64,000 nt of DNA from positions 124,001 to 188,000 of the forward strand of contig NZ_LMTZ01000001.1 in NCBI RefSeq assembly GCF_001456025.1, written 5' to 3'. The notes beneath the pieces are model-generated. The model was not told where the DNA came from, searched no databases, and saw only the letters and a list, made by a program, of their open reading frames with translations. The DNA is from Mastigocoleus testarum BC008. GTDB lineage: Bacteria; Cyanobacteriota; Cyanobacteriia; Cyanobacteriales; Nostocaceae. A program made the translations under genes and the position numbers. This document shows, piece after piece, positions 1 through 64,000 of the stretch (the stretch's first letter is position 1; every line of letters begins with the position of its first letter).

Positions 1-25
1 AGTGTAAGTAAAGAGGAGTATTGTC

Positions 26-3000
26 ATGGAATCGATCGCAATTATAGGTTTAGGCTGCCGTTTCCCTGATGCTAATAATCCAGAAGCATTTTGGAACTTG
101 CTGGAGAAGGGAACAGATGCCATATCTGAAGTTCCCCCCGAACGCTTTGACATAGATAGATTTTACGATTTAGAGCAGGGAAAACCGGGAAAAATGAATA
201 CCCGTTGGGGGGGTTTTTTACGAGATGTAGATTCTTTTGATGCTGAGTTTTTTAATATTTCTCCCCGGGAAGCAGAGCATATGGATCCCCAGCAACGATT
301 GCTGCAAGAAGTTGCTTGGGGGGCTTTAGAAGATGCTGGGATTGCTCCATACAATTTATCAGGTACCGATACAGGTGTTTTTATTGGCATCGGTAACACA
401 GATTATACAAGGATTCTATGTAAGAATATAGATAATATAGATGCTTATAATGCTACTGGTGGAGCTCTAAGTATTGCCGCGAATCGTCTATCTTATCACT
501 TAAATCTTAAGGGACCCAGTATTGGTCTAGAAACTGCCTGTTCTTCATCTTTAGTCGCAGTTCACCTAGCTTGTCAGAGTTTGCGGAGTGGAGAATCTAA
601 TCTAGTTATTGCTGGTGGGGTGAATCTCGTTTTATCCCCAGATATGACCGTCACTTTCTCTCAAGCACGGATGATGTCTCCTGATGGTCGTTGTAAAACT
701 TTTGATGCTAGTGCTAATGGTTATGTGCGCGGAGAGGGCTGTGGTGTAATCATTCTTAAACGCCTATCAGATGCTGTAAAAGATAAAAATCGGATTCTGG
801 CATTGATTAGAGGTTCGGCAATTAATCAAGACGGTTTGAGTAATGGACTTACCGCCCCCAATGCATTAGCTCAACAAGCCGTTATTCGTAAAGCTTTAGA
901 GAATGCCAAAGTTGAACCCGCACAAATTAGTTATATCGAAGCTCATGGTACCGGTACGACTTTGGGAGATCCAATAGAAATTGCTTCCATTAAGGCAGTT
1001 TTAATGGAGAATCGTTCCCAGGAGCAACCTTGTGGTATTGGTTCGGTAAAAACTAATATTGGTCATTTAGAAGCCGCTGCCGGAATAGCTGGAATCATCA
1101 AAGTGGTGCTATCTTTGCAACATAAAAAAATTCCACCACATCTTCATCTCAAACAACTGAATCCTTACATTTCTTTGGAAGAAACTCCGATGTTTATTCC
1201 AAAATTCCAGCAGCCCTGGAGTTGTCAGGGAACTCGCTTCGCGGGAGTAAGTGGTTTTAGTTTTGGTGGTACGAATTGCCATATAATTTTGCAAGAGGCA
1301 CCCTTAGAAAATCAAATAAGAGCAAGCACTGAGCGTCCTTTAAATGTTTTGGCACTTTCAGCAAAAACGAAAGAAGCACTAAAACAGCTAGCCCAAAAAT
1401 ATGAAAACTTCTTGGCTTCCAATCCAGAAGTATCTCTAGCAGATGTTTGTTTTACTGCCAATGTAGGACGATCGCATTTTACTCATCGTTTGGCGATCGT
1501 ATCAAAATCAATACCACAATTGGGCCAAAAGTTAAAAGCTTTTACTTCGCAGCAAGAAAATATCGATTCATGCAAGTATAAAACCAATAGTCGAAAGCCA
1601 CCGAAGATAGCTTTTTTATTTACTGGTCAGGGATCTCAGTATTTGGGAATGGGAAGTCAACTCTATCAAACCCAACCAGTTTTCCGCGAAACCATAGACT
1701 ATTGTGATCGCATTTTACGTCCTTACCTAAAAATACCTTTGCTGGAAGTTTTATATCCTGAGAAAACAGAAAATTCCAACTTTTCAGCAATCAATGAGAC
1801 CGTATACACCCAACCAGCTTTATTTGCCTTTGAATACGCACTTTACCAGTTATGGAAATCCTGGGGGATTGAACCAAATGCAGCGATCGGTCACAGTGTT
1901 GGTGAATATGTTGCTGCTTGCATTGCAGGAGTATTTAGTTTAGAAGATGGTTTAAAGCTAATTGCTTCTCGGGCTAGTTTAATGCAAGACTTACCCCGAA
2001 ACGGTCAAATGTTTGCAGTCTTCGCAGATGAGAAAAAAATTCGCACGGTAATTCAAGCTTATTCCCAAAAGGTCTCAATTGCAGCAATTAATGGACCAGA
2101 TAATATTGTCATTTCTGGTTCTAACCAGGAAATTAAGGCAGTTGTAACAAAATTTGAAGCAGAAGGGATAAAAACAAGAGCTTTAAAAGTCTCTCATGCT
2201 TTTCACTCTCCCTTAGTGGAACTGATGTTGGATGCTTTTGAGCACAAAGCCAGTCAGATCGAGTTTAAAACTCCCCATTTACCCTTGGTTTCAAATGTAA
2301 CGGGTAAATTATTCTCCCCAGAAGAAATTCCCGATGCAAAGTATTGGCGAAACCATACCAGAGAAGCAGTTCGGTTTACGGTAGGGATAAATACTTTAAT
2401 CGAGCAAGGTTATAAATTATTTGTAGAAATTGGACCAAAGCCCATCTTATGCAATCTGGGCAAACGTTATAATCAGGATATTTCAGCTACTTGGCTTCCT
2501 TCTTTAGTTGAAGGTAAAGACAACTGGCAAGTATTACTTGAAAGTTTATCTAATTTATATGTGCGTGGGGTTAATGTAAACTGGCAAGGATTTGAAGAAA
2601 ATAAATTACGAATTCTATTATCATTACCTACTTATCCTTTCCAAAGAAAACGTTATTGGTTAAAAGAAGCAGATTACCCAATGAATAAAGATATAGTAGA
2701 AAGCAAAGCATCTCAACAGAGAGTTAATTCACCGCGCCAAACAACACGAAAAGATAAAATTACATCTAACTTGCTTTCCGAACTGGCAAAATTATTACAG
2801 ATTTCACCCTCAGAAATTGATATTTACGTACCTTTTTTAGAAATGGGGGCAGATTCGCTAGTTTTAATAGATGTGTTACGGGTAGTTAAAAATACTTATG
2901 GGGTTCAGATCGCTACCAGTCAATTATTTGAAGAGTTGCAAACCTTAGATACTCTGGCAAATTACATCAATGAGAATTTACCTCCAGAGGAGGTTGAGGC

Positions 3001-6000
3001 AGAAAGTATACTCTCGGAATCAATACCCCCAGAACTAGAACAGCAATTACCAGTATCTCTGAATTCTCAGACAGTTTCCCAAAAATCAATTTCATTAGAA
3101 ACAGAAACAAACAAAACATTATCCGAGCAAACCCTAGAAAAAATTATGGGACAGCAGTTGCAAGTCATGTCTAAACTCATGTCTGAGCAACTAGAAGTAT
3201 TACGTAAGAGTAATGCGAATGGAGAAAGTACAACTTTTGGGAATGGCTCTTCATCAGCAAAAAAGCAGGGGAATCAAAACCTATCTTCTATTCCCCAGCT
3301 TGAACTTCAATCCACACCACTTAAATCATCATCCTTTTCATCCAGTTCCATTGCACAAAAAAAAACTAGAGAACTAAATCCGCAGCAAAAATATCACTTG
3401 GAAGCCTTAATTACTCGATATACTCAGCGAACTCAAACATCCAAACAACAGACACAAAATTATCGTTCGTACCTCGCAGATAGCAGAGCAGTTGCAGGCT
3501 TCCGACTTAATATTAAGGAAATGTTATATCCCGTCATCGGCAAGCGGGCAAAAGGTTCCAGATTTTGGGATGTGGATAACAATGAATATATTGATATTAC
3601 TATGGGGTTCGGAGTTCTTTTATTTGGTCACGCACCAACCTTTATCACTCAAGCCCTAGAAAACTATATTCAACAAGGTATTCAAATTGGTCCTCAATCA
3701 AGTTTAGCTGGGGAAGTAGCCAAGTTAATCTGCGAACTAACAGGGGTAGAGCGGGTAACTTTCTGTAATACGGGCACAGAAGCAGTGATGACTGCCCTCA
3801 GAATAGCTCGCACGGCAACAGGTCGCAGTAAAGTTGCGATGTTTAGTGGTTCATATCACGGGCATTTTGATGGAGTTTTAGCAACAGCATTACCCAATCA
3901 AATTAAAGCTGTACCAGCAGCAGAAGGTGTATCTGCACATGCAGTGAAAGATATTTTAATACTTGATTACGGAGATCCCAAATCTCTTGAAATTTTGCGA
4001 ACTCACAGTCACGAACTAGCCGCTGTATTAGTAGAACCGGTACAAAGTAGACGCCCCGATTTACAACCCAAAGCTTTTGTCAAACAGTTACGCCAATTAA
4101 CAGCAGAATCTGGAATCGCCCTAATATTTGATGAAGTCCTCACAGGTTTCCGCATTCACCTTGGTGGCGCTCAGAAATGGTTTGACGTGGAAGCAGACTT
4201 GGTTACCTATGGAAAACTTATTGGTGGCGGACTGCCAATCGGCGTTGTTGCCGGTAAAATGGCTTACATGAACTGCATCGATGGTGGCATGTGGAAATAT
4301 GGAGATAGCTCCTATCCCCAGACAGAAAAAACCTTTTTTGCCGGTACCTTTAATAAAAATCATTGGGGAATGGCTGCAGCACTTGCAATTCTGAAGCATT
4401 TGAAACAGCAAGGTCCTACCCTTCAAGAGAAATTAAATCAACAGACATCGCAGATAGTAGAAATCCTAAACAATTACTTTGTAAGCAAAGACGTACCCAT
4501 CAATTTGGTGCATTTTGGTTCATTGTTCCGGTTTAACTCTACGGAAAACCTTGATGTGCTATATTACCACTTACTTGAAAAAGGTATTTATATTTGGGAA
4601 GGGCGTAATTGTTTTCTTTCTAGCGCCCATACACAAGAAGATATTAATTATTTAATTCAAGCTGTTAAAGAAAGTGTCGAAGAACTGCGTAAGAACGGCT
4701 TTTTAATCAAATCTGCTGCGAATAAACCAGCACAGACTCAAAATAATCAATCGATCCAGAACTTGGGGAATAATCAAAATTTATTGCTCCCACCAAAAAT
4801 CCCCAATATTGACAATTCTCAATTAAATACAAACTATTCTCCATCTGTAAAAGATGATTTTTTCCCTAAAAATTCCAGACAACTTAACAGGTTAAATGAA
4901 CTCACAGATAACAATTCTCATTTATTTCCATCACAGATCGGTAATTTTCAGCAGACATTACCCAATTACATTCCCACTCCTGTAGAAGTCAAAAATAATA
5001 TTGAATCAGATTTGATGAAACTGGCTGTGGAGTTGGATTTGGAAAATTATGAGAAAGGATTAGCTGAATTGGAAGCTTTGAGTGTTACTTACATTTTAAG
5101 AGCTTTCCAACAAATGGGATTTGAATTTCAGCTTCATCGTTGTTATTCCAATTCCCTGATTAAGGAACAATTGGGTGCGATCGAGCAACATCAACGTTTA
5201 CTGGATCGTTTATTGCAGATATTAGAAGAAGAAGGCATTCTTACTCGAGCAAATGAACAGTGGGAAGTTGTTCGAGTTCCAGGAATCTTAGATGTACAAA
5301 CTCAAGAACAAGAAATTTTAGCCAAATATCCAGCTATAGAGACGGAGTTGACTTTACTCCAACGCTGTGGGAGAGAATTAGCACAGGTACTACAAGGTAG
5401 ATGCCAACCTTTACAGTTAATATTTCCCAATGGTGATTTAACAATACTGACCAATCTATATCAGCATTCTGCTGTTGCTAAGGTATTAAACACTTCAGCC
5501 CAAAAGACAGTTTCGGCTGCTTTAGAACATTTACCAGATGGGACAAAGGCAAGAATTTTAGAAATTGGTGCTGGGACAGGAGGAACTACCGCTTATATCT
5601 TGCCCCACTTACCATCCGATAAAGTAGAATATGTCTTTACAGATTTATCTCCTACCTTCGCAGGGAAAGCCCGGAGTAAGTTTAGTGATTATCAGTTTGT
5701 AGAATATAAAAGTTTAGATATTGAGCAAGAGCCTGAAAATCAAAAGCTTACTACCGGGAAGTATGACTTAGTTGTTGCAGCCAATGTGCTACACGCCACC
5801 CAAGACTTACGTCAAACCTTAAAACACATTTTGCAGTTGTTGTCTCCAGGAGGTTTATTAGTACTGTTGGAAGAAACAGCACCGCGACGGTGGTTAGATT
5901 TAATCTTTGGTTTAACTGAAGGTTGGTGGAAATTCTCAGATCGTCAACTACGCCCAGGTTACCCACTCTTATCTACAGTCCAATGGCAAGAATTATTACA

Positions 6001-7525
6001 AGAAAGCGGATTTAGAGAAACTGCTATCATTCCTCCCAATCAATCCCAAACAAGCAGTACGCTTCCCAAACATGCAGTTATTGTTGCTCAAGCAGCACAC
6101 AGAATTCCCATCACCGATGCTCAAAAACAACTTTGGGTGCTAGCTCAAATGGGAGATGGAGGATCTGTTAGTTATAACGAATCTATCAAGCTGCAACTAA
6201 AAGGTTTACTAAACATAGATGCAATGATACAAGCAGTGCAAAAAGTAGTAGCACGCCATGAAGCACTGCGAACCGTTATTAGTTGTCAAGGGAATTATCA
6301 GGAAATATACTCATATGTGAGTATCAAAGTTCCATTAGTAGATTTCTCCAGTTTGGAATTCCAGGAGCGACAATCTCAAATAAACCAGTGGATTTCACAA
6401 GAAGCAAGCAAACCTTTTGACCTGACTCAAAAACCTTTGTTACGGGTCTCCATACTCAAATTAGAAGAAAATCTGCATTGGTTAATCTTGACGGCTCACC
6501 ATATTATTGTTGATGGCTGGTCAATTGATATCATTTTGCAAGAACTAGGCACTATTTATTCTGCAGAATGTCAAAAAAGAACCTGTCAACTAGAACCAGC
6601 AAAACAGTTTAGGGATTACGTATTATGGCAAGAATTACAAACTAATAGCCAAAAAATACAGTTAGATGAATTTTACTGGTTAGAACAATTTGCGACTTCG
6701 ATTCCTATTTTAGATTTACCTACAGATTATCCTCGACCTCCAATACAAACTTATGTAGGGGCAGAAGAAAGTATAATTTTTGATTCTTCGACCTACGAGC
6801 AGCTAAGAAGTATGGGCACTCGAAAGGGATGTACCACTTTTATGATTTTGTTGGCTGCATTTAATTTCTTGCTGTATCAATTATCAGGTCAAAAAAATAT
6901 AGTAATTGGAATTTCTGCTGCTGGACAATCTGCTTTAGGTTGGAAGGATTTAGTTGGTTATTGTGTCAATGTTTTGCCATTAAAATGTCAGATTGAAGGT
7001 GAAATATTTACTGAATATTTAGCTAGCATCAAAAATATTTTACTCAATGCCTATGAGCATCAAAACTATCCATTTAGCTTGCTATTAAAGAAACTAGATT
7101 TAAAGCGAGATCCCAGTCGTCCTCCTTTGATTTCAGTTCAATTTAATTTAGAAAAATTTGGTCAACAGCTTAATTTTTCCGATTTAGAAACTAAAGCAAG
7201 TATAAATTCTTTAGATAGTACTCGAAGAGATTTGACTTGGAATATAGCTGAAACAGAAGGAAAACTTCTATTAACCTGTACTTACAATTCAGATTTATTT
7301 CGCCTTCAAACTATTCAAAGCTGGATAAAACAATATGAAATAATTATCCATACAGTTTTGAAAGATTTTGATATTACATTAGAGCAAGTTGGAGAAAAAT
7401 TAACTGATTTTCAAAATCAAAATTACCTTCAACATGCAGAAAAAATGGAGCACAGCACAGTGAAGAAGCTCAAAAAAATTAAACGTAAAGCTTTGGATGT
7501 TATGGATCATGCAACAGATAATTAA
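26..7525 (+). CDS. Hybrid PKS-NRPS: KS-AT-ACP-AMT-MT-C
   Basis: This 2499-residue megasynthase extends a chain with malonyl-CoA, converts the beta-keto group to an amine and passes the product to an NRPS. Visible domains are KS (1-430, ETACSSS with Cys172, EAHGTGT, NIGHLEAAAG), AT (530-830, GHSVGEY with Ser624; HAFH indicates malonyl specificity), ACP (GADSL, Ser944), a GSA-type PLP aminotransferase (1130-1560, Lys1397 in YGKLIGGG), a SAM C-methyltransferase (1650-2010, LEIGAGTGG at 1845) and a condensation domain (2020-2440, HHIIVDG at 2158). There is no KR, DH or TE. The KS-AT-ACP-AMT core resembles mycosubtilin and microginin type synthases that make 3-amino fatty acids. The unusual point is that the MT follows the AMT instead of preceding the ACP. 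An RBS-like AAAGAGGAG lies just before the ATG. A KS at the N-terminus means an upstream acyl donor outside the window. Linkers 960-1120 and 1570-1640 are Ser/Gln/Asn rich. Confidence 0.93.
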   Translation: MESIAIIGLGCRFPDANNPEAFWNLLEKGTDAISEVPPERFDIDRFYDLEQGKPGKMNTRWGGFLRDVDSFDAEFFNISPREAEHMDPQQRLLQEVAWGALEDAGIAPYNLSGTDTGVFIGIGNTDYTRILCKNIDNIDAYNATGGALSIAANRLSYHLNLKGPSIGLETACSSSLVAVHLACQSLRSGESNLVIAGGVNLVLSPDMTVTFSQARMMSPDGRCKTFDASANGYVRGEGCGVIILKRLSDAVKDKNRILALIRGSAINQDGLSNGLTAPNALAQQAVIRKALENAKVEPAQISYIEAHGTGTTLGDPIEIASIKAVLMENRSQEQPCGIGSVKTNIGHLEAAAGIAGIIKVVLSLQHKKIPPHLHLKQLNPYISLEETPMFIPKFQQPWSCQGTRFAGVSGFSFGGTNCHIILQEAPLENQIRASTERPLNVLALSAKTKEALKQLAQKYENFLASNPEVSLADVCFTANVGRSHFTHRLAIVSKSIPQLGQKLKAFTSQQENIDSCKYKTNSRKPPKIAFLFTGQGSQYLGMGSQLYQTQPVFRETIDYCDRILRPYLKIPLLEVLYPEKTENSNFSAINETVYTQPALFAFEYALYQLWKSWGIEPNAAIGHSVGEYVAACIAGVFSLEDGLKLIASRASLMQDLPRNGQMFAVFADEKKIRTVIQAYSQKVSIAAINGPDNIVISGSNQEIKAVVTKFEAEGIKTRALKVSHAFHSPLVELMLDAFEHKASQIEFKTPHLPLVSNVTGKLFSPEEIPDAKYWRNHTREAVRFTVGINTLIEQGYKLFVEIGPKPILCNLGKRYNQDISATWLPSLVEGKDNWQVLLESLSNLYVRGVNVNWQGFEENKLRILLSLPTYPFQRKRYWLKEADYPMNKDIVESKASQQRVNSPRQTTRKDKITSNLLSELAKLLQISPSEIDIYVPFLEMGADSLVLIDVLRVVKNTYGVQIATSQLFEELQTLDTLANYINENLPPEEVEAESILSESIPPELEQQLPVSLNSQTVSQKSISLETETNKTLSEQTLEKIMGQQLQVMSKLMSEQLEVLRKSNANGESTTFGNGSSSAKKQGNQNLSSIPQLELQSTPLKSSSFSSSSIAQKKTRELNPQQKYHLEALITRYTQRTQTSKQQTQNYRSYLADSRAVAGFRLNIKEMLYPVIGKRAKGSRFWDVDNNEYIDITMGFGVLLFGHAPTFITQALENYIQQGIQIGPQSSLAGEVAKLICELTGVERVTFCNTGTEAVMTALRIARTATGRSKVAMFSGSYHGHFDGVLATALPNQIKAVPAAEGVSAHAVKDILILDYGDPKSLEILRTHSHELAAVLVEPVQSRRPDLQPKAFVKQLRQLTAESGIALIFDEVLTGFRIHLGGAQKWFDVEADLVTYGKLIGGGLPIGVVAGKMAYMNCIDGGMWKYGDSSYPQTEKTFFAGTFNKNHWGMAAALAILKHLKQQGPTLQEKLNQQTSQIVEILNNYFVSKDVPINLVHFGSLFRFNSTENLDVLYYHLLEKGIYIWEGRNCFLSSAHTQEDINYLIQAVKESVEELRKNGFLIKSAANKPAQTQNNQSIQNLGNNQNLLLPPKIPNIDNSQLNTNYSPSVKDDFFPKNSRQLNRLNELTDNNSHLFPSQIGNFQQTLPNYIPTPVEVKNNIESDLMKLAVELDLENYEKGLAELEALSVTYILRAFQQMGFEFQLHRCYSNSLIKEQLGAIEQHQRLLDRLLQILEEEGILTRANEQWEVVRVPGILDVQTQEQEILAKYPAIETELTLLQRCGRELAQVLQGRCQPLQLIFPNGDLTILTNLYQHSAVAKVLNTSAQKTVSAALEHLPDGTKARILEIGAGTGGTTAYILPHLPSDKVEYVFTDLSPTFAGKARSKFSDYQFVEYKSLDIEQEPENQKLTTGKYDLVVAANVLHATQDLRQTLKHILQLLSPGGLLVLLEETAPRRWLDLIFGLTEGWWKFSDRQLRPGYPLLSTVQWQELLQESGFRETAIIPPNQSQTSSTLPKHAVIVAQAAHRIPITDAQKQLWVLAQMGDGGSVSYNESIKLQLKGLLNIDAMIQAVQKVVARHEALRTVISCQGNYQEIYSYVSIKVPLVDFSSLEFQERQSQINQWISQEASKPFDLTQKPLLRVSILKLEENLHWLILTAHHIIVDGWSIDIILQELGTIYSAECQKRTCQLEPAKQFRDYVLWQELQTNSQKIQLDEFYWLEQFATSIPILDLPTDYPRPPIQTYVGAEESIIFDSSTYEQLRSMGTRKGCTTFMILLAAFNFLLYQLSGQKNIVIGISAAGQSALGWKDLVGYCVNVLPLKCQIEGEIFTEYLASIKNILLNAYEHQNYPFSLLLKKLDLKRDPSRPPLISVQFNLEKFGQQLNFSDLETKASINSLDSTRRDLTWNIAETEGKLLLTCTYNSDLFRLQTIQSWIKQYEIIIHTVLKDFDITLEQVGEKLTDFQNQNYLQHAEKMEHSTVKKLKKIKRKALDVMDHATDN

Positions 7526-8102
7526 TATCAATGAACGCCTCAAAAAGTATGGTACTGATAAAATATCTCACAGTAAGAGAACTTTTTACGAACACCTAAT
7601 TGCAACTGGTGATTTACTTAAAGAATGGGGATGTGATGAGAATGTATGTTTAGCTGGATATTTTCACTCTTTCTACGGAACTGAAGGGGTTGCAAATACC
7701 TTATATATTTTTAATTTTGCAGACCGGGAGAAACTCCAATATGAGGTTGGAGAAAAGGCAGAATATCTTGTTTTTCTTTACTGTATTGCCAAAAATAGGA
7801 AAGCATACTATGAGAAAATAGAACGCGGAAATGATTTGTACCTCACAAATCGGCTAACTAATGAAAAAATTTTCATTGAAAAACAAGTATTAGTTGATTT
7901 AATTTGTTTAGATATTGCTAATTTCATAGAAGAGTTCGAACGACAACCATTAGTAGACCAACCATTAACCAAATGGATCGCCCCTTTTTGGTTCCGCAAC
8001 TACTATATTAAAAGAAACTATAAGTGGTTGGCTTATGTACCTCATAAAGCACAGGAGATCATAAAAAGTAAGTTTAAAATAGATACATTTTTTTTAATAT
8101 AA
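7497..8102 (+). CDS. DUF6817 (HD-like) protein of the PKS-NRPS cluster
   Basis: This is a 201-residue protein resembling the DUF6817 family, small HD-like proteins often seen next to natural-product genes. The visible signature is HSKRTFYEHL, then a WGCDEN segment and GYFHSFYGTEGV, which gives spaced His residues able to bind a metal as in HD-fold proteins. No reaction is established for the family. The start overlaps the end of the PKS gene by 29 bp, so the two are probably translationally coupled. An in-frame ATG at 7509 is an equally possible start and shortens the overlap. It lies 11 bp before a dioxygenase gene, so it belongs to the biosynthetic operon. A tailoring or housekeeping role for the megasynthase is inference only. 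Confidence 0.75.
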   Translation: MLWIMQQIININERLKKYGTDKISHSKRTFYEHLIATGDLLKEWGCDENVCLAGYFHSFYGTEGVANTLYIFNFADREKLQYEVGEKAEYLVFLYCIAKNRKAYYEKIERGNDLYLTNRLTNEKIFIEKQVLVDLICLDIANFIEEFERQPLVDQPLTKWIAPFWFRNYYIKRNYKWLAYVPHKAQEIIKSKFKIDTFFLI

Positions 8103-8113
8103 AGTGAATAAAA

Positions 8114-9181
8114 ATGAAAAAAAATTACACAGAAGATTTTAGCCAAAAAAAACTAAAAATTACTCGGCGCAAATCTGTAGATTTATCACAAGAGTATGTT
8201 GTTAATATTGGAAATTTACAAAAAAATCAAAACCTACCTTTATTATTAGAACCTAATATAGAAGGTTTAAATTCAATGTCATGGTTCAAGAAAAATAGAG
8301 ATTTTATTAAAGTTAATTTATTAAAGTATGGAGGTATACTATTTCGTAATTTTAATTTCACATCAGTTGCAGAATTTGAGCAGCTTATGAAGGTAATATC
8401 TAATGACATGATGAGATATACTTATCGTTCAACACCTCGCAGTCATGTCAGCGGAAATGTTTATACTTCAACTGAATACCCAGCTTATCAATCAATACCA
8501 TTACACAATGAAATGTCTTACAGCCATAATTGGCCTCTTATAGTTGGTTTTTTTTGTATTCAACCGTCTGAGCAAGGTGGAGAAACACCAATAGCTGATA
8601 GTCGAAGAATTCTCACGAACCTCAACCCTAAAATTGTAGAAAAATTTCGACAAAAGAAAGTCATGTATGTCCGTAATTATCAAGATGGATTAGACTTGAG
8701 TTGGGAAAATGTCTTTCAAACAACAGATAAATCTGAAGTAGAGAATTACTGCAAAAGTTTTGGTATTGATTGTGAATGGAAAAGCAGCAATCACCTCAGA
8801 ACGCGTCAGGTTTGTCAAGCGATCGCAATTCACCCCCAGACAGGTGAAAGTGTGTGGTTCAACCAAGCTCATTTATTTCATGTATCAAGCTTGGAATCGA
8901 GCGTACGCGATTTTTTGTTTGCGAATTTTCAGGAAGAAGATTTTCCTCGTAATTCTTACTATGGTGATGGTTCCCCAATTGAGGAATCTGTATTAGAGGA
9001 AATACATCAAATTTACCACCAGGAAAAAATTATTTTTCCCTGGTGCAAAGGAGATATTTTAATGTTAGATAATATGTTATTTTCACACGGACGCGAGCCA
9101 TTTATAGGTTCAAGAAAAGTTGTTGTAGCTATGGCAGAATCTTTTCATCAACTTAAAACTAGCAATATAAACATCAGCTAA
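8114..9181 (+). CDS. SyrP-like Fe(II)/2-oxoglutarate dioxygenase (TauD family), copy 1
   Basis: This 355-residue TauD/TfdA-superfamily enzyme is closest in layout to SyrP, the stand-alone Asp beta-hydroxylase of syringomycin synthesis. Such enzymes use Fe(II), O2 and 2-oxoglutarate, often acting on an aminoacyl group bound to a carrier protein. The metal triad is visible as His131-x-Glu133 (LHNEMS) and His325 (FSHGREPF), with the 2-oxoglutarate-binding Arg a few residues later (SRKVV). The Glu in place of Asp in HxD/E is usual for SyrP relatives. The gene starts 11 bp after the DUF6817 gene and precedes the NRPS whose A-domain code predicts Asp, which supports Asp as the substrate. A paralogue lies at 23934-24962. 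The exact substrate and stereochemistry are inference. Confidence 0.87.
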   Translation: MKKNYTEDFSQKKLKITRRKSVDLSQEYVVNIGNLQKNQNLPLLLEPNIEGLNSMSWFKKNRDFIKVNLLKYGGILFRNFNFTSVAEFEQLMKVISNDMMRYTYRSTPRSHVSGNVYTSTEYPAYQSIPLHNEMSYSHNWPLIVGFFCIQPSEQGGETPIADSRRILTNLNPKIVEKFRQKKVMYVRNYQDGLDLSWENVFQTTDKSEVENYCKSFGIDCEWKSSNHLRTRQVCQAIAIHPQTGESVWFNQAHLFHVSSLESSVRDFLFANFQEEDFPRNSYYGDGSPIEESVLEEIHQIYHQEKIIFPWCKGDILMLDNMLFSHGREPFIGSRKVVVAMAESFHQLKTSNINIS

Positions 9182-9300
9182 ATAAATATAAATATGATTA
9201 CTCAATGTGCTGAAATTTAGTATTTATGTGTGATTTAATTCTTTAAACAAAAAACAATTTGAAAAATCAATATTTTGTTCTCAGCTTGGAGAAGAACATC

Positions 9301-12300
9301 ATGGAAGGATTTCAACTATCACCTCAACAAAAACATTTGTGGTTATTACAAAAAGAAACTCAAATTAGTTGTTCGTATCGCAGTCAGTGTGCAGTATTAA
9401 TTGAGGGACATATCAATATTGATAATTTAAGACAAGCTTTCAAAACTATTATAGAAAGACACGAAATTCTGCGCACTAACTTATTTTATTCGCCAGAAAT
9501 AATTTTTCCACTTCAAGTTATAAATAAAACATATTTACCTCCAATTTATCAACACGATCTAACTAGTTTGTCCCCAACAGAACGAGAATTAAAAATCAAA
9601 GAAATATTTTGGGAAATTAGTCACTTACCTTTTAACTTAGAACAAGATGAGAATTTGCATATAACTCTAGCAAAGACTTTACCAAAAACCTATGTTTTAA
9701 TCGTCAGTTTACCAGCATTTTGCGCAGATAGTTTCGCATTAGGGAACTTAGTAACTGAATTAATTACTTTCTATACAAACTTCATAACTGCCGAAATTGA
9801 CCAAGACCCAATGCAGTATGCAGATTTTTCCGAATGGCAAAATGATTTACTGCAGTCTGAGGAAACAACCCAGGGAAGAGAATATTGGAGTAAAACAAAT
9901 GTCTCGTCTGCTTATAATTTTAAGCTTCCCTTTGAGTTAAAAAATTCAGACAACCAAGTATTTAAGCCAAAATATATTACCAATTATCTAGAGCAAAATA
10001 TAGTCTTACAACTCAAGGAAATTGCACAAAAATATCATACATCAATATCTACACTTCTTTTAACTTGTTGGTATATTTTACTTTGGAAACTTACAGGTAA
10101 CTCAAATATTATTGTAGGTACTTTATATGACGGTCGTCCATACGAAGAACTTAAACAAGGTTTGGGATTATATGCAAAATATTTACCCAATGATTGCTAT
10201 TTAGAGGCTGAGTTAGAATTTACTGAAATATTAAAACAAATAGATTTATCTGTTGAAGCAAAATATAAACTACAAAATTATTTTAGTTGGGCAGAAGTAG
10301 AATTATCTACAGACAATAAAAAAAATATACCTTTCTGTCAATTTTGTTTTAATTTTGAACAGCAACATATTAAAAAAATTACTGAAAAATTTTCATTGTC
10401 GGTTTATAAACAAATTAGCTATATTGATAAATTCAAAGTCAAACTATCCTGTATTCAGAAAGATAATATTATTGCCCTGGAACTTCACTATGACTCAAAT
10501 ATTTATCGGGAAGAAAATATTAAATATTGGGTCAAACAGTATCAAACTTTATTGAATGGTGTGATTGAAAATATGTCAGTTTCAATTGGAGAACTGGCAA
10601 TTCTTGATACTTCTGAACAGCAACAGCTTTTATGGAAATTTAATAACGATACTGGCAATTACTTCAAAAACCAGTGCATTCATCAACTATTTGAGAAACA
10701 GGTAAAAAACCAACCAGATAACCTCGCAATTGTATTCGAAGAGCAAACATTGACCTATGCTCAATTAAACGCGAGAGCAAACCAATTAGCACGCCATTTA
10801 CAAAAACTCGGCGTTGCACCAGAAGTAATTGTTGGAATTTGCATGGAACGTTCGCTGGAAACGATCGTAGGGATATTAGCCATCCTTAAAGCCGGTGGTG
10901 CTTACGTTCCTCTCGATCCAGCCTTACCAAAATCACGTCTTGCTTGGATTTTAGAAAATACTCAACCATTAGTAATACTTACTGAGCAACAGTCTTTATT
11001 GAGTTTGCCTGAAAGTCAAGCTCGTGTGGTTGATGTCGATCAAGATTGGGATATAGTTGACAGACAAAGTGTTGATAATCTTGGTAGCGAAGTTACACCA
11101 GATAATCTAGTTTATGTTATCTATACTTCTGGCTCTACTGGTAAGCCTAAGGGAGTAGCAGTTGAACATCAGCAATTATTAAATTATGTTTATGGAATCG
11201 TCGAGCGTTTAGATATTCCCCATAATGCTAAATTTGCTTTAGTTTCTACTTTAGCTGCCGATCTTGGTAATACCGTTATATTCCCCTCATTATGTACGGG
11301 TGGGTCTCTTCATATAATTTCCCAAGAACGAGCTACAAATCCAGATGCATTCGCTGACTATTGCTACAGTCATGGTGGTATTGATTATTTGAAAATTGTC
11401 CCGACTCACCTCCGCGCTCTACTAAACTCCTGCAAATACCCAGAGCAAATTTTACCCAAAGGTAGATTGATTTTAGGGGGCGAAGTTTCTGACTGGGGAT
11501 TGATTGACCGAGTACAAACCCTTGCTCCGAATTGTATGATTGTTAATCATTATGGACCAACAGAAGCAACTGTGGGAGTACTCACATACCAGGTAGAACA
11601 AGAAAAATCTGCAGAAATTAATTCAGCTACAGTTCCCCTGGGTCATCCCCTACCAAATACCCAAGTCTTCTTACTTGATTCTAATTTACGACCCGTACCA
11701 ATCGGTGTTGCTGGTGAAATTTACATTGGCGGTGCAAATTTAACCAGAGGATATCTCAATCAACCCAAGTTAACTGCAGCAAGTTTTATTGATAATCCTT
11801 TCCACGATCTATTTCCTCATTCGAAAGCATATTTATACAAAACTGGGGATTTAGCTCGCTATTTACCGGATGGTAAAATCGAATTTCTGGGTCGTATCGA
11901 CCAACAGGTAAAAATTCGCGGTTTCCGCATAGAGTTAGGAGAAATTGAATCAGCACTGCAACAACATCCCAAAGTTGAGGAAGCTGTTGCTAAAGCTTTT
12001 GAAAAGACAACAGATGAACAACGCTTGGTAGTATATTTCGTTCCTGATCGCAAATCAACTCCGCCAAAGATTAGCGAACTGCGTAGTTTTTTACAGGAAC
12101 GACTACCCAACTATATGCTTCCTTCTACTTTTGTGATGCTAAAAGCTTTGCCAATGATGGCAAATGGGAAGCTTGATTGCCAAGCATTACCAAAACCCAA
12201 CATAACAGATTTAGAAACAGAAGAATCTTTTGTCGCCCCCAAGACTCCAGAACAAAAATTGCTAGCTGATATCTGGTGTGAAGTGCTCGGTCAGAAAAAG

Positions 12301-15288
12301 ATAGGAATACATGATAACTTCTTTGAATTAGGTGGAGATTCCATCCTGAGCATTCAAATTGTATCCAAGGCAAACCAAGCAGGACTAAGCCTCAAGCCCA
12401 TGCAACTATTTCAGTATAAAACAATTGCTGAGCTAGGAGCAGTAGCAAGCCAAACTTCCTCTGTTTGTGTAGACCAGGGATTGGTAAAAGGCGCAGTAAA
12501 TTTGACACCTATTCAACGCTGGTTTTTTGAGCAGGATTTTTCTGAGCCTCACCACTGGAATATGTCGATTATGCTGGAAATTTCACAGGTGGTTATGCCA
12601 GATTTACTCGAAAAAGCCATAAACTACTTGCTCGAACACCACGATGTCCTTCGCCTCTACTTTAAGTATCAGGAAATGGCTTGGCAGCCAATGACTGCTG
12701 GTAACAATCTACAAATTCCCATTGATCGCATCGATTTATCATCGCTTCCACAGACCGAGCAAATAAGTGCAATTGAGATAGAAGCATGGCAAATCCAGGC
12801 ATCCCTTGATTTATCAACAGCACCATTAATGAAGGTTGCACTGTTCGATCTTGGCTGCGATCAGGAAAAGCGTTTATTGATAGTAATTCATCATTTGCTC
12901 GTGGATGGAGTCTCCTGGCGCATCTTACTGGAAGACTTACAGAAAGCTTATCAACAGCTTAGTTGTGGTGAAACAATTCAACTTGCCAAGAAAACTACTT
13001 CTTTTAAGTACTGGTCAGAACAATTAAGTAGATATGCCCGATCGCAAAAATTGCAGCAAGAATTGGACTATTGGTTAAATCAAAATAAAACAGCTTTACT
13101 GCCAAAAGACTACTTCGATGGACCTAACACTGTTGACTCTGCCCGAGTAGTTTCTGTATCACTGACCGAACAAGATACCCAAACTCTTTTACAGCAAGTT
13201 CCAGCAGTTTATCACACTCAAATTAATGATTTACTGTTGACTACTTTAGTTCAAACTTTTAGACAGTGGACTGGAGAAAATACTTTATTCATTGAACTAG
13301 AAGGTCACGGAAGAGAACTGCTATTTGATGATGTAGATTTATCGCGTACCATAGGCTGGTTCACTACCCGTTTTCCAGTAGTTCTAAGTTTAAAGGGAAT
13401 TGAAGTAATTGAAGCTAGTGAAGCAACTGAATTCGCAGTGAAATCAATTAAAGAGCAACTACGCAAAATTCCCAATCGAGGTATTGGTTACGGACTATTG
13501 CGTTATATGAGCGAGGATTTAACAAGCATTGAAAAACTCACAGCTATAACTCAACCAGAGATCAGCTTTAACTATTTGGGACAATTCGATCAAGTTTTAT
13601 CAGAATCAGCAATTTTTCGTTTAGCTAAAAATTCAAACAGCACTGAACGGAGTTTAACAGGAAACAGACCTCATTTAATTGCAATTGATGGCATCGTTCT
13701 CGAAGGGAAATTACAACTACATTGGACTTACAGTGAAAATATACATCAAAAGTCTACTATTGAAAATTTAGCTCAGAATTTCATCGCAACACTGAAACAA
13801 ACAATCCACCACTGTCTCGGCACACATGGTGGTTGTGGTTATACACCCTCTGATTTTCCCTTAATTAAGTTAGAACAACAACAAATCGACCTACTGAGTA
13901 ATAAATTCAATAATATAGAGGATATCTACAGTCTTTCACCCATGCAGCAGGGTATGCTCTACCATTGTTTATATACCCCCCGTTCAGGAATATATTGCCA
14001 GCAAAAGATTTTAACCCTCAAGGGTAATTTTCATTTACCATTCCTGGAAAAAGCATGGCAACAGGTATTAAATCGACATCCCAGCTTAAGAACTATTTTC
14101 ATTTGGGAGGGATTAGATGAACCGATCCAAATAGTACTGTCCCAGGTAGAAGTAGCTTGGGAAGTAAAAGACTGGTCTGACTTATCTTCCCAAGAGCGAG
14201 AAGAAAAATTGCAAGCTTATCTGCAAACAGATTTGCAGCGTGGCTTTTCTTTGGAAAAAGCACCTTTGATGCGAGTCACACTTGTTCGCATAAACGCAGA
14301 TACTTACGAATTTATCTGGAGCCACCATCACTTGATACTAGATGGTTGGTGTAATTCAATTATTTTCAAAGAATTTCAAGATTTTTACCAAGCATTACAT
14401 GAAAATCATGATTTACACTTAGAAGATAACGTTCCTTATCGGAATTACATTGGTTGGTTACAAAAACAACACTTGTCCCAATCTGAAACCTTCTGGCGTA
14501 AATGCTTGAAGGGGATAAAAACCACAACTAAATTAGGAATAAGTGAAGCATCTCTTACCTCATTTCCAATAGAGCAAGAACACGGTCATGAAGAAATTCA
14601 ACTGTCAATGGAAACCACTTATGCTCTGCAATCCTTTGCAAAACAGCATCAAATCACTCTCAATACAATTATTCAAGGAGCATGGGCTTTACTTCTCAGT
14701 CGATATAGTGGAGAAGAAGATATTCTTTTTGGAACAATTGTTTCCGGACGTACAGCAGCAGTACCAAGGATTGAATCTATTGTTGGACTATTAATAAATA
14801 TCTTGCCAGTACGAGTACGGGTTAATCCACACATCTCACTAATTAATTGGCTGAATGATTTACAGAAACAGCAGACTGAAATGCTTCAACACGAGTACAC
14901 TCCACTAGTGATGATTCGGGAATGGAGTGAGATACCTCGCGGAACATCTTTATTTGAGAGTTTTATAACTTTTGAAAATTATCCAGTAGATAATTCTTTG
15001 TGGCAAGAAAATAGCATCTGGAAAATTATTAATGTTCGTTCTTGTTCCAGAACTAATTATCCATTAAACCTGAGAGTGGAAATGGGCTCAACATTATCGA
15101 TGCATATGACATATCATACTAATAAATTTGATGTTCCTACTATTCGCAGAATATTAAATCAACTCCAGATTGTATTGGCCAATATCCCAAAAAACCCAAC
15201 AAATTCCCTATTAAGTATTTCCTTAAATCCAGAAACGGAAAATCAACAGTTAATCAATAGTTTCAATGTCGACTTAGATATGATTTAA
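9301..15288 (+). CDS. NRPS: degenerate C-A(Asp)-PCP-E-C
   Basis: This 1995-residue NRPS loads and epimerises one amino acid. ATG 9301 is chosen because GGAGAAG lies six bases upstream; an in-frame TTG at 9259 has no RBS. Domain 1 (1-430) is C-like, but its HHxxxDG is replaced by PAFCADS at 138-144, so normal condensation activity is doubtful. The A domain (440-960) has YTSGSTGKPKG, and lining it up with GrsA gives pocket residues D-L-T-K-I-G-H-V-G plus the A10 Lys, two conservative changes from the Asp code DLTKVGHIGK. The PCP has GGDS (Ser1014), the form usual before E domains. The E domain (1045-1490) has HHLLVDG at 1197, and the final C domain (1525-1960) has HHLILDG at 1676. The last C presumably accepts the residue loaded by the separate A-PCP protein at 16286. 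The degenerate first domain next to an Asp A domain suggests an interface domain. Confidence 0.92.
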   Translation: MEGFQLSPQQKHLWLLQKETQISCSYRSQCAVLIEGHINIDNLRQAFKTIIERHEILRTNLFYSPEIIFPLQVINKTYLPPIYQHDLTSLSPTERELKIKEIFWEISHLPFNLEQDENLHITLAKTLPKTYVLIVSLPAFCADSFALGNLVTELITFYTNFITAEIDQDPMQYADFSEWQNDLLQSEETTQGREYWSKTNVSSAYNFKLPFELKNSDNQVFKPKYITNYLEQNIVLQLKEIAQKYHTSISTLLLTCWYILLWKLTGNSNIIVGTLYDGRPYEELKQGLGLYAKYLPNDCYLEAELEFTEILKQIDLSVEAKYKLQNYFSWAEVELSTDNKKNIPFCQFCFNFEQQHIKKITEKFSLSVYKQISYIDKFKVKLSCIQKDNIIALELHYDSNIYREENIKYWVKQYQTLLNGVIENMSVSIGELAILDTSEQQQLLWKFNNDTGNYFKNQCIHQLFEKQVKNQPDNLAIVFEEQTLTYAQLNARANQLARHLQKLGVAPEVIVGICMERSLETIVGILAILKAGGAYVPLDPALPKSRLAWILENTQPLVILTEQQSLLSLPESQARVVDVDQDWDIVDRQSVDNLGSEVTPDNLVYVIYTSGSTGKPKGVAVEHQQLLNYVYGIVERLDIPHNAKFALVSTLAADLGNTVIFPSLCTGGSLHIISQERATNPDAFADYCYSHGGIDYLKIVPTHLRALLNSCKYPEQILPKGRLILGGEVSDWGLIDRVQTLAPNCMIVNHYGPTEATVGVLTYQVEQEKSAEINSATVPLGHPLPNTQVFLLDSNLRPVPIGVAGEIYIGGANLTRGYLNQPKLTAASFIDNPFHDLFPHSKAYLYKTGDLARYLPDGKIEFLGRIDQQVKIRGFRIELGEIESALQQHPKVEEAVAKAFEKTTDEQRLVVYFVPDRKSTPPKISELRSFLQERLPNYMLPSTFVMLKALPMMANGKLDCQALPKPNITDLETEESFVAPKTPEQKLLADIWCEVLGQKKIGIHDNFFELGGDSILSIQIVSKANQAGLSLKPMQLFQYKTIAELGAVASQTSSVCVDQGLVKGAVNLTPIQRWFFEQDFSEPHHWNMSIMLEISQVVMPDLLEKAINYLLEHHDVLRLYFKYQEMAWQPMTAGNNLQIPIDRIDLSSLPQTEQISAIEIEAWQIQASLDLSTAPLMKVALFDLGCDQEKRLLIVIHHLLVDGVSWRILLEDLQKAYQQLSCGETIQLAKKTTSFKYWSEQLSRYARSQKLQQELDYWLNQNKTALLPKDYFDGPNTVDSARVVSVSLTEQDTQTLLQQVPAVYHTQINDLLLTTLVQTFRQWTGENTLFIELEGHGRELLFDDVDLSRTIGWFTTRFPVVLSLKGIEVIEASEATEFAVKSIKEQLRKIPNRGIGYGLLRYMSEDLTSIEKLTAITQPEISFNYLGQFDQVLSESAIFRLAKNSNSTERSLTGNRPHLIAIDGIVLEGKLQLHWTYSENIHQKSTIENLAQNFIATLKQTIHHCLGTHGGCGYTPSDFPLIKLEQQQIDLLSNKFNNIEDIYSLSPMQQGMLYHCLYTPRSGIYCQQKILTLKGNFHLPFLEKAWQQVLNRHPSLRTIFIWEGLDEPIQIVLSQVEVAWEVKDWSDLSSQEREEKLQAYLQTDLQRGFSLEKAPLMRVTLVRINADTYEFIWSHHHLILDGWCNSIIFKEFQDFYQALHENHDLHLEDNVPYRNYIGWLQKQHLSQSETFWRKCLKGIKTTTKLGISEASLTSFPIEQEHGHEEIQLSMETTYALQSFAKQHQITLNTIIQGAWALLLSRYSGEEDILFGTIVSGRTAAVPRIESIVGLLINILPVRVRVNPHISLINWLNDLQKQQTEMLQHEYTPLVMIREWSEIPRGTSLFESFITFENYPVDNSLWQENSIWKIINVRSCSRTNYPLNLRVEMGSTLSMHMTYHTNKFDVPTIRRILNQLQIVLANIPKNPTNSLLSISLNPETENQQLINSFNVDLDMI

Positions 15289-15539
15289 ATCAAGATATTT
15301 GTCAATATCCATTAAACTTACAATCAATTAATAATGCATTGAAAAAGATTCGTTCATGAATTATGGAGATTATATTAATAGTTTGATCTACCAATTAGCC
15401 GCAGAGTTAAACCTTATACATAAGAATATATTAAATACACTGAAAAAATAGATTAATTCGTATCACAAATTGTCCGTTTAGTTTAGCACAATTTATTAAG
15501 AGCATATTTGATAAACGGTAATAGATATGATGACAAAAA

Positions 15540-16280
15540 ATGACTCCTCAATATGATTACGAACCTAATATGTTAGGGATTCTAGGTGGCATGGGACCTT
15601 TAGCATCATCAGAATTTCTGAAAACAATTTATGAATATAACCTCTCTAGCAAAAAAGAACAGGATTCACCAAAAGTCATTCTTTATTCCGATCCTACATT
15701 CCCTGATCGCACAGAAGCATTACTCAAACAGGATTACCAACTGTTACTTACTAAATTAATCAAATCTCTATATTATTTATATGAATTAAAAGTTGCAAAA
15801 ATAGTAATATGCTGTATTACATCTCATTATCTATTGCCATATATCCCAGATTATTTAAGTTCTAATATTATCTCCCTAGTAGATATAATTCTCAGCAAAG
15901 TTATAGAGAAACAAAGTAAATATCTATTAATATGTACGAATGGAACCCGTCAGATGAAAATCTTTCAAAATCATCATCTATGGCCATTTGCCAAAGATTA
16001 TATTTTATTTCCCGACCTAGATGGTCAAGACATAATTCATCAAATGATATACAACATTAAAATAAAAGGTGATATTTCAAAAACAATATCTCACTTAGAA
16101 TTATTATTATATCAGTATGAAGTTAATAGTTTAATAGTTGGTTGTACGGAAATTCATCTATTGAACAAATATCTGTACTCATCACATAATAATTGTGATG
16201 ATAGCCCAATGAAAAATCTAGAAAACATTTTTCTAGATCCCTTAATGATTATTGCAAAAGATTTAGTCAAGTTTTTCTAA
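15540..16280 (+). CDS. Aspartate/glutamate racemase family protein
   Basis: This 246-residue protein belongs to the Asp/Glu racemase superfamily, cofactor-independent enzymes that use two cysteines to invert an alpha-carbon. GGMGPLAS lies near the N-terminus, the first Cys region reads CCITSHY and the second VGCTEIHLL. Both Cys positions are kept, but the usual CNTAH of the first site is CITSH here, so the Asn is replaced by Ile. Racemases occur in NRPS clusters such as microcystin, where they supply a D-acid. Here the gene sits between the NRPS carrying an Asp-E module and the A-PCP gene, five bases before the latter, so it is part of the operon. It could supply D-Asp or D-Glu, or act on another acid given the changed motif. 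An ATG a few codons downstream, before LGILGGMG, is an alternative start. Confidence 0.82.
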   Translation: MTPQYDYEPNMLGILGGMGPLASSEFLKTIYEYNLSSKKEQDSPKVILYSDPTFPDRTEALLKQDYQLLLTKLIKSLYYLYELKVAKIVICCITSHYLLPYIPDYLSSNIISLVDIILSKVIEKQSKYLLICTNGTRQMKIFQNHHLWPFAKDYILFPDLDGQDIIHQMIYNIKIKGDISKTISHLELLLYQYEVNSLIVGCTEIHLLNKYLYSSHNNCDDSPMKNLENIFLDPLMIIAKDLVKFF

Positions 16281-16285
16281 TTGCT

Positions 16286-18193
16286 ATGAGAACCTCTCCA
16301 TACATTCAAGTTTTATTCCAACAAACAGCAGAAAAGTTTAGAAGCGAAACAGCTATCATCTTTGGGAATAAACGTCTTACCTACAAAGAAGTTGAAGAAA
16401 AATCTAATCAGTTAGCAAATTTTTTACTTGCTAATGGCGCTACAAAGGGTTCGATTGTAGCTATTTTGTCTAAAAATATTCCTGAAGTTATTATTTCTAT
16501 AATTGGAATTTTAAAGGCTGGTTGTGTCTTCGTCCCACTAGATACCAACTTTCCTGAAAAACGACTAGAGCTAATTATTTCAGAAATTTCTCCCCATTGG
16601 TATATTGCAGACTCAAAATTTCTAAGGACAGTTAATAATATTGCCAAAAAAAATCACATATCTAAACCTAAATTTATTTGTTTAGATGATAATTCTGTTC
16701 TCGATGAATTTCAACATGATGTTCGCATATTAAAGCATTATGCAAAACACAGCAATTGTGAAGCACCAGATGTCAATTTTGACCCAAATGACACGTGCTA
16801 CATATTTTTTACTTCTGGCTCTACTGGTAAACCAAAGGGTATTGTAGGAAGATTAAAAGCAATTGCACATTTCATTAATTGGGAAATCAAAACACTTAAT
16901 GTCACAGAAAAAACTCGGGTTTCTCAATTTGCAACACCTGCTTTTGATGCATTTTTGAAAGATATTTTTGTTCCACTTTGCTCGGGTGGTACAGTCTGTA
17001 TCCCAGAAGATAGAACAATAATTTTTGACGCGAGAAAACTAGTTGATTGGATAGATAGGCAAAAAATAAATATTATTCACATGGTTCCATCTTTATTCCG
17101 CTCAATTCTTAATGAGGATTTGGAACCAAACATATTTGATTCATTGAAGTATGTTGTACTTGCGGGAGAACCTATATTACCCGTAGATGTGATTAAATGG
17201 ACAGACATTTATGGAGAACGGGTTAAGATAGTAAATCTTTATGGTCCATCTGAAACCACATTAACGAAATTCTTTTATTTAATAAAATCTTCAGATAGGG
17301 AGCGGCGCTCTATTCCGATTGGTAAACCGATTGAGGGTTCTGCAGCTTTAGTCTTGGATGAAAACAAGAGAGTTTGTCCTCCCGGTATGGTCGGTGAAAT
17401 TTATATTCGCACGCCATATCGGGCTCTAGAATATTATCACCAGCCCGAACTTACCGATGCAGTCTTTATCCAAAATCCTTTTAACAACAATCCTCATGAT
17501 ATTGTTTACAAAACCGGGGATCTCGGGCGCATCACAGAAGATGGGAATTTTGAATATTTTGGACGAATAGATCGACAAGTCAAGATTAGGGGGATCAGAA
17601 TTGAAGTTACGGAAATCGAAAATTACTTGAGATTCCATCAATCTGTAGGGAATGTAGCAGTTGTAGATCGAGAAGACTCAAATGGTAATAAGTACTTGTG
17701 TGCTTATGTAGTTTTAAATCAAGAAATAGAACTGGATAGCTTACGAAGCTTTTTATCACAATATCTTCCACAATCTATGATGCCTTCAATGTTTATAGCA
17801 TTGGAGAGCTTACCTCGAACGATGAGTGGTAAAGTGGATCGCAAAGCACTACCAGCACCAGAAAAAGCTAAGCAAGAATCTACTCGAAATTTTGTTGCTC
17901 CTCGAACAGAAAATGAGAAAAAGCTAGCACAAATATGGTTACAAATTCTCAAAATCGAGCAGGTAGGGGTAAATGATAATTTCTTCGATCTGGGCGGACA
18001 CTCTTTATTAGCCACGAAATTGATTTCTCGTGCCCGAAAAACTTTTGGGGTAGAATTGCCTTTCAATATTATTTTGGATTCGCCCACCTTGGAGAGTATG
18101 ACCCAAAGCATTGAGACTATTCTTTGGGCAGCAGAAACTTCATCAGGAATGCACAGTTACGCTGGAACTTCATGGGAAAGGGGAGAGTTATGA
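16286..18193 (+). CDS. NRPS A-PCP protein (stand-alone loading didomain)
   Basis: This 635-residue protein has an adenylation domain (1-515, FTSGSTGKPKG, YKTGDLGR, A10 SGKVDRKAL) and a carrier domain (LGGHSLLA, Ser573), with no condensation domain. The C domain ending the protein at 9301-15288 probably serves it in trans. Aligned with GrsA the pocket reads D-A-K-H-V-A-L-L-T plus Lys. I know no matching code. Lys at 239 and His at 278 place positive charge in the pocket, and parts of both published Glu codes (DAKDIGVVDK, DAWHFGGVDK) can be seen, so an acidic or beta-amino acid is possible but unproven. It starts five bases after the racemase gene and its TGA overlaps the next start as ATGA, so it is translationally coupled to the terminal NRPS. 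Confidence 0.9.
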   Translation: MRTSPYIQVLFQQTAEKFRSETAIIFGNKRLTYKEVEEKSNQLANFLLANGATKGSIVAILSKNIPEVIISIIGILKAGCVFVPLDTNFPEKRLELIISEISPHWYIADSKFLRTVNNIAKKNHISKPKFICLDDNSVLDEFQHDVRILKHYAKHSNCEAPDVNFDPNDTCYIFFTSGSTGKPKGIVGRLKAIAHFINWEIKTLNVTEKTRVSQFATPAFDAFLKDIFVPLCSGGTVCIPEDRTIIFDARKLVDWIDRQKINIIHMVPSLFRSILNEDLEPNIFDSLKYVVLAGEPILPVDVIKWTDIYGERVKIVNLYGPSETTLTKFFYLIKSSDRERRSIPIGKPIEGSAALVLDENKRVCPPGMVGEIYIRTPYRALEYYHQPELTDAVFIQNPFNNNPHDIVYKTGDLGRITEDGNFEYFGRIDRQVKIRGIRIEVTEIENYLRFHQSVGNVAVVDREDSNGNKYLCAYVVLNQEIELDSLRSFLSQYLPQSMMPSMFIALESLPRTMSGKVDRKALPAPEKAKQESTRNFVAPRTENEKKLAQIWLQILKIEQVGVNDNFFDLGGHSLLATKLISRARKTFGVELPFNIILDSPTLESMTQSIETILWAAETSSGMHSYAGTSWERGEL

Positions 18194-21100
18194 CAATAGT
18201 TAAGTTTTTGAGTGACCTGCGTGATCTCGATATAAAGCTTTGGATTGAAGGTGATCGCCTTTGTTATAGCGCCCCAGAAGGTGCAGTAACTTTTGAGATT
18301 CGAGGAAAATTATCTCAGCACAAAACAGAAATATTAAAGTTTTTACAGCAGGCGAAATCTGAGATAGATCCCATATGCAAAGATTTTCCCAAGATTTCTC
18401 GAAAGGAAAAACTGCCTTTATCCTTTTCCCAACAACGCCTGTGGTTTCTTGACAGGTTAAATCCTGGGAGCCCTGTATACAACATGTCAGGAGCTCTTCA
18501 AATTAGAGGAATCCTGGATCTGGGTATATTAGAAAAAAGTTTAAACGAAATTATACGACGTCACGAAATTTGGCGCACTAATTTTAGGTTTTTGCAGGGA
18601 GAAGCGACCCAAGTTGTTCGTGCCAACAGAAATTTGAAACTGAAGCTGATAAAATTACAAAAACTTTCTTCAGAAGAACAGCAAGCAGAAGTTATACATC
18701 AGGTAAACAGAGAAGCCCAAAAACCCTTTGATTTAGAAAGGGGATCTTTGCTGCGGGCAACTTTGTGGCAATTAGGAGAAGATAATAACGTACTACTTTT
18801 AAACATGCATCATATCATCTCCGATCTTTGGTCTATGGGAATCTTAGTTCAGGAACTGACCGTACTCTATGATGCTTTTTCCCAGAAAAAACCCTCTCCT
18901 CTTGCTGAATTATCTATTCAGTATGCAGATTACGCCTACTGGCAAAGACAATGGCTTAAAAGCGCAGCTTTTTCCCAAGAATTATCTTACTGGACGAGAA
19001 AGTTGAGTGGCAATTTACCTATATTGCAAATACCAACCGCTCGTCCCCATCCACAACTTCCTACATTTCGAGGTGCAAGGCAATCCATCACATTACCCAA
19101 AATTCTGACTGAAAAACTCAAAGCTTTGAGCCAGAAGCAAGGGGTTACTTTGTTTATGGTAATGTTAGCAGCCTTTAAGACTTTGCTGTACCGTTACACT
19201 CAACAGTCAGATTTACTAGTAGGTACAGCAATTTCTGGGCGTAACCAACCAGAATTTGAAGAAATGATTGGCTGTTTCGTGAATACTCTAGTCATACGTA
19301 CTAATTTGGCAAATAATTCCACTTTTCTGACCTTTTTACAACAGGTACGTGAGGTGGTATTAGAAGCATATGCCCATCAAAACTTTCCTTTTGAGAAGCT
19401 TGTGGAGGAGTTACAACCAGAGCGAGACTTGAGCCAGTCACCACTTTACCAGGTTGGATTTGCTTTTTATAATACCCCCGAGCCAAAATTAAAACTTTCT
19501 GACTTAAACTTGCAGCCAATACCGATAGATAATGGTACGGCTAAACTAGATTTAATGTTGTCTTTAAGGGAAGATGAAGGGGAGTTGACTGGTTGGCTGG
19601 AATATAAAACAGATTTATTTGATTATGCCACAATTACTAGAATGTTGGGGCATTTTCAAACTTTATTAACTGGAATAGTTGACAATCCAGAACAATCCCT
19701 TTCGGAACTACCATTGCTTACAACAGCAGAATACCAACAATTGCTTTGGGATTGGAATAATACTCAAGTAGATTATCCCGATCACGTTTGCGTTCATCAA
19801 ATATTTGAAGCCCAAGTAGAGCAAACACCTAATGCGATCGCGGTTATTTGCGAAGATAAGCAGCTTACTTATCAAGAACTTAACGCCAAAGCCAATCAAC
19901 TAGCCCATCACCTGCAAAAACGGGGAGTAACAACCGGAGAAATTGTGGGACTCTGTGTGGAGACATCTTTGGAGGCGATCGTAGGAATTTTGGGAATTAT
20001 CAAAGCTGGTGGAGCTTATGTACCATTAGATCCGACTTATCCCATAGAACGCTTGGGTTTCATGGTAGAAGATGCCAAAGTTTCAATGCTCCTGACTCAA
20101 AAACATCTAGTTTGTAATTTACCAGATTGGATTCGACAAAACCCTTCAATTCCCAATCCGCAAATTATCAATATTGACAGTGAATGGCAAACGATCGCAA
20201 AAGAAAGCTCAAATAATTTACCTGTTAGAGTAAAACCTGATGATTTAGTTTATGCCATCTACACATCCGGTTCAACTGGCAAACCTAAAGGTGTCCCAAT
20301 CCAACATCGCGGTTTGTGCAATCTTGCTAAAGCCCAAATCCAAGCCTTTGGTGTGGATTCCTGCAGTCGAGTCCTCCAATTCGCTTCTCTTAGTTTTGAC
20401 GCTTCGGTTTCCGAGATTTTTATATCTCTTTTGAAGGGTGCAAGACTTTATCTCACAAAACGCGATCATTTGTTTCCTATTTCTAATTTGATTAAATTTC
20501 TTCGGGAAAAAGCTATTAGTATTATTACTTTACCTCCTTCAGTATTAGCAATTCTTCCCGTTGTAGAACTTCCTGAATTACAAACAATCATTGTTGCAGG
20601 AGAAGCTTGTTCTTCTAAGATTGCAAAAAAATGGGCGGACGGTCGTAAATTCTTCAATGCTTATGGACCCACTGAAGCTACAGTCTGTGCCACCATCGCT
20701 GAATGCAATAAAATTACAGAAAAACTACCCATCGGTCGTCCAATCAATAATACACAAATTTATATTCTTGATCACTATCTTCAACCAGTTCCCATCGGAG
20801 TACCAGGAGAACTATACATTGGTGGTGTAGGAATTGCCCAAGGCTACCTTAATCAACCAGAATTAACTCATAATAAATTTATTTCTCATCTATTTGATGG
20901 ATCGAAGGGAAAACATCTCTCTACTAACAATAAATCTTTCTTGAAATCTTCTCATCTCTACAAAAGTGGAGACTTAGCTCGTTATCTACCCGATGGAAAT
21001 ATTGAATTCCTCGGTCGGATTGATAACCAAGTAAAAATTCGTGGTTTTCGCATCGAAGTTGGGGAAATAGAAGCTGTACTAAATCAACACTCAGAAATTC

Positions 21101-22452
21101 AAGACAGCATAATCACTGCTTGGGAATATCAAACTGGGGAGAAAATTTTAATCGCTAATATCATACCGAAGAATTTCTCAGAGAACTTAAGCAAGGAACT
21201 GAAAAATTATCTAAGAACTTACTTCCCTGACTACATGATTCCCAATCGCTTCGTAATCCTAAAAGCTTTTCCACTGACTGCAAATGGCAAAGTAGATCGT
21301 CAAGCTCTTCCCATACCTGAAATAGACATATCCAAACAGTCAAGAGATTTTATTCCTCCCCGGGATACGATAGAAGTAAAACTAAATAAAATTTGGGAAG
21401 AAGTTCTCAATCTCAAATCTATTAGCGTTACAGATAACTTCTTCGAACTTGGCGGTCACTCTTTACAAGCTGTACGTTTGATGACTCTAATTGAATCACA
21501 GTTTGGTCAAGAACTACCACTGTCAATTCTCTTCGAAGCAGGGACAATAGAGCATTTAGCAACAATTATTCGGTCTAAATCAGGAGTAAATTCTTGGTCT
21601 CCTTTAGTTGGGATTAAAACAAGTGGGACTAAGCAACCCTTCTTCTGCGTACATCCTATTGGCGGTAATGTTCTTGGTTATGCAAATTTAGCAAGGTACT
21701 TGGCTCCAGAACAAAAATTTTATGCTTTACAAGCACCCGGAATATACGAGAACCAAAAACCTTTTAATTCAATACAAGACTTAGCAGCATACTATATCAA
21801 GGCACTGCAACTCGTTCAACCGTCAGGATCTTACTTCATCGGAGGTCATTCCTTTGGTGGATTAGTTGCATTTGAAATGGCACAGCAATTACAAGCACAA
21901 GGCGATCAAGTAGGGTTACTTGCCATTATTGATACGCCAGCACCAATTCATGGGGAAACATCTCAACCAATTGATGATGCAGAATGGCTGCTTAAACGAG
22001 CCAAGGTGTTAGAACGTTTTTTCAATAAAAACCTATCAGTTGTCTATGAAGAGCTACAAAAGCGAAAACTTGACGAACAACTTGATTACTTTTTAGAGAA
22101 ATTAAGAGCTGCTAACTTGATCCCTCCAGATACGGGAAGACAGATGATTAGTCGAATTCTTCAAGTGCAAAAAGCCAGTCACCAAGCCCTAGTAAACTAC
22201 AGGCCGCTGCCGCTACCATACCGCGGGAGAATAACTCTATTACGAGTTTCTGAGGTACTTTGCGAAGATTCTCAAGGAGTTTTTGCCAAAAATTTCCGCA
22301 AAGGTGATTTTGCTTGGGGTGAATTAACAACCGAATCACCAGACATATACCAAGTTAGTGGAAATCACATCACGATGCTAGCTGAACCTCACGTCAAAAA
22401 TTTAGCAAAAAACCTACAATCTTGTATCGATTTAACAGCAAAAACAATGTGA
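18190..22452 (+). CDS. Terminal NRPS: docking-C-A(Tyr-like)-PCP-TE
   Basis: This 1420-residue protein adds the last residue and releases the product. ATG 18190 is chosen because it makes a 4-bp ATGA overlap, follows GGGGAGAG, and starts a typical TubC-like N-terminal docking domain (1-55). The C domain (80-500) has HHIISDL at 207-213, with the usual Gly of HHxxxDG replaced by Leu. The A domain (530-1040) has YTSGSTGKPKG; its pocket reads D-A-S-T-I-A-A-V-C plus Lys, one change from the published Tyr code DASTVAAVCK and near the Phe code DAWTIAAICK. The PCP Ser is 1091. The type I thioesterase has GHSFGG (Ser1221), Asp1248 and His1393. The docking domain suggests it receives the chain from a partner such as the A-PCP protein just upstream. 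Release by hydrolysis or cyclisation cannot be told apart. Confidence 0.93.
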   Translation: MTIVKFLSDLRDLDIKLWIEGDRLCYSAPEGAVTFEIRGKLSQHKTEILKFLQQAKSEIDPICKDFPKISRKEKLPLSFSQQRLWFLDRLNPGSPVYNMSGALQIRGILDLGILEKSLNEIIRRHEIWRTNFRFLQGEATQVVRANRNLKLKLIKLQKLSSEEQQAEVIHQVNREAQKPFDLERGSLLRATLWQLGEDNNVLLLNMHHIISDLWSMGILVQELTVLYDAFSQKKPSPLAELSIQYADYAYWQRQWLKSAAFSQELSYWTRKLSGNLPILQIPTARPHPQLPTFRGARQSITLPKILTEKLKALSQKQGVTLFMVMLAAFKTLLYRYTQQSDLLVGTAISGRNQPEFEEMIGCFVNTLVIRTNLANNSTFLTFLQQVREVVLEAYAHQNFPFEKLVEELQPERDLSQSPLYQVGFAFYNTPEPKLKLSDLNLQPIPIDNGTAKLDLMLSLREDEGELTGWLEYKTDLFDYATITRMLGHFQTLLTGIVDNPEQSLSELPLLTTAEYQQLLWDWNNTQVDYPDHVCVHQIFEAQVEQTPNAIAVICEDKQLTYQELNAKANQLAHHLQKRGVTTGEIVGLCVETSLEAIVGILGIIKAGGAYVPLDPTYPIERLGFMVEDAKVSMLLTQKHLVCNLPDWIRQNPSIPNPQIINIDSEWQTIAKESSNNLPVRVKPDDLVYAIYTSGSTGKPKGVPIQHRGLCNLAKAQIQAFGVDSCSRVLQFASLSFDASVSEIFISLLKGARLYLTKRDHLFPISNLIKFLREKAISIITLPPSVLAILPVVELPELQTIIVAGEACSSKIAKKWADGRKFFNAYGPTEATVCATIAECNKITEKLPIGRPINNTQIYILDHYLQPVPIGVPGELYIGGVGIAQGYLNQPELTHNKFISHLFDGSKGKHLSTNNKSFLKSSHLYKSGDLARYLPDGNIEFLGRIDNQVKIRGFRIEVGEIEAVLNQHSEIQDSIITAWEYQTGEKILIANIIPKNFSENLSKELKNYLRTYFPDYMIPNRFVILKAFPLTANGKVDRQALPIPEIDISKQSRDFIPPRDTIEVKLNKIWEEVLNLKSISVTDNFFELGGHSLQAVRLMTLIESQFGQELPLSILFEAGTIEHLATIIRSKSGVNSWSPLVGIKTSGTKQPFFCVHPIGGNVLGYANLARYLAPEQKFYALQAPGIYENQKPFNSIQDLAAYYIKALQLVQPSGSYFIGGHSFGGLVAFEMAQQLQAQGDQVGLLAIIDTPAPIHGETSQPIDDAEWLLKRAKVLERFFNKNLSVVYEELQKRKLDEQLDYFLEKLRAANLIPPDTGRQMISRILQVQKASHQALVNYRPLPLPYRGRITLLRVSEVLCEDSQGVFAKNFRKGDFAWGELTTESPDIYQVSGNHITMLAEPHVKNLAKNLQSCIDLTAKTM

Positions 22453-22521
22453 TTTTCTAGATTTAGCAATACATATGAAGCTTCCTTGGAGAGGATACAA
22501 TCTAATTCTCAAAAACAAATC

Positions 22522-23871
22522 ATGAAAGAAAATATACAAAAACTACGCACGTATAGCTATAAAGATATTGATATAATACCTCAACTTAAACAATTTTCTG
22601 CGCAAGAAATCTTGGCTATGAAGTCAGTAGCCCAAGTTATTCCCTTTCGCACTAATAATTATGTCGTAGAGCAACTAATTGACTGGGATAATATTCCAGA
22701 CGATCCAATTTTTCGCCTGACCTTCCCGCAACCAGAGATGCTATCTCGCGAAAATTTTGAACGAATAGCAAAATTGCTTGAAGAAAATACTTCTCAAGCA
22801 GTCATGAAACAGGCAGTCGACAAAATTCGTAGCACTCTCAATCCCCATCCAGATGGGCAAAAAAATTATAACGTACCAAAATTTCACTCAGGAACTGTGC
22901 GAGGGGTACAACATAAATATCCCGAAACCGTTCTAGTTTTTCCATCTGCAGGTCAAACCTGTCATGCTTACTGTACCTTTTGCTTTCGTTGGCCACAGTT
23001 TATCAATTTAGGTGATTTGAAATTTGCAACTCGTGAATCAGGTGATTTTCAAAATTATATACAAGAACATAAAGAAATAACAGATGTTCTTCTTACAGGT
23101 GGCGATCCTATGACCATGAAAGCTTGGCAGCTAGCTCTATATCTCGAGCCACTATTGGGTCCAGATTTTGAACATATTCAAAATATTCGTATTGGTACCA
23201 AGTCTTTAAGTTATTGGCCTTATAGATATGTTACAGACCCAGATGCCGATGAAATTTTAGCTTTATTTGAGAAGATTGTAAGCGCAGGCAAACATCTAGC
23301 AATTATGGCTCATTTCAACCACTGGAAAGAATTAGAAACTCCAGTTGTACAAGAAGCCATCAGACGTATTCGCTCTACAGGTGCGTGCATTCGTACTCAA
23401 AGTCCATTGGTCAATCATATTAATAATTTAGAAAAAGTTTGGGTGAAGATGTGGAAGAAACAGGTCAAGCTTGGCTGTATTCCATACTACATGTTTGTAG
23501 AACGACAAACAGGAGCTAAAAATTACTTCGAAATTCCCATTTTTCGCGCTTGGGAAATCTTTCAAGGGGCTATTCAGAAAGTATCTGGACTTAGTCGAAC
23601 TGTTAGAGGACCTGTAATGTCAGCTTTACCAGGAAAAATTATTATTGATGGAATTGCAGAGATTAATAATGAAAAAGTATTTGTGCTTTCATTTTTACAA
23701 GCTCGCAATCCTGATTGGTGCAAACGACCTTTTTTCGCAAAATTTGATCCTGAATCGACTTGGCTAACAACATTAAAACCTGCTTTTGGTAAGGAAAAAT
23801 TCTTTTTTGATAGCGCATTAGAGGAAATGAAAATTAATAAACAACTCCAACTTAGTCAAGCGATCAAGTAA
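22522..23871 (+). CDS. KamA-family radical SAM aminomutase-like protein
   Basis: This protein of about 449 residues (from ATG 22522; a TTG at 22486 would add 12) belongs to the lysine 2,3-aminomutase family, which moves an alpha-amino group to the beta carbon using a [4Fe-4S] cluster, SAM and PLP. The cluster motif CHAYCTFC gives Cys147, Cys151 and Cys154, and LLTGGDPM is the usual SAM-binding segment. The PLP Lys is probably Lys372 in SALPGK, matching the DAPGGGGK motif of true KamA. The two Asp residues that hold the lysine side-chain amine in KamA (Asp293, Asp330) line up with Arg328 and Ser367. Lysine is therefore an unlikely substrate, and an acidic amino acid is more plausible, as in glutamate 2,3-aminomutase, which also changes both positions. 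Its place in the cluster suggests it makes a beta-amino acid building block. Confidence 0.85.
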   Translation: MKENIQKLRTYSYKDIDIIPQLKQFSAQEILAMKSVAQVIPFRTNNYVVEQLIDWDNIPDDPIFRLTFPQPEMLSRENFERIAKLLEENTSQAVMKQAVDKIRSTLNPHPDGQKNYNVPKFHSGTVRGVQHKYPETVLVFPSAGQTCHAYCTFCFRWPQFINLGDLKFATRESGDFQNYIQEHKEITDVLLTGGDPMTMKAWQLALYLEPLLGPDFEHIQNIRIGTKSLSYWPYRYVTDPDADEILALFEKIVSAGKHLAIMAHFNHWKELETPVVQEAIRRIRSTGACIRTQSPLVNHINNLEKVWVKMWKKQVKLGCIPYYMFVERQTGAKNYFEIPIFRAWEIFQGAIQKVSGLSRTVRGPVMSALPGKIIIDGIAEINNEKVFVLSFLQARNPDWCKRPFFAKFDPESTWLTTLKPAFGKEKFFFDSALEEMKINKQLQLSQAIK

Positions 23872-23933
23872 GAAAATTCAAAATAAATAAACTGTGTTTC
23901 CTTTGATCATCTCAATTTACTTCAAACAAAAAA

Positions 23934-24962
23934 ATGTCAAATAATAGTGCTACGGTTAATTTAGAAATTTTATCTGCATTTAAATCAGCAAATAAAAATT
24001 CTTGGCGATTAGAACAAATATTTCCTTTAGTCGTTAGTTATGATGGGAATGAAATTGATTTAGCTATTTGGGCTAAAAATAATCGAAAATCTATCGAAAA
24101 AACATTGCTCAAACACGGCGCGATTCTTTTTAGAGGATTCAATATCTCCTCAGTATCTGATTTTGAGAATGTTGTTGTGTCTATTTGTCCCAATTTATTT
24201 AGCGAATATGGAGATTTACCACGAATAGCAGAAAGTCGTAAAATTTACCAATCGACCCCCTATCCTGCAGATCGGGCAATTCTGATTCACAATGAAAGCT
24301 CTCACTTGTATTGTTTTCCCCTAAATATCTGGTTTTGTTGTCTACAACCAGCTTCACAAGGAGGAGCTACGCCAATTGTAGATTGCCGAAAAGCCTATAG
24401 ACTTATTAATAAGAAACTCCAAGCAAGATTAATAGAAAAAAAGATCATGTATGTTCGCAACTTTATTCAGGGTTTAGATGTTAGTTGGCAAACTTTTTTT
24501 CAAACTACTGATAAAAGTATGGTTGAAGATTATTGTCGAAGAGCTGATATTGACTTTGAATGGGGCAAACAGAATAATTTAACTACTCGACAAGTACGCC
24601 CAGCCATAGCCATTCATCCGATAACAAATGAACCAGTAGTTTTTAATCAAATTCAATTGTACCATATGGCTTATTTAGAATCAGAAATTAAAGAATCATT
24701 ACTATCTATATTTGGAGAAGATCGGTTTCCCCGTAATGTTTATTATGGTGATGGTACCCCAATAGAAGATTCCGTACTTGAAGAAATTAATCAGGCTTAT
24801 CGAGAATCTCAAACAAGCTTTCCTTGGGAAAAAGGAGATATTCTGATGCTAGATAATATGCTTGCAGCCCATGGACGCAGTCCCTACGTTGGCAAACGTC
24901 AGATTCGTGTAGCGATGGGAGAAATGAGATACAGTAAGGATATTCTTCCTTCTGCCGTGTAA
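23934..24962 (+). CDS. SyrP-like Fe(II)/2-oxoglutarate dioxygenase, copy 2
   Basis: This 342-residue protein is a second TauD/SyrP-type dioxygenase, clearly paralogous to the one at 8114-9181: both share the YVRN-F/Y-QGLD-SW segment, FQTTDKS, YYGDG and GDILMLDNML. The metal ligands are His119-x-Glu121 (IHNESS) and His313 (AAHGRSPY), with a downstream Arg for 2-oxoglutarate. Two copies in one cluster suggest two hydroxylation sites, or opposite stereochemistry at one site, because the predicted assembly line has only one Asp-like A domain visible here and one uncertain A domain. It lies 62 bp after the KamA-like gene. A second substrate such as the residue loaded by the A-PCP protein, or an Asp loaded upstream of the window, is possible. 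Confidence 0.87.
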   Translation: MSNNSATVNLEILSAFKSANKNSWRLEQIFPLVVSYDGNEIDLAIWAKNNRKSIEKTLLKHGAILFRGFNISSVSDFENVVVSICPNLFSEYGDLPRIAESRKIYQSTPYPADRAILIHNESSHLYCFPLNIWFCCLQPASQGGATPIVDCRKAYRLINKKLQARLIEKKIMYVRNFIQGLDVSWQTFFQTTDKSMVEDYCRRADIDFEWGKQNNLTTRQVRPAIAIHPITNEPVVFNQIQLYHMAYLESEIKESLLSIFGEDRFPRNVYYGDGTPIEDSVLEEINQAYRESQTSFPWEKGDILMLDNMLAAHGRSPYVGKRQIRVAMGEMRYSKDILPSAV

Positions 24963-25088
24963 ATTGTAATATTTATCGCCATTTAGATCTATAACAACCT
25001 ACGAGAAAACAATGTTTGTTTCTAACTAATATTCTTGACAAATAACAGAAAGCAACCTCATAAACAACAGTAACTAAAACAATTCAAA

Positions 25089-25799
25089 ATGCAAATATCT
25101 GACAATCCTATTATTAATATTAGAAACTTGGATCATTACTTTGGCAAAAAATTGCTACGTAAGCAAGTTTTATTTGATATAAATTTAGCCATTCAACCGG
25201 GTGAGATAGTTATTTTAACTGGACCATCAGGTTCTGGAAAAACAACTTTATTAAGCTTAATTGGTGGTTTAAGATCGGCTAAACACGGAAGCGTAAAAGT
25301 TTTGGAACATGAACTTGTAAAAATACCGGATAGGAAACTATTAAAAATACGCCGCCAACTTGGCTACATTTTTCAAGGTAATAATCTAGTACCATTTTTC
25401 ACTGCTCGTCAAAACGTCCAAATGACCCTCGAATTGAAACGTATTTCTTCTGGACGTGAAATTCGTAGAATATCAGAAAATGCTCTTGAATCAGTTGGCT
25501 TAAAGAATAGAGTTAATTACTATCCTGACAAACTTTCTGAAGGACAAAAACAGCGAGTAGCAATAGCTCGCGCCTTAGTCACTCAACCTAAGGTAATTCT
25601 TGCAGATGAGCCCACTGCATCTCTGGATAAAAATAGTGGTCGTGCTGTTGTTGAAATTTTACAGAAACTTGCCAAAACCCAAGGTTCTTCAATTCTTCTG
25701 GTTACTCATGATAATCGTATTCTTGACATTGCCGACCGTATTGTTCACATGGAAGATGGTCGTCTTATCCAACCAAAAAATTTATCTCATATGTACTAA
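25089..25799 (+). CDS. DevA-type ABC transporter ATP-binding protein
   Basis: This 236-residue ATPase has Walker A GPSGSGKTT (Lys51), Q-loop IFQGNNL, signature LSEGQKQRVAIARAL, Walker B VILADEP and an H-loop LLVTHD. The overall sequence is of the LolD/MacB/DevA type, the ATPase of tripartite exporters that carry glycolipids or peptides across the cyanobacterial envelope. The signature has Glu for the usual second Gly (LSEGQ), as often seen in DevA. It follows the second dioxygenase by 126 bp and is the only transport gene in the visible part of the biosynthetic cluster. No DevB adaptor or DevC permease lies within the window, so it must work with partners coded elsewhere, perhaps upstream. 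Export of the cluster product is inference. Confidence 0.88.
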   Translation: MQISDNPIINIRNLDHYFGKKLLRKQVLFDINLAIQPGEIVILTGPSGSGKTTLLSLIGGLRSAKHGSVKVLEHELVKIPDRKLLKIRRQLGYIFQGNNLVPFFTARQNVQMTLELKRISSGREIRRISENALESVGLKNRVNYYPDKLSEGQKQRVAIARALVTQPKVILADEPTASLDKNSGRAVVEILQKLAKTQGSSILLVTHDNRILDIADRIVHMEDGRLIQPKNLSHMY

Positions 25800-26371
25800 T
25801 TACTTCTTGAATTTTTATTTATACGAATTTATATACCTCTAAATTATGTATATTTCATAGTGTAGTAGTATGTACGACTTATGAGAATATTTTTTGTTAA
25901 GATTTTCTTGTGATTTTTGAGATGATATGCTATCAAAATTTAAATAAGATATGATGTCCTAACTCATATATTTGCTGCTATAATCACTTGAATTAAAATC
26001 CTTATTGTGTAATATAGCGTTTCCTAGGAAACTGAGGTATACCTAAATCTTTTGTACCAAAATAAGCAGCTTTAAAAACCTACCTCACTAGGTTAGGAAA
26101 CGCTATGGCTATGCATGTAAATAGCATGATATATAAACTCATAAATAAGTAGATGAAATATACGGAATACTGATTACACACTCAGTATTTATATTAGAAG
26201 TCATATAATTCAACTAATTTCACTTGCTACTCCCGTCCCGCCCAAAGAACACCGATTAAAATAGGTGCAAATCCTTGAAAAACCGTCAAAATAAATAGCT
26301 AATCTTACACCGAGAAGGGAGTATCTATTGTAAACAAAAATCAATTTTTGAATATAAAATATTAAAATAAG
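25800..26371 (+). other. 572-bp intergenic stretch with a MITE-like element
   Basis: No convincing gene was seen on either strand. The stretch is strongly AT-rich and separates the ABC ATPase from the ACP-fusion gene. Its only clear structure is the inverted-repeat element at 26015-26105. A short C-rich tract (CTCCCGTCCCGCCC, about 26229) stands out from the local composition without a recognised function. Confidence 0.6.
26015..26105. mobile_element. MITE-like 91-bp inverted-repeat element
   Basis: Perfect 12-bp ends TAGCGTTTCCTA (26015-26026) and TAGGAAACGCTA (26094-26105) are followed inward, after six unmatched bases, by a second 7-bp pair TGAGGTA (26033-26039) and TACCTCA (26081-26087). 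TA lies at both outer borders, as expected for a TA target duplication. There is no coding capacity. The form fits a miniature inverted-repeat transposable element of IS630/Tc1-like type; the family name is inference. Confidence 0.6.
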
Positions 26372-26968
26372 ATGATTATCAGTTATCCCATTACTGGGAA
26401 TAATAGAATTGAGATAATTCGTTATACATTACTCGAACAAAATTCAAATCAAGGACTGATCTGGATCAATCAAACCCAATACTTTAAAGGGGTACCATTT
26501 CAAATTTGGAATTTTTCCTTGGGAGGTTATCGTATCTGTCAAAAATGGCTCAATGAGCGTGTTGGTCATTCTCTTTCTGACCAAGAAATTCAAAATTACC
26601 AGAATATTATTGTAATAGTCAAAGAAATTGCTGATATCGTATTAGAAATGAATACAGCTATTCAATATAGCCAATTCAAAAACCAGAAAATTTTTGAAAA
26701 AATACGATTTATTATTTCAGAACAATTAGGCATCGAGTACAAACAAATCAGTCTGGCATCAAATTTTACTACTAATTTGGGAGCAGATTCTCTAGATATG
26801 TTGGAATTATTTATGGTTCTAGAGAAAGTTTTTGGCATTTCAACTAATGAGAAAGTTATAAATAACATTTCGACAGTACAGCAACTTGTCAAATACATAT
26901 CTCAAGGGACTTCTCCAAGCTGTGTTGCAAAAATGGGTTGTGTTGCAAAAATGAAAGATGCTGGTTAA
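26372..26968 (+). CDS. Fusion: type ISP restriction enzyme C-terminal-like domain + acyl carrier protein
   Basis: This 198-residue protein has two unrelated parts. Residues 1-98 resemble the very C-terminal region of type ISP restriction-modification enzymes, with WINQTQYFKGVP, WNFSLGGYRICQKWL and a SDQEIQNYQ-type helix in the order seen there. Residues 105-180 are a standard acyl carrier protein with LGADSLDMLELFMVLEK and the phosphopantetheine Ser140. The tail carries an in-frame 15-base duplication coding CVAKM twice. The ACP and the location just after the PKS-NRPS genes suggest a carrier role in that pathway. What a piece of a DNA-recognition or helical tail would do on an ACP is unknown; it might be a docking module or an accident of recombination. 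The rest of the restriction enzyme is absent nearby. Confidence 0.75.
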   Translation: MIISYPITGNNRIEIIRYTLLEQNSNQGLIWINQTQYFKGVPFQIWNFSLGGYRICQKWLNERVGHSLSDQEIQNYQNIIVIVKEIADIVLEMNTAIQYSQFKNQKIFEKIRFIISEQLGIEYKQISLASNFTTNLGADSLDMLELFMVLEKVFGISTNEKVINNISTVQQLVKYISQGTSPSCVAKMGCVAKMKDAG

Positions 26969-27209
26969 CTGTAGAGAGTATTAATTATTACGCAAGTTTA
27001 GTACCTCGTTCGTGAACTCCAAGCATCCATTTTATATTTTAAATATAAGTCCATCCTGTCACTGCCAATAGCATACTCATATGTTGTTTGGTAATGGGAA
27101 TACTTCTATTCTTGACGAATTCGCGATAAAAATAGTTTAAAAAGACATTTTATATTAGTATTTTGCGCTTATAGTTTTATTATTTGGCATAAACTTACTG
27201 GTGGATTGA

Positions 27210-27386
27210 GACGATGTTGGGCAAAGAAACCAACCTTTAACGACATTTCCAGATCCGCGCAGCACCACCCCAGGTGAAGCATTGGAAGCATTCTGTACAG
27301 GTATTTCCTATCGTTTTATAAAGTGGCTAAACCAAAATTCTGTATTTACCGCTTACAAAGCAAGTTTAGGATTCGTTTGGGCTTAA
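27210..27386 (+). pseudogene. Possible remnant of an unrecognised gene
   Basis: The frame stays open for 58 codons after a TGA and ends at TAA 27384. It reads a protein-like segment including TTPGEALEAFCTG and RFIKWLNQNS. It has no plausible start codon and no RBS. Composition is less AT-rich than the surroundings. I do not recognise the family, and chance is a real alternative. Confidence 0.25.
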
Positions 27387-27498
27387 TTTTTGTTTAAGTC
27401 CCGCTAACTAATAACTGATTTAAGTACGAGAATACACTGTAATTTGCTATAAAAGCTACATAAAATCCTGAATTTACCACTGAATCATGAAGAGGGAA

Positions 27499-27645
27499 TT
27501 ATTGGAGTGGTTGGGATACAAAAACTATGCCTTGCGGATAGTTTTTTTTTGACCCCATGACGATGACTTCATTGTCAGAATTTTCCAAGTCAGAATTTTC
27601 TAACTGCTCCGAACATCTTTCATTTATGATTCTCAAATGTCTCAT
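27499..27645 (-). CDS. Small unrecognised ORF (48 residues)
   Basis: Reading the minus strand, an ATG at 27645 follows AGAAAGG with an 8-base gap, a good RBS position, and runs 48 codons to TAA at 27499. The peptide starts MRHLRIINERCSEQL, contains the repeated block ENSDLENSD from a duplicated GAAAATTCTGAC, and ends in a hydrophobic segment GIVFVSQPLQ. It matches no family I know. It is the only candidate gene on the minus strand in this part of the window. A short secreted or precursor peptide is conceivable, and chance cannot be excluded. Confidence 0.35.
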   Translation of the reverse strand: MRHLRIINERCSEQLENSDLENSDNEVIVMGSKKNYPQGIVFVSQPLQ

Positions 27646-27971
27646 CTCATTTACCTTTCTACAAAAAATATAGATTCATTCACATTTATTTTTAGTAGTT
27701 TGCACTGATGTTAAAGCTTTATTCAAACGCTAAATTTATCCTGTGCATCACGGCAAGGTAATATTAGTTACGTCTTTTCCAAGAAACAATTATAAAATCT
27801 AACGACACTATACTTTTTTAGTATGTGCGTTTATGCGAAGCTAAAGGCTTTAATCTTACAAAAATAATAGTTTTGCAAAAATTCTTGTAAAATTTGCAAA
27901 AAATCTCGCAAAAAAAAGCTGCGTTTTTACACGCAGTTGAAAAAGTCATAAATTGCTATTTACTACCGAAC

Positions 27972-30494
27972 ATGTCACAAAAAAAGAATTTTGTCAATAA
28001 AAAAGCTAAGATCTATCGTTCCTTGATCGCAGCGACACTAGTAGTTAACGGTATTTTTCAATTTGTTGCTCCAGTTTTATCTGAAGGTACGAGGGCAGGA
28101 ACATCAATTAGTAACACTGCAACTGCAACTTATGAAGACCCCAATAACCCAGGAACAACAATCAACACCACATCAAATACAGTTGTTGTAACAGTTGCTG
28201 AAGTTGCAGGTATCACCGTTACAGGTGCTGGTACTACACTACAGACCGATGTTGATGGGGATAGTGCTGCAGATGCTGGCGATATAGTTTACTTCAACTA
28301 CACCGTTACTAACGTTGGTAATGACCCAACACAATTCAGAATTCCTAACTTAGCAAGTACAACAGGTCCAGCAACAGTTTCTGGGAATTTAGAATATAGT
28401 ACTGATGGTGGTACGACTTGGACAGAAATCACTACTACTGAAGCCACAGTACCTTCAATCCCAGTTAACGGAACAGTGCAAGTTCGCGTTCCAGTTACAG
28501 TAGCAGCTGGCGCTCAAGCAAACGACATAATCACTGTTAAGTTGGGTGATACTCCCGGTGATGACCAAAACCAACTAAGGAGTCCAGATGGTGGTGATGT
28601 TTACACTGTAGATAACCCCGATGGTACCACTGACGAAGTAGCTGGCGTACCTGTTAATGGTGTTCGTGAAGCTAGTGCGACTCAACAAGTTACAGTCGAT
28701 GCATCCTTAAAGACCTATGCATTAGCAAAGGTTCTCAAAGAGCGAAGTGACTACAACAATTCTGGAACCCTGACTGATATTACTGACGATACTCTAACTT
28801 ACGATCTCAGCTTAGAAGTTGAACAGAATGACCCCACCAATAATGGAATTACTCCTGCACCATTAGTTGGTACAACTATCAATGGTTTGACTGGTCCGCG
28901 TATCTTAGTTTCTGATGCAATTCCAGTTGGTACAGACTTAGCAAGTGTCCCTGCTGCACCTCCTGGTTGGGAAGTAGTCTACACGACAGATCCAATTACA
29001 ACAGATGCAAATGCAGCCACCTGGACTACAAGCGCACCAGCTGACCTAACAACTGTGACCCGCGTCGGTTTTGTTAATGACCCGAATATCGTTACTTCTG
29101 TAAACCCCGGTCAAACTGTTCCAGGTTTCCAAATTACACTTCAGGTTGAGTCAACTGCAACTGCACCATTAACGGTAAATAACATCGCTCAGTTATTTGG
29201 TAGCACTCCCGATAATGATGCTGACCCAACTAATAATCCCCCAGTGTTTGATGAATCTGGTGACCAAAATCCCAGTAACTTTAACGATGATGGTACGCCG
29301 CTTGCAGGGACTGATACTGATGGTGATGGGATTCCTGATATATTACTAAATACATTAATTGATGATGGTTTCATCATTGATGCGACTGATGCGATCGCTA
29401 TTGGAGTTGACACTGGTAATAATAATAGCGCAACAGGTGACGGTGGTGAAGTCAACCAGTTTGTCATCGATCCTAGCGCAAATGCACTGTTAAATGGTCC
29501 TGAAGGAACTCCAAATGCAATTGGTCCTACAGATAACAATGATGACTTCACTAATAAATCTTCCTTAGTACCACCTGGTACTATACCGGATCAAGGTAAT
29601 ACAATCGATCCAGCAGCCGTACCTTTCACTAATACCATTCAAAATGGTGGTGCGACCCCAGCGAGTATTTCACTTCTTCCCACTCCACCTGACAATCCTG
29701 CAGATCTACCGGATGGTACTACAGTAACTATCAGTTACCAAGATCAGTCTAAGACTTACACTTGGAATGCTATCATTGGTCAATTTGATAACCTTGTCGA
29801 CTTTATTACCGTTCCCGATGTAGCATCAGGTGCTGAAGTCAACTACGGTGTTGAAGTTAACCTCCCAAACAATACACCTTTATCTACTGATTTGAATGAC
29901 CCTGCAGATCCTAATTCTGGCACGATTGGTGGTTTCCCCGTTCCCATTACTGCTTTTGTTGATGATTTAATCCCTGGTTTCCAAGGAACAGAAACAAATA
30001 ATCGCACCATTGATCGCGTATACACTGGCTTCTTAAGACTACTCAAAGAGTCTAGAGTTTTACAGGGAGATGGAAATGCACCAATAGCTGGTCAAGACCA
30101 ATTCAGTACAGATCCAAAACAACCTTCTTCAGGAAATATCATTGAATATCGAATTACCTACAACAATATTTCTGACCCTGAAGCTGGTACTGGTAACATT
30201 ACTTTAAATGCTGACAAGGTAGTAATTGAAGAGGATGGTACCACTGGCGGTAACAACTGGGCGCTTGACAATGATGGCGATAACATAATTGATACCAGTA
30301 ACATTGTTGGTACTGCCCAAGATTCTGGTAATGCAAATATCTTGTTCTACAGCGGTAATCCATCAACAACAACTGCACAGGATCAAACCGGTACAACAGT
30401 TGACACTGATGTCACCAAGTATGTGGATGAAGTGACAGGAGCTATTTTACCAGGTCAATCAGAAAACTTTACCTTCCAACGTAAGGTTAACTAG
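27972..30494 (+). CDS. Secreted DUF11-type repeat protein
   Basis: This protein of about 840 residues starts at ATG 27972; an in-frame TTG at 27894 adds 26 residues without an RBS. A basic start and a hydrophobic segment (LIAATLVVNGIFQFVAPVLS) form a signal peptide. The mature part holds DUF11-like beta-sandwich blocks of the type GDIVYFNYTVTNVGN and GNIIEYRITYNNIS, separated by Asp/Asn-rich stretches such as DTDGDGIPD and DVDGDS that resemble calcium-binding loops. No LPXTG, membrane anchor or autotransporter barrel is visible at the C-terminus. It opens a + strand run of envelope genes and is followed after 105 bp by a small DUF11 protein. A structural role on the cell surface or in the sheath is inference from the family. 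Confidence 0.85.
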   Translation: MSQKKNFVNKKAKIYRSLIAATLVVNGIFQFVAPVLSEGTRAGTSISNTATATYEDPNNPGTTINTTSNTVVVTVAEVAGITVTGAGTTLQTDVDGDSAADAGDIVYFNYTVTNVGNDPTQFRIPNLASTTGPATVSGNLEYSTDGGTTWTEITTTEATVPSIPVNGTVQVRVPVTVAAGAQANDIITVKLGDTPGDDQNQLRSPDGGDVYTVDNPDGTTDEVAGVPVNGVREASATQQVTVDASLKTYALAKVLKERSDYNNSGTLTDITDDTLTYDLSLEVEQNDPTNNGITPAPLVGTTINGLTGPRILVSDAIPVGTDLASVPAAPPGWEVVYTTDPITTDANAATWTTSAPADLTTVTRVGFVNDPNIVTSVNPGQTVPGFQITLQVESTATAPLTVNNIAQLFGSTPDNDADPTNNPPVFDESGDQNPSNFNDDGTPLAGTDTDGDGIPDILLNTLIDDGFIIDATDAIAIGVDTGNNNSATGDGGEVNQFVIDPSANALLNGPEGTPNAIGPTDNNDDFTNKSSLVPPGTIPDQGNTIDPAAVPFTNTIQNGGATPASISLLPTPPDNPADLPDGTTVTISYQDQSKTYTWNAIIGQFDNLVDFITVPDVASGAEVNYGVEVNLPNNTPLSTDLNDPADPNSGTIGGFPVPITAFVDDLIPGFQGTETNNRTIDRVYTGFLRLLKESRVLQGDGNAPIAGQDQFSTDPKQPSSGNIIEYRITYNNISDPEAGTGNITLNADKVVIEEDGTTGGNNWALDNDGDNIIDTSNIVGTAQDSGNANILFYSGNPSTTTAQDQTGTTVDTDVTKYVDEVTGAILPGQSENFTFQRKVN

Positions 30495-30599
30495 ATAAGT
30501 TTTCAACTTTAGGGGTGTTGGTTACCATCCAACATCTCTGAGTAACATCAACATTAGTAATTTTACTTAATTTTTGTTCATTTAAAGAGGTTATCGGTC

Positions 30600-31178
30600 G
30601 TGAAAATCAAACATGGTTCAATTGCAGGTTTAGGTGCTTTAGCTTTAATTGCAAGTATTTCCTTTAGCGGTCAGATTCCAGTTGTTGCAAATTTATTCAG
30701 TGGTGAAAGTGCAATCGCGCAAAATTCCATTGAAAAAGGACAAGTACAACTAAATTTGCAAGTTGAAAAGAAAGTTATTAAAACAACAGCAAATGGTGAG
30801 CGAAAGGTTTCTTGGGAAACTTTAAAAGGTAAAGCACAAGTACAACCGGGAGATGTACTTCGCTATCGGGTAAATGGTGGAAATAATGGCGATAAAGCAG
30901 TGAAGAACTTGGCTATTAATCAACCAATTCCTGAAGGAATGGAATATGTCCTTAAATCTGCCACTGTAGAGCAAAACAAAGGTGCAAAAATTACTTACAG
31001 TATTGATGGTGGTAAAACCTTTGTTGAAAATCCCACAGTAAAAGTCAAGCTAGAAAATGGCGAAGTGGAAACTCGTCCCGCACCTGCTGAAGCTTACACT
31101 CACGCTCGCTGGAACTTTGGTGAATCAGTTGGAGCAAAATCTTCAGTAGAAGGTAGCGTACAGGTGACAGTGAAGTAA
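30600..31178 (+). CDS. Small secreted DUF11-domain protein
   Basis: This 192-residue protein begins with GTG at 30600, supported by AAAGAGG about eight bases upstream. An N-terminal signal peptide (LGALALIASISFSG, then a second hydrophobic patch ending SAIAQ) precedes one DUF11-like domain with QPGDVLRYRVNGGNNGDKAV and NQPIPEGMEYV. It is a single-domain relative of its large neighbours and may act as a monomeric partner or periplasmic subunit. It lies between the 840-residue repeat protein and the 515-residue DUF11 protein, on the same strand, with a palindrome 26 bp after its stop codon. Confidence 0.83.
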   Translation: MKIKHGSIAGLGALALIASISFSGQIPVVANLFSGESAIAQNSIEKGQVQLNLQVEKKVIKTTANGERKVSWETLKGKAQVQPGDVLRYRVNGGNNGDKAVKNLAINQPIPEGMEYVLKSATVEQNKGAKITYSIDGGKTFVENPTVKVKLENGEVETRPAPAEAYTHARWNFGESVGAKSSVEGSVQVTVK

Positions 31179-31203
31179 CTGAAATATTAGAGCAACAAAC
31201 TCT

Positions 31204-31230
31204 GTAGAGACGTTGCAATGCAACGTCTCT
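31204..31230. repeat. REP-like palindrome (GTAGAGACG type)
   Basis: Arms AGAGACGTTGCA (31206-31217) and TGCAACGTCTCT (31219-31230) pair perfectly over 12 bp around one central A. It lies just after the small DUF11 gene and could also act as a transcription barrier. The same outer sequence recurs at 38672, 40770, 41156, 45720 and 57023. Confidence 0.75.
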
Positions 31231-31481
31231 CAGATAAAATCTCTCAGATAACAAGGAATATTAGAACTCCAACAAAAGCTCCTTTCAAAACTATATCTTT
31301 CCAAAACTACATCTTTCCAAAACTATATTTTTTTAAAGCTATATTTTTCCAATATAACCTATATCAATTATTATTCCCTGTTTCCCAATTCCCGGTCGCC
31401 AGTTCCCAGTCCCTTAATATAACTTGATTCTATCAAAGCATTATACCCTTCAAGCCAGATAATTTATAGGAGAAAAGATAA

Positions 31482-33029
31482 GTGGTGCGCCGTAAAGAAA
31501 AACGACGCCAGATGAAATCTGGTATTTTTAACTTTAAAATTCCCTTTAAACATATAACATCTATACTCATTGCCGCTAATATTTTTCAACCATCTATCTC
31601 TGCATTTGCCCAAGTCAATAATACATCTACAACCGTACCAATTAGCAATCAAGCTACTTACCAATATAGAGACCCTGCATTAGGTCAAACTTTTAAAGGA
31701 ATCACCAGTCAGTTAAGCCTTACTTCTCAAGGTTTAGTGGATCCTCTTGGACAGATTTTAGGTTGTGGTGGCAATCTTTTACCCGATTATACTGGCTTTT
31801 CTGTTGCTTTGTACGAACCTGACCCCAACGATCCTACTGGAACCGAATTAGGACAACTAGTTACCCTGACTCCAACAGAATTACCTGATATTCCTGGAAA
31901 TGGTGTTTCCAGAGGTCTAGAACCAAACGAACAAAATGTTAACCCATTTCCTCTCATCAATGCAGACGAAGGTTTTTATAATTTTTTATTCGACCCTAAT
32001 AGAGGTCAAACCGATCCAGGTAGAACTTACATTTTAGTTGTTAATCCTCCAGCAGATTCGATTTACACCCAACGTCGAATCAGGTTGGAAATTGAAGCAA
32101 GTACTGGTGCAATTCAAGATAATATTGTCCGCTATATCGCCACTTCCTTAGATGGTCAGCCAATTAGTACTACAGGTGGAGTACAAGTTTCCGATGAAGT
32201 TGTATTTGTACCGAACGCAGAAACAATCGGACTGGATTTATTAGCGTTTCAGTTTGACTTAGGTATGTGTGAAGCCGAACAAATACAGATTATTAAAAGT
32301 AGCGATCGCGCAACTGCAGAACCTGGAGATACAGCAATTTATCGACTTTCTCTAAGGAATCAAGGTGATTCTGGCTTGGATAATGTGGTTGTCACCGATA
32401 CTTTCCCCCGAGGATTCAAATTTTTACCCAGATCTGTGAGAGGAGAAATTGAGGGTCAAGCGGTAAATATAACTTCGGAAAGAAATGGTTCAGTAATAAC
32501 ATTCAGAACTGATGCTGTGATTCCACCCGATCAAGTATTAAATATTGCTTATGGGGCACAACTTTCTCCTGATGCTGTTAGGGGTTCGGGTCGCAATTCG
32601 GCAATTGTTAACGCCCAAAGAACTGATAACGATTTTGAAGTAAAAGATGGTCCAGCTACTCATTTACTGCGAGTTAGACCGGGGATTACTTCCGATTGTG
32701 GCACCATTATTGGTCGTGTATTTGTAGATAAAAACTTTGATGGCGAGCAGCAAAAAGGCGAACCAGGAGTTCCCAATGCTGTAATTTACTTGGAAAACGG
32801 CAACCGTATAACTACTGACGCTAACGGTTTGTATTCTGTGGCAAATGTATTACCTGGGAAACACACAGGTGTTCTCGACCTGAGCAGTTTACCCGGTTAT
32901 ACCCTAGCACCAAATCTCAAGTTTAAAGAACGCAATAGCCAGTCTCGTCTCATCAATTTAGAACCCAGTGGTATGGCGAGGATGAACTTTGCAGTTACCC
33001 CTGCTTTTGGGGAGGAGGATAAGAAATGA
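31482..33029 (+). CDS. Secreted DUF11 protein with C-terminal SdrD/CNA-B-like domain
   Basis: This 515-residue protein starts at GTG 31482, backed by AGGAGA eight bases upstream; ATG 31512 is a weaker alternative. A signal peptide (ITSILIAANIFQPSISAFAQ) is followed by a region with two conserved Cys, then a DUF11 domain (about 270-395, PGDTAIYRLSLRNQGDSGLDNV) and a SdrD-like beta-sandwich (about 405-500, GRVFVDKNFDGEQQKGEPGV, TTDANGLYSV). Its TGA overlaps the next start as ATGA, so it is translationally coupled to the giant barrel protein at 33026. This coupling suggests the two act together in the envelope, the DUF11 protein perhaps as the exposed or periplasmic partner of the barrel. Confidence 0.87.
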   Translation: MVRRKEKRRQMKSGIFNFKIPFKHITSILIAANIFQPSISAFAQVNNTSTTVPISNQATYQYRDPALGQTFKGITSQLSLTSQGLVDPLGQILGCGGNLLPDYTGFSVALYEPDPNDPTGTELGQLVTLTPTELPDIPGNGVSRGLEPNEQNVNPFPLINADEGFYNFLFDPNRGQTDPGRTYILVVNPPADSIYTQRRIRLEIEASTGAIQDNIVRYIATSLDGQPISTTGGVQVSDEVVFVPNAETIGLDLLAFQFDLGMCEAEQIQIIKSSDRATAEPGDTAIYRLSLRNQGDSGLDNVVVTDTFPRGFKFLPRSVRGEIEGQAVNITSERNGSVITFRTDAVIPPDQVLNIAYGAQLSPDAVRGSGRNSAIVNAQRTDNDFEVKDGPATHLLRVRPGITSDCGTIIGRVFVDKNFDGEQQKGEPGVPNAVIYLENGNRITTDANGLYSVANVLPGKHTGVLDLSSLPGYTLAPNLKFKERNSQSRLINLEPSGMARMNFAVTPAFGEEDKK

Positions 33030-36000
33030 AGCAAAAACTAAGTTACATAGGCATTTTTTACCTGAAATTGATGGGGTTCATTATCGGTGCTTTTAGCTTG
33101 ATTGTATATCCAGCGATCGCCGCAACAGTTTCCCATCAACAGGAATACCTCTATTCTTCTGCTTCCAAAGCAACTAAGATTGAGAAATTAAAAAGTAAAT
33201 TACTTACAAGCTCAAAACGTCAAGTTGTTGCAAGAGGACAATTAACTCAAAGTACGGGTAATAGTAAGTTACCTCGTAGTTTACAAAAATTATTTGAGCA
33301 ACCTCAGCAAGCAACGGATGAGGTTATTGCTTCCAAAGTAAAACCTTTAAGCACCAGAAAGTTACACAAGAAAACTGCAACACCATTAGCTGGTATCACT
33401 GATGAGGAATTATCTCAAATCTGGAATACTTTACCAGTACCCAGCGAGAAAGATTCAGCAGCAAATAAGAAAGGAAGGAATAGGAATTCATTTTTAATTG
33501 CTACAAAACCATCGAATAATATCAGTAATGAGGAATTATCTCAAATTTGGGATACTGTAACACCGAAAGATGAAAATTTAGAAACGAAGACTTCAACACC
33601 AATAGGAAATGATTCCAAACAGTTAGCAATAGATAAAAGTACAACGGATAGAGATGTAGCAGATAAAAATACAACAGATAAAAATAAAATTCCTGAAAGT
33701 ATTGCTAAAGGTTTAGAGCAACCATCTTTGATTGCAACTCGACCATCAGTTCCTATTAGTGATGAACAATTATCTCAGATTTGGGATACTATTCCACAAC
33801 CCGATCAAAATATAACAGATAAAAATGTTTCGAGTACAAGCTCAGAAAAATCATTCTTAATTGCAACTAAACCATCAACTGGTATTACTGACAAGAAGTT
33901 AGCTCAAATTTGGGATACAATTCCACAACCTGAAGACAACTTAGAGATTAATGATTCCGCGTCTTTAACAAGTACAAGTTTACAAAAATCATCCCTAGTA
34001 GCAGTTCAACCCCAAACAACTACCCTTGAAAATCAACTACCAAAAATTTGGGACAGTTTACCAGTAGATAAAATAACAACAGACAAATCACCAACAACAG
34101 ATAAAAAATCAACTCCGGTTTCATCCACTTCTAAACCATTAGCGAAGGAAGAAACTACAAAAATCGCAGCATTAAGTCCAAATCAATTAACAGGCAATCA
34201 ATCATCGACAATTTTAGAAGATTTAGACCTACAAAATTTAGAACAAAAAAACCTAGAACAACAAAATCTAGAACAACAAAATCTAGAAGAACAAAACTTA
34301 AAACAACAAACCTTAGAATCGCCAAATTTAGAACCAAAAGATATTCCGAACACAAAAATACCAGATATATCATCCTATGGATTTGCGCCCATAATTGCAT
34401 TTGGACCATCTCAAGGTACTGATAATAGTAATTCAAATCCTAATGTCATAAATCCTAACTTCATAAATCCTAATTCAGAAACGCTTTCTACAGGAGACAA
34501 TACGGGAAATTTCTTAGTTAGCTTAAGAGATTCACAATCCAAAGATCCACAATTAAGTACAAATCATGTTTCCCAAGCTTTTCCTAAATCTCCATTTCTT
34601 CTGTCTGACTCTAAATTATTAGGTTCCTCCGTAGTTCCTCAATCTTCCACTTATATTTCTCAGTTTCCGGGAGTTAAACCCACAAACGCCAAAGTCAAAA
34701 TTCTTTCTCCAAATTCCAATACTGTACTTGATGTGGGAGCTAGCACTATCATCGTACAATTTCCAGTAGGTAATGAAGTAGAAGTTCGGGTAAATGGAAA
34801 ATTATCAGATCGTCGGTTAATTGGACGTACTGAAACCGATCCAGCAAATAAAATCGTTACCCAAACTTGGTACGGTGTTTCTCTCCAAGAAGGTGAGAAT
34901 ATTATCTCCGTTCAAGTTATCGGTTCGAGCGAACCTCCTGTAATTACTAAAGTAAATGTGAGAGGTGCAGCAGAAAGGTTAAAACTAGAGACTGTAGAAT
35001 CGCGGATTCCTGCTGACGGACGCTCTACTGCGACTATTAAAGGTCAACTACTTGATGAAAACGGTAATATCTCTAACCGCGATGCAGTTGTAACTATTGC
35101 ATCTACCGGAGGTGAATTCATTGGAAATGACTATAAACCCGACCAACCAGGATTTCAGGTAGAAGCAAAATCGGGACAATTTACAGCTAAATTAAAGTCC
35201 GACCTAAAAGCTAAAACCGTACGAATTCAAGCTAAAGCTGCTGGAAAGCTAGAAGGCTTTACCCAAATACAATTTGAAACAGCTTTGCGTCCCAGTCTGG
35301 TTACTGGTGTAGTTGATTTACGCTTGGGAGCCAGAGGTACTAATTATTATGGTAAATTACGTGATTTCCTCCCTCTTGATGAAGATAATCGTACCCAATT
35401 AGATTTCCGCTCCGCTGTATTTGCAACGGGAGCAATCGGGGAATGGTTATTTACTGGGGCTTTAGATACCCAACGTAGTCTTAACGAAGATTGTAACTGC
35501 GAGAATCGCTTATTTGGAACTTACCAATCTAGTGAACATGATTATCCCGTTTATGGAGATGGTTCCAATGTTAATGTTACCACCCCTTCCACTGACAGCT
35601 TATATTTACGGTTAGAGCGATCGCCCCGTATACTTGGAGCCGATCCTGACTATTTCATGTGGGGTGACTACAATACTCAAGAGTTTGCTCGTCAATCCCA
35701 GCAATTTACTGCTGTCACCCGTAAATTACATGGCTTTAAGGGTAATTATAACCTGGGAGATTTGCAAGTTACGGCTTTCTACGGAAATAATGTCCAAGGT
35801 TTTCAACGAGACACTATTGCTCCCGATGGTACTAGCGGTTATTACTTCCTTTCCAAGCGGTTAGTCGTACCCGGTAGTGAAAATATTTTCCTGGAACTAG
35901 AAGAACTTAACCGTCCTGGTACAGTACTCAAACGCCAACAACTTAATCGTGGTCCCGACTATGAAATTGATTATGATCGCGGTACCGTACTATTCCGGGA

Positions 36001-38056
36001 ACCAGTTTTCCGCACAGACGTTGGTGAGACTGGTGAAGTCTTAGTCCGACGGATTATTGTTACTTACCAAAACGAAAGTGAAGGTTCGGACAGTGATATT
36101 TACGGTGGTCGCTTACAGTATAACTTTTCCCATAAGCCTGGAAAGGAAAGTTGGTTTGCAACAAGTTACATCAAAGAAAACCAAGGAACCCGCAACTTTG
36201 AATTATATGGTCTGGATGCAATGTTTTCTTTGGGTGACAAAACCAAAATAATTGCAGAATACGCTCGCTCCAAAAATGACTCTGATGTTATGGGAAGCGT
36301 GAGCGGTGATGCATTCCGTGCTGAAGCTCAAACCGAGATTGCTAAAGGTGTCCAAGGACGGGCTTATTATCGAACTGCTGATACGGGTTTTGCTAATAAT
36401 GCAACTATCAGTTTTGTTCCCGGTCAAACTCGATATGGTGCTGCTGTTAACGGTAGAGTCACCAAGTCAACCAATGTGCGGGTCCAATACGATCGCGAAG
36501 AAAATTTTGGAGTTGCACCCCAACCCCTAGATACCTTAGAAGAATTACTCTCACCTACCCAAACCACAACTCCGGGGAACAAGGTTGATAATTCCTTAAC
36601 CACAATTTCTGCAGGGGTTCAACAACGTATCGGTAAAGCAAATTTTAACGTGGACTGGTTACATCGCGACCGCACAGATCGACTTTCCCCCGACAATTTA
36701 ACTAGTAGTTCCGACCAACTGCGTTCTCGTCTGCAAGTTCCCATCGCCAAAAAACTTACCTTTGTCGCCCAAAATGAATTAACCTTATCCAAGGAAAGCG
36801 ATTCTGTTTTCCCCGACCGTACTGTTTTAGGATTGAATTGGGAAGCAATGCCCGGTGTCAACCTAAGTTTAACTCAGCAGTTCTATTCCAGCGGTCAGTT
36901 TAAGGGTAATTCTATCACTCGCTTGAACGTCAACGGCGAACATAAATTTGGCGAAGATACCAGCCTTACCGGACGTTTCTCAATCTTAAATGGTACTAAT
37001 GAACTAACAACCCAAGGTGCTGTTGGTTTAAAACAAGGTTGGACTATCAGCCCTGGTTTACGTTTAAGTCTGGGTTACGAACATGTCTTCGGTAACTTCT
37101 TTGGTAACAATGGTACGGGTAGACAATTTGCTCAACCTTTTGCAGTTGGTCAAAGTGCAGCAGCATTGGGCTTTGCTTCCGGTGACACCTACAGCGTGGG
37201 ACTCGATTATACTGATAACCCCAATTTTAAAGCCAGCGCTCGTTTTGAACATCGTACCTCATCAAGTGGTTCTAATACCGTAATTTCTGCCAATGCTACC
37301 GGTAAAATTACTCCAGAATTAACAGGTTTGGTACGTTATCACCAAGCAGGTTCTAGCAATCAAAAATTACAAGGATTGGGAGATACCGCAAATCTGAAAG
37401 TTGGTTTAGCATACCGCAACCCCAAAGACGACAAATTCAATGCTTTATTCCGTTACGAATATCGTAAAAATCCAGCGACGGTACCCGAATCAATCCTTTC
37501 TGGAAGTGGAAGTGGTTCAGAAGACCATACCTTTGCTTTAGAAGGTATTTACGCGCCGAATTGGCAATGGGAATTTTACGGTAAATATGCTCTACGTAAT
37601 AGTACATCTTATATTGCCGATGACTTTTCTAGTAGTAGTACCACAAACCTTGGACAGTTACGTGCTACTTACCGTTTGGGATATAGTTGGGATTTAGTCG
37701 GAGAGGCTCGCCTTATCAGTCAATCTAACTATACAGAAACTGGTTTAGTTTTAGAAACTGGTTATTATATTACTCCCAATCTCCGTTTATCTGCTGGTTA
37801 TGCATTGGGTAACGTTGATGACCGTGACTTTTCCGGAACTCGTTCGGCTGGTGGTCCTTATGTAGGTATCACGATGAAACTAAATGAATTATTCGATGGT
37901 TTTGGTATGCAAAAAGTTACACCCCGACAACAAAAAGAATCTGAGGTGACGCCGATCGCAAGTAAAGACAAAAATAAAGAGAAAGAAACGACTCAAGTTG
38001 CAGCAAATACTTTAACGAATAAACTCAAACAGGCGAAAGATTCTGGTGGAAAATGA
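33026..38056 (+). CDS. Giant predicted outer-membrane beta-barrel with periplasmic motif repeats
   Basis: This 1676-residue protein has a signal peptide (IIGAFSLIVYPAIAA), a low-complexity N-terminal half (60-500), two Ig-like beta domains (about 555-760, RIPADGRSTATIKGQLLDE) and a long C-terminal half rich in alternating polar/hydrophobic strands with aromatic residues, ending near GPYVGITMKLNELFDGF, as in large outer-membrane barrels. A charged tail of about 50 residues follows the last strand. The N-terminal half carries five copies of a short motif resembling LIATKPS-x-ISDEELSQIWDTIP spaced 40-75 residues, and a run of NLEQQ repeats (about 400-430). It starts inside the stop of the DUF11 gene (ATGA). 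Passive transport, secretion or surface anchoring are all possible; I do not recognise a named family for the whole protein. Confidence 0.82.
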   Translation: MKQKLSYIGIFYLKLMGFIIGAFSLIVYPAIAATVSHQQEYLYSSASKATKIEKLKSKLLTSSKRQVVARGQLTQSTGNSKLPRSLQKLFEQPQQATDEVIASKVKPLSTRKLHKKTATPLAGITDEELSQIWNTLPVPSEKDSAANKKGRNRNSFLIATKPSNNISNEELSQIWDTVTPKDENLETKTSTPIGNDSKQLAIDKSTTDRDVADKNTTDKNKIPESIAKGLEQPSLIATRPSVPISDEQLSQIWDTIPQPDQNITDKNVSSTSSEKSFLIATKPSTGITDKKLAQIWDTIPQPEDNLEINDSASLTSTSLQKSSLVAVQPQTTTLENQLPKIWDSLPVDKITTDKSPTTDKKSTPVSSTSKPLAKEETTKIAALSPNQLTGNQSSTILEDLDLQNLEQKNLEQQNLEQQNLEEQNLKQQTLESPNLEPKDIPNTKIPDISSYGFAPIIAFGPSQGTDNSNSNPNVINPNFINPNSETLSTGDNTGNFLVSLRDSQSKDPQLSTNHVSQAFPKSPFLLSDSKLLGSSVVPQSSTYISQFPGVKPTNAKVKILSPNSNTVLDVGASTIIVQFPVGNEVEVRVNGKLSDRRLIGRTETDPANKIVTQTWYGVSLQEGENIISVQVIGSSEPPVITKVNVRGAAERLKLETVESRIPADGRSTATIKGQLLDENGNISNRDAVVTIASTGGEFIGNDYKPDQPGFQVEAKSGQFTAKLKSDLKAKTVRIQAKAAGKLEGFTQIQFETALRPSLVTGVVDLRLGARGTNYYGKLRDFLPLDEDNRTQLDFRSAVFATGAIGEWLFTGALDTQRSLNEDCNCENRLFGTYQSSEHDYPVYGDGSNVNVTTPSTDSLYLRLERSPRILGADPDYFMWGDYNTQEFARQSQQFTAVTRKLHGFKGNYNLGDLQVTAFYGNNVQGFQRDTIAPDGTSGYYFLSKRLVVPGSENIFLELEELNRPGTVLKRQQLNRGPDYEIDYDRGTVLFREPVFRTDVGETGEVLVRRIIVTYQNESEGSDSDIYGGRLQYNFSHKPGKESWFATSYIKENQGTRNFELYGLDAMFSLGDKTKIIAEYARSKNDSDVMGSVSGDAFRAEAQTEIAKGVQGRAYYRTADTGFANNATISFVPGQTRYGAAVNGRVTKSTNVRVQYDREENFGVAPQPLDTLEELLSPTQTTTPGNKVDNSLTTISAGVQQRIGKANFNVDWLHRDRTDRLSPDNLTSSSDQLRSRLQVPIAKKLTFVAQNELTLSKESDSVFPDRTVLGLNWEAMPGVNLSLTQQFYSSGQFKGNSITRLNVNGEHKFGEDTSLTGRFSILNGTNELTTQGAVGLKQGWTISPGLRLSLGYEHVFGNFFGNNGTGRQFAQPFAVGQSAAALGFASGDTYSVGLDYTDNPNFKASARFEHRTSSSGSNTVISANATGKITPELTGLVRYHQAGSSNQKLQGLGDTANLKVGLAYRNPKDDKFNALFRYEYRKNPATVPESILSGSGSGSEDHTFALEGIYAPNWQWEFYGKYALRNSTSYIADDFSSSSTTNLGQLRATYRLGYSWDLVGEARLISQSNYTETGLVLETGYYITPNLRLSAGYALGNVDDRDFSGTRSAGGPYVGITMKLNELFDGFGMQKVTPRQQKESEVTPIASKDKNKEKETTQVAANTLTNKLKQAKDSGGK

Positions 38057-38430
38057 AAGAAGGAGACAGGAGTCAGAACAGAACGCGTCTTGACAGACGT
38101 TAGCGGAGCGGGGCGTAAGCACAGCAGAAGTCAGAAGTCAGAAGTCAGAAGTCAGAAGTCAGAAGTCAGAAGTCAGAAGTCAGGATTCAATTCTCAAACC
38201 CTATCTATTAACATTGTACTTGTTTTATCAACATTATCTACGTAATTAGCTGCGAACAGAATTATTTATATCTAATATTCAAGAGGAATTTAAGCTGATA
38301 AGGGAATGAAAAAGTGAATAAGTAAACAAGAAAATAAATATACATTTAATTTAAGTGTTTTCATGTCCCTAGTCAGTCTGTGATTAACAAATAAAAACTA
38401 TATAGGTAACAGTATAAAAACTTGATTTTT
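38057..38430 (+). other. Intergenic stretch with heptamer repeat
   Basis: The left part holds a mosaic of short repeats common in Nostocales intergenic DNA (GCGTCTTGACAGACG, then TTAGCGGAGCGGGGCG), followed by the CAGAAGT tandem array. The right part, from about 38200, is AT-rich and should hold the promoter of the beta-helix/OmpA gene. No gene was seen. Confidence 0.6.
38125..38180. repeat. Heptanucleotide tandem repeat, 8 x CAGAAGT
   Basis: Eight perfect head-to-tail copies of CAGAAGT are followed by a broken ninth. This is a short tandemly repeated repetitive sequence of the kind known from filamentous cyanobacteria. It is not in a reading frame, and the copy number is likely to vary between strains. 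Confidence 0.9.
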
Positions 38431-40737
38431 ATGAATAGAAATAATATTAAATATATAAAAAACAATAAATCTTCTCCCACCGCTAAGACATTAATGTCTG
38501 TCGAGAAAAACAAAAATAGTTTTGTGTTCACCCCACGCACCGCATTTACGATTAAGAACGTCAAGGCTTTATTCCACACAATACCTGCTTGGTTAATACT
38601 GGGAATACCAAATATCACTCTCGCTCTAGAGATAAGCCACCCAGAGATAATACATAGAAAAACAAAAAATATAGAGATGTTGCATGCAACGTCTCTACGA
38701 CAGGGTAAATCTGTGCGTATCGTAGTTAATAGCAACCAAGACGGGGCGATTCAAGCTGATAATACTTTGACTTTGCGAGAAGCAATTAAAATTGTTAATG
38801 GAACTTTACCTGTAAATAAACTTAGCAATGCCGAAAAACAACAGGTTAAACCCGTAAATGGTTCGTCACAAATTGAATTTAATTTACCCCAAGAACAAAC
38901 CACTATTGCATTAAGGTCAATTTTACCTCCACTCAAAGCTCCTGGATTGGTTATTGACGGTACAACTCAACCGGGATACGACTCCAATAAATCTGCAACT
39001 GCTGAAATTGCTATTCCTATTCCCGTAGTAGAAATTACCCCTGCTGACAACCAGAAAATATTTCGCGGTTTAACTGTAGTTGCAGATAACATCACAATTC
39101 GGGGACTAAGTTTATATGGTTTTACCTCCGAACATGGTCCCACCGAAAGTACACCCCCTGCAGATATTTTTATCTCGAATATCGTTTACCCAGAAAGCTC
39201 CTCTTCCAAAATAAGAGAAGTGGAGTTCAAATCTCTAAAGCCACCAAAAAATGTTGTAATTGAGAATAATTGGCTCGGTATTACTACTGAAGGAAAAATG
39301 CCTGAAAGCACCTCAGCTTTTGGGGTATCTGTATTTAATGCAGTAGGGACGAAAATTATTCGCAACCGTATTGCTCATCATGATGGAAGTGCAATAATTA
39401 CTGGTATCCGGGCGGACAAGATGCAAGCCCGAGAAAATATTATTGTTGGTAATGGTATCGCTGGGATGCCTGATGCTATTAGGCTAGACGGTTCAATAGC
39501 TCGCTCAGAAATCACTTCTAACTTGATTTGTGCTAATGACGGTAGTGGTATATTTTTATTCAAGCCTGAAGGTTCAGTAAAAATTAAAGATAACCAAATT
39601 AAATTTAATGGACGACGTCTGCGACGGGCTGCAGTATACTTGATGGGTAATAATCATCAGGTATTAAATAACCAAATTACCAATCAAGTTGGTTCTGGAG
39701 TTACTGTTACTTCCTATCCTAAAAGCCGAGGTAATCTAATTCGTGATAACAGTTTTGCTAATATCGAAGGATTGAGTATTGACCTCAACGCCAGACATAA
39801 TGCTGGAGTTCGCGATTTTCAGCAAGGTGATGGACCCAATCCATCCCGCGATTCTAACAACCGTCGTTTGGATACGGGAAATGCTGGGATTAATGCTCCC
39901 GAGTTTCTCAGCCCGGAGTTTATGATTATTAACGGTAAAGTCTATCTTGATGGTAAAGCTGACCCCGGTACAGAAATTGATATCTATCGTGTCAGTCCTA
40001 ATAGCAAACAATCTATTGACTCATACCCCGCTTATTCTCCCTTAAGAAAAATTATCGCTAAAGTCAAAACTAATGAAAAAGGTAGATTTGGGGCGATTTT
40101 AGATAATCTTCAACCAGGGGATATGGTGAGTGCGATCGCAACCTTACCTAAAGATGGTACCTCCGAACCTGCAGCAAATGCAGTTGTGGTTACACAAATC
40201 GGCGAAAAACCTATCAAAATACCACAACCAGGAGAAATTCCCCAATGTACCAGTCGTCCTCAACCTCCGTCACCTCCACCTCCTGAACCAATACCCGAAC
40301 CAATTCCTGAAGTTAATCCTGAATTACCACCAGCACCGATTCGTTTGCGAGTACCGAGAAATATTCACTTTGGTTTAGATAAGGATTTTATTAGTTCAAA
40401 GAGCGCCCAAGTTTTAGATCGAGTTGCTGAAGTTTTAGAACAATATCCTACTATTGTCATTGAGCTTCAAGGTCATACCGACTCCCGCGCTAGCGTTGCT
40501 TATAACCAAGATTTAGCAAGACGCAGAGCAAATAACGCCAGAAAATATCTGATTAAAAAAGGTATAGCTCCCGAAAGAATGACTATCCGTTCCTTTGGAG
40601 AACGTCAATTACTTACAGACGAAAGCGATCGGGTTGAATATGCTCGTAATCGTCGGGTAGAAATAAGTTTCTTCGATGTTAGGGGGATAGATATCATTTT
40701 TGACAGCCAAGAGGAGGATTTGCAAATAGAAAAATAA
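38431..40737 (+). CDS. Right-handed beta-helix protein with C-terminal OmpA domain
   Basis: This 768-residue protein starts at ATG 38431. A hydrophobic segment (AWLILGIPNITLALE) follows a basic N-terminus of about 55 residues and may be a long signal peptide or anchor. Residues 90-510 resemble CSLREA/NosD-type parallel beta-helix proteins (DNTLTLREAIKIVNG, VIENNWLGI, GNLIRDNSFANI). A Pro-rich linker (PPSPPPPEPIPEPIPE) leads to an OmpA-like domain (about 640-755) with LQGHTDSRASVAYNQDLARR and NRRVEISF, which binds peptidoglycan non-covalently. It would therefore be held on the cell wall in the periplasm, in line with the neighbouring envelope genes. Residues 81-90 are encoded by a palindromic repeat inserted in frame (38672-38697), an uncommon event. 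Confidence 0.87.
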   Translation: MNRNNIKYIKNNKSSPTAKTLMSVEKNKNSFVFTPRTAFTIKNVKALFHTIPAWLILGIPNITLALEISHPEIIHRKTKNIEMLHATSLRQGKSVRIVVNSNQDGAIQADNTLTLREAIKIVNGTLPVNKLSNAEKQQVKPVNGSSQIEFNLPQEQTTIALRSILPPLKAPGLVIDGTTQPGYDSNKSATAEIAIPIPVVEITPADNQKIFRGLTVVADNITIRGLSLYGFTSEHGPTESTPPADIFISNIVYPESSSSKIREVEFKSLKPPKNVVIENNWLGITTEGKMPESTSAFGVSVFNAVGTKIIRNRIAHHDGSAIITGIRADKMQARENIIVGNGIAGMPDAIRLDGSIARSEITSNLICANDGSGIFLFKPEGSVKIKDNQIKFNGRRLRRAAVYLMGNNHQVLNNQITNQVGSGVTVTSYPKSRGNLIRDNSFANIEGLSIDLNARHNAGVRDFQQGDGPNPSRDSNNRRLDTGNAGINAPEFLSPEFMIINGKVYLDGKADPGTEIDIYRVSPNSKQSIDSYPAYSPLRKIIAKVKTNEKGRFGAILDNLQPGDMVSAIATLPKDGTSEPAANAVVVTQIGEKPIKIPQPGEIPQCTSRPQPPSPPPPEPIPEPIPEVNPELPPAPIRLRVPRNIHFGLDKDFISSKSAQVLDRVAEVLEQYPTIVIELQGHTDSRASVAYNQDLARRRANNARKYLIKKGIAPERMTIRSFGERQLLTDESDRVEYARNRRVEISFFDVRGIDIIFDSQEEDLQIEK
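38672..38697. repeat. REP-like palindrome inside a coding region
   Basis: TAGAGATGTTGCA and TGCAACGTCTCTA pair over 13 bp with a single mismatch. The copy lies inside the beta-helix/OmpA gene and is read in frame as IEMLHATSLR. It belongs to the same family as the intergenic copies. Confidence 0.75.
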
Positions 40738-40769
40738 ACCCGGAGATACGCCTTACACCAACAAATAAT

Positions 40770-40796
40770 GTAGAGACGCGCCATGGCGCGCTCTAC
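40770..40796. repeat. REP-like palindrome next to the RAYT gene
   Basis: GTAGAG and CTCTAC frame a GCGCCATGGCGC core, with a single unpaired base on one side of the hairpin. It lies 25 bp before the RAYT pseudogene, the usual place for the cognate REP of a RAYT. Confidence 0.75.
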
Positions 40797-40820
40797 CCGA
40801 CGAACCACAATTCAAACGAT

Positions 40821-41432
40821 ATGACACAACCAAAATTTAAAAATAAATACCGTGTAGAATCCACCCGTTTACCCAATCGCGATTATGGGGCTAATGGTTG
40901 GTATTTTGTGACTATTTGCACCAAGAAATCTATCGATTATTTTGGTTGTGTGGTTTCGGGTCAAATGCAATTATCACCCATTGGGGAGATTGCTAAATAA
41001 TTCTGGGCAGATATTCCTAATCATTTTCAAAATACCCGTATAAATGCTTACATAATTAGGCATAATCATGTCCACGGCATTGTTGTTATTGATCGTCCCA
41101 CAGATGTAGAAACGCAAAATACCAATAATCTAGAAACGCGACACACCAATAGCGCAGAGACGTGCCATGGCGCGTCTCTACAAACCACGGGTAAAACGAA
41201 TAAATTTGGTCAATTAAAACGTGGTTCATTACAGGCAATCATCAATGCGTACAAATCTACGGTTACCCGTTGGTGTCGCAAAAATGGTCATGATAATTTT
41301 GCATGGCTACCCCGATACTACGAACATATCATTCGCGCCGATGATTCTTTAGAGCGAATTCGGGAATATATCATTAATAATCCTGCTAAATGGGATAAAG
41401 ACAAAAATAACCTTGCCGATTTATGGATGTGA
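40821..41432 (+). pseudogene. REP-associated tyrosine transposase (RAYT), broken by an in-frame stop
   Basis: A 204-codon frame from ATG 40821 to TGA 41430 reads as a RAYT, a single-strand endonuclease of the IS200/Y1 transposase superfamily that acts on REP hairpins. Visible are YGANGWYFVTICTKK, the HUH pair His83-Val-His85 (HNHVHGIVVI), WLPRYYEHIIR with the catalytic Tyr region, and IREYIINNPAKW. TAA at 40998-41000 interrupts it after LSPIGEIAK, before FWADIP. A GTAGAGACG-type palindrome is embedded in the frame at 41156-41179, preceded by two imperfect 24-base repeats starting TAGAAACGC. Conserved segments continue after the stop in the same frame, so decay is recent, or the base is a sequencing error. 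Confidence 0.85.
41156..41179. repeat. REP-like palindrome inside the RAYT frame
   Basis: AGAGACGTGCCA and TGGCGCGTCTCT pair with one mismatch. In the RAYT frame it encodes AETCHGASLQ, between the HUH region and the Tyr region, so the palindrome has invaded the gene thought to mobilise it. Confidence 0.75.
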
Positions 41433-41618
41433 CACGCAGTATAAAGAGGTAGCGGTGCTACGTCTTTGCAGTAAATGGAAAAAACAGTAATTATACGTAT
41501 ATATAAACATTTTTCTAATGGGAATTATATAAAAGTCAAATCTTCAATAGATTTTTTCCTATTAAACCAAATAAATAAAAAAATACCAAATATCTCCGTA
41601 TTATTCAGGAATTAAAGA

Positions 41619-44600
41619 ATGAAATCTTTACTTAATTACTTAAGAAACCTTGAAAAAGGCTCCAACCGAAAACTTGCTACAAAATTCTTAGAAAGTCGCA
41701 ATGATAGAATAGCTCTCCCCAAGACTAAGAAATATAGAAGCTTCAAAAAGTCTAAACAACTTTATTCTTGGGTACCTGTAGTCGGTTGTGCTGTCAGTAG
41801 TTTAATGATATTCGCGGGTGAAGCCCATGCCTCAATTTTAATCAACAAGGAGTTTAACCCGATTACAGTTACTGAGTACGAGAAATCGACACTGAGGATC
41901 AGATTCTTTAACAATAATTCTGGTGCGGCAACTGGTGTTAATGTTACAGATAACTTACCTGATAACGTTATTATTGCTAACCCTCCTAATATTACGAATA
42001 ACACTTGTGGTGGAACCGTCACAGCTAATGCTGGTGAGAGTGCGGTTATGATCGCAGGTGGTACCATCCCAGCAGCCTCTGGTGGGGCTGGTGAATGTGA
42101 ATTTAGTGTGGATGTCGTAGCCACGAAACCTGGTACTTTCGTCAACCAAATTCCGGCAAATACTGCTTCTTCTTCTCAAGGTTCTAATGCCTTGAAAGCA
42201 GAGGCTACGATTACGGTTAATCCTGCTGCACCCATAACTGGTAGTAAGTCTTTCTCTCCGGGGGTTCTTCATGGTAATGGTACTCCCACAACCATGACGA
42301 TTACGATTAATAATCCCAACGCATTTACTACGAATAATCTCAGCTTTACTGACAACTTACCGTCAGAGTTAAAAGTTGCACCAGCACCTAATGCTTCCAC
42401 TACTTGTGGTGGGACGCTAACTGCTGCTCCTGATAGCACTTCAATTGCTTTGAGCGGCGGAACAATTGGCTTAAATAGTTCTTGTACCGTAACTGTAGAT
42501 TTAGTAGCAAGCGATCCAAATAATTATTTGGATGAAGATGTTACTAATACAATTCCTAGCAGTGGTGTCACCACTGATGAAGGAGTAACCAACAGTCAAC
42601 CGATTCAAGGAACCCTCAAGGTACAAACTGGTGCTTTTGTCAGTAAAACTTTTTCTCCCGGCACCATAAAAACTAGAAAGACATCAATATTAACCCTGAC
42701 TCTGAGCAACTTTAACACTGGTGCGATTTCTGGAGCCGACCTTACCGATATTATCCCTGAAGGTGTTAAGGTAAGCGCACTTCAATCTAACAGTTGTAAT
42801 GGGAGTGTCAATATTGTTGATAATGGTGGAATTAACGACGAAGTTCAATTGACTGGTGGTACGATTCCTGCTGCACCAGCAGGTGACGGTGCTGGAACTT
42901 GTGAAATTAAGGTGACAGTAACTGCTGATGAGGAAGGTAATTACGTTAATGATATCCCTGCAGGTAATTTTAATGGAGTTAATTACCCCGGCGATAGTGA
43001 CAATTTAAAAGTTATTAGCCCTGTCTCCTTGGGAAAAAATATCTCACCAAGTTCCCTGATTCGAGGTGAAGTAGCTACTGCGACTTTGACACTAAGCAAT
43101 GATTCTGACACAGCTGCGAACATCACCTCTTTTGTAGATGATTTAACTACAATGGGTACGGGTTATACCGTTGCTGCTAGTCCTACTCCCTCTACAACTT
43201 GTCCTGGTGGTACGGTAAATGCTCCTGTTGGTGGTACAACGGTTTCTATGAATACAGGTCAGATTCCAGCTGGTAGTGGTGGTAATCTGGGGACTTGTAC
43301 TATTACCTTTGGAATTCTTGTCGGCGATAATGCTGTTGGTAGTAATAGAACGAACAGAATTCCTAGAAATGGTTTGAAAACTGATATCGGTAATAATTCC
43401 AATACTGCTAAAGCTACATTATTTGTCGAGGGTAAGGCTCAAGTTGACAAAAACTTCTCTCCAGACATTCTCACTCAGACAGAGGAAACAACTCTAACAA
43501 TCACATTTACCAATACCCAAAATGCTGATGCGACCATCACTTCCTTCACGGATGATTTAAAAACAATGGGTACGGGCTTTGTTGTTTCCGATAGCAGTTC
43601 ACCTACAACAACTTGTGCTGGTGGTACGGTTAATGTTTCTAGCGATAAAACTGTTATTACAATGAATAGCGGTGTCATTCCTGCTGCTACAGGTTCAGAT
43701 GCTTCCGGTTTTGGAAGCTGTACCGTCACCGTTCCTGTAAAAGTAGAAATAAATGCTACTACTGGGAAAAGAGAAAATAAAATTGATATCGGTCAATTAC
43801 AAACCACCCTTGGCGATAATGCACTTGCTGAGACTTCTGACTTAACAGTGAAAAATGCTGTTGTTCTGAGCAAAGCATTCTCTCCCGAGAGTTTGCGAAT
43901 TGGGAATATCACCCGTTTAACAATTACCGTTACCCGCGACAATGCAATATCTACACTTACGGGTATTAATCTGAGTGATAACCTACCCAGCGGTCATACA
44001 ATTGCTGCTACTCCTAATGTTGCGAACAGTTGTGGTGGTACCGTCGATGCACCTGCTGGTGGTAACACAATTACTTTAACTGGGGGTCAGTTACCTCCAG
44101 CAAGTGCAGAAAACTGTGAAGTTAGCGTGGATGTACTCGGACCTTCCACACCTACAAGTGCTACCAACACAATTCCTGGAAACACCTTAACTACAGATCA
44201 GGGTGCAACTTATGAAAAAGATGTCAACGCAAATGTCTCTTGGGTAGATACTTTCCTAACTTTAAACAAAGCTTTTCAGCCCAACAGTATTACTTTAGGA
44301 CAGGACACTACTGTTAAGATTGTAATTATCAATAAAAATCCTAACACTATCAATTTAACCAACGTCGAACTAAAAGATATATTCCCCTTGGGAATGTCAG
44401 TTGCTAGTAATCCTAATCCTAGTTTTTCCGGTTCTGGTTGTAGTGGTGGAACAATTACAGCAAATCCTGGCGACACTGAACTTACACTGACTGGTGGAAG
44501 CATAAATGCTGGTAAGCAATGTACCCTATCAGTTAAAGTCACTTCTAATTTTGCCGGAAATTTGACTAACGAATTACCAGAATCATTAGTTGTTTCTGCT

Positions 44601-45692
44601 GAAGGGGTAACCAATAACAATAAACCATCAGCAACTCTAACTTTACTTGGTGTTGCCGATATTGTTTTAGCGAAAAAAGACGATGGTAGGTCTTCTATTC
44701 CTCCCGGTGGAAGCACGACTTATACTATTGAAGTCAGGAATGATGGTCCGAATAATATTGCAGGAATTGGAGTTGAAGATGTTGTTCCTAATGGAATGAC
44801 TATTAACAGTTGGACTTGTACAGCTACAACTGGTTCTAATTGCAATGAAGCTTCTGGTACGGGGAATCTTAGCACCACTGTTAATTTAGCCAATGGTGGA
44901 GTAGCAACTTTTGAAGTAGAAGCTGAAATTGATGAAAATGTTACTGGCAAGATTAAGAATACTGCGAAAGTAACAGTACCCCCTACCGTTAACGATCCCG
45001 ACCCTGACAACAATGAAGATTCTGATGAAAACTTAATTGGTTTACCAAACGTACTTCTAGTCAAACGGATTACCGCGATTAACGGTGGAACCCAAAGTGT
45101 TAATGGTGAAGACTTATCTACATACAATCCTGACAGCAACGACCCTTATGATGATAACGATATTACCGTAGCTGACCCTGTAAATCCTGGCGATCCGAAA
45201 AAAGATACCGATAAATGGCCTGATAATGATAATAATGGTCAGCCAGATGAATTTTTAGTTGGGGGTATATATGGGGGTAACGTAAAGCCAGAAGATGAGT
45301 TAGAGTATACTATCTACTTCCTCTCATCCGGTGATGATACAGCCAAAAAAGTATTATTCTGCGATCGCGTTCCCACAAGTACTACTTTTCTCCCCACCGC
45401 TTTCAATAGTTTTTCACCTCAAGCAACTGGCGGTTTAGCAACTGGAGATAAAGGAATTCTCTGGCAATATAACGATATTACCCAATCTCTAACTAATGCT
45501 CAAGATGGCGATGCAGGTCAGTATTTTGCTCCTGGTGTAGATCCGAAAACAGTTTATCCCGATATTGATTGTGGTGGTGACAATACTAATGGTGCGGTGG
45601 TTGTGAATTTAGGTAATATACCTAATGCCACTGCTCCTGGGGTTCCGACTAATTCCTATGGTTTTGTCCGCTTCCGGGGACAGGTGAAGTAG
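41619..45692 (+). CDS. Secreted giant with seven Cys-paired beta-sandwich repeats plus a DUF11 domain
   Basis: This 1357-residue protein has a long basic N-terminus and a signal segment (VVGCAVSSLMIFAGEAHA, residues about 50-72). It then has seven repeats of 110-130 residues, each beginning near SKxFSP, with a TxxDNLP-like strand, a first Cys in TTCGGT or NSCGGT, a GGTIPA or GGQLPP turn and a second Cys in GECE or GTCT. The paired Cys probably form one disulphide per repeat. They resemble the DUF11/DUF7933 group. An eighth domain (about 1010-1130) is a classic DUF11 (PPGGSTTYTIEVRNDGPNN). The C-terminal part has Asp-rich loops (DNDITVADP, DNDNNGQPDE). No anchor is visible. Cell-surface or extracellular structure is the likely role; it closes the envelope gene block. 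Confidence 0.85.
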   Translation: MKSLLNYLRNLEKGSNRKLATKFLESRNDRIALPKTKKYRSFKKSKQLYSWVPVVGCAVSSLMIFAGEAHASILINKEFNPITVTEYEKSTLRIRFFNNNSGAATGVNVTDNLPDNVIIANPPNITNNTCGGTVTANAGESAVMIAGGTIPAASGGAGECEFSVDVVATKPGTFVNQIPANTASSSQGSNALKAEATITVNPAAPITGSKSFSPGVLHGNGTPTTMTITINNPNAFTTNNLSFTDNLPSELKVAPAPNASTTCGGTLTAAPDSTSIALSGGTIGLNSSCTVTVDLVASDPNNYLDEDVTNTIPSSGVTTDEGVTNSQPIQGTLKVQTGAFVSKTFSPGTIKTRKTSILTLTLSNFNTGAISGADLTDIIPEGVKVSALQSNSCNGSVNIVDNGGINDEVQLTGGTIPAAPAGDGAGTCEIKVTVTADEEGNYVNDIPAGNFNGVNYPGDSDNLKVISPVSLGKNISPSSLIRGEVATATLTLSNDSDTAANITSFVDDLTTMGTGYTVAASPTPSTTCPGGTVNAPVGGTTVSMNTGQIPAGSGGNLGTCTITFGILVGDNAVGSNRTNRIPRNGLKTDIGNNSNTAKATLFVEGKAQVDKNFSPDILTQTEETTLTITFTNTQNADATITSFTDDLKTMGTGFVVSDSSSPTTTCAGGTVNVSSDKTVITMNSGVIPAATGSDASGFGSCTVTVPVKVEINATTGKRENKIDIGQLQTTLGDNALAETSDLTVKNAVVLSKAFSPESLRIGNITRLTITVTRDNAISTLTGINLSDNLPSGHTIAATPNVANSCGGTVDAPAGGNTITLTGGQLPPASAENCEVSVDVLGPSTPTSATNTIPGNTLTTDQGATYEKDVNANVSWVDTFLTLNKAFQPNSITLGQDTTVKIVIINKNPNTINLTNVELKDIFPLGMSVASNPNPSFSGSGCSGGTITANPGDTELTLTGGSINAGKQCTLSVKVTSNFAGNLTNELPESLVVSAEGVTNNNKPSATLTLLGVADIVLAKKDDGRSSIPPGGSTTYTIEVRNDGPNNIAGIGVEDVVPNGMTINSWTCTATTGSNCNEASGTGNLSTTVNLANGGVATFEVEAEIDENVTGKIKNTAKVTVPPTVNDPDPDNNEDSDENLIGLPNVLLVKRITAINGGTQSVNGEDLSTYNPDSNDPYDDNDITVADPVNPGDPKKDTDKWPDNDNNGQPDEFLVGGIYGGNVKPEDELEYTIYFLSSGDDTAKKVLFCDRVPTSTTFLPTAFNSFSPQATGGLATGDKGILWQYNDITQSLTNAQDGDAGQYFAPGVDPKTVYPDIDCGGDNTNGAVVVNLGNIPNATAPGVPTNSYGFVRFRGQVK

Positions 45693-45719
45693 AAACCGTT
45701 TTTGAAACCACGATTAATT

Positions 45720-45771
45720 GTAGAGACGCGACATGTTTCCCTGCGGGAACGCTTTGCTAACGCGTCTCTAC
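45720..45771. repeat. Nested REP-like palindrome
   Basis: An 11-bp outer stem GTAGAGACGCG (45720-45730) and CGCGTCTCTAC (45761-45771) encloses a second, smaller hairpin GTTTCCCTGCGGGAAC. The inner sequence is a common filler repeat of Nostocales. It lies after the giant DUF11 gene and before the toxin-antitoxin pair. Confidence 0.75.
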
Positions 45772-45913
45772 ATTATTTTTTAGGTAACGCTAAATTAATA
45801 TTCATGCTTATGACATAGCTATCGTTGACAAAACAATGCAGTTGCATTACCTTTGTCCTAGAATTAGTTCTAGAATCTGATTGACAACTCAAAGTTTGTT
45901 ACTAGAAAAAGCT

Positions 45914-46246
45914 ATGGCTGAAACATTCAATTTTCAAGCAGAATCTACTCTTACTGACCGATATCAGACTACAGTCCCAGAAAGTGTGCGAAAAGCATTG
46001 CACTTAAATAAGCGTGATAAAATTCACTACATTATCCAACCAAACGGTCAAGTCATAATGTCCCGCGCTCAACCGGAAGGTGAAGATCCAGTGTTGGGAA
46101 AATTTTTAAATTTTCTTGCTCAAGACATGAGCAATAATCCTCAGAATATAAAAGCTATTAATAATGACTTATTTCATCGCACTCAATCCCTAGTTGGTGA
46201 TGTAGATTTAGATCTTGATGCGCCACTATCTGACGAGGATGAATAA
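45914..46246 (+). CDS. prlF: PrlF-family antitoxin
   Basis: This 110-residue protein (from ATG 45914; an in-frame TTG at 45881 would add 11) is an AbrB-like swapped-hairpin antitoxin of the PrlF/SohA family. The start of the DNA-binding fold reads ESTLTDRYQTTVPESVRKAL and continues with KRDKIHYIIQPNGQVIM. The acidic C-terminus (VDLDLDAPLSDEDE) fits a toxin-neutralising tail. It probably represses its own operon. The YhaV toxin gene begins two bases after its stop. Confidence 0.88.
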   Translation: MAETFNFQAESTLTDRYQTTVPESVRKALHLNKRDKIHYIIQPNGQVIMSRAQPEGEDPVLGKFLNFLAQDMSNNPQNIKAINNDLFHRTQSLVGDVDLDLDAPLSDEDE

Positions 46247-46248
46247 AC

Positions 46249-46761
46249 TTGTCAAACCGCGATCTATCAGATATGGAGCCATTAAAAATTAATGGATGGA
46301 GCATCTTTGCACATTCTCTTTTTCTCAACCAACTTGAAGAACTTTTAAACCAAGTCGAGCTGCTACGTCAAAAAGATCCCCAGAATTATCGTAAAAAGAA
46401 TGCTACAAAACGTTTAGCTGCGATCGCTAAACTCGTGTTTGAAGTGATTCCTCAAGACCCAACACGTAGTGAGTACCGCCAAGGTGCTACCCTAGGAGAA
46501 GATTACAAACACTGGTTTAGAGCTAAATTTTTCCAACAGTACCGACTCTTTTTTCGGTATCACCAAATAAGTAAAATTATTGTATTTGCTTGGGTCAATG
46601 ATGAAAACTCCAAGCGAGCTTATGGAAGTAAAACAGATGCTTATCGAGTTTTTCAGAAAATGCTTGAAAACAATTGTCCCCCAGATGATTGGAATACTCT
46701 TTTGAAAGAAGCAAAAGCTGAATGCGATCGCCTCGAAAAAGTTATCGATACAGAAATTTAA
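46249..46761 (+). CDS. yhaV: YhaV-family toxin (RelE-superfamily RNase)
   Basis: This protein of about 170 residues carries the YhaV family signature: INGWSIFAHSLFLNQ, AAIAKLVFEVIPQDPT, YRQGATLGEDYKHWFRAKF and IIVFAWVNDENSKRAYGSKTDAY. YhaV is a ribosome-dependent mRNA endonuclease held inactive by PrlF. TTG 46249 is taken because GAGGATGA lies upstream and it couples directly to the antitoxin; ATG 46273 is the alternative and leaves 162 residues. The residues conserved around RYHQISKIIVFAWVND are intact, so the toxin appears functional. Confidence 0.9.
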   Translation: MSNRDLSDMEPLKINGWSIFAHSLFLNQLEELLNQVELLRQKDPQNYRKKNATKRLAAIAKLVFEVIPQDPTRSEYRQGATLGEDYKHWFRAKFFQQYRLFFRYHQISKIIVFAWVNDENSKRAYGSKTDAYRVFQKMLENNCPPDDWNTLLKEAKAECDRLEKVIDTEI

Positions 46762-46845
46762 TCTTTACTTTGTTCTCTAATTCCTTTTATCCGCCGAGAA
46801 AACAACTAACCGCGAAAAACTATCTCATTTGCACTTGACAACTCA

Positions 46846-46870
46846 TACTCATTACGAGTACGTTTATAAT
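46846..46870 (+). promoter_or_regulatory. Dyad and -10 box before the peroxiredoxin gene
   Basis: An inverted repeat TACTC-ATTAC-GAGTA (46846-46860) lies directly before a TATAAT box (46865-46870), 42 bases before the start codon. The dyad covers the place where a -35 box would be, so it may bind a regulator. Which one (Fur/PerR-like, LysR-type or other) cannot be told. Confidence 0.4.
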
Positions 46871-46911
46871 AATGAAATTCAAATTAATTTAATTACTAAG
46901 GAGATAAATTT

Positions 46912-47646
46912 ATGCTTCCTAATAAAGAAGGACAAAGAGTACCTACAGTTACTTTTCGCGTTCGTAAAGACGGTCAATGGACTGACTTAAGTACAGATAG
47001 TTTGTTTCTCGGGAAAAAAGTAATTGTTTTCTCTTTACCTGGAGCTTTTACCCCAACTTGTTCGTCAGCGCATCTGCCAGGTTACAACAACTTAGCTGGT
47101 GTTTTTAAAGAAAATGGTGTTGACGAAATTGTTTGTATCTCTGTTAACGACACTTTCGTCATGAATGAGTGGGCAAAAGATCAGGAAGCAGATAATGTAA
47201 CCTTAATTCCCGACGGTAATGGTGAATTTACTGAAGGAATGGGAATGCTGGTTGATAAATCAGATCTGGGCTTTGGTAAGCGCTCTTGGCGTTACTCCAT
47301 GTTGGTTAACGATGGGGTAGTCGAAAAGATGTTTATTGAACCAGAAGAACCAGGAGATCCATTCAAAGTTTCCGATGCGGAAACCATGCTCAATTACATT
47401 AATCCCCAAGCCGTTCAGCCTAAAAATGTTTTCATCTTTTCTAAAGAAGGTTGTCCTTTCTGCGCTCGTGCGAAAGAAATGCTCAAGCAAAATGGCTTGA
47501 CCTATGAAGAAGTTAACTTGGGTAAAGATTATTCCACTCGTACCCTAAAAGCTGTTGCGAATGCAACCAAAACCCCTCAAGTATTTATCGACGGTAAACT
47601 GGTAGGTGGTTCTGAAGAATTAGCAGATTACTTTGGTGTAAACTAA
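46912..47646 (+). CDS. Peroxiredoxin-glutaredoxin fusion (Prx5/Grx hybrid)
   Basis: This 244-residue hybrid peroxidase reduces H2O2 and organic peroxides with glutathione. Residues 1-165 are a Prx5-type peroxiredoxin with [17 protein letters not shown], the peroxidatic Cys50 in the PxxxTxxC motif. Residues 170-244 are a glutaredoxin with CPFC (Cys181, Cys184), [13 protein letters not shown] and a cis-Pro TPQV. AAGGAGAT is placed well before the ATG. The fused glutaredoxin lets the enzyme recycle itself with glutathione. It appears monocistronic; the following hairpin at 47724 may end transcription. Confidence 0.95.
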
Positions 47647-47723
47647 TACCAGTAAACGTATTAGCAGCTTGATATATTTTATCTTGACGGTTGACTCAAA
47701 AAATATTCTTCGCAGTTCCAGGA

Positions 47724-47764
47724 AATAATGTAGGGACCTAGCATTGCTAGGTCCCTACATTATT
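47724..47764. repeat. Perfect 20-bp stem palindrome (GTAGGGACC type)
   Basis: The arms at 47724-47743 and 47745-47764 pair perfectly over 20 bp around a single T. The core GTAGGGACCTAGCA differs from the GTAGAGACG family seen elsewhere but has the same plan. It lies 77 bp after the peroxiredoxin-glutaredoxin stop and may serve as a terminator in either direction. Confidence 0.75.
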
Positions 47765-47825
47765 TTAGGTTATGAAGATTTAATTTTTATTTGGGTGCGG
47801 CTCTTTTAGGAAGACGATATGAGCC

Positions 47826-48717
47826 TCAGACAGGTATTGGGAGAGCGGGAGGAGAACTAATAGAGCAGTGAGCTTGAATTAATCTTTTCATCAAAGGAAT
47901 GTCATCTTTATACAAAGCTAGGTGGTTACGTTTATGCTCTTGTTTTAAGTGAAAACGCCAATATTCATACCAATCACCGCTAATATAAAGGGAGCGAAGA
48001 CGTAATACAGCTTCGGCACCTTTTAAACTCCATCTAGCTCCAGTAATATCCATCCGGTCTTTGATTAGATGACGGCAAGCGCCTTCAATAATACCAGTGG
48101 CAATGGGGAGACCTGCTTTTAGGTAGCAATAAGCCCAAAGGGCATCTGCGAAGCAATCGTATTTGAGGTAAGGGGCATTATTGAGTAAGTATCTGGCACA
48201 AGTATCTACTGGCTTGCGTCGTAATGGATTAAATTTGAGCTTTGTAGCGCTACGACGCATGCCGGCAGCAACTAGACTGGATTTACCTTCAAGGATAAGA
48301 AGTAAACGTTTACTTACCCAATCCTCTGCTTCTTTACTGGTATCTTCATGGAAAACAAATGCAGCCTTCCACAGGTACTCGATCACATGAATAATATCAA
48401 GGACAATGGTTAATTTGAGATTGTGTTTGCGAGCAAATTTCTTTGGACGCGTCCTTGCGGACGAACAACAGGGATAATTGTGTCTTATTACCATCAACCA
48501 AAGCACAAAAATGCTTTTGTTGATTTGGGTCACGCTGCAATGCTTCATCAAATGCTTCAGAGATAACTTGCTGTGGCTGTTGAACTAAACTTGCCCAAAC
48601 ACGTTTACCTATTGGTTTAGGACGTTTAATTTTTTGTTCTGATTCTTCTGTATTAACGATCTGTTCAGGTGTGCGAACAAAGGAGTTGATTGTATAAACA
48701 CAAGCCACTGTCGCCAT
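47826..48717 (-). pseudogene. ISKra4-like transposase, frameshifted and truncated
   Basis: Two overlapping minus-strand frames together give a decayed transposase of ISKra4 type. The upstream part (48717 to about 48450) reads VWASLVQQPQQVISEAFDEAL and CALVDGNKTQLSLL; the downstream part (to 47826) reads LTIVLDIIHVIEYLWKAAFVF and ATGIIEGACRHLIKDRMDITG, with the expected order. The frame changes around 48440-48470, where a short GC-rich palindrome CGTCCTTGCGGACG interrupts the sequence, so insertion of a small repeat probably broke the gene. The N-terminal part beyond 48717 is missing, cut by the adjoining IS4-like fragment. Confidence 0.8.
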
Positions 48718-48718
48718 C

Positions 48719-48973
48719 CGCTTTGGTCAAAATACTTTGCTTGGAATGTATCGCTGGCTCATTCTTTCTTTAACTGCTTACTTTATTGCTCACTGGACTT
48801 ATTTATCTACTCACTCGTTGTTACCACCTGATTGTGGTGAAGCCGCACAAATAGCCCTGGAATCTATCTTCCCAAAAATTGTAGTGTCTCTTCTTTTACT
48901 TGATATTGAGCGATTAATTTCTCTTGCACGTAGTTCTGGTTTTGACATCCATATTTCCAGGTGCAAGATCTAA
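48719..48973 (+). pseudogene. C-terminal fragment of an IS4-type transposase
   Basis: An open frame begins abruptly with RFGQNTLLGMYRWL and continues LSLTAYFIAHWTYLS, then GEAAQIALESIFP, and ends ARSSGFDIHISRCKI. This is the pattern of the C-terminal end of IS4-superfamily transposases of cyanobacteria. There is no N-terminal DDE part next to it; the left edge abuts the truncated ISKra4-like gene on the opposite strand, so this is a junction of two dead elements. Confidence 0.65.
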
Positions 48974-49398
48974 GTCAATTGTATTAATTAGCTTATTTAA
49001 AGTTATCCGACGTTTAACTCTGATAGTTGTATTTTTATCCTTTCCTGAATACTGTTTTACTTATTTGACTAACTCCTGTAGTTCGCGATCGAGACTATTG
49101 TCTCTCTCCTGAGAATCATTTTTCATCAATGGATTTGGTAAGGTCTATTATGGTATCTTTCCCAACCTCTAACTTTTACGCAAAAGTGATTAAGTTTTTT
49201 CAAGTATTGTCTCGAATTGTGTGAGCCTAAAAAAATAATGTAGGAAACAGAGGAAATGTACCTCACCTGTTTGCAAAGTGCTGTATTTACTAATTTCTTA
49301 GGGCTTTAGTATTGTTTTTTTGAGAAAATTATATATCTTATTTCATTGCAGCTTTAATTATTAATATGTACAAATAAATAATTATTGACCTATTTAGC
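48974..49398 (+). other. Intergenic stretch with possible minus-strand transposase debris
   Basis: On the minus strand, from an ATG at about 49127, a frame reads MKNDSQERDNSLDRELQELVK, meets a stop, and then continues with VKRRITLNKLINTI-like codons towards 48965. This may be the missing N-terminal part of the ISKra4-like transposase or of another element, but I cannot assign it. From about 49200 to 49398 the DNA is AT-rich and probably contains the promoter of the kinase gene. Confidence 0.35.
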
Positions 49399-50661
49399 AT
49401 GAGTCAGTATTCTCTAATTGGTAAGACGCTGCGCGGTCGTTACCAAATTCGACAAAAAATAGGAGAAGGGGGATTTGGGGATACATATCGGGCAATTGAT
49501 TTTGATTTACCCGGTAAACCAACATGTGTCGTAAAACACCTTAAGCCAAAAAATCGCCATCCAGCACTTTTAGAAATTGCCAAGAAAAAGTTTGATCGAG
49601 AAGCACAAACTTTATATCGCTTGGGTAATGGAAATGAACAAATACCCAGGTTATTTGCCCATTTTGAAGAAAAGGGAGAATTTTATTTAGTTCAAGAATT
49701 CATTGATGGACACGATTTAACAAAAGAAATTTGTTCTGGTGAACCAAAAAGTGAGAAGGAACTAATTAAATTATTACGAGAAATCTTAGAGGTCTTAGCT
49801 TTTGTCCATCAACAGAATATTATTCACCGGGATATCAAACCGCAAAATATTAGACGACGAAAAGATGGCAAAATAGTTTTGATTGACTTTGGAATAGTCA
49901 AGGAAATTGCGGCTTTAGGAATCCATCGTCAAGGGGAAATTCCCCGAACAGTTGCAGTCGGGACTCCTAATTATATGCCTAGCGAACAACAATCCGGTCG
50001 TCCCCAACTTAGCAGTGATATTTATGCACTGGGAATAATTGCTTTTTTGGCTTTAACTGGGTATAGAAATCCAGGTACGCTACCACGAACTCCAGATACG
50101 GGTGAATTATCCTGTACGTTGTTTCCAGAATTTGAAAATATCAGTACGGCTTTTGCAGAAATTTTAGATAAGATGGTGCGCTATGACTATCGTCAGAGGT
50201 ATCAAAATGCTACTGTTGCCCTAGAAGCTGTAGATAATTTATTAGAGTTAGAGCAAGCACCAACGATGCTTGTAGGGGTAAACCCAAATATAAATAAAGT
50301 ACAGCCAAATACGAATCTAAATAGGGGTACTTCTATCGAGTCAGAAAACACTTCTCTATTTGGGAAAGTTTTTGGATTTGTCCGAAATTTTTGGAGTGAA
50401 AGTAAATCGGGAAATTCTTCACCATCAATTACTTCTAATTCTGGGTCTAATTCAGGTAGTTTTGAGCAACCAGAAGGACAAGTAAGCTTAAATTCAGCTT
50501 TTTATATAGAGCGTCCGCCAATTGAAGATGATTGTTATGAGACGATTTTGCAATCGGGAGCATTAGTTCGAATCAAAGCACCGCGACAAATGGGAAAAAC
50601 TTCTTTGTTATCCCGCATTTTGGATTTGCCACAAAGCAAAACTGTCAATCTGCATATTTGA
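49399..50661 (+). CDS. Ser/Thr protein kinase, 5' part of a kinase-AAA gene
   Basis: This 420-residue product starts with a Hanks-type kinase domain (10-280): glycine loop IGEGGFGDTYRA, VVKHLK, HRDIKPQN (His143, Asp145), DFGIVKE (Asp163), GTPNYMPSEQ. A linker (280-360) of Asn/Ser leads to the start of an AAA-like ATPase domain with Walker A APRQMGKTS, where the frame runs into a TGA after a few foreign residues. The rest of the ATPase domain continues in another frame at 50658-51473. Related cyanobacterial kinases carry both parts in one chain, so this is a frameshifted gene. No membrane segment is visible. The kinase half could still be made and active. Confidence 0.85.
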   Translation: MSQYSLIGKTLRGRYQIRQKIGEGGFGDTYRAIDFDLPGKPTCVVKHLKPKNRHPALLEIAKKKFDREAQTLYRLGNGNEQIPRLFAHFEEKGEFYLVQEFIDGHDLTKEICSGEPKSEKELIKLLREILEVLAFVHQQNIIHRDIKPQNIRRRKDGKIVLIDFGIVKEIAALGIHRQGEIPRTVAVGTPNYMPSEQQSGRPQLSSDIYALGIIAFLALTGYRNPGTLPRTPDTGELSCTLFPEFENISTAFAEILDKMVRYDYRQRYQNATVALEAVDNLLELEQAPTMLVGVNPNINKVQPNTNLNRGTSIESENTSLFGKVFGFVRNFWSESKSGNSSPSITSNSGSNSGSFEQPEGQVSLNSAFYIERPPIEDDCYETILQSGALVRIKAPRQMGKTSLLSRILDLPQSKTVNLHI

Positions 50662-51473
50662 ATTTGCAATCTGTAGATGTAGAATTTCTCAACAGTTTGG
50701 ATAAATTCTTGCAATGGTTTTGCGGTAGCATTGCTCAGGAGTTAAATTTACCGAATAAATTATCAGAATATTGGCAGGGTGTACTGGGTAGTAAAAACAA
50801 TTGTACGAACTACTTTCAAAGATATCTGCTTTCAGAGATGACAAACCCGTTAGTTTTAGGTTTGGATGAAGTGGATCAGATTTTTCAGCATCCTGAGGTA
50901 GCAGCAGAATTTTTCGCCTTATTACGAGCTTGGCATGAAAAGTCAAAGAATCAGAAAACTTGGCAAAAATTGAGATTGGCGATCGTTCACTCCAAAGAAG
51001 TTTATATCCCTTTAAATATTAATCAATCACCATTTAATGTGGGTTTACCCATTGATTTACCAGAGTTCAACCACTCACAGGTAGAGGAATTGGTGCAAAA
51101 GCATGAGTTAAATTGGCTTGGGGAAGAAGTTAAGCAATTAATGACAATGGTGGGAGGACATCCTTATTTGGTGCGCAGAGCATTATATGAAATTGCCCGT
51201 GGCAGAATAAGCTTATCGCAGTTAATACAAATAGCTCCCACGGAAGAGGGAATGTTTAGCGATCATTTGCGCCGCCATTTATCTAATTTGCAACAAGATG
51301 AAAAATTACTTGCGGCAATGAAACAAGTTATAAAATCGAGAAGCAGTGTACGTTTAGATACTAAATCAGCATTCAAACTACGTAGCATGGGCTTAGTAAA
51401 ATTTCAGGGAAATGATGTCATACCCTTGTGTAACCTATATCGACTATATTTTCGAGAAAATTTGAGGGGATGA
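50658..51473 (+). CDS. AAA-like ATPase domain, 3' part of the split kinase-AAA gene
   Basis: This 271-residue frame continues the AAA-like domain begun in the kinase gene: LNLQSVDVEFLNSLDKFLQWFC, then Walker B LVLGLDEVDQIF, LRLAIVHSKEVYIPLNINQSPFN and GGHPYLVRRALYEIARG. Moving upstream, its frame reads FATKQNCQSAY across the end of the kinase frame, so adding one T near 50624 (GGATTT) would restore a single protein of about 690 residues. It has no plausible own start (TTG 50658 without RBS). It is therefore better viewed as the 3' part of a pseudogene or of a gene with a sequencing error than as a separate gene. Confidence 0.75.
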   Translation: MNLQSVDVEFLNSLDKFLQWFCGSIAQELNLPNKLSEYWQGVLGSKNNCTNYFQRYLLSEMTNPLVLGLDEVDQIFQHPEVAAEFFALLRAWHEKSKNQKTWQKLRLAIVHSKEVYIPLNINQSPFNVGLPIDLPEFNHSQVEELVQKHELNWLGEEVKQLMTMVGGHPYLVRRALYEIARGRISLSQLIQIAPTEEGMFSDHLRRHLSNLQQDEKLLAAMKQVIKSRSSVRLDTKSAFKLRSMGLVKFQGNDVIPLCNLYRLYFRENLRG

Positions 51474-51774
51474 GCAGGAAATGTCGCGAGCAAAAGATGT
51501 GTATATTTTCTAAATGTTGCCAAGATTTAAATCTTAGACATTATGAAAGGAATCAGAATATCAGTAGCTTTCTCACCACACTGTATGTAAGCATCACAAT
51601 TACTTGTATAAATCTTTTGACCCGTCCTATTATTTTATTTTCCACGCCGACAAAAAATGTCTTATTAATTTTATCTGGGTATTTAAACAAATATTTTAAC
51701 CAGAAGAAAAATCCGAAATACTGCCAAAATAATTAGTAGTTAAATTCCACATCAGAAATAATTAAAAGTATCCC
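51474..51774 (+). other. Intergenic stretch, no gene seen
   Basis: It is AT-rich and contains an open frame of 88 codons that begins within the end of the preceding gene, but it lacks an RBS, known motifs and normal composition. It probably holds the promoter of the AAA-WD40 gene, whose ATG at 51775 has no strong RBS. Confidence 0.55.
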
Positions 51775-54700
51775 ATGAGTCCAATAAACTTACCGTCATA
51801 TAAATATCAAGTAGGGGGAAGTTTACCCACTAATTCCCCAACCTATGTGAAAAGAAAGGCTGATGATGAGTTATACAAATCTTTAAGAAATGGTGAATTT
51901 TGTTATGTACTTAACTCTCGACAAATGGGAAAATCAAGTCTGCGGGTACAGACAATGAAACGCTTGCAGGAAGATAATTTTACCTGTGTGGCGATTGATA
52001 TTACAAATATTGGTACGGTAAGTATTACACAAGAACAGTGGTATGCGGGGATTATTGATACTATTATTAACAACCTGGAACTTTACGATAGTTTTGATTT
52101 AAATGATTGGTGGATGGAACAAAATTTATTATCTCCAGTGAATAAATTAAGTAATTTTTTTGAATTTGTTTTATTAAAATTAATTTCACAACAAATAGTT
52201 ATTTTTATTGACGAAATTGATAGTATTTTAAGTTTGAATTTTGCCGTTGATGATTTTTTTGCTTTGATTCGGGAATGTTATAACAGTCGAGCTTCCCAAC
52301 CAGATTTTCAACGCCTAACTTTTGCTTTGCTGGGAGTAGCTAATCCGAGAGATTTAATTCAAGATAAACGTCGCACACCATTTAATATTGGTAAGGCAAT
52401 AGAATTAACTGGTTTTGAATTAGATGAAGCCCAACCGTTAGCCCAAGGTTTGGCAGAAAAAACTAGTCAATCGATGGCGGTAATGGATGCAGTGTTGTAT
52501 TGGACTGGGGGACAACCTTTTCTCACCCAAAAGCTGTGTAAATTGATTTTGAATCATCAGGGTGTAGTACCAGCAGATAGGATTACCGAATGGGTAGGGG
52601 AATTAGTAAACTCTGAGGTAATTCTGAATTGGGAAACACAGGATGAACCACAGCATTTGCGGACTATTCGAGACAGGATTATGCAGGGTGGGGGACAACT
52701 GACGGGGAGATTATTGGGATTGTATAAACAAATTTTGCTCGCCCCTATCTCCTTACAAAAACCAGAGATAACCCCATCCATGACAGTACAAGAACGGGAT
52801 GGAATAACTGTGAATAGCCCTCCTGATCAAGAAGAATTGGGAGAAAACTCAGTATTTAATACATCGGAAGAAGTATATTTACGTCTATCTGGATTAGTTG
52901 TAGAACAACAGGGAAAGCTCAGGGTTTATAACTCCATTTATCAGTCAATTTTTAATTTAGATTGGGTAAATCAAGAACTAAAAAATCTGCGTCCAGATTC
53001 CTATGGTCAAGCTTTTGAGGCTTGGTTTAATTCTAATTGTGATAATAATTCCTACTTGTTGCGAGGAGAAAAACTTGGTGAAGCCTTAGCATGGGCAGAA
53101 GGTAAAAGTTTAAGTAATCAAGATTATCAGTTTATAACCGCCAGTCAAAAATGGGAATTTGCCCAAGCACAACAGAAAACTCAGAGACAAACTCTAATTG
53201 GTGGGGTTGTTTTGACTGCTTCCTTAGTTTTGGCTGTAACTGCTGGAGTATTTGCTGGGGTTGCTAATCAACAAAGAATCGGGGCTGTATCCCGTTTAAA
53301 GCAAGCAAATTCAGAAACACAACAGGCAAATCAGGAAAAACAAACAGCAAACCGACAAGCAAATAATTTCAAACAACAACAACTAATTGCAGAAAAGAAT
53401 CTGAAAATTGCAGCAGCAAAACAACAAACAACAGAAGCAAAAGTTAAACAGACACAACAACGCTTAACTAACGCTCAGCAAAAATTACAGCAAACCGAAA
53501 AAGCTGCCAAGCAACAGATTAAGTCAGCACAAGTAAAAGTTAGTACCGCAAATAAGCAAGCAGGAGAAGCCCAAACACGGGCAAAAAAAGCTCAAAATGA
53601 ACTTAAAAAGGCGCAATTAAGTCTTAAAGAAGCATGGGAAGCCAGGACACAGGCACTCAAAGAAGCAGAAAACGCTCAAAAAAGCACGGAATTAGAACGA
53701 TTAGGAAATGTAGTCTTAAGGCAGTTTGAGTATGATAAAACACCACAGATAGTGGTTAGAGCCATGGAAGCAGGACACAGGTTAAAAGCACTGGTGAAGG
53801 ATAGACAAAATTTAGACGAATATCCAGCTACTAGCCCTGTAAGGGCTTTAAATACCGTTCTTAATATTCCCCAACGCAAAACACTCAGACATGAATTCGA
53901 AGTCAACTATGCTGCCTTTAGCCCTGACAGCAAAAGAATTGTTACTGCATCCTTTGACAATACAGCCAAGTTGTGGGGAGTCAATGGCAAACTACTTCAA
54001 ACTCTCCCTTCCGAACGTGATGCAAATCAAGAACATCGATATAATATTGTCCATGTCGCTTTTAGTCCTAACGGACAAAAGATTGTCGCTGCATCCTCCG
54101 ACAAAACAGCCAAGTTGTGGGATATCAACGGTAAACTTCTACATACTCTGAAAGGTCATCAAGATAAAGTATTCTACGCTACTTTTAGCCCACATCATCA
54201 AAGAATTATCACTGTATCTGCGGATAAAACAGCCAAGTTGTGGGATATCAACGGTAAACTTCTACATACTTTGAAAGGTCACCAAGATAAGGTTATCAAT
54301 GCCGCTTTTAGTCCTAACGGGAAGCAGATTGTTACTGTATCTTGGGACAAGACAGCTAAGGTGTGGGATATTGATGGAAAACTCCTCCACACCCTGACAG
54401 GACATCAAAGTATAGTCGTTAATGCTGCTTTTAGTCCCAACGGCAAGCAAATTATCACTGTATCTTGGGACAAGACCGCCAAGCTGTGGGATATCAATGG
54501 TAAACTCCTCCAAACCCTAGACAATCAAAAATTTGTCCACGATGTTGCCTTTAGTCCCAATGGTAAGGAAATTCTCACTGCATCTAATGATGGAACAGCC
54601 CGAGTATGGGACATCAATGGTAAAATCCTCCAAAACCTCACTGTACCTGAGAATGAAGGTACAATTTCCACAGAGGCGAAGCGTGCTGCTTTTGTCACCG

Positions 54701-55248
54701 CTAGTCCAGGATCTTCAGAGGGAACAGAAAAGCAGATTATTGTTGCATCTCCTCAAACAACACGGATATGGGGTATTAATGGTAAACTGCTTCATACCCT
54801 AAAACTAAAGCAGGATAAAATCTTACATCTCGCCTTTAGCCCTGATGGAAAGCTGATTTTTACTGGTTCGCAGGATGGAATAGCCCAACTGTGGGATATC
54901 AATGGTAAACTCATCCAAACTCTTACCGATCATCGCTATAAAAGTCCATCAATTCCTGTAGCCTTCAGTCCCGATAGCAAACGGATTGCGACTATAGACA
55001 GAACAGGAACAGTTTTCCTGTGGGATATTGGCGGTAAACTGCTTCAAACTCTAAAGGGTGGATTCAGGAATGTTACCTTTAGCCCCAATAGTAAATATAT
55101 TGTGATTATATCCGGCACAAAAGCACGAGTGTTATATTTAGAAACCTTAGATGAGTTGCTAGCACGGGGGTGTGACTGGTTGGAAGATTATTTTGTTGAC
55201 TATCCCGAAGCGAGGAAGAAAACTGGGTGTTTAGCAGGTCAAAAATAA
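51775..55248 (+). CDS. AAA-like ATPase, coiled coil and WD40 repeat protein
   Basis: This 1157-residue protein begins with an AAA-like domain (10-400) with Walker A NSRQMGKSSL, Walker B IVIFIDEIDSI and GGQPFLTQKLCKLIL. A hydrophobic helix (LIGGVVLTASLVLAVTAGVF, about 475-500) may anchor it in the membrane. A Gln/Lys/Ala-rich coiled coil (about 505-645) leads to at least nine WD40 blades (about 700-1130) with repeated TAKLWDINGKLL and HxxxVxxAAFSPNGK patterns that are nearly identical between neighbouring blades. This is a STAND-like plan: an ATP-driven switch and a sensor propeller. The kinase-AAA gene just upstream carries a related ATPase domain, so the two may share a signalling role. The ligand is unknown. 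Confidence 0.88.
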   Translation: MSPINLPSYKYQVGGSLPTNSPTYVKRKADDELYKSLRNGEFCYVLNSRQMGKSSLRVQTMKRLQEDNFTCVAIDITNIGTVSITQEQWYAGIIDTIINNLELYDSFDLNDWWMEQNLLSPVNKLSNFFEFVLLKLISQQIVIFIDEIDSILSLNFAVDDFFALIRECYNSRASQPDFQRLTFALLGVANPRDLIQDKRRTPFNIGKAIELTGFELDEAQPLAQGLAEKTSQSMAVMDAVLYWTGGQPFLTQKLCKLILNHQGVVPADRITEWVGELVNSEVILNWETQDEPQHLRTIRDRIMQGGGQLTGRLLGLYKQILLAPISLQKPEITPSMTVQERDGITVNSPPDQEELGENSVFNTSEEVYLRLSGLVVEQQGKLRVYNSIYQSIFNLDWVNQELKNLRPDSYGQAFEAWFNSNCDNNSYLLRGEKLGEALAWAEGKSLSNQDYQFITASQKWEFAQAQQKTQRQTLIGGVVLTASLVLAVTAGVFAGVANQQRIGAVSRLKQANSETQQANQEKQTANRQANNFKQQQLIAEKNLKIAAAKQQTTEAKVKQTQQRLTNAQQKLQQTEKAAKQQIKSAQVKVSTANKQAGEAQTRAKKAQNELKKAQLSLKEAWEARTQALKEAENAQKSTELERLGNVVLRQFEYDKTPQIVVRAMEAGHRLKALVKDRQNLDEYPATSPVRALNTVLNIPQRKTLRHEFEVNYAAFSPDSKRIVTASFDNTAKLWGVNGKLLQTLPSERDANQEHRYNIVHVAFSPNGQKIVAASSDKTAKLWDINGKLLHTLKGHQDKVFYATFSPHHQRIITVSADKTAKLWDINGKLLHTLKGHQDKVINAAFSPNGKQIVTVSWDKTAKVWDIDGKLLHTLTGHQSIVVNAAFSPNGKQIITVSWDKTAKLWDINGKLLQTLDNQKFVHDVAFSPNGKEILTASNDGTARVWDINGKILQNLTVPENEGTISTEAKRAAFVTASPGSSEGTEKQIIVASPQTTRIWGINGKLLHTLKLKQDKILHLAFSPDGKLIFTGSQDGIAQLWDINGKLIQTLTDHRYKSPSIPVAFSPDSKRIATIDRTGTVFLWDIGGKLLQTLKGGFRNVTFSPNSKYIVIISGTKARVLYLETLDELLARGCDWLEDYFVDYPEARKKTGCLAGQK

Positions 55249-55576
55249 GGTTGAGTTTCTCCCACTCGTAGAAGATTTAGTTTTCGGGGTGTTTTCTACT
55301 TTATTGCAAAAAATGAACAAATTTGAGCACACTTATTCATATTTAGCGGTCGCAAGTATAGTGAAATAGATGAGAGGACAACAGTTATGATTAAAGTTGT
55401 TGAGTCTGAACACACCTTTGATACTAGCTCTAAGTACTGGTATCATCAGTCATATTTGTAACATACAATTATCTGTAATGATAAAATTGGAAACTTAAAG
55501 ATAGGTTCCTTATGAATGCAGCCTATAGAGAAGCAATAGTGGATAAATTGGTTTGTAATAAGGGGAATATCCTGTT
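55249..55576 (+). other. Intergenic stretch, no gene seen
   Basis: Two very short ATG frames are present (24 codons at 55387 and 25 codons at 55512), neither with homology I recognise. The second overlaps the start of the histidine kinase gene and could be a leader peptide, but nothing supports this. AGGGGA at about 55560 is the probable RBS of the kinase gene. Confidence 0.5.
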
Positions 55577-56977
55577 GTGTTGTGTGTAGAAGAACTTTTA
55601 AGTGTGGAGTTATTTAAAATACTTCCTAAAAGTAGACTGGAATGGATATGCGATCGCTCTCAACAAATTCACATACCAGTTGGCGAGAAATTAATCTCTG
55701 AAGGTGATCCGAGAAGGGGATTCTTTATTCTCACAAAAGGAAGAATGGCAATAACTCGCCTGACAGAAGGTGTAGAAATGCCTTTGGGACAACATGAAGC
55801 ACCGGGTTTTTTCGGTGAAATTCAAGTTTTAACTGATGAAGCCGTACCTGTAACTTTGCAAGCACTGACTGACTGTGTTACCTACGAACTTGAGGGTGAG
55901 GATTTTCTCGAATTACTCCATGATTGCAGAGATTTTGAACGCGAGATATTTCGAGTTGTAGGAAAAAGACTCAGAGGTTTGGAATCATTCATTCGTAACC
56001 GAGAGAAAATGGCAGCTCTTGGTACTTTATCTGCAGGTTTGGCTCACGAGTTAAATAATCCGGCAGCAGCAGTGGTTCGCGCTCTTAAAGATGTCACCCC
56101 AGCAATTATAGAACTGCAAAGGATGAATCTTGTTTATGGACAACGTAACGTGGATGACGCTCATACACAAGAATGGACCAAAGTTAGGGATGAAGGTTAC
56201 GAAACAATCATTAATAATACTTTAGATCCAGTCTTCTTAAGCAATTGCGAAGAAGAAATTTTAGAATGGTTAGAAGATTATGGGGTGGAAAATGCCTGGA
56301 ATTTAGCTGAACCATTAGCGGCTGGTGGGGTAAAAGTTAATACACTTGAACGACTTATGGAACGTTGGCAAGACGATCCTACTGAACTTAGGGATATGGG
56401 GCTACGTTGGTTGGCGCTGTCTTTTGATGTGATGTCAATTATTCAAGGCGGTTTGCGTGGGGCTGAGCGGATTTCAGGTTTAGTCAGTTCAATGAAATCT
56501 TATTCTTATATGGATCGCGGAGTCAGTCAAATAGTTGATGTTCATCAAGGTATTGAAGATACCCTGAGACTATTTTCCTATAAGTTGAAGTATGGAATTG
56601 AAGTTCATCGTTGCTATGCTTCTAATCTCCCAAAAATTATGGCTTATGGTAGTGAGCTCAATCAAGTTTGGACTAATTTAATTGATAATGCTATTGATGC
56701 CATGGATCATAAAGGAGTATTGAAATTAAAAACTTCTCGTTTTGAAGATTTTGTCAGCGTGGAAATTATCGATTCTGGTTCTGGTATTCCTGCGGAAATT
56801 GAATCGCGAATATTTGAACCTTTTTACACAACAAAACCTGTTGGAAAAGGTTCGGGACTTGGTTTAGACAATGTCAGACGAATCGTGGAAAATCGTCATA
56901 AAGGAGCGATATACCTGGAGTCGGAGCCAGGAAAAACCTCTTTTAAAGTTTGCTTACCCATAGCTCTTTCCGAATAG
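55577..56977 (+). CDS. Sensor histidine kinase with N-terminal cyclic-nucleotide-binding-like domain
   Basis: This 466-residue protein starts with GTG after AGGGGA. Residues 5-130 form a Crp-type cNMP-binding fold (LISEGDPRRGFFILTKGRMAI, GFFGEIQVLT), though the Arg/Glu pair that holds cyclic nucleotide phosphate in CRP is not clearly present, so the ligand is open. The kinase core has an H-box LSAGLAHELNNP (His157), a long inserted helical region (165-300), the N-box NLIDNAIDAM, G1 DSGSGI and G2 GKGSGLGLDNV. No membrane segment is seen, so it is a soluble sensor. No response regulator gene lies next to it. A palindrome at 57023 follows it. Confidence 0.92.
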   Translation: MLCVEELLSVELFKILPKSRLEWICDRSQQIHIPVGEKLISEGDPRRGFFILTKGRMAITRLTEGVEMPLGQHEAPGFFGEIQVLTDEAVPVTLQALTDCVTYELEGEDFLELLHDCRDFEREIFRVVGKRLRGLESFIRNREKMAALGTLSAGLAHELNNPAAAVVRALKDVTPAIIELQRMNLVYGQRNVDDAHTQEWTKVRDEGYETIINNTLDPVFLSNCEEEILEWLEDYGVENAWNLAEPLAAGGVKVNTLERLMERWQDDPTELRDMGLRWLALSFDVMSIIQGGLRGAERISGLVSSMKSYSYMDRGVSQIVDVHQGIEDTLRLFSYKLKYGIEVHRCYASNLPKIMAYGSELNQVWTNLIDNAIDAMDHKGVLKLKTSRFEDFVSVEIIDSGSGIPAEIESRIFEPFYTTKPVGKGSGLGLDNVRRIVENRHKGAIYLESEPGKTSFKVCLPIALSE

Positions 56978-57022
56978 ATGAAGTAACATAATTGGTATTT
57001 TTTCGTTTGGTTTTATCATTAA

Positions 57023-57050
57023 TAGAGACGTAGTCTCTGCTACGTCTCTA
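57023..57050. repeat. REP-like palindrome / possible terminator
   Basis: TAGAGACGTAG (57023-57033) and CTACGTCTCTA (57040-57050) pair perfectly over 11 bp with a 6-base loop, 46 bp after the histidine kinase stop, and are followed by GAATTTTT. The sequence belongs to the GTAGAGACG palindrome family; the T-run could make this copy act as a terminator. Confidence 0.7.
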
Positions 57051-57122
57051 GAATTTTTGATAGCCCAAGCAAGATAAAATGCTCTCAAATCCAAGCGTTA
57101 GCTTTACTTTAATGGAGAATAA

Positions 57123-58520
57123 GTGTTGACATTCAATACAATTTTTTATGGATGGGGAGCACAGCTAATTTTTCAACAACCCATTCCTCTTTTAGCAGCA
57201 GCAAATACTGAAGAAGGATATGATAAAGCCATAGTTGGAGCTTTGGTTATTACTGCTGCCATTATTTTTGTTTTCAGCATAATATTGGGAGAAATTTGTA
57301 CCCGTTTTGGCTTACCGTCGGTATTAGCCGATTTAACTACCGGGGTCTTGCTTGGTTCTTCTGTGCTGGGATTGTTAATATTTTCCCAATCTGGAGGAGA
57401 AGCTAACGGTCTTTTAATTAAATTTTTAGAATTTACCACCGGTACTTCCTCCACAGTTGCACAGGAAGCATACAAGTTTCAAATGGAGGAATATATAGAT
57501 GAAAGTGCAAATATCGGGCTTTTAGCGCTGTTATTTACTACAGGTTTAGAATCTAACTTAAGAGATTTAATTCGAGTTGGTTCCCAAGCTGCAACAGTAG
57601 CTCTAACAGGAGTTGTTCTTCCTTTTACTTTAGGAACTTTAGTATTGATAAAAATATTTGGAGTTGCAACTATTCCTGCTGTATTTGCAGGTGCTGCTTT
57701 AACTGCTACAAGCATTGGAATTACTGCTAAAGTCCTTAAGGATATTGGGAGACTACAGTCCGACGAAGGTCAAATTATTATTGGTGCAGCAATTCTTGAT
57801 GATATTCTCGGAATTGTCGTACTTGCAGTTGTACTTAGTCTGGTAAAAACTGGTGAAGTTGAAATAATTAGTATTTTCTACCTAATTGCAAGCGCGATCG
57901 CTTTTGTGTTAGTTGCAGTTGTACTCAATAGAGTTTTTGGTTCTCTTTTTGTCAGTATTATTGACCGTCTATCTAATCCTGCTGCACTGATGCTGTTAGC
58001 TCTCGTATTTCTCAATACATTTGCGTTGAGTGCATCTGCAATTGGTTTGGAGGCTATCCTAGGGGCTTTTGCAGCCGGTTTAGTCCTTGGAGAAACTAAA
58101 TTTCAAGAAAAATTGGAGCAGCTATTTCGACCATTTGTATATGTTTACACAACAATATTCTTTGTTACGATCGGAGCTAAAGTTGATTTAAGCGTTCTCA
58201 ATCCTGCAATTCCAGAAAATCGTCAAGGTTTGATTATTGCTGCTTGTTTGATTGCGATCGCAATTTTCGGCAAGGTTGTAGCCGGTTTTGCTGCGATCTC
58301 TAAAGAACCCATAAACCGATTAGCAATTGGTTTTGGGATGATACCTCGGGGTGAAGTAGGATTAGTATTTGCTGGTTTAGGCGCAGCTAGTGGAGTATTA
58401 TCAAATTCTTTAGATGCAGCAATTATTATCATGGTAATTGCTACCACCCTAGTTGCACCGCTTTTGCTAAGAATTTCTTTTTCTGAGAATTCAGCATTAA
58501 AAACTCAGGAATCAGAATAA
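57123..58520 (+). CDS. CPA2-family Na+/H+ antiporter
   Basis: This 465-residue membrane protein belongs to the CPA2 cation:proton antiporters (NapA/KefB relatives). TTG 57123 is chosen because GGAGA lies a few bases upstream. About 12-13 hydrophobic helices are visible. The pair Asp226-Asp227 in ILDDILGIV is the ion-binding DD motif of electrogenic Na+/H+ antiporters. LGAFAAGLVLGETKF and MIPRGEVGLVFAGLG are further family signatures. There is no C-terminal TrkA-N domain, so it is of the short type. An insertion of about 35 residues between the second and third helices (SQSGGEANG to YKFQMEEY) lengthens a loop. Role: Na+ and pH balance in the plasma or thylakoid membrane. Confidence 0.93.
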   Translation: MLTFNTIFYGWGAQLIFQQPIPLLAAANTEEGYDKAIVGALVITAAIIFVFSIILGEICTRFGLPSVLADLTTGVLLGSSVLGLLIFSQSGGEANGLLIKFLEFTTGTSSTVAQEAYKFQMEEYIDESANIGLLALLFTTGLESNLRDLIRVGSQAATVALTGVVLPFTLGTLVLIKIFGVATIPAVFAGAALTATSIGITAKVLKDIGRLQSDEGQIIIGAAILDDILGIVVLAVVLSLVKTGEVEIISIFYLIASAIAFVLVAVVLNRVFGSLFVSIIDRLSNPAALMLLALVFLNTFALSASAIGLEAILGAFAAGLVLGETKFQEKLEQLFRPFVYVYTTIFFVTIGAKVDLSVLNPAIPENRQGLIIAACLIAIAIFGKVVAGFAAISKEPINRLAIGFGMIPRGEVGLVFAGLGAASGVLSNSLDAAIIIMVIATTLVAPLLLRISFSENSALKTQESE

Positions 58521-58976
58521 AAAAATATCATTAGCATTTCAGCTGTAGTATTTTGGGATGATTTACTTCCCCAGTCCCCCTATTCTGGGGGAATTCAAAT
58601 TCCCAATACCCACGTCACACTCCACTAGCTACCAGGAAATAAAGCTTATGGGGGCTTCGAAAGTGGTTAACCAGGACATTTCTTAGGGCAGGGTAACACG
58701 TTTCTAAAGCGCCATATTTTTTATTTATCCCCTTCAACCACTCAATCAAAAGATATATTTGAGCAATATTTGAATAAATTGAGCAATAATACACCAGATT
58801 ATCAACCGCAATTTGTTGTAATCTGATTGATGAATATCACGGTGCGAATAGCTGCACAAAATTAGATTCTACTAGTTTTGCAAAAGTGCAGATTTTAAAG
58901 CATAGATTGCAAACATAAAACCAACTCGTTAACTTTTTGTTACACGAATTTTTAGTTGTTTTTTTTTCAATTTTGT
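58521..58976 (+). other. Intergenic stretch with a GC-rich hairpin
   Basis: No gene was seen. CCCCAG (58569-58574) can pair with CTGGGG (58585-58590), or TCCCCC (58575-58580) with GGGGGA (58587-58592), two mutually exclusive hairpins 48-55 bp after the antiporter gene that could slow or end transcription. The rest is AT-rich. Confidence 0.45.
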
Positions 58977-59372
58977 ATGACACTAAAATACAAATACACC
59001 CGATTAAATGTATCTAATTATGAAGCCTGCAAAAAATTCTACCAAGAGGTTCTAGGCTTTAAAGTTAGTTTCGTAGATGATAACGATCAATATGCAGAAC
59101 TCGATACAGGTGAAACAAAGATAACTATCTTTAATCGTCAAGGTTTATCAGAATTTGTCGGTAGCAATGGAGAAATTTCCTACGATGAAAATTATGCTGG
59201 AGTTGTTTTGACTTTTATGGTTGATAACCTGGAAGAAATTCTAGAAAAACTAAAAGCTAAAGGAGTTCATCTGATTAACCCACCGTGGAATTTTTCCGAC
59301 CGAGGTTTCATATCTACTTGCTTTCGCGATCCGGATGGTAACCTCATTGAGATCGAACAAATATTAATTTGA
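58977..59372 (+). CDS. VOC / glyoxalase-bleomycin resistance fold protein
   Basis: This 131-residue protein (from ATG 58977; an upstream TTG at 58956 has no RBS) has the vicinal oxygen chelate fold: YTRLNVSNYEACKKFYQEVLG, two beta-alpha-beta-beta-beta units and FRDPDGNLIEIEQ at the end. The final Glu of LIEIEQ is a usual metal ligand of the family. Such proteins include glyoxalase I, dioxygenases and antibiotic-binding proteins; nothing narrows the substrate here. It is a lone gene between the antiporter and the RND efflux genes. Confidence 0.88.
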   Translation: MTLKYKYTRLNVSNYEACKKFYQEVLGFKVSFVDDNDQYAELDTGETKITIFNRQGLSEFVGSNGEISYDENYAGVVLTFMVDNLEEILEKLKAKGVHLINPPWNFSDRGFISTCFRDPDGNLIEIEQILI

Positions 59373-59533
59373 TAATCAATAAATTTGATCGTCAATAGAC
59401 TTAATACTTGATAAATTTAATGCCAAGTAGGTTTAAAAACTAATTTGACAAGGATCGTTTGACCCAAATAGAAAATAATTTTTATATCTGTTTATTTCTA
59501 TTTATTACATTGTCTTGAATTATTTCAGAGATT

Positions 59534-60955
59534 ATGAGTACTTCCGAGTCGCCGGTTTCTGTCCACAATGATTCTGAACCCTCTTCGCCAAAAAAACCGC
59601 GTCTTCGCAAGTGGCGGTCTTGGCTTATTGTTGCTTTTGTTGCATTCTTCGGTGGAGGATTAGCCTGGTATTTTCTATTGCGTAACGATCCAGGAGCAGC
59701 ACAGCAACAAGCGCGAAGATTTCCAGTAAATGTGCAGAAGGTAGAAACAGATTTATTTGAGAATAGTTCTGATTACGTTGGGGTTTTAGAGGCTCAGCAA
59801 AGAGTAACTTTACGTCCAGAGGTTGCTGGGCGAATTATAGAGATTTCTGCAAAATCAGGGGAATTTGTCAAGGCGGGTGCACCTATTATGCAATTACGTC
59901 TTGATCGCAGTCGTGCTCAATTAAATGCAGCTACGGCTAATATTAATGTGCAAAGAGCTGCCCGTGCGAATGCTGAAGCATCTTTGAGAAATGTACAAGC
60001 TCGTCTCAGGGAAGCTCAAGAAAGGAGAGAATCTGCAGCAGCCAACTTAGAGCGTCAAACAGCCGAAGTTACCCTGCAAGAAGCAGAATTCGAGCGTACA
60101 AAAACTTTAGTAGAAGAAGGCGCACAATCAAAACAACAGTTAGATTTGCAGACAAGGAATTTAAAAACAGCGATCGCTAATCGTAACTCAGCTGAGAAAG
60201 ACCTGAACGCTGCAGAAGCAACAGTTATAGCCTCTCAAGAGGAAGTGAAAGCATCCAGAGCAAATTTAGATCGAGAAAATGCTGCTCTCAAGCAAGCCCA
60301 ATCCCAAGCCAATGTTGAAATTGAAAATTTAGCAGATACTAAAATTGTTGCGCCGGTTGCTGGGATCATGGGAGATATTACTCTTAAGGTGGGAGATTAC
60401 GTCAATGTGGGACAAGAATTAACTACGCTAACTCTGAACAACACCTTAGAAGTTAGATTTTCGGTACCATCCGAACGAGGAACCCAACTTAGGCGGGGAC
60501 TTCCGGTAGAACTGAGGGTCAACAAAAAAGAAGGTAAACCGGTCGCCATAGGAAAAATTAGTTTTATTGCACCGGAAGTAGATGATGATGCTCAAGCTAT
60601 TACAGCTAAAGCAAATTTTTCTAATCCTAAGGGAAAGTTACGATCTGACCAGTTTGTGCGAGCAAGGGTGATATGGGATCAAAGTCCGGCGGTATTGATC
60701 CCTACGGTTGCAGTATCTCGTGTCGGAAATCAGGCGTTTGTCTTTGTTGCAAAAACAGAAAAAAATCCGCAGTCAGGGGAAGCTGAACAAGTTGCAAAGC
60801 AAAAGCCTGTTCAACTGGGACCAATTCAAGGCAATAATTACCAAGTTTTGGAAGGGTTAACAGCTGGGGAAACAATTGTAACTTCAGGTACTCTCAACTT
60901 ATTTGACGGTGCGCCCATAGTACCGGAAGAACCAACATTTGAGAGTAAGAAGTAA
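59534..60955 (+). CDS. RND efflux periplasmic adaptor (membrane fusion protein)
   Basis: This 473-residue protein is an AcrA/MexA-type adaptor. One N-terminal membrane segment (WLIVAFVAFFGGGLAWYFLL, about 28-48) follows a Ser/Pro-rich cytoplasmic start. Lipoyl-like halves (EAQQRVTLRPEVAGRI at about 85, and APVAGIMGDITLKVGDYV at about 275) flank a long Gln/Ala/Glu-rich coiled-coil hairpin (130-265) that contacts the outer-membrane channel, and the beta-barrel and membrane-proximal domains follow. There is no lipobox Cys, so it is anchored by the helix. The pump gene follows at 61827, with a GUN4-domain gene between. After the stop comes a run of AGTAAGAAGTAAAA repeats. Confidence 0.92.
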   Translation: MSTSESPVSVHNDSEPSSPKKPRLRKWRSWLIVAFVAFFGGGLAWYFLLRNDPGAAQQQARRFPVNVQKVETDLFENSSDYVGVLEAQQRVTLRPEVAGRIIEISAKSGEFVKAGAPIMQLRLDRSRAQLNAATANINVQRAARANAEASLRNVQARLREAQERRESAAANLERQTAEVTLQEAEFERTKTLVEEGAQSKQQLDLQTRNLKTAIANRNSAEKDLNAAEATVIASQEEVKASRANLDRENAALKQAQSQANVEIENLADTKIVAPVAGIMGDITLKVGDYVNVGQELTTLTLNNTLEVRFSVPSERGTQLRRGLPVELRVNKKEGKPVAIGKISFIAPEVDDDAQAITAKANFSNPKGKLRSDQFVRARVIWDQSPAVLIPTVAVSRVGNQAFVFVAKTEKNPQSGEAEQVAKQKPVQLGPIQGNNYQVLEGLTAGETIVTSGTLNLFDGAPIVPEEPTFESKK

Positions 60956-61070
60956 AAAGTAAGAAGTAAAAAGTAAAAATTAAGAAGGAATAATTTCCAA
61001 GTTACAAGTCGCCAGCCCATATGCCGCAAGGCTGTACACAGTGCTATCCCCAGTCACCAGTCTCCAACTC

Positions 61071-61766
61071 ATGAATGAACTAGATAATCCAATTGATACT
61101 GTTTCTACTCAACTATTTGATATTCAAAAACAGTTAGATCAATTAAAAATTCAGTTATCTGAATTACAGCAACAGGTAAATAAAAATTCTGAAAAACCCC
61201 AACTCCAAGGCAATTCCCAACAGGTCAATCAAAATTCTGATTTATCTCAAAAGCTATCTGTAATTGAGAATAATCTTTCACTGGTAAGTGACGTAGTACG
61301 CTATCAACCATTACGGGATATGCTTGCTATGGAAAAATGGGAGGACGCAGACAAGGAAACTATTCGTTTGATTGCCGATATCGCCGGGCATACGGACTTG
61401 GAAGATTTTCGTCCTGATGAAGTACGACATTTTCCCTGCGTGCATTTGCAAGTCATTGATAACTTATGGTTAACCTACAGCAAAGGACGTTTTGGATTTA
61501 GCATTCAGGCGCGTATTTACCAAGAAGAAGGAGGAAATATAGAAACAACTATCGAACAGGACAGCGACATTATTAAGAAATGGGGAAAGCGCTTGGGATG
61601 GCGTGCTGAAAACCGTTGGCGAAAATGTGACGAATTAGATTGGACTTTAAATGCTCCTCCTGGGTGTCATCCTTCGCGATGGTGGAACTCACCTTTTGGC
61701 TCTAAAATGACCAATTATTTTTTGGCTCGTTTAATGAATTGCGACTTGAGTTCTGGTAATGGGTAA
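61071..61766 (+). CDS. GUN4-domain protein
   Basis: This 231-residue protein (from ATG 61071; an in-frame GTG at 61041 lies in repeat-like DNA) has an N-terminal coiled coil (STQLFDIQKQLDQLKIQLSE) and a C-terminal GUN4 domain (about 90-225): LRDMLAMEKWEDADKETIRL, FPCVHLQVIDNLWLTYSKGRFGF, a DSDIIKKWGKRLGWR segment and LNAPPGCHP. GUN4 proper binds protoporphyrin and Mg-protoporphyrin and stimulates Mg chelatase; many cyanobacteria also have GUN4-domain paralogues of unknown role, which this one resembles. Its place between the adaptor and the pump of an RND system hints at a tetrapyrrole-linked role, by position only. Confidence 0.85.
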   Translation: MNELDNPIDTVSTQLFDIQKQLDQLKIQLSELQQQVNKNSEKPQLQGNSQQVNQNSDLSQKLSVIENNLSLVSDVVRYQPLRDMLAMEKWEDADKETIRLIADIAGHTDLEDFRPDEVRHFPCVHLQVIDNLWLTYSKGRFGFSIQARIYQEEGGNIETTIEQDSDIIKKWGKRLGWRAENRWRKCDELDWTLNAPPGCHPSRWWNSPFGSKMTNYFLARLMNCDLSSGNG

Positions 61767-61826
61767 TGATTACTCATTACTTACTAATCATTACTTGTTA
61801 CTTAATACTCATTACTTACTACTCCT

Positions 61827-64000
61827 ATGTTTGTCGAGTTTTTTATTCGCCGACCAGTTTTAACTATCGTGTGCTCCATCATAATTTTATTGGTGGGGCT
61901 AGTCAGTATACCTACCCTAGCTGTAGAACAATACCCAGATGTGAGTCCGGTACAAGTAGTAGTTTCTGCTAACTATATCGGTGCCAGCGCTCAAGTTGTT
62001 GAAGATACCGTAACCACTGTTTTAGAAAGACAGATCAACGGCGTCAAAGGTATGAGATATATGAGTTCTACTAGTAGCGATGATGGCTCCAGTAGCATTA
62101 CAGTTACTTTTGAACAGGGTTATGACCTCGATATTGCCGCTGTTGACGTTCTCAACCGAGTCTCGATTGCTGAAGCACAGTTACCTCAAGCCGTACAGAG
62201 AACTGGGGTAAATGTCATTAAACAATCCAGCAGTGTTGTTGTTGGTATGTCCATCTTCAGTAAAGAAGAGGGTATGTATGATAATAATTTTATAAGTAAT
62301 TATGCTGATTTATATGTTGTAGATAGTATTAAAAGAATTGAAGGTGTTAGTGATGTTCAACCCTTTGGGGAACGTCGCTATGCTATGCGTTTGTGGATAG
62401 ATCCCAAGCGTCTTGCGAGTCGTGGTGTTACAGCACAGGATGTGGTCTCCGCATTAGAGAGCCAAAATCTGCAAATAGGTGCTGGACGTATCGGTCAACC
62501 ACCAGTTGCAAATGGACAAAGGTATCAATTAACCGTACGTGCTGCTGGTCGACTACAAGAGGTTTCCGAGTTTGAGGAAATAGTTCTAAAAACAGCAGAA
62601 AATGGTACCCTCGTAAAACTCAAAGATGTTGGTCGAGCCGAATTGGGAGCGGAAAATTATGATACTTTTGCCAGATATAGAGGTCAAGGAGCAATTGGTT
62701 ACCGAGTATTACAGACTCCCGGTAGTAATGCTTTAGCAGCTGCTAGGGCTGTGAAAGCAAGAATGGCGGAGTTATCCCAAAGTTTTCCACCAGGATTAGA
62801 TTATGCCGTTCCCTACGATCCAAGTTTGTTTGTTGAGGAATCCACAAAAGAAGTAGCTAGTACTCTGATTCAAGCTGTATTACTGGTTGTATTCGTCTTG
62901 TTATTATTCTTACAAAACTGGCGAGCAACCATTGTCCCGGCGGTTGTAATTCCTGTAGCGTTGATTGGTACTTTTGCTTTTGTTAAAGTCTTCGATTTTT
63001 CAATCAATAGTTTGACTTTGTTTGGGTTAACCCTAGCTACAGGGATGGTAGTGGATGATGCCATTGTTGTAGTTGAAGACATCGCTGGAAAGGTACAAGA
63101 GCAGGGTATGAGACCCCACTTAGCAGCGATGGAGGCGATGCGGGAGCTTTCTGGGGCTGTAATCGCAACTTCTTTAGTGTTATTGGCGGTATTTATTCCT
63201 GTAGCGTTTTTCCCTGGAACTACAGGACAACTTTATCAACAGTTTGCTTTAACCATTGCCTTCTCTGTAATTATTTCTACCTTTAATGCCTTAACCCTTA
63301 CACCTGCTCTTTCTTCTTTACTTTTGCGATCAGGACAAGAACCTGGAGGTTGGTTAGGTCGAGTATTTGCTGTCATCAATAGGGGGATTGACCTTACACG
63401 TCAGGGTTATAAAAATGCGCTTTCTTTTCTAACTCGGTTGAAAGTCATAGTCCTGGGAGGATTTGCTTTTTTATTGGTGATGACAGTTTGGCTTTATCAA
63501 GTTGTACCTACGGCTTTTCTTCCAGATGAAGACCAAGGTTATGCAATAAATTTAATTCAAGGTCCGGAAGGAACTTCTTTAGAGTACACCAGCGAAGTTA
63601 TTGAACAGTTAGATCGAGAATATCTGGATATTCCTGAGGTTGAAGGGACATTTTCCTTGGGGGGATTTAGTTTCAGTGGAAGAACAGCAAATAGTGGTAT
63701 TTCTTTTGTACCTTTTATCCCTTGGGGAGAACGTAAAGATCCCCAAAAGTCAGTCCAAGCAGTTCTCCAAAGGGTTCAAGGTGCATTAGGAAAAATTTCC
63801 CAAGCTAGAATAATTGCCTTTAATCCACCTGCAATTCAAGGTTTGGGTAATGTGGGTGGTTTTGTATTTCAATTACAAGATAAAGGAAATAATGACATTA
63901 CAACCTTTGTCAAAGTTAAAGATGAATTAATTCAGAAAGCTAACGAGCGACCAGAATTACAAAACGTCTTTACTACCTATGCAGCAAATGCTCCCCAATT
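61827..64000 (+). CDS. RND multidrug efflux pump, inner-membrane subunit (partial, runs off the window)
   Basis: An open frame from ATG 61827 to the window end (at least 724 codons of an expected 1030-1060) encodes an AcrB/HAE1-type pump. It starts MFVEFFIRRPVLTIVCSII and shows ANYIGASAQVVEDTVT, the porter-domain segments, TM4 with the proton-relay pair GMVVDDAIVVVED, GFAFLLVMTVWLYQVVP-type TM7, and LPDEDQGYAINLIQGPEG. It exports drugs or lipophilic compounds by proton antiport, with the adaptor at 59534 and an outer-membrane channel not seen here. The 60 bp before the start, mostly after the GUN4 stop, consist of ATTACTTACT-like repeats and contain no clear RBS. Confidence 0.95.
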   Translation, partial: MFVEFFIRRPVLTIVCSIIILLVGLVSIPTLAVEQYPDVSPVQVVVSANYIGASAQVVEDTVTTVLERQINGVKGMRYMSSTSSDDGSSSITVTFEQGYDLDIAAVDVLNRVSIAEAQLPQAVQRTGVNVIKQSSSVVVGMSIFSKEEGMYDNNFISNYADLYVVDSIKRIEGVSDVQPFGERRYAMRLWIDPKRLASRGVTAQDVVSALESQNLQIGAGRIGQPPVANGQRYQLTVRAAGRLQEVSEFEEIVLKTAENGTLVKLKDVGRAELGAENYDTFARYRGQGAIGYRVLQTPGSNALAAARAVKARMAELSQSFPPGLDYAVPYDPSLFVEESTKEVASTLIQAVLLVVFVLLLFLQNWRATIVPAVVIPVALIGTFAFVKVFDFSINSLTLFGLTLATGMVVDDAIVVVEDIAGKVQEQGMRPHLAAMEAMRELSGAVIATSLVLLAVFIPVAFFPGTTGQLYQQFALTIAFSVIISTFNALTLTPALSSLLLRSGQEPGGWLGRVFAVINRGIDLTRQGYKNALSFLTRLKVIVLGGFAFLLVMTVWLYQVVPTAFLPDEDQGYAINLIQGPEGTSLEYTSEVIEQLDREYLDIPEVEGTFSLGGFSFSGRTANSGISFVPFIPWGERKDPQKSVQAVLQRVQGALGKISQARIIAFNPPAIQGLGNVGGFVFQLQDKGNNDITTFVKVKDELIQKANERPELQNVFTTYAANAPQ

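Follow-up and report, generated by a model that had tools for sequence, protein, structure and literature searches.

The interface type of condensation (C) domain was reportedly defined by Reitz et al. (2019) on proteobacterial domains, which are said to lack the HH motif and to recruit a beta-hydroxylase. Interface (I) domains are treated as a bacterial C-domain subtype tied to siderophore beta-hydroxylases (PMC10212144), and the subtype has been added to antiSMASH 8 (PMC12230676). The closest described cyanobacterial system is that of cyanochelin B in Leptolyngbya sp. NIES-3755 (AP017310.1), a siderophore with two beta-OH-Asp residues that contains D-threo-beta-OH-Asp; CcsK is described as a self-standing beta-hydroxylase and CcsL as an Asp module with an epimerization (E) domain (PMC12628792). 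The gene name CcsK is assigned here to BAU16062 from its position before BAU16061 (CcsL). Cyanobacterial Asp beta-hydroxylases form two clades found through cyanochelin clusters, CyanoBH_Asp1 and CyanoBH_Asp2 (PMC12971057), to which the TauD proteins discussed below are likened by description. Laxaphycin-type hydroxylation was considered as a model and set aside, as in the laxaphycin paper OHAsn is predicted to come from cupin-8 proteins, which make up another system (PMC7524897).

We analyzed a window of 64,000 nucleotides from Mastigocoleus testarum BC008 (NZ_LMTZ01000001.1, positions 124,001 to 188,000), in which a polyketide synthase (PKS) and nonribosomal peptide synthetase (NRPS) cluster includes an NRPS with an unusual first domain (Table 1). 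Literature searches, judged from titles and abstract beginnings, brought up no paper recognised as dealing with this cluster. We interpret the domain as a likely interface domain, predicted to dock the TauD-family dioxygenase encoded just upstream for a predicted beta-hydroxylation of carrier-bound Asp, with a probability of about 0.88 on sequence evidence. Such a pairing with a stand-alone Asp beta-hydroxylase is most likely of a kind already known, best from siderophores. As in the window, a stand-alone TauD gene (CcsK) directly precedes the NRPS gene in Leptolyngbya, and CcsL starts with the same kind of domain (LPSLCAD), followed by an adenylation (A) domain (DLTKIGHVG) and then an E domain. 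The two hydroxylases fall in one clade, with 51.7% identity between them and 33.6% between the interface domains. Unlike cyanochelin B with its two beta-OH-Asp residues, the window has one such module, and no uptake genes were found on its contig.

Table 1. Features of the cluster (positions within the window).
Feature	Position	Strand	Basis or remark
PKS: KS-AT-ACP-aminotransferase-methyltransferase-C	26-7525	+	Pfam
Intact C domain, HHIIVDG, PKS C-terminus	6098-7420	+	Domain extraction and motif; predicted active
DUF6817 protein	7497-8102	+	Pfam
TauD-family dioxygenase, predicted stand-alone Asp beta-hydroxylase partner	8114-9181	+	PF02668, 158 bits; trees
NRPS ORF	9259-15288	+	TTG start; alternative in-frame ATG at 9301, the start used in the original prediction
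Interface-type condensation-family domain, first of the NRPS	9304-10629	+	Pfam, trees, predicted fold
LPAFCAD in place of HHxxxDG	9709-9729	+	Alignments A1 and A2, clade count
Adenylation domain, code DLTKIGHVG, predicted Asp	10690-12177	+	Nine code positions
Carrier (T) domain, GGDS motif	12259-12441	+	Pfam and motif
Epimerization domain, HHLLVDG, predicted active	12490-13830	+	Motif; groups among E domains in tree
Condensation domain, HHLILDG	13921-15252	+	Groups with C domains following E domains
Asp/Glu racemase family protein	15540-16280	+	Pfam
Stand-alone A-T protein, code DAKHVALLT	16286-18193	+	Pfam and code
TubC docking-C-A-T-TE, A code DASTIAAVC	18124-22452	+	Pfam and code
Second TauD protein, unpaired	23934-24962	+	Kin of C-domain-fused hydroxylases
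ABC-transporter ATPase, cluster end	25089-25799	+	Pfam

The order of the parts (C / TauD / I-A-T-E-C), the loss of HHxxxDG, the nine code letters and the TauD iron-binding set are read directly from the sequence. In the mechanism that we propose, the peptide bond to Asp would likely be made by the C domain that ends the PKS, and the interface domain would make none; it would bind the first TauD, which would beta-hydroxylate L-Asp carried on the next T domain, and the E domain would then yield D-threo-beta-hydroxy-Asp, as reported for CcsK/CcsL (PMC12628792). Beta-hydroxy-D-Asp, already proposed in the original prediction, is still the best prediction of the residue, by analogy with this system and given that the E domain keeps HHxxxDG.

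Pfam and domain extraction gave the NRPS the order interface-type domain, A, T, E and C. The first domain comprises the approximately 440 N-terminal residues and matches PF00668 (Condensation, 199 bits). It reads IVSLPAFCADS at the place where neighbouring domains have HHxxxDG in the alignment, so that both catalytic histidines are absent, and its reading frame is open. The Asp of LPAFCAD (domain residue 142) does not vary in alignments of 11 rows (A1) and 49 rows (A2). That the motif is degenerate, that the upstream PKS closes with an intact C domain and that the next A domain carries a near-Asp code had all been noted before, and all three observations hold. The code is taken to be that of Asp, a reading supported by the A domain of CcsL, which has the identical nine letters.

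The predicted fold of the domain (AlphaFold2, 49 sequences) has a mean pLDDT of 89.9, and its best Foldseek matches in the PDB are C-domain structures of NRPSs (6p1j, TM 0.84 by query length). The chains that best fit a profile of 11 interface domains are named bacitracin synthase 3, microcystin synthetase B and Txo1; none of them carries an interface label, and no solved interface-domain structure was recognised. The X domain of glycopeptide NRPSs recruits a tailoring oxygenase. It is represented among the 50 PDB matches listed by 4tx2, from teicoplanin biosynthesis (TM 0.80 to the model), and 4tx3, with OxyB, is by its title a complex of this condensation fold with a tailoring oxygenase. The X domain differs from the window's domain in that its partner is a P450, and the two share 17% identity.

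The cluster as a whole looks like one for a FAAL-primed beta-amino lipopeptide with three amino-acid modules, the order and product being deduced from domain content. The modules would likely supply beta-OH-D-Asp, one residue of unassigned A code (DAKHVALLT) and one aromatic residue, which we take to be the likely meaning of DASTIAAVC. Upstream on the same contig (L001) are ABC, HlyD and FtsX-type transporter genes, FAAL and a PhyH-ACBP-PCP protein. Three WelO5-family proteins lie just upstream of the window (L001:8434-9234, 9457-10281 and 15732-16592); two have HKG, in which the carboxylate is absent and which we take to be halogenase-type, and one has HFE, presumably hydroxylase-type. The lipopeptide is possibly chlorinated.

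Two further genes were observed at the downstream end. About 30 bp after the TE gene, positions 22486-23871 encode a KamA-like radical SAM protein (lysine 2,3-aminomutase family). It was dropped as a cluster marker and left out of the cluster model because the best 120 of 7999 scored kin (self apart) are 62-75% identical, the named ones cyanobacterial, and because none was found in the orthologous stretches searched. Just behind the cluster, a short ORF (26372-26968, true start perhaps further in) matches a Type ISP restriction-modification C-terminal domain and an acyl carrier protein domain.

The original prediction also held that the product might bind metal and be photoreactive, and this part has not been borne out. 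A photoreactive iron siderophore in which beta-OH-Asp is a metal ligand appears unlikely as the product, even though kin of the domain occur in the cyanochelin B system and in a second interface cluster of the same assembly near iron-uptake genes. The latter, on contig C101 (L002/L003), has the order C-TauD, interface (LPSLCAD), A (DLTKIGHI) and T; unlike in the window, its TauD is fused to a C domain, and genes for a TonB receptor, FecCD and a binding protein precede the cluster's first C domain by 4-12 kb and its interface domain by 20-28 kb. As the assembly is listed with 37.5% contamination, C101 may belong to another organism. The eLife metallophore paper does use such hydroxylases as siderophore markers, but it names turnercyclamycin, a beta-OH-Asp lipopeptide, as a non-metallophore false positive (PMC12971057). 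Against a siderophore, moreover, the window has a single interface-Asp module, and profile searches for PF07715, PF00593, PF01032 and PF01497 gave no match on the 312-kb contig that holds it; the original prediction had noted no siderophore receptor in the window. Matches to the uptake families in the assembly (TonB plug and barrel, FecCD, Peripla_BP_2) are on C101 and C166, with FecCD and Peripla_BP_2 also on seven other contigs. Siderophore uptake genes could lie elsewhere in the genome, and the other cluster oxygenases and the A domain with code DAKHVALLT leave room for further Fe(III) ligands. Overall, this is probably not a siderophore cluster, and since the cassette is found here although its contig gave no uptake genes, a hydroxylase and interface pair alone should not be called a siderophore.

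Two dioxygenases had been predicted in the cluster; both are present, but they are not equivalent. The two TauD proteins each keep the HNE/H/R residues of the HxE...H...R iron-binding set. The match of the first ends 132 bp before the interface domain, and in a FastTree phylogeny of 98 TauD domains it falls among mostly stand-alone TauDs that are paired mostly with Asp codes, whereas 23 of the 30 fused C-TauD domains form one group. A more careful tree of 39 chosen rows places it with CcsK in a 21-row clade at 98/92. The second TauD belongs to the fused group yet stands alone, has no interface domain of its own and is 65% identical to the fused TauD of C101.

It appears improbable that a different enzyme, be it the second TauD, DUF6817 or one of the WelO5-like proteins, is recruited by the interface domain instead of or besides the first TauD, and that the Asp is modified differently. 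The second TauD could be the real partner, as its type is usually found as a fusion with C domains that precede interface domains. The DUF6817 gene sits between the PKS and first TauD genes, and it is found just upstream of the TauD gene also in an orthologous cluster of the same order (G004, 44% identity); the protein has three kin besides itself at E<=1e-10. A methyltransferase gene lies beside some related interface domains (L009, L010). By contrast, the first TauD is the immediate neighbour of the domain and is one of the Asp-code-paired hydroxylases, and neither the second TauD nor DUF6817 was found on the 43.8-kb contig (L029, L093 and L094) that carries the orthologous cluster of Aff. 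Roholtiella sp. LEGE 12411, nor was the second TauD found in the 40 kb of G004 searched. Docking of the first TauD is favoured over these partners.

The class of the domain was examined in two trees. The first held 61 C and E domains, drawn from seven plasmid loci, the window and two further contigs of the assembly, with a bootstrap that was not quite settled; in it the domain falls in an 11-row clade at 100/100 that includes CcsL (L007_3883) and stands apart from domains labelled LCL, E and post-E C, labels that were assigned from domain order, with Cy domains not deliberately sampled. The plasmid loci came from a protein search in which the top 11 records have 33-41% identity and the rest of the 40 listed less than 30%. 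A pattern and tblastn scan of genome contigs then gave at least 79 loci, and 387 near-full-length C and E domains were taken from 93 sources. In a FastTree phylogeny, 106 of these form one clade with the window's domain (support 1.0). HH is found in none of the 106 but in 267 of the 281 remaining domains, a pattern by which the degeneracy of the first domain is more than chance. The motif [LIVM][PS][AS]xx[AGS]D occurs in 94 clade members and in none of the 281 others, its closing Asp is D in all 106, and the commonest substitutes for HHxxxDG are PALCAD (24) and PSLCAD (16). This motif offers a clean signature separating interface domains from broken C domains. A C-like domain without HH on contig C58 of the same assembly (L004:7721-9055, FDALIAD) was observed outside the clade on a very long branch.

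That the domain is an ordinary LCL domain, decayed or left over as a duplicate of the PKS C domain and without a present role, is hard to credit: both catalytic histidines are gone and the PKS before it closes with an intact C domain, but both trees speak against this by grouping the domain with others outside the LCL domains (ten of them at 100/100 in the smaller tree), the frame is open, and the same substitute motif across the clade is not expected from independent decay.

The likeness to the subtype of Reitz et al. (2019) is one of description, and the sequence link here runs through the reference points of the clade, namely CcsL, with its characterised product, and a Methylocystis domain that stands in for proteobacterial interface domains. 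Used as a query on the plasmid collection, the Methylocystis domain gave identities of at most 32% among the 30 records listed (self apart), and only AP017310.1 among them is tied to a characterised siderophore. The proposal of an interface domain for a stand-alone Asp beta-hydroxylase is well supported by the trees, the TauD neighbour and the Asp code, and the two contrary outcomes named beforehand, a grouping with LCL domains and an A domain for something other than Asp or Asn, were both absent: the domain lies in a separate clade and the code is that of Asp.

The gene neighbourhood across the clade is consistent with this assignment. Among domains with at least 2.5 kb of sequence upstream, 80 of 99 clade members but only 1 of 241 other C and E domains have a TauD domain that ends less than 600 bp upstream; within 2.5 kb, the counts are 89 of 99 and 1 of 241. 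The loci were chosen by interface domain, not by TauD, but because they include close relatives the counts do not stand for independent events. A DLTK (Asp/Asn) code follows in the next A domain in 70 of the 100 clade members that have an identified A domain, some of their codes being incomplete, and in 2 of 117 others. By code, a TauD lies within 2.5 kb in 43 of 45 Asp, 18 of 19 Asn-type and 14 of 15 DSALIAEVW members of the 99, the last code being presumably that of His. Between TauD and interface domain, L009 (11137-11955) and L010 (11115-11930) have a class I methyltransferase gene; a profile of the two proteins gave 19 matches in a scan of the 93 sources.

For ten of the 99 members, the 2.5 kb upstream hold no TauD, and four of these ten (L033:10001, L043:10001, L056:10001 and L073:10001) precede A codes other than Asp, Asn or DSALIAEVW. 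Codes that we take to be Ser- and Gln-type are found among the TauD-less members. These four are possibly interface domains with another partner enzyme, and such members indicate that an interface domain does not always mean Asp hydroxylation.

We also compared how the parts of these blocks have diverged, using 67 sets with interface domain, TauD, A domain and upstream C domain out of 93 pairs (the others missed a part). Interface and TauD distances are correlated (r=0.63, and 0.62 with the upstream C domain held constant), as are interface and A (0.50) and TauD and A (0.57), whereas the correlations with the upstream C domain are 0.20 for the interface domain and 0.09 for TauD. A Mantel test on 52 stand-alone sets gave 0 of 2000. 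Partner type is clustered on the interface tree, with 12 changes for stand-alone partners versus 35.5 in shuffles. In 26 stand-alone Asp sets, the interface-A correlation (0.73) is as high as that of interface and TauD (0.72). TauD, interface and A domains thus appear to diverge together and the neighbouring C domain much less, a sequence pattern that fits docking. Joint inheritance of the block would give a correlation of the same sign, so the interface-TauD correlation is no proof of contact.

Orthologous clusters allow this block to be compared within one pathway. The PhyH-PCP marker (E<=1e-60) was present in 8 of the 291 genomes sampled from the order, counting that of the window. In the Roholtiella cluster, FAAL, PhyH-PCP, WelO5 protein, racemase, A2-T and PKS are at 58-70% identity to those of the M. 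testarum cluster, and the WelO5 set is likewise two-plus-one (HRG, HRG, HFE). Within the NRPS, T (68%), E (61%) and C (56%) are similarly close, versus 43% for the interface domain and 35-46% for the A core, and the A code is DLYDFSLVW. The Roholtiella TauD falls in another clade and is not sister to the first TauD of the window (AU p = 0.008, for a pair chosen after the first tree had been seen). The two interface domains are sisters with SH-aLRT 96 in a quick tree and 89/83 in the careful tree, where the node is not starred. In G004, the cluster genes, DUF6817 included, are 44-68% identical to those of the window, the interface domain only 34%. Its A domain has an Asp code and its TauD groups with the Asp-type hydroxylases, but some 19 kb separate the TauD gene from the interface NRPS, which is encoded on the opposite strand, an arrangement that counts against the proposed pairing. 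A code and type of hydroxylase therefore differ together in one of three orthologous clusters, that of Roholtiella. This joint difference is one event and could reflect divergence instead of exchange.

We tentatively propose, as a reading that is quite possible, that a beta-hydroxylation cassette of hydroxylase, interface domain and A core, familiar mainly from siderophores, has been built into the cluster of a non-siderophore, possibly chlorinated beta-amino lipopeptide, with hydroxylase and A core exchanged jointly while T, E and C stayed; the Asp pair would be the one present in the window and G004, and Roholtiella would have a different pair. The three orthologous clusters make it possible to test directly whether hydroxylase and A core can be swapped jointly so that a residue of choice is hydroxylated. 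If the cassette reading is true, the interface domain would be a natural swap point that chooses which residue is hydroxylated.
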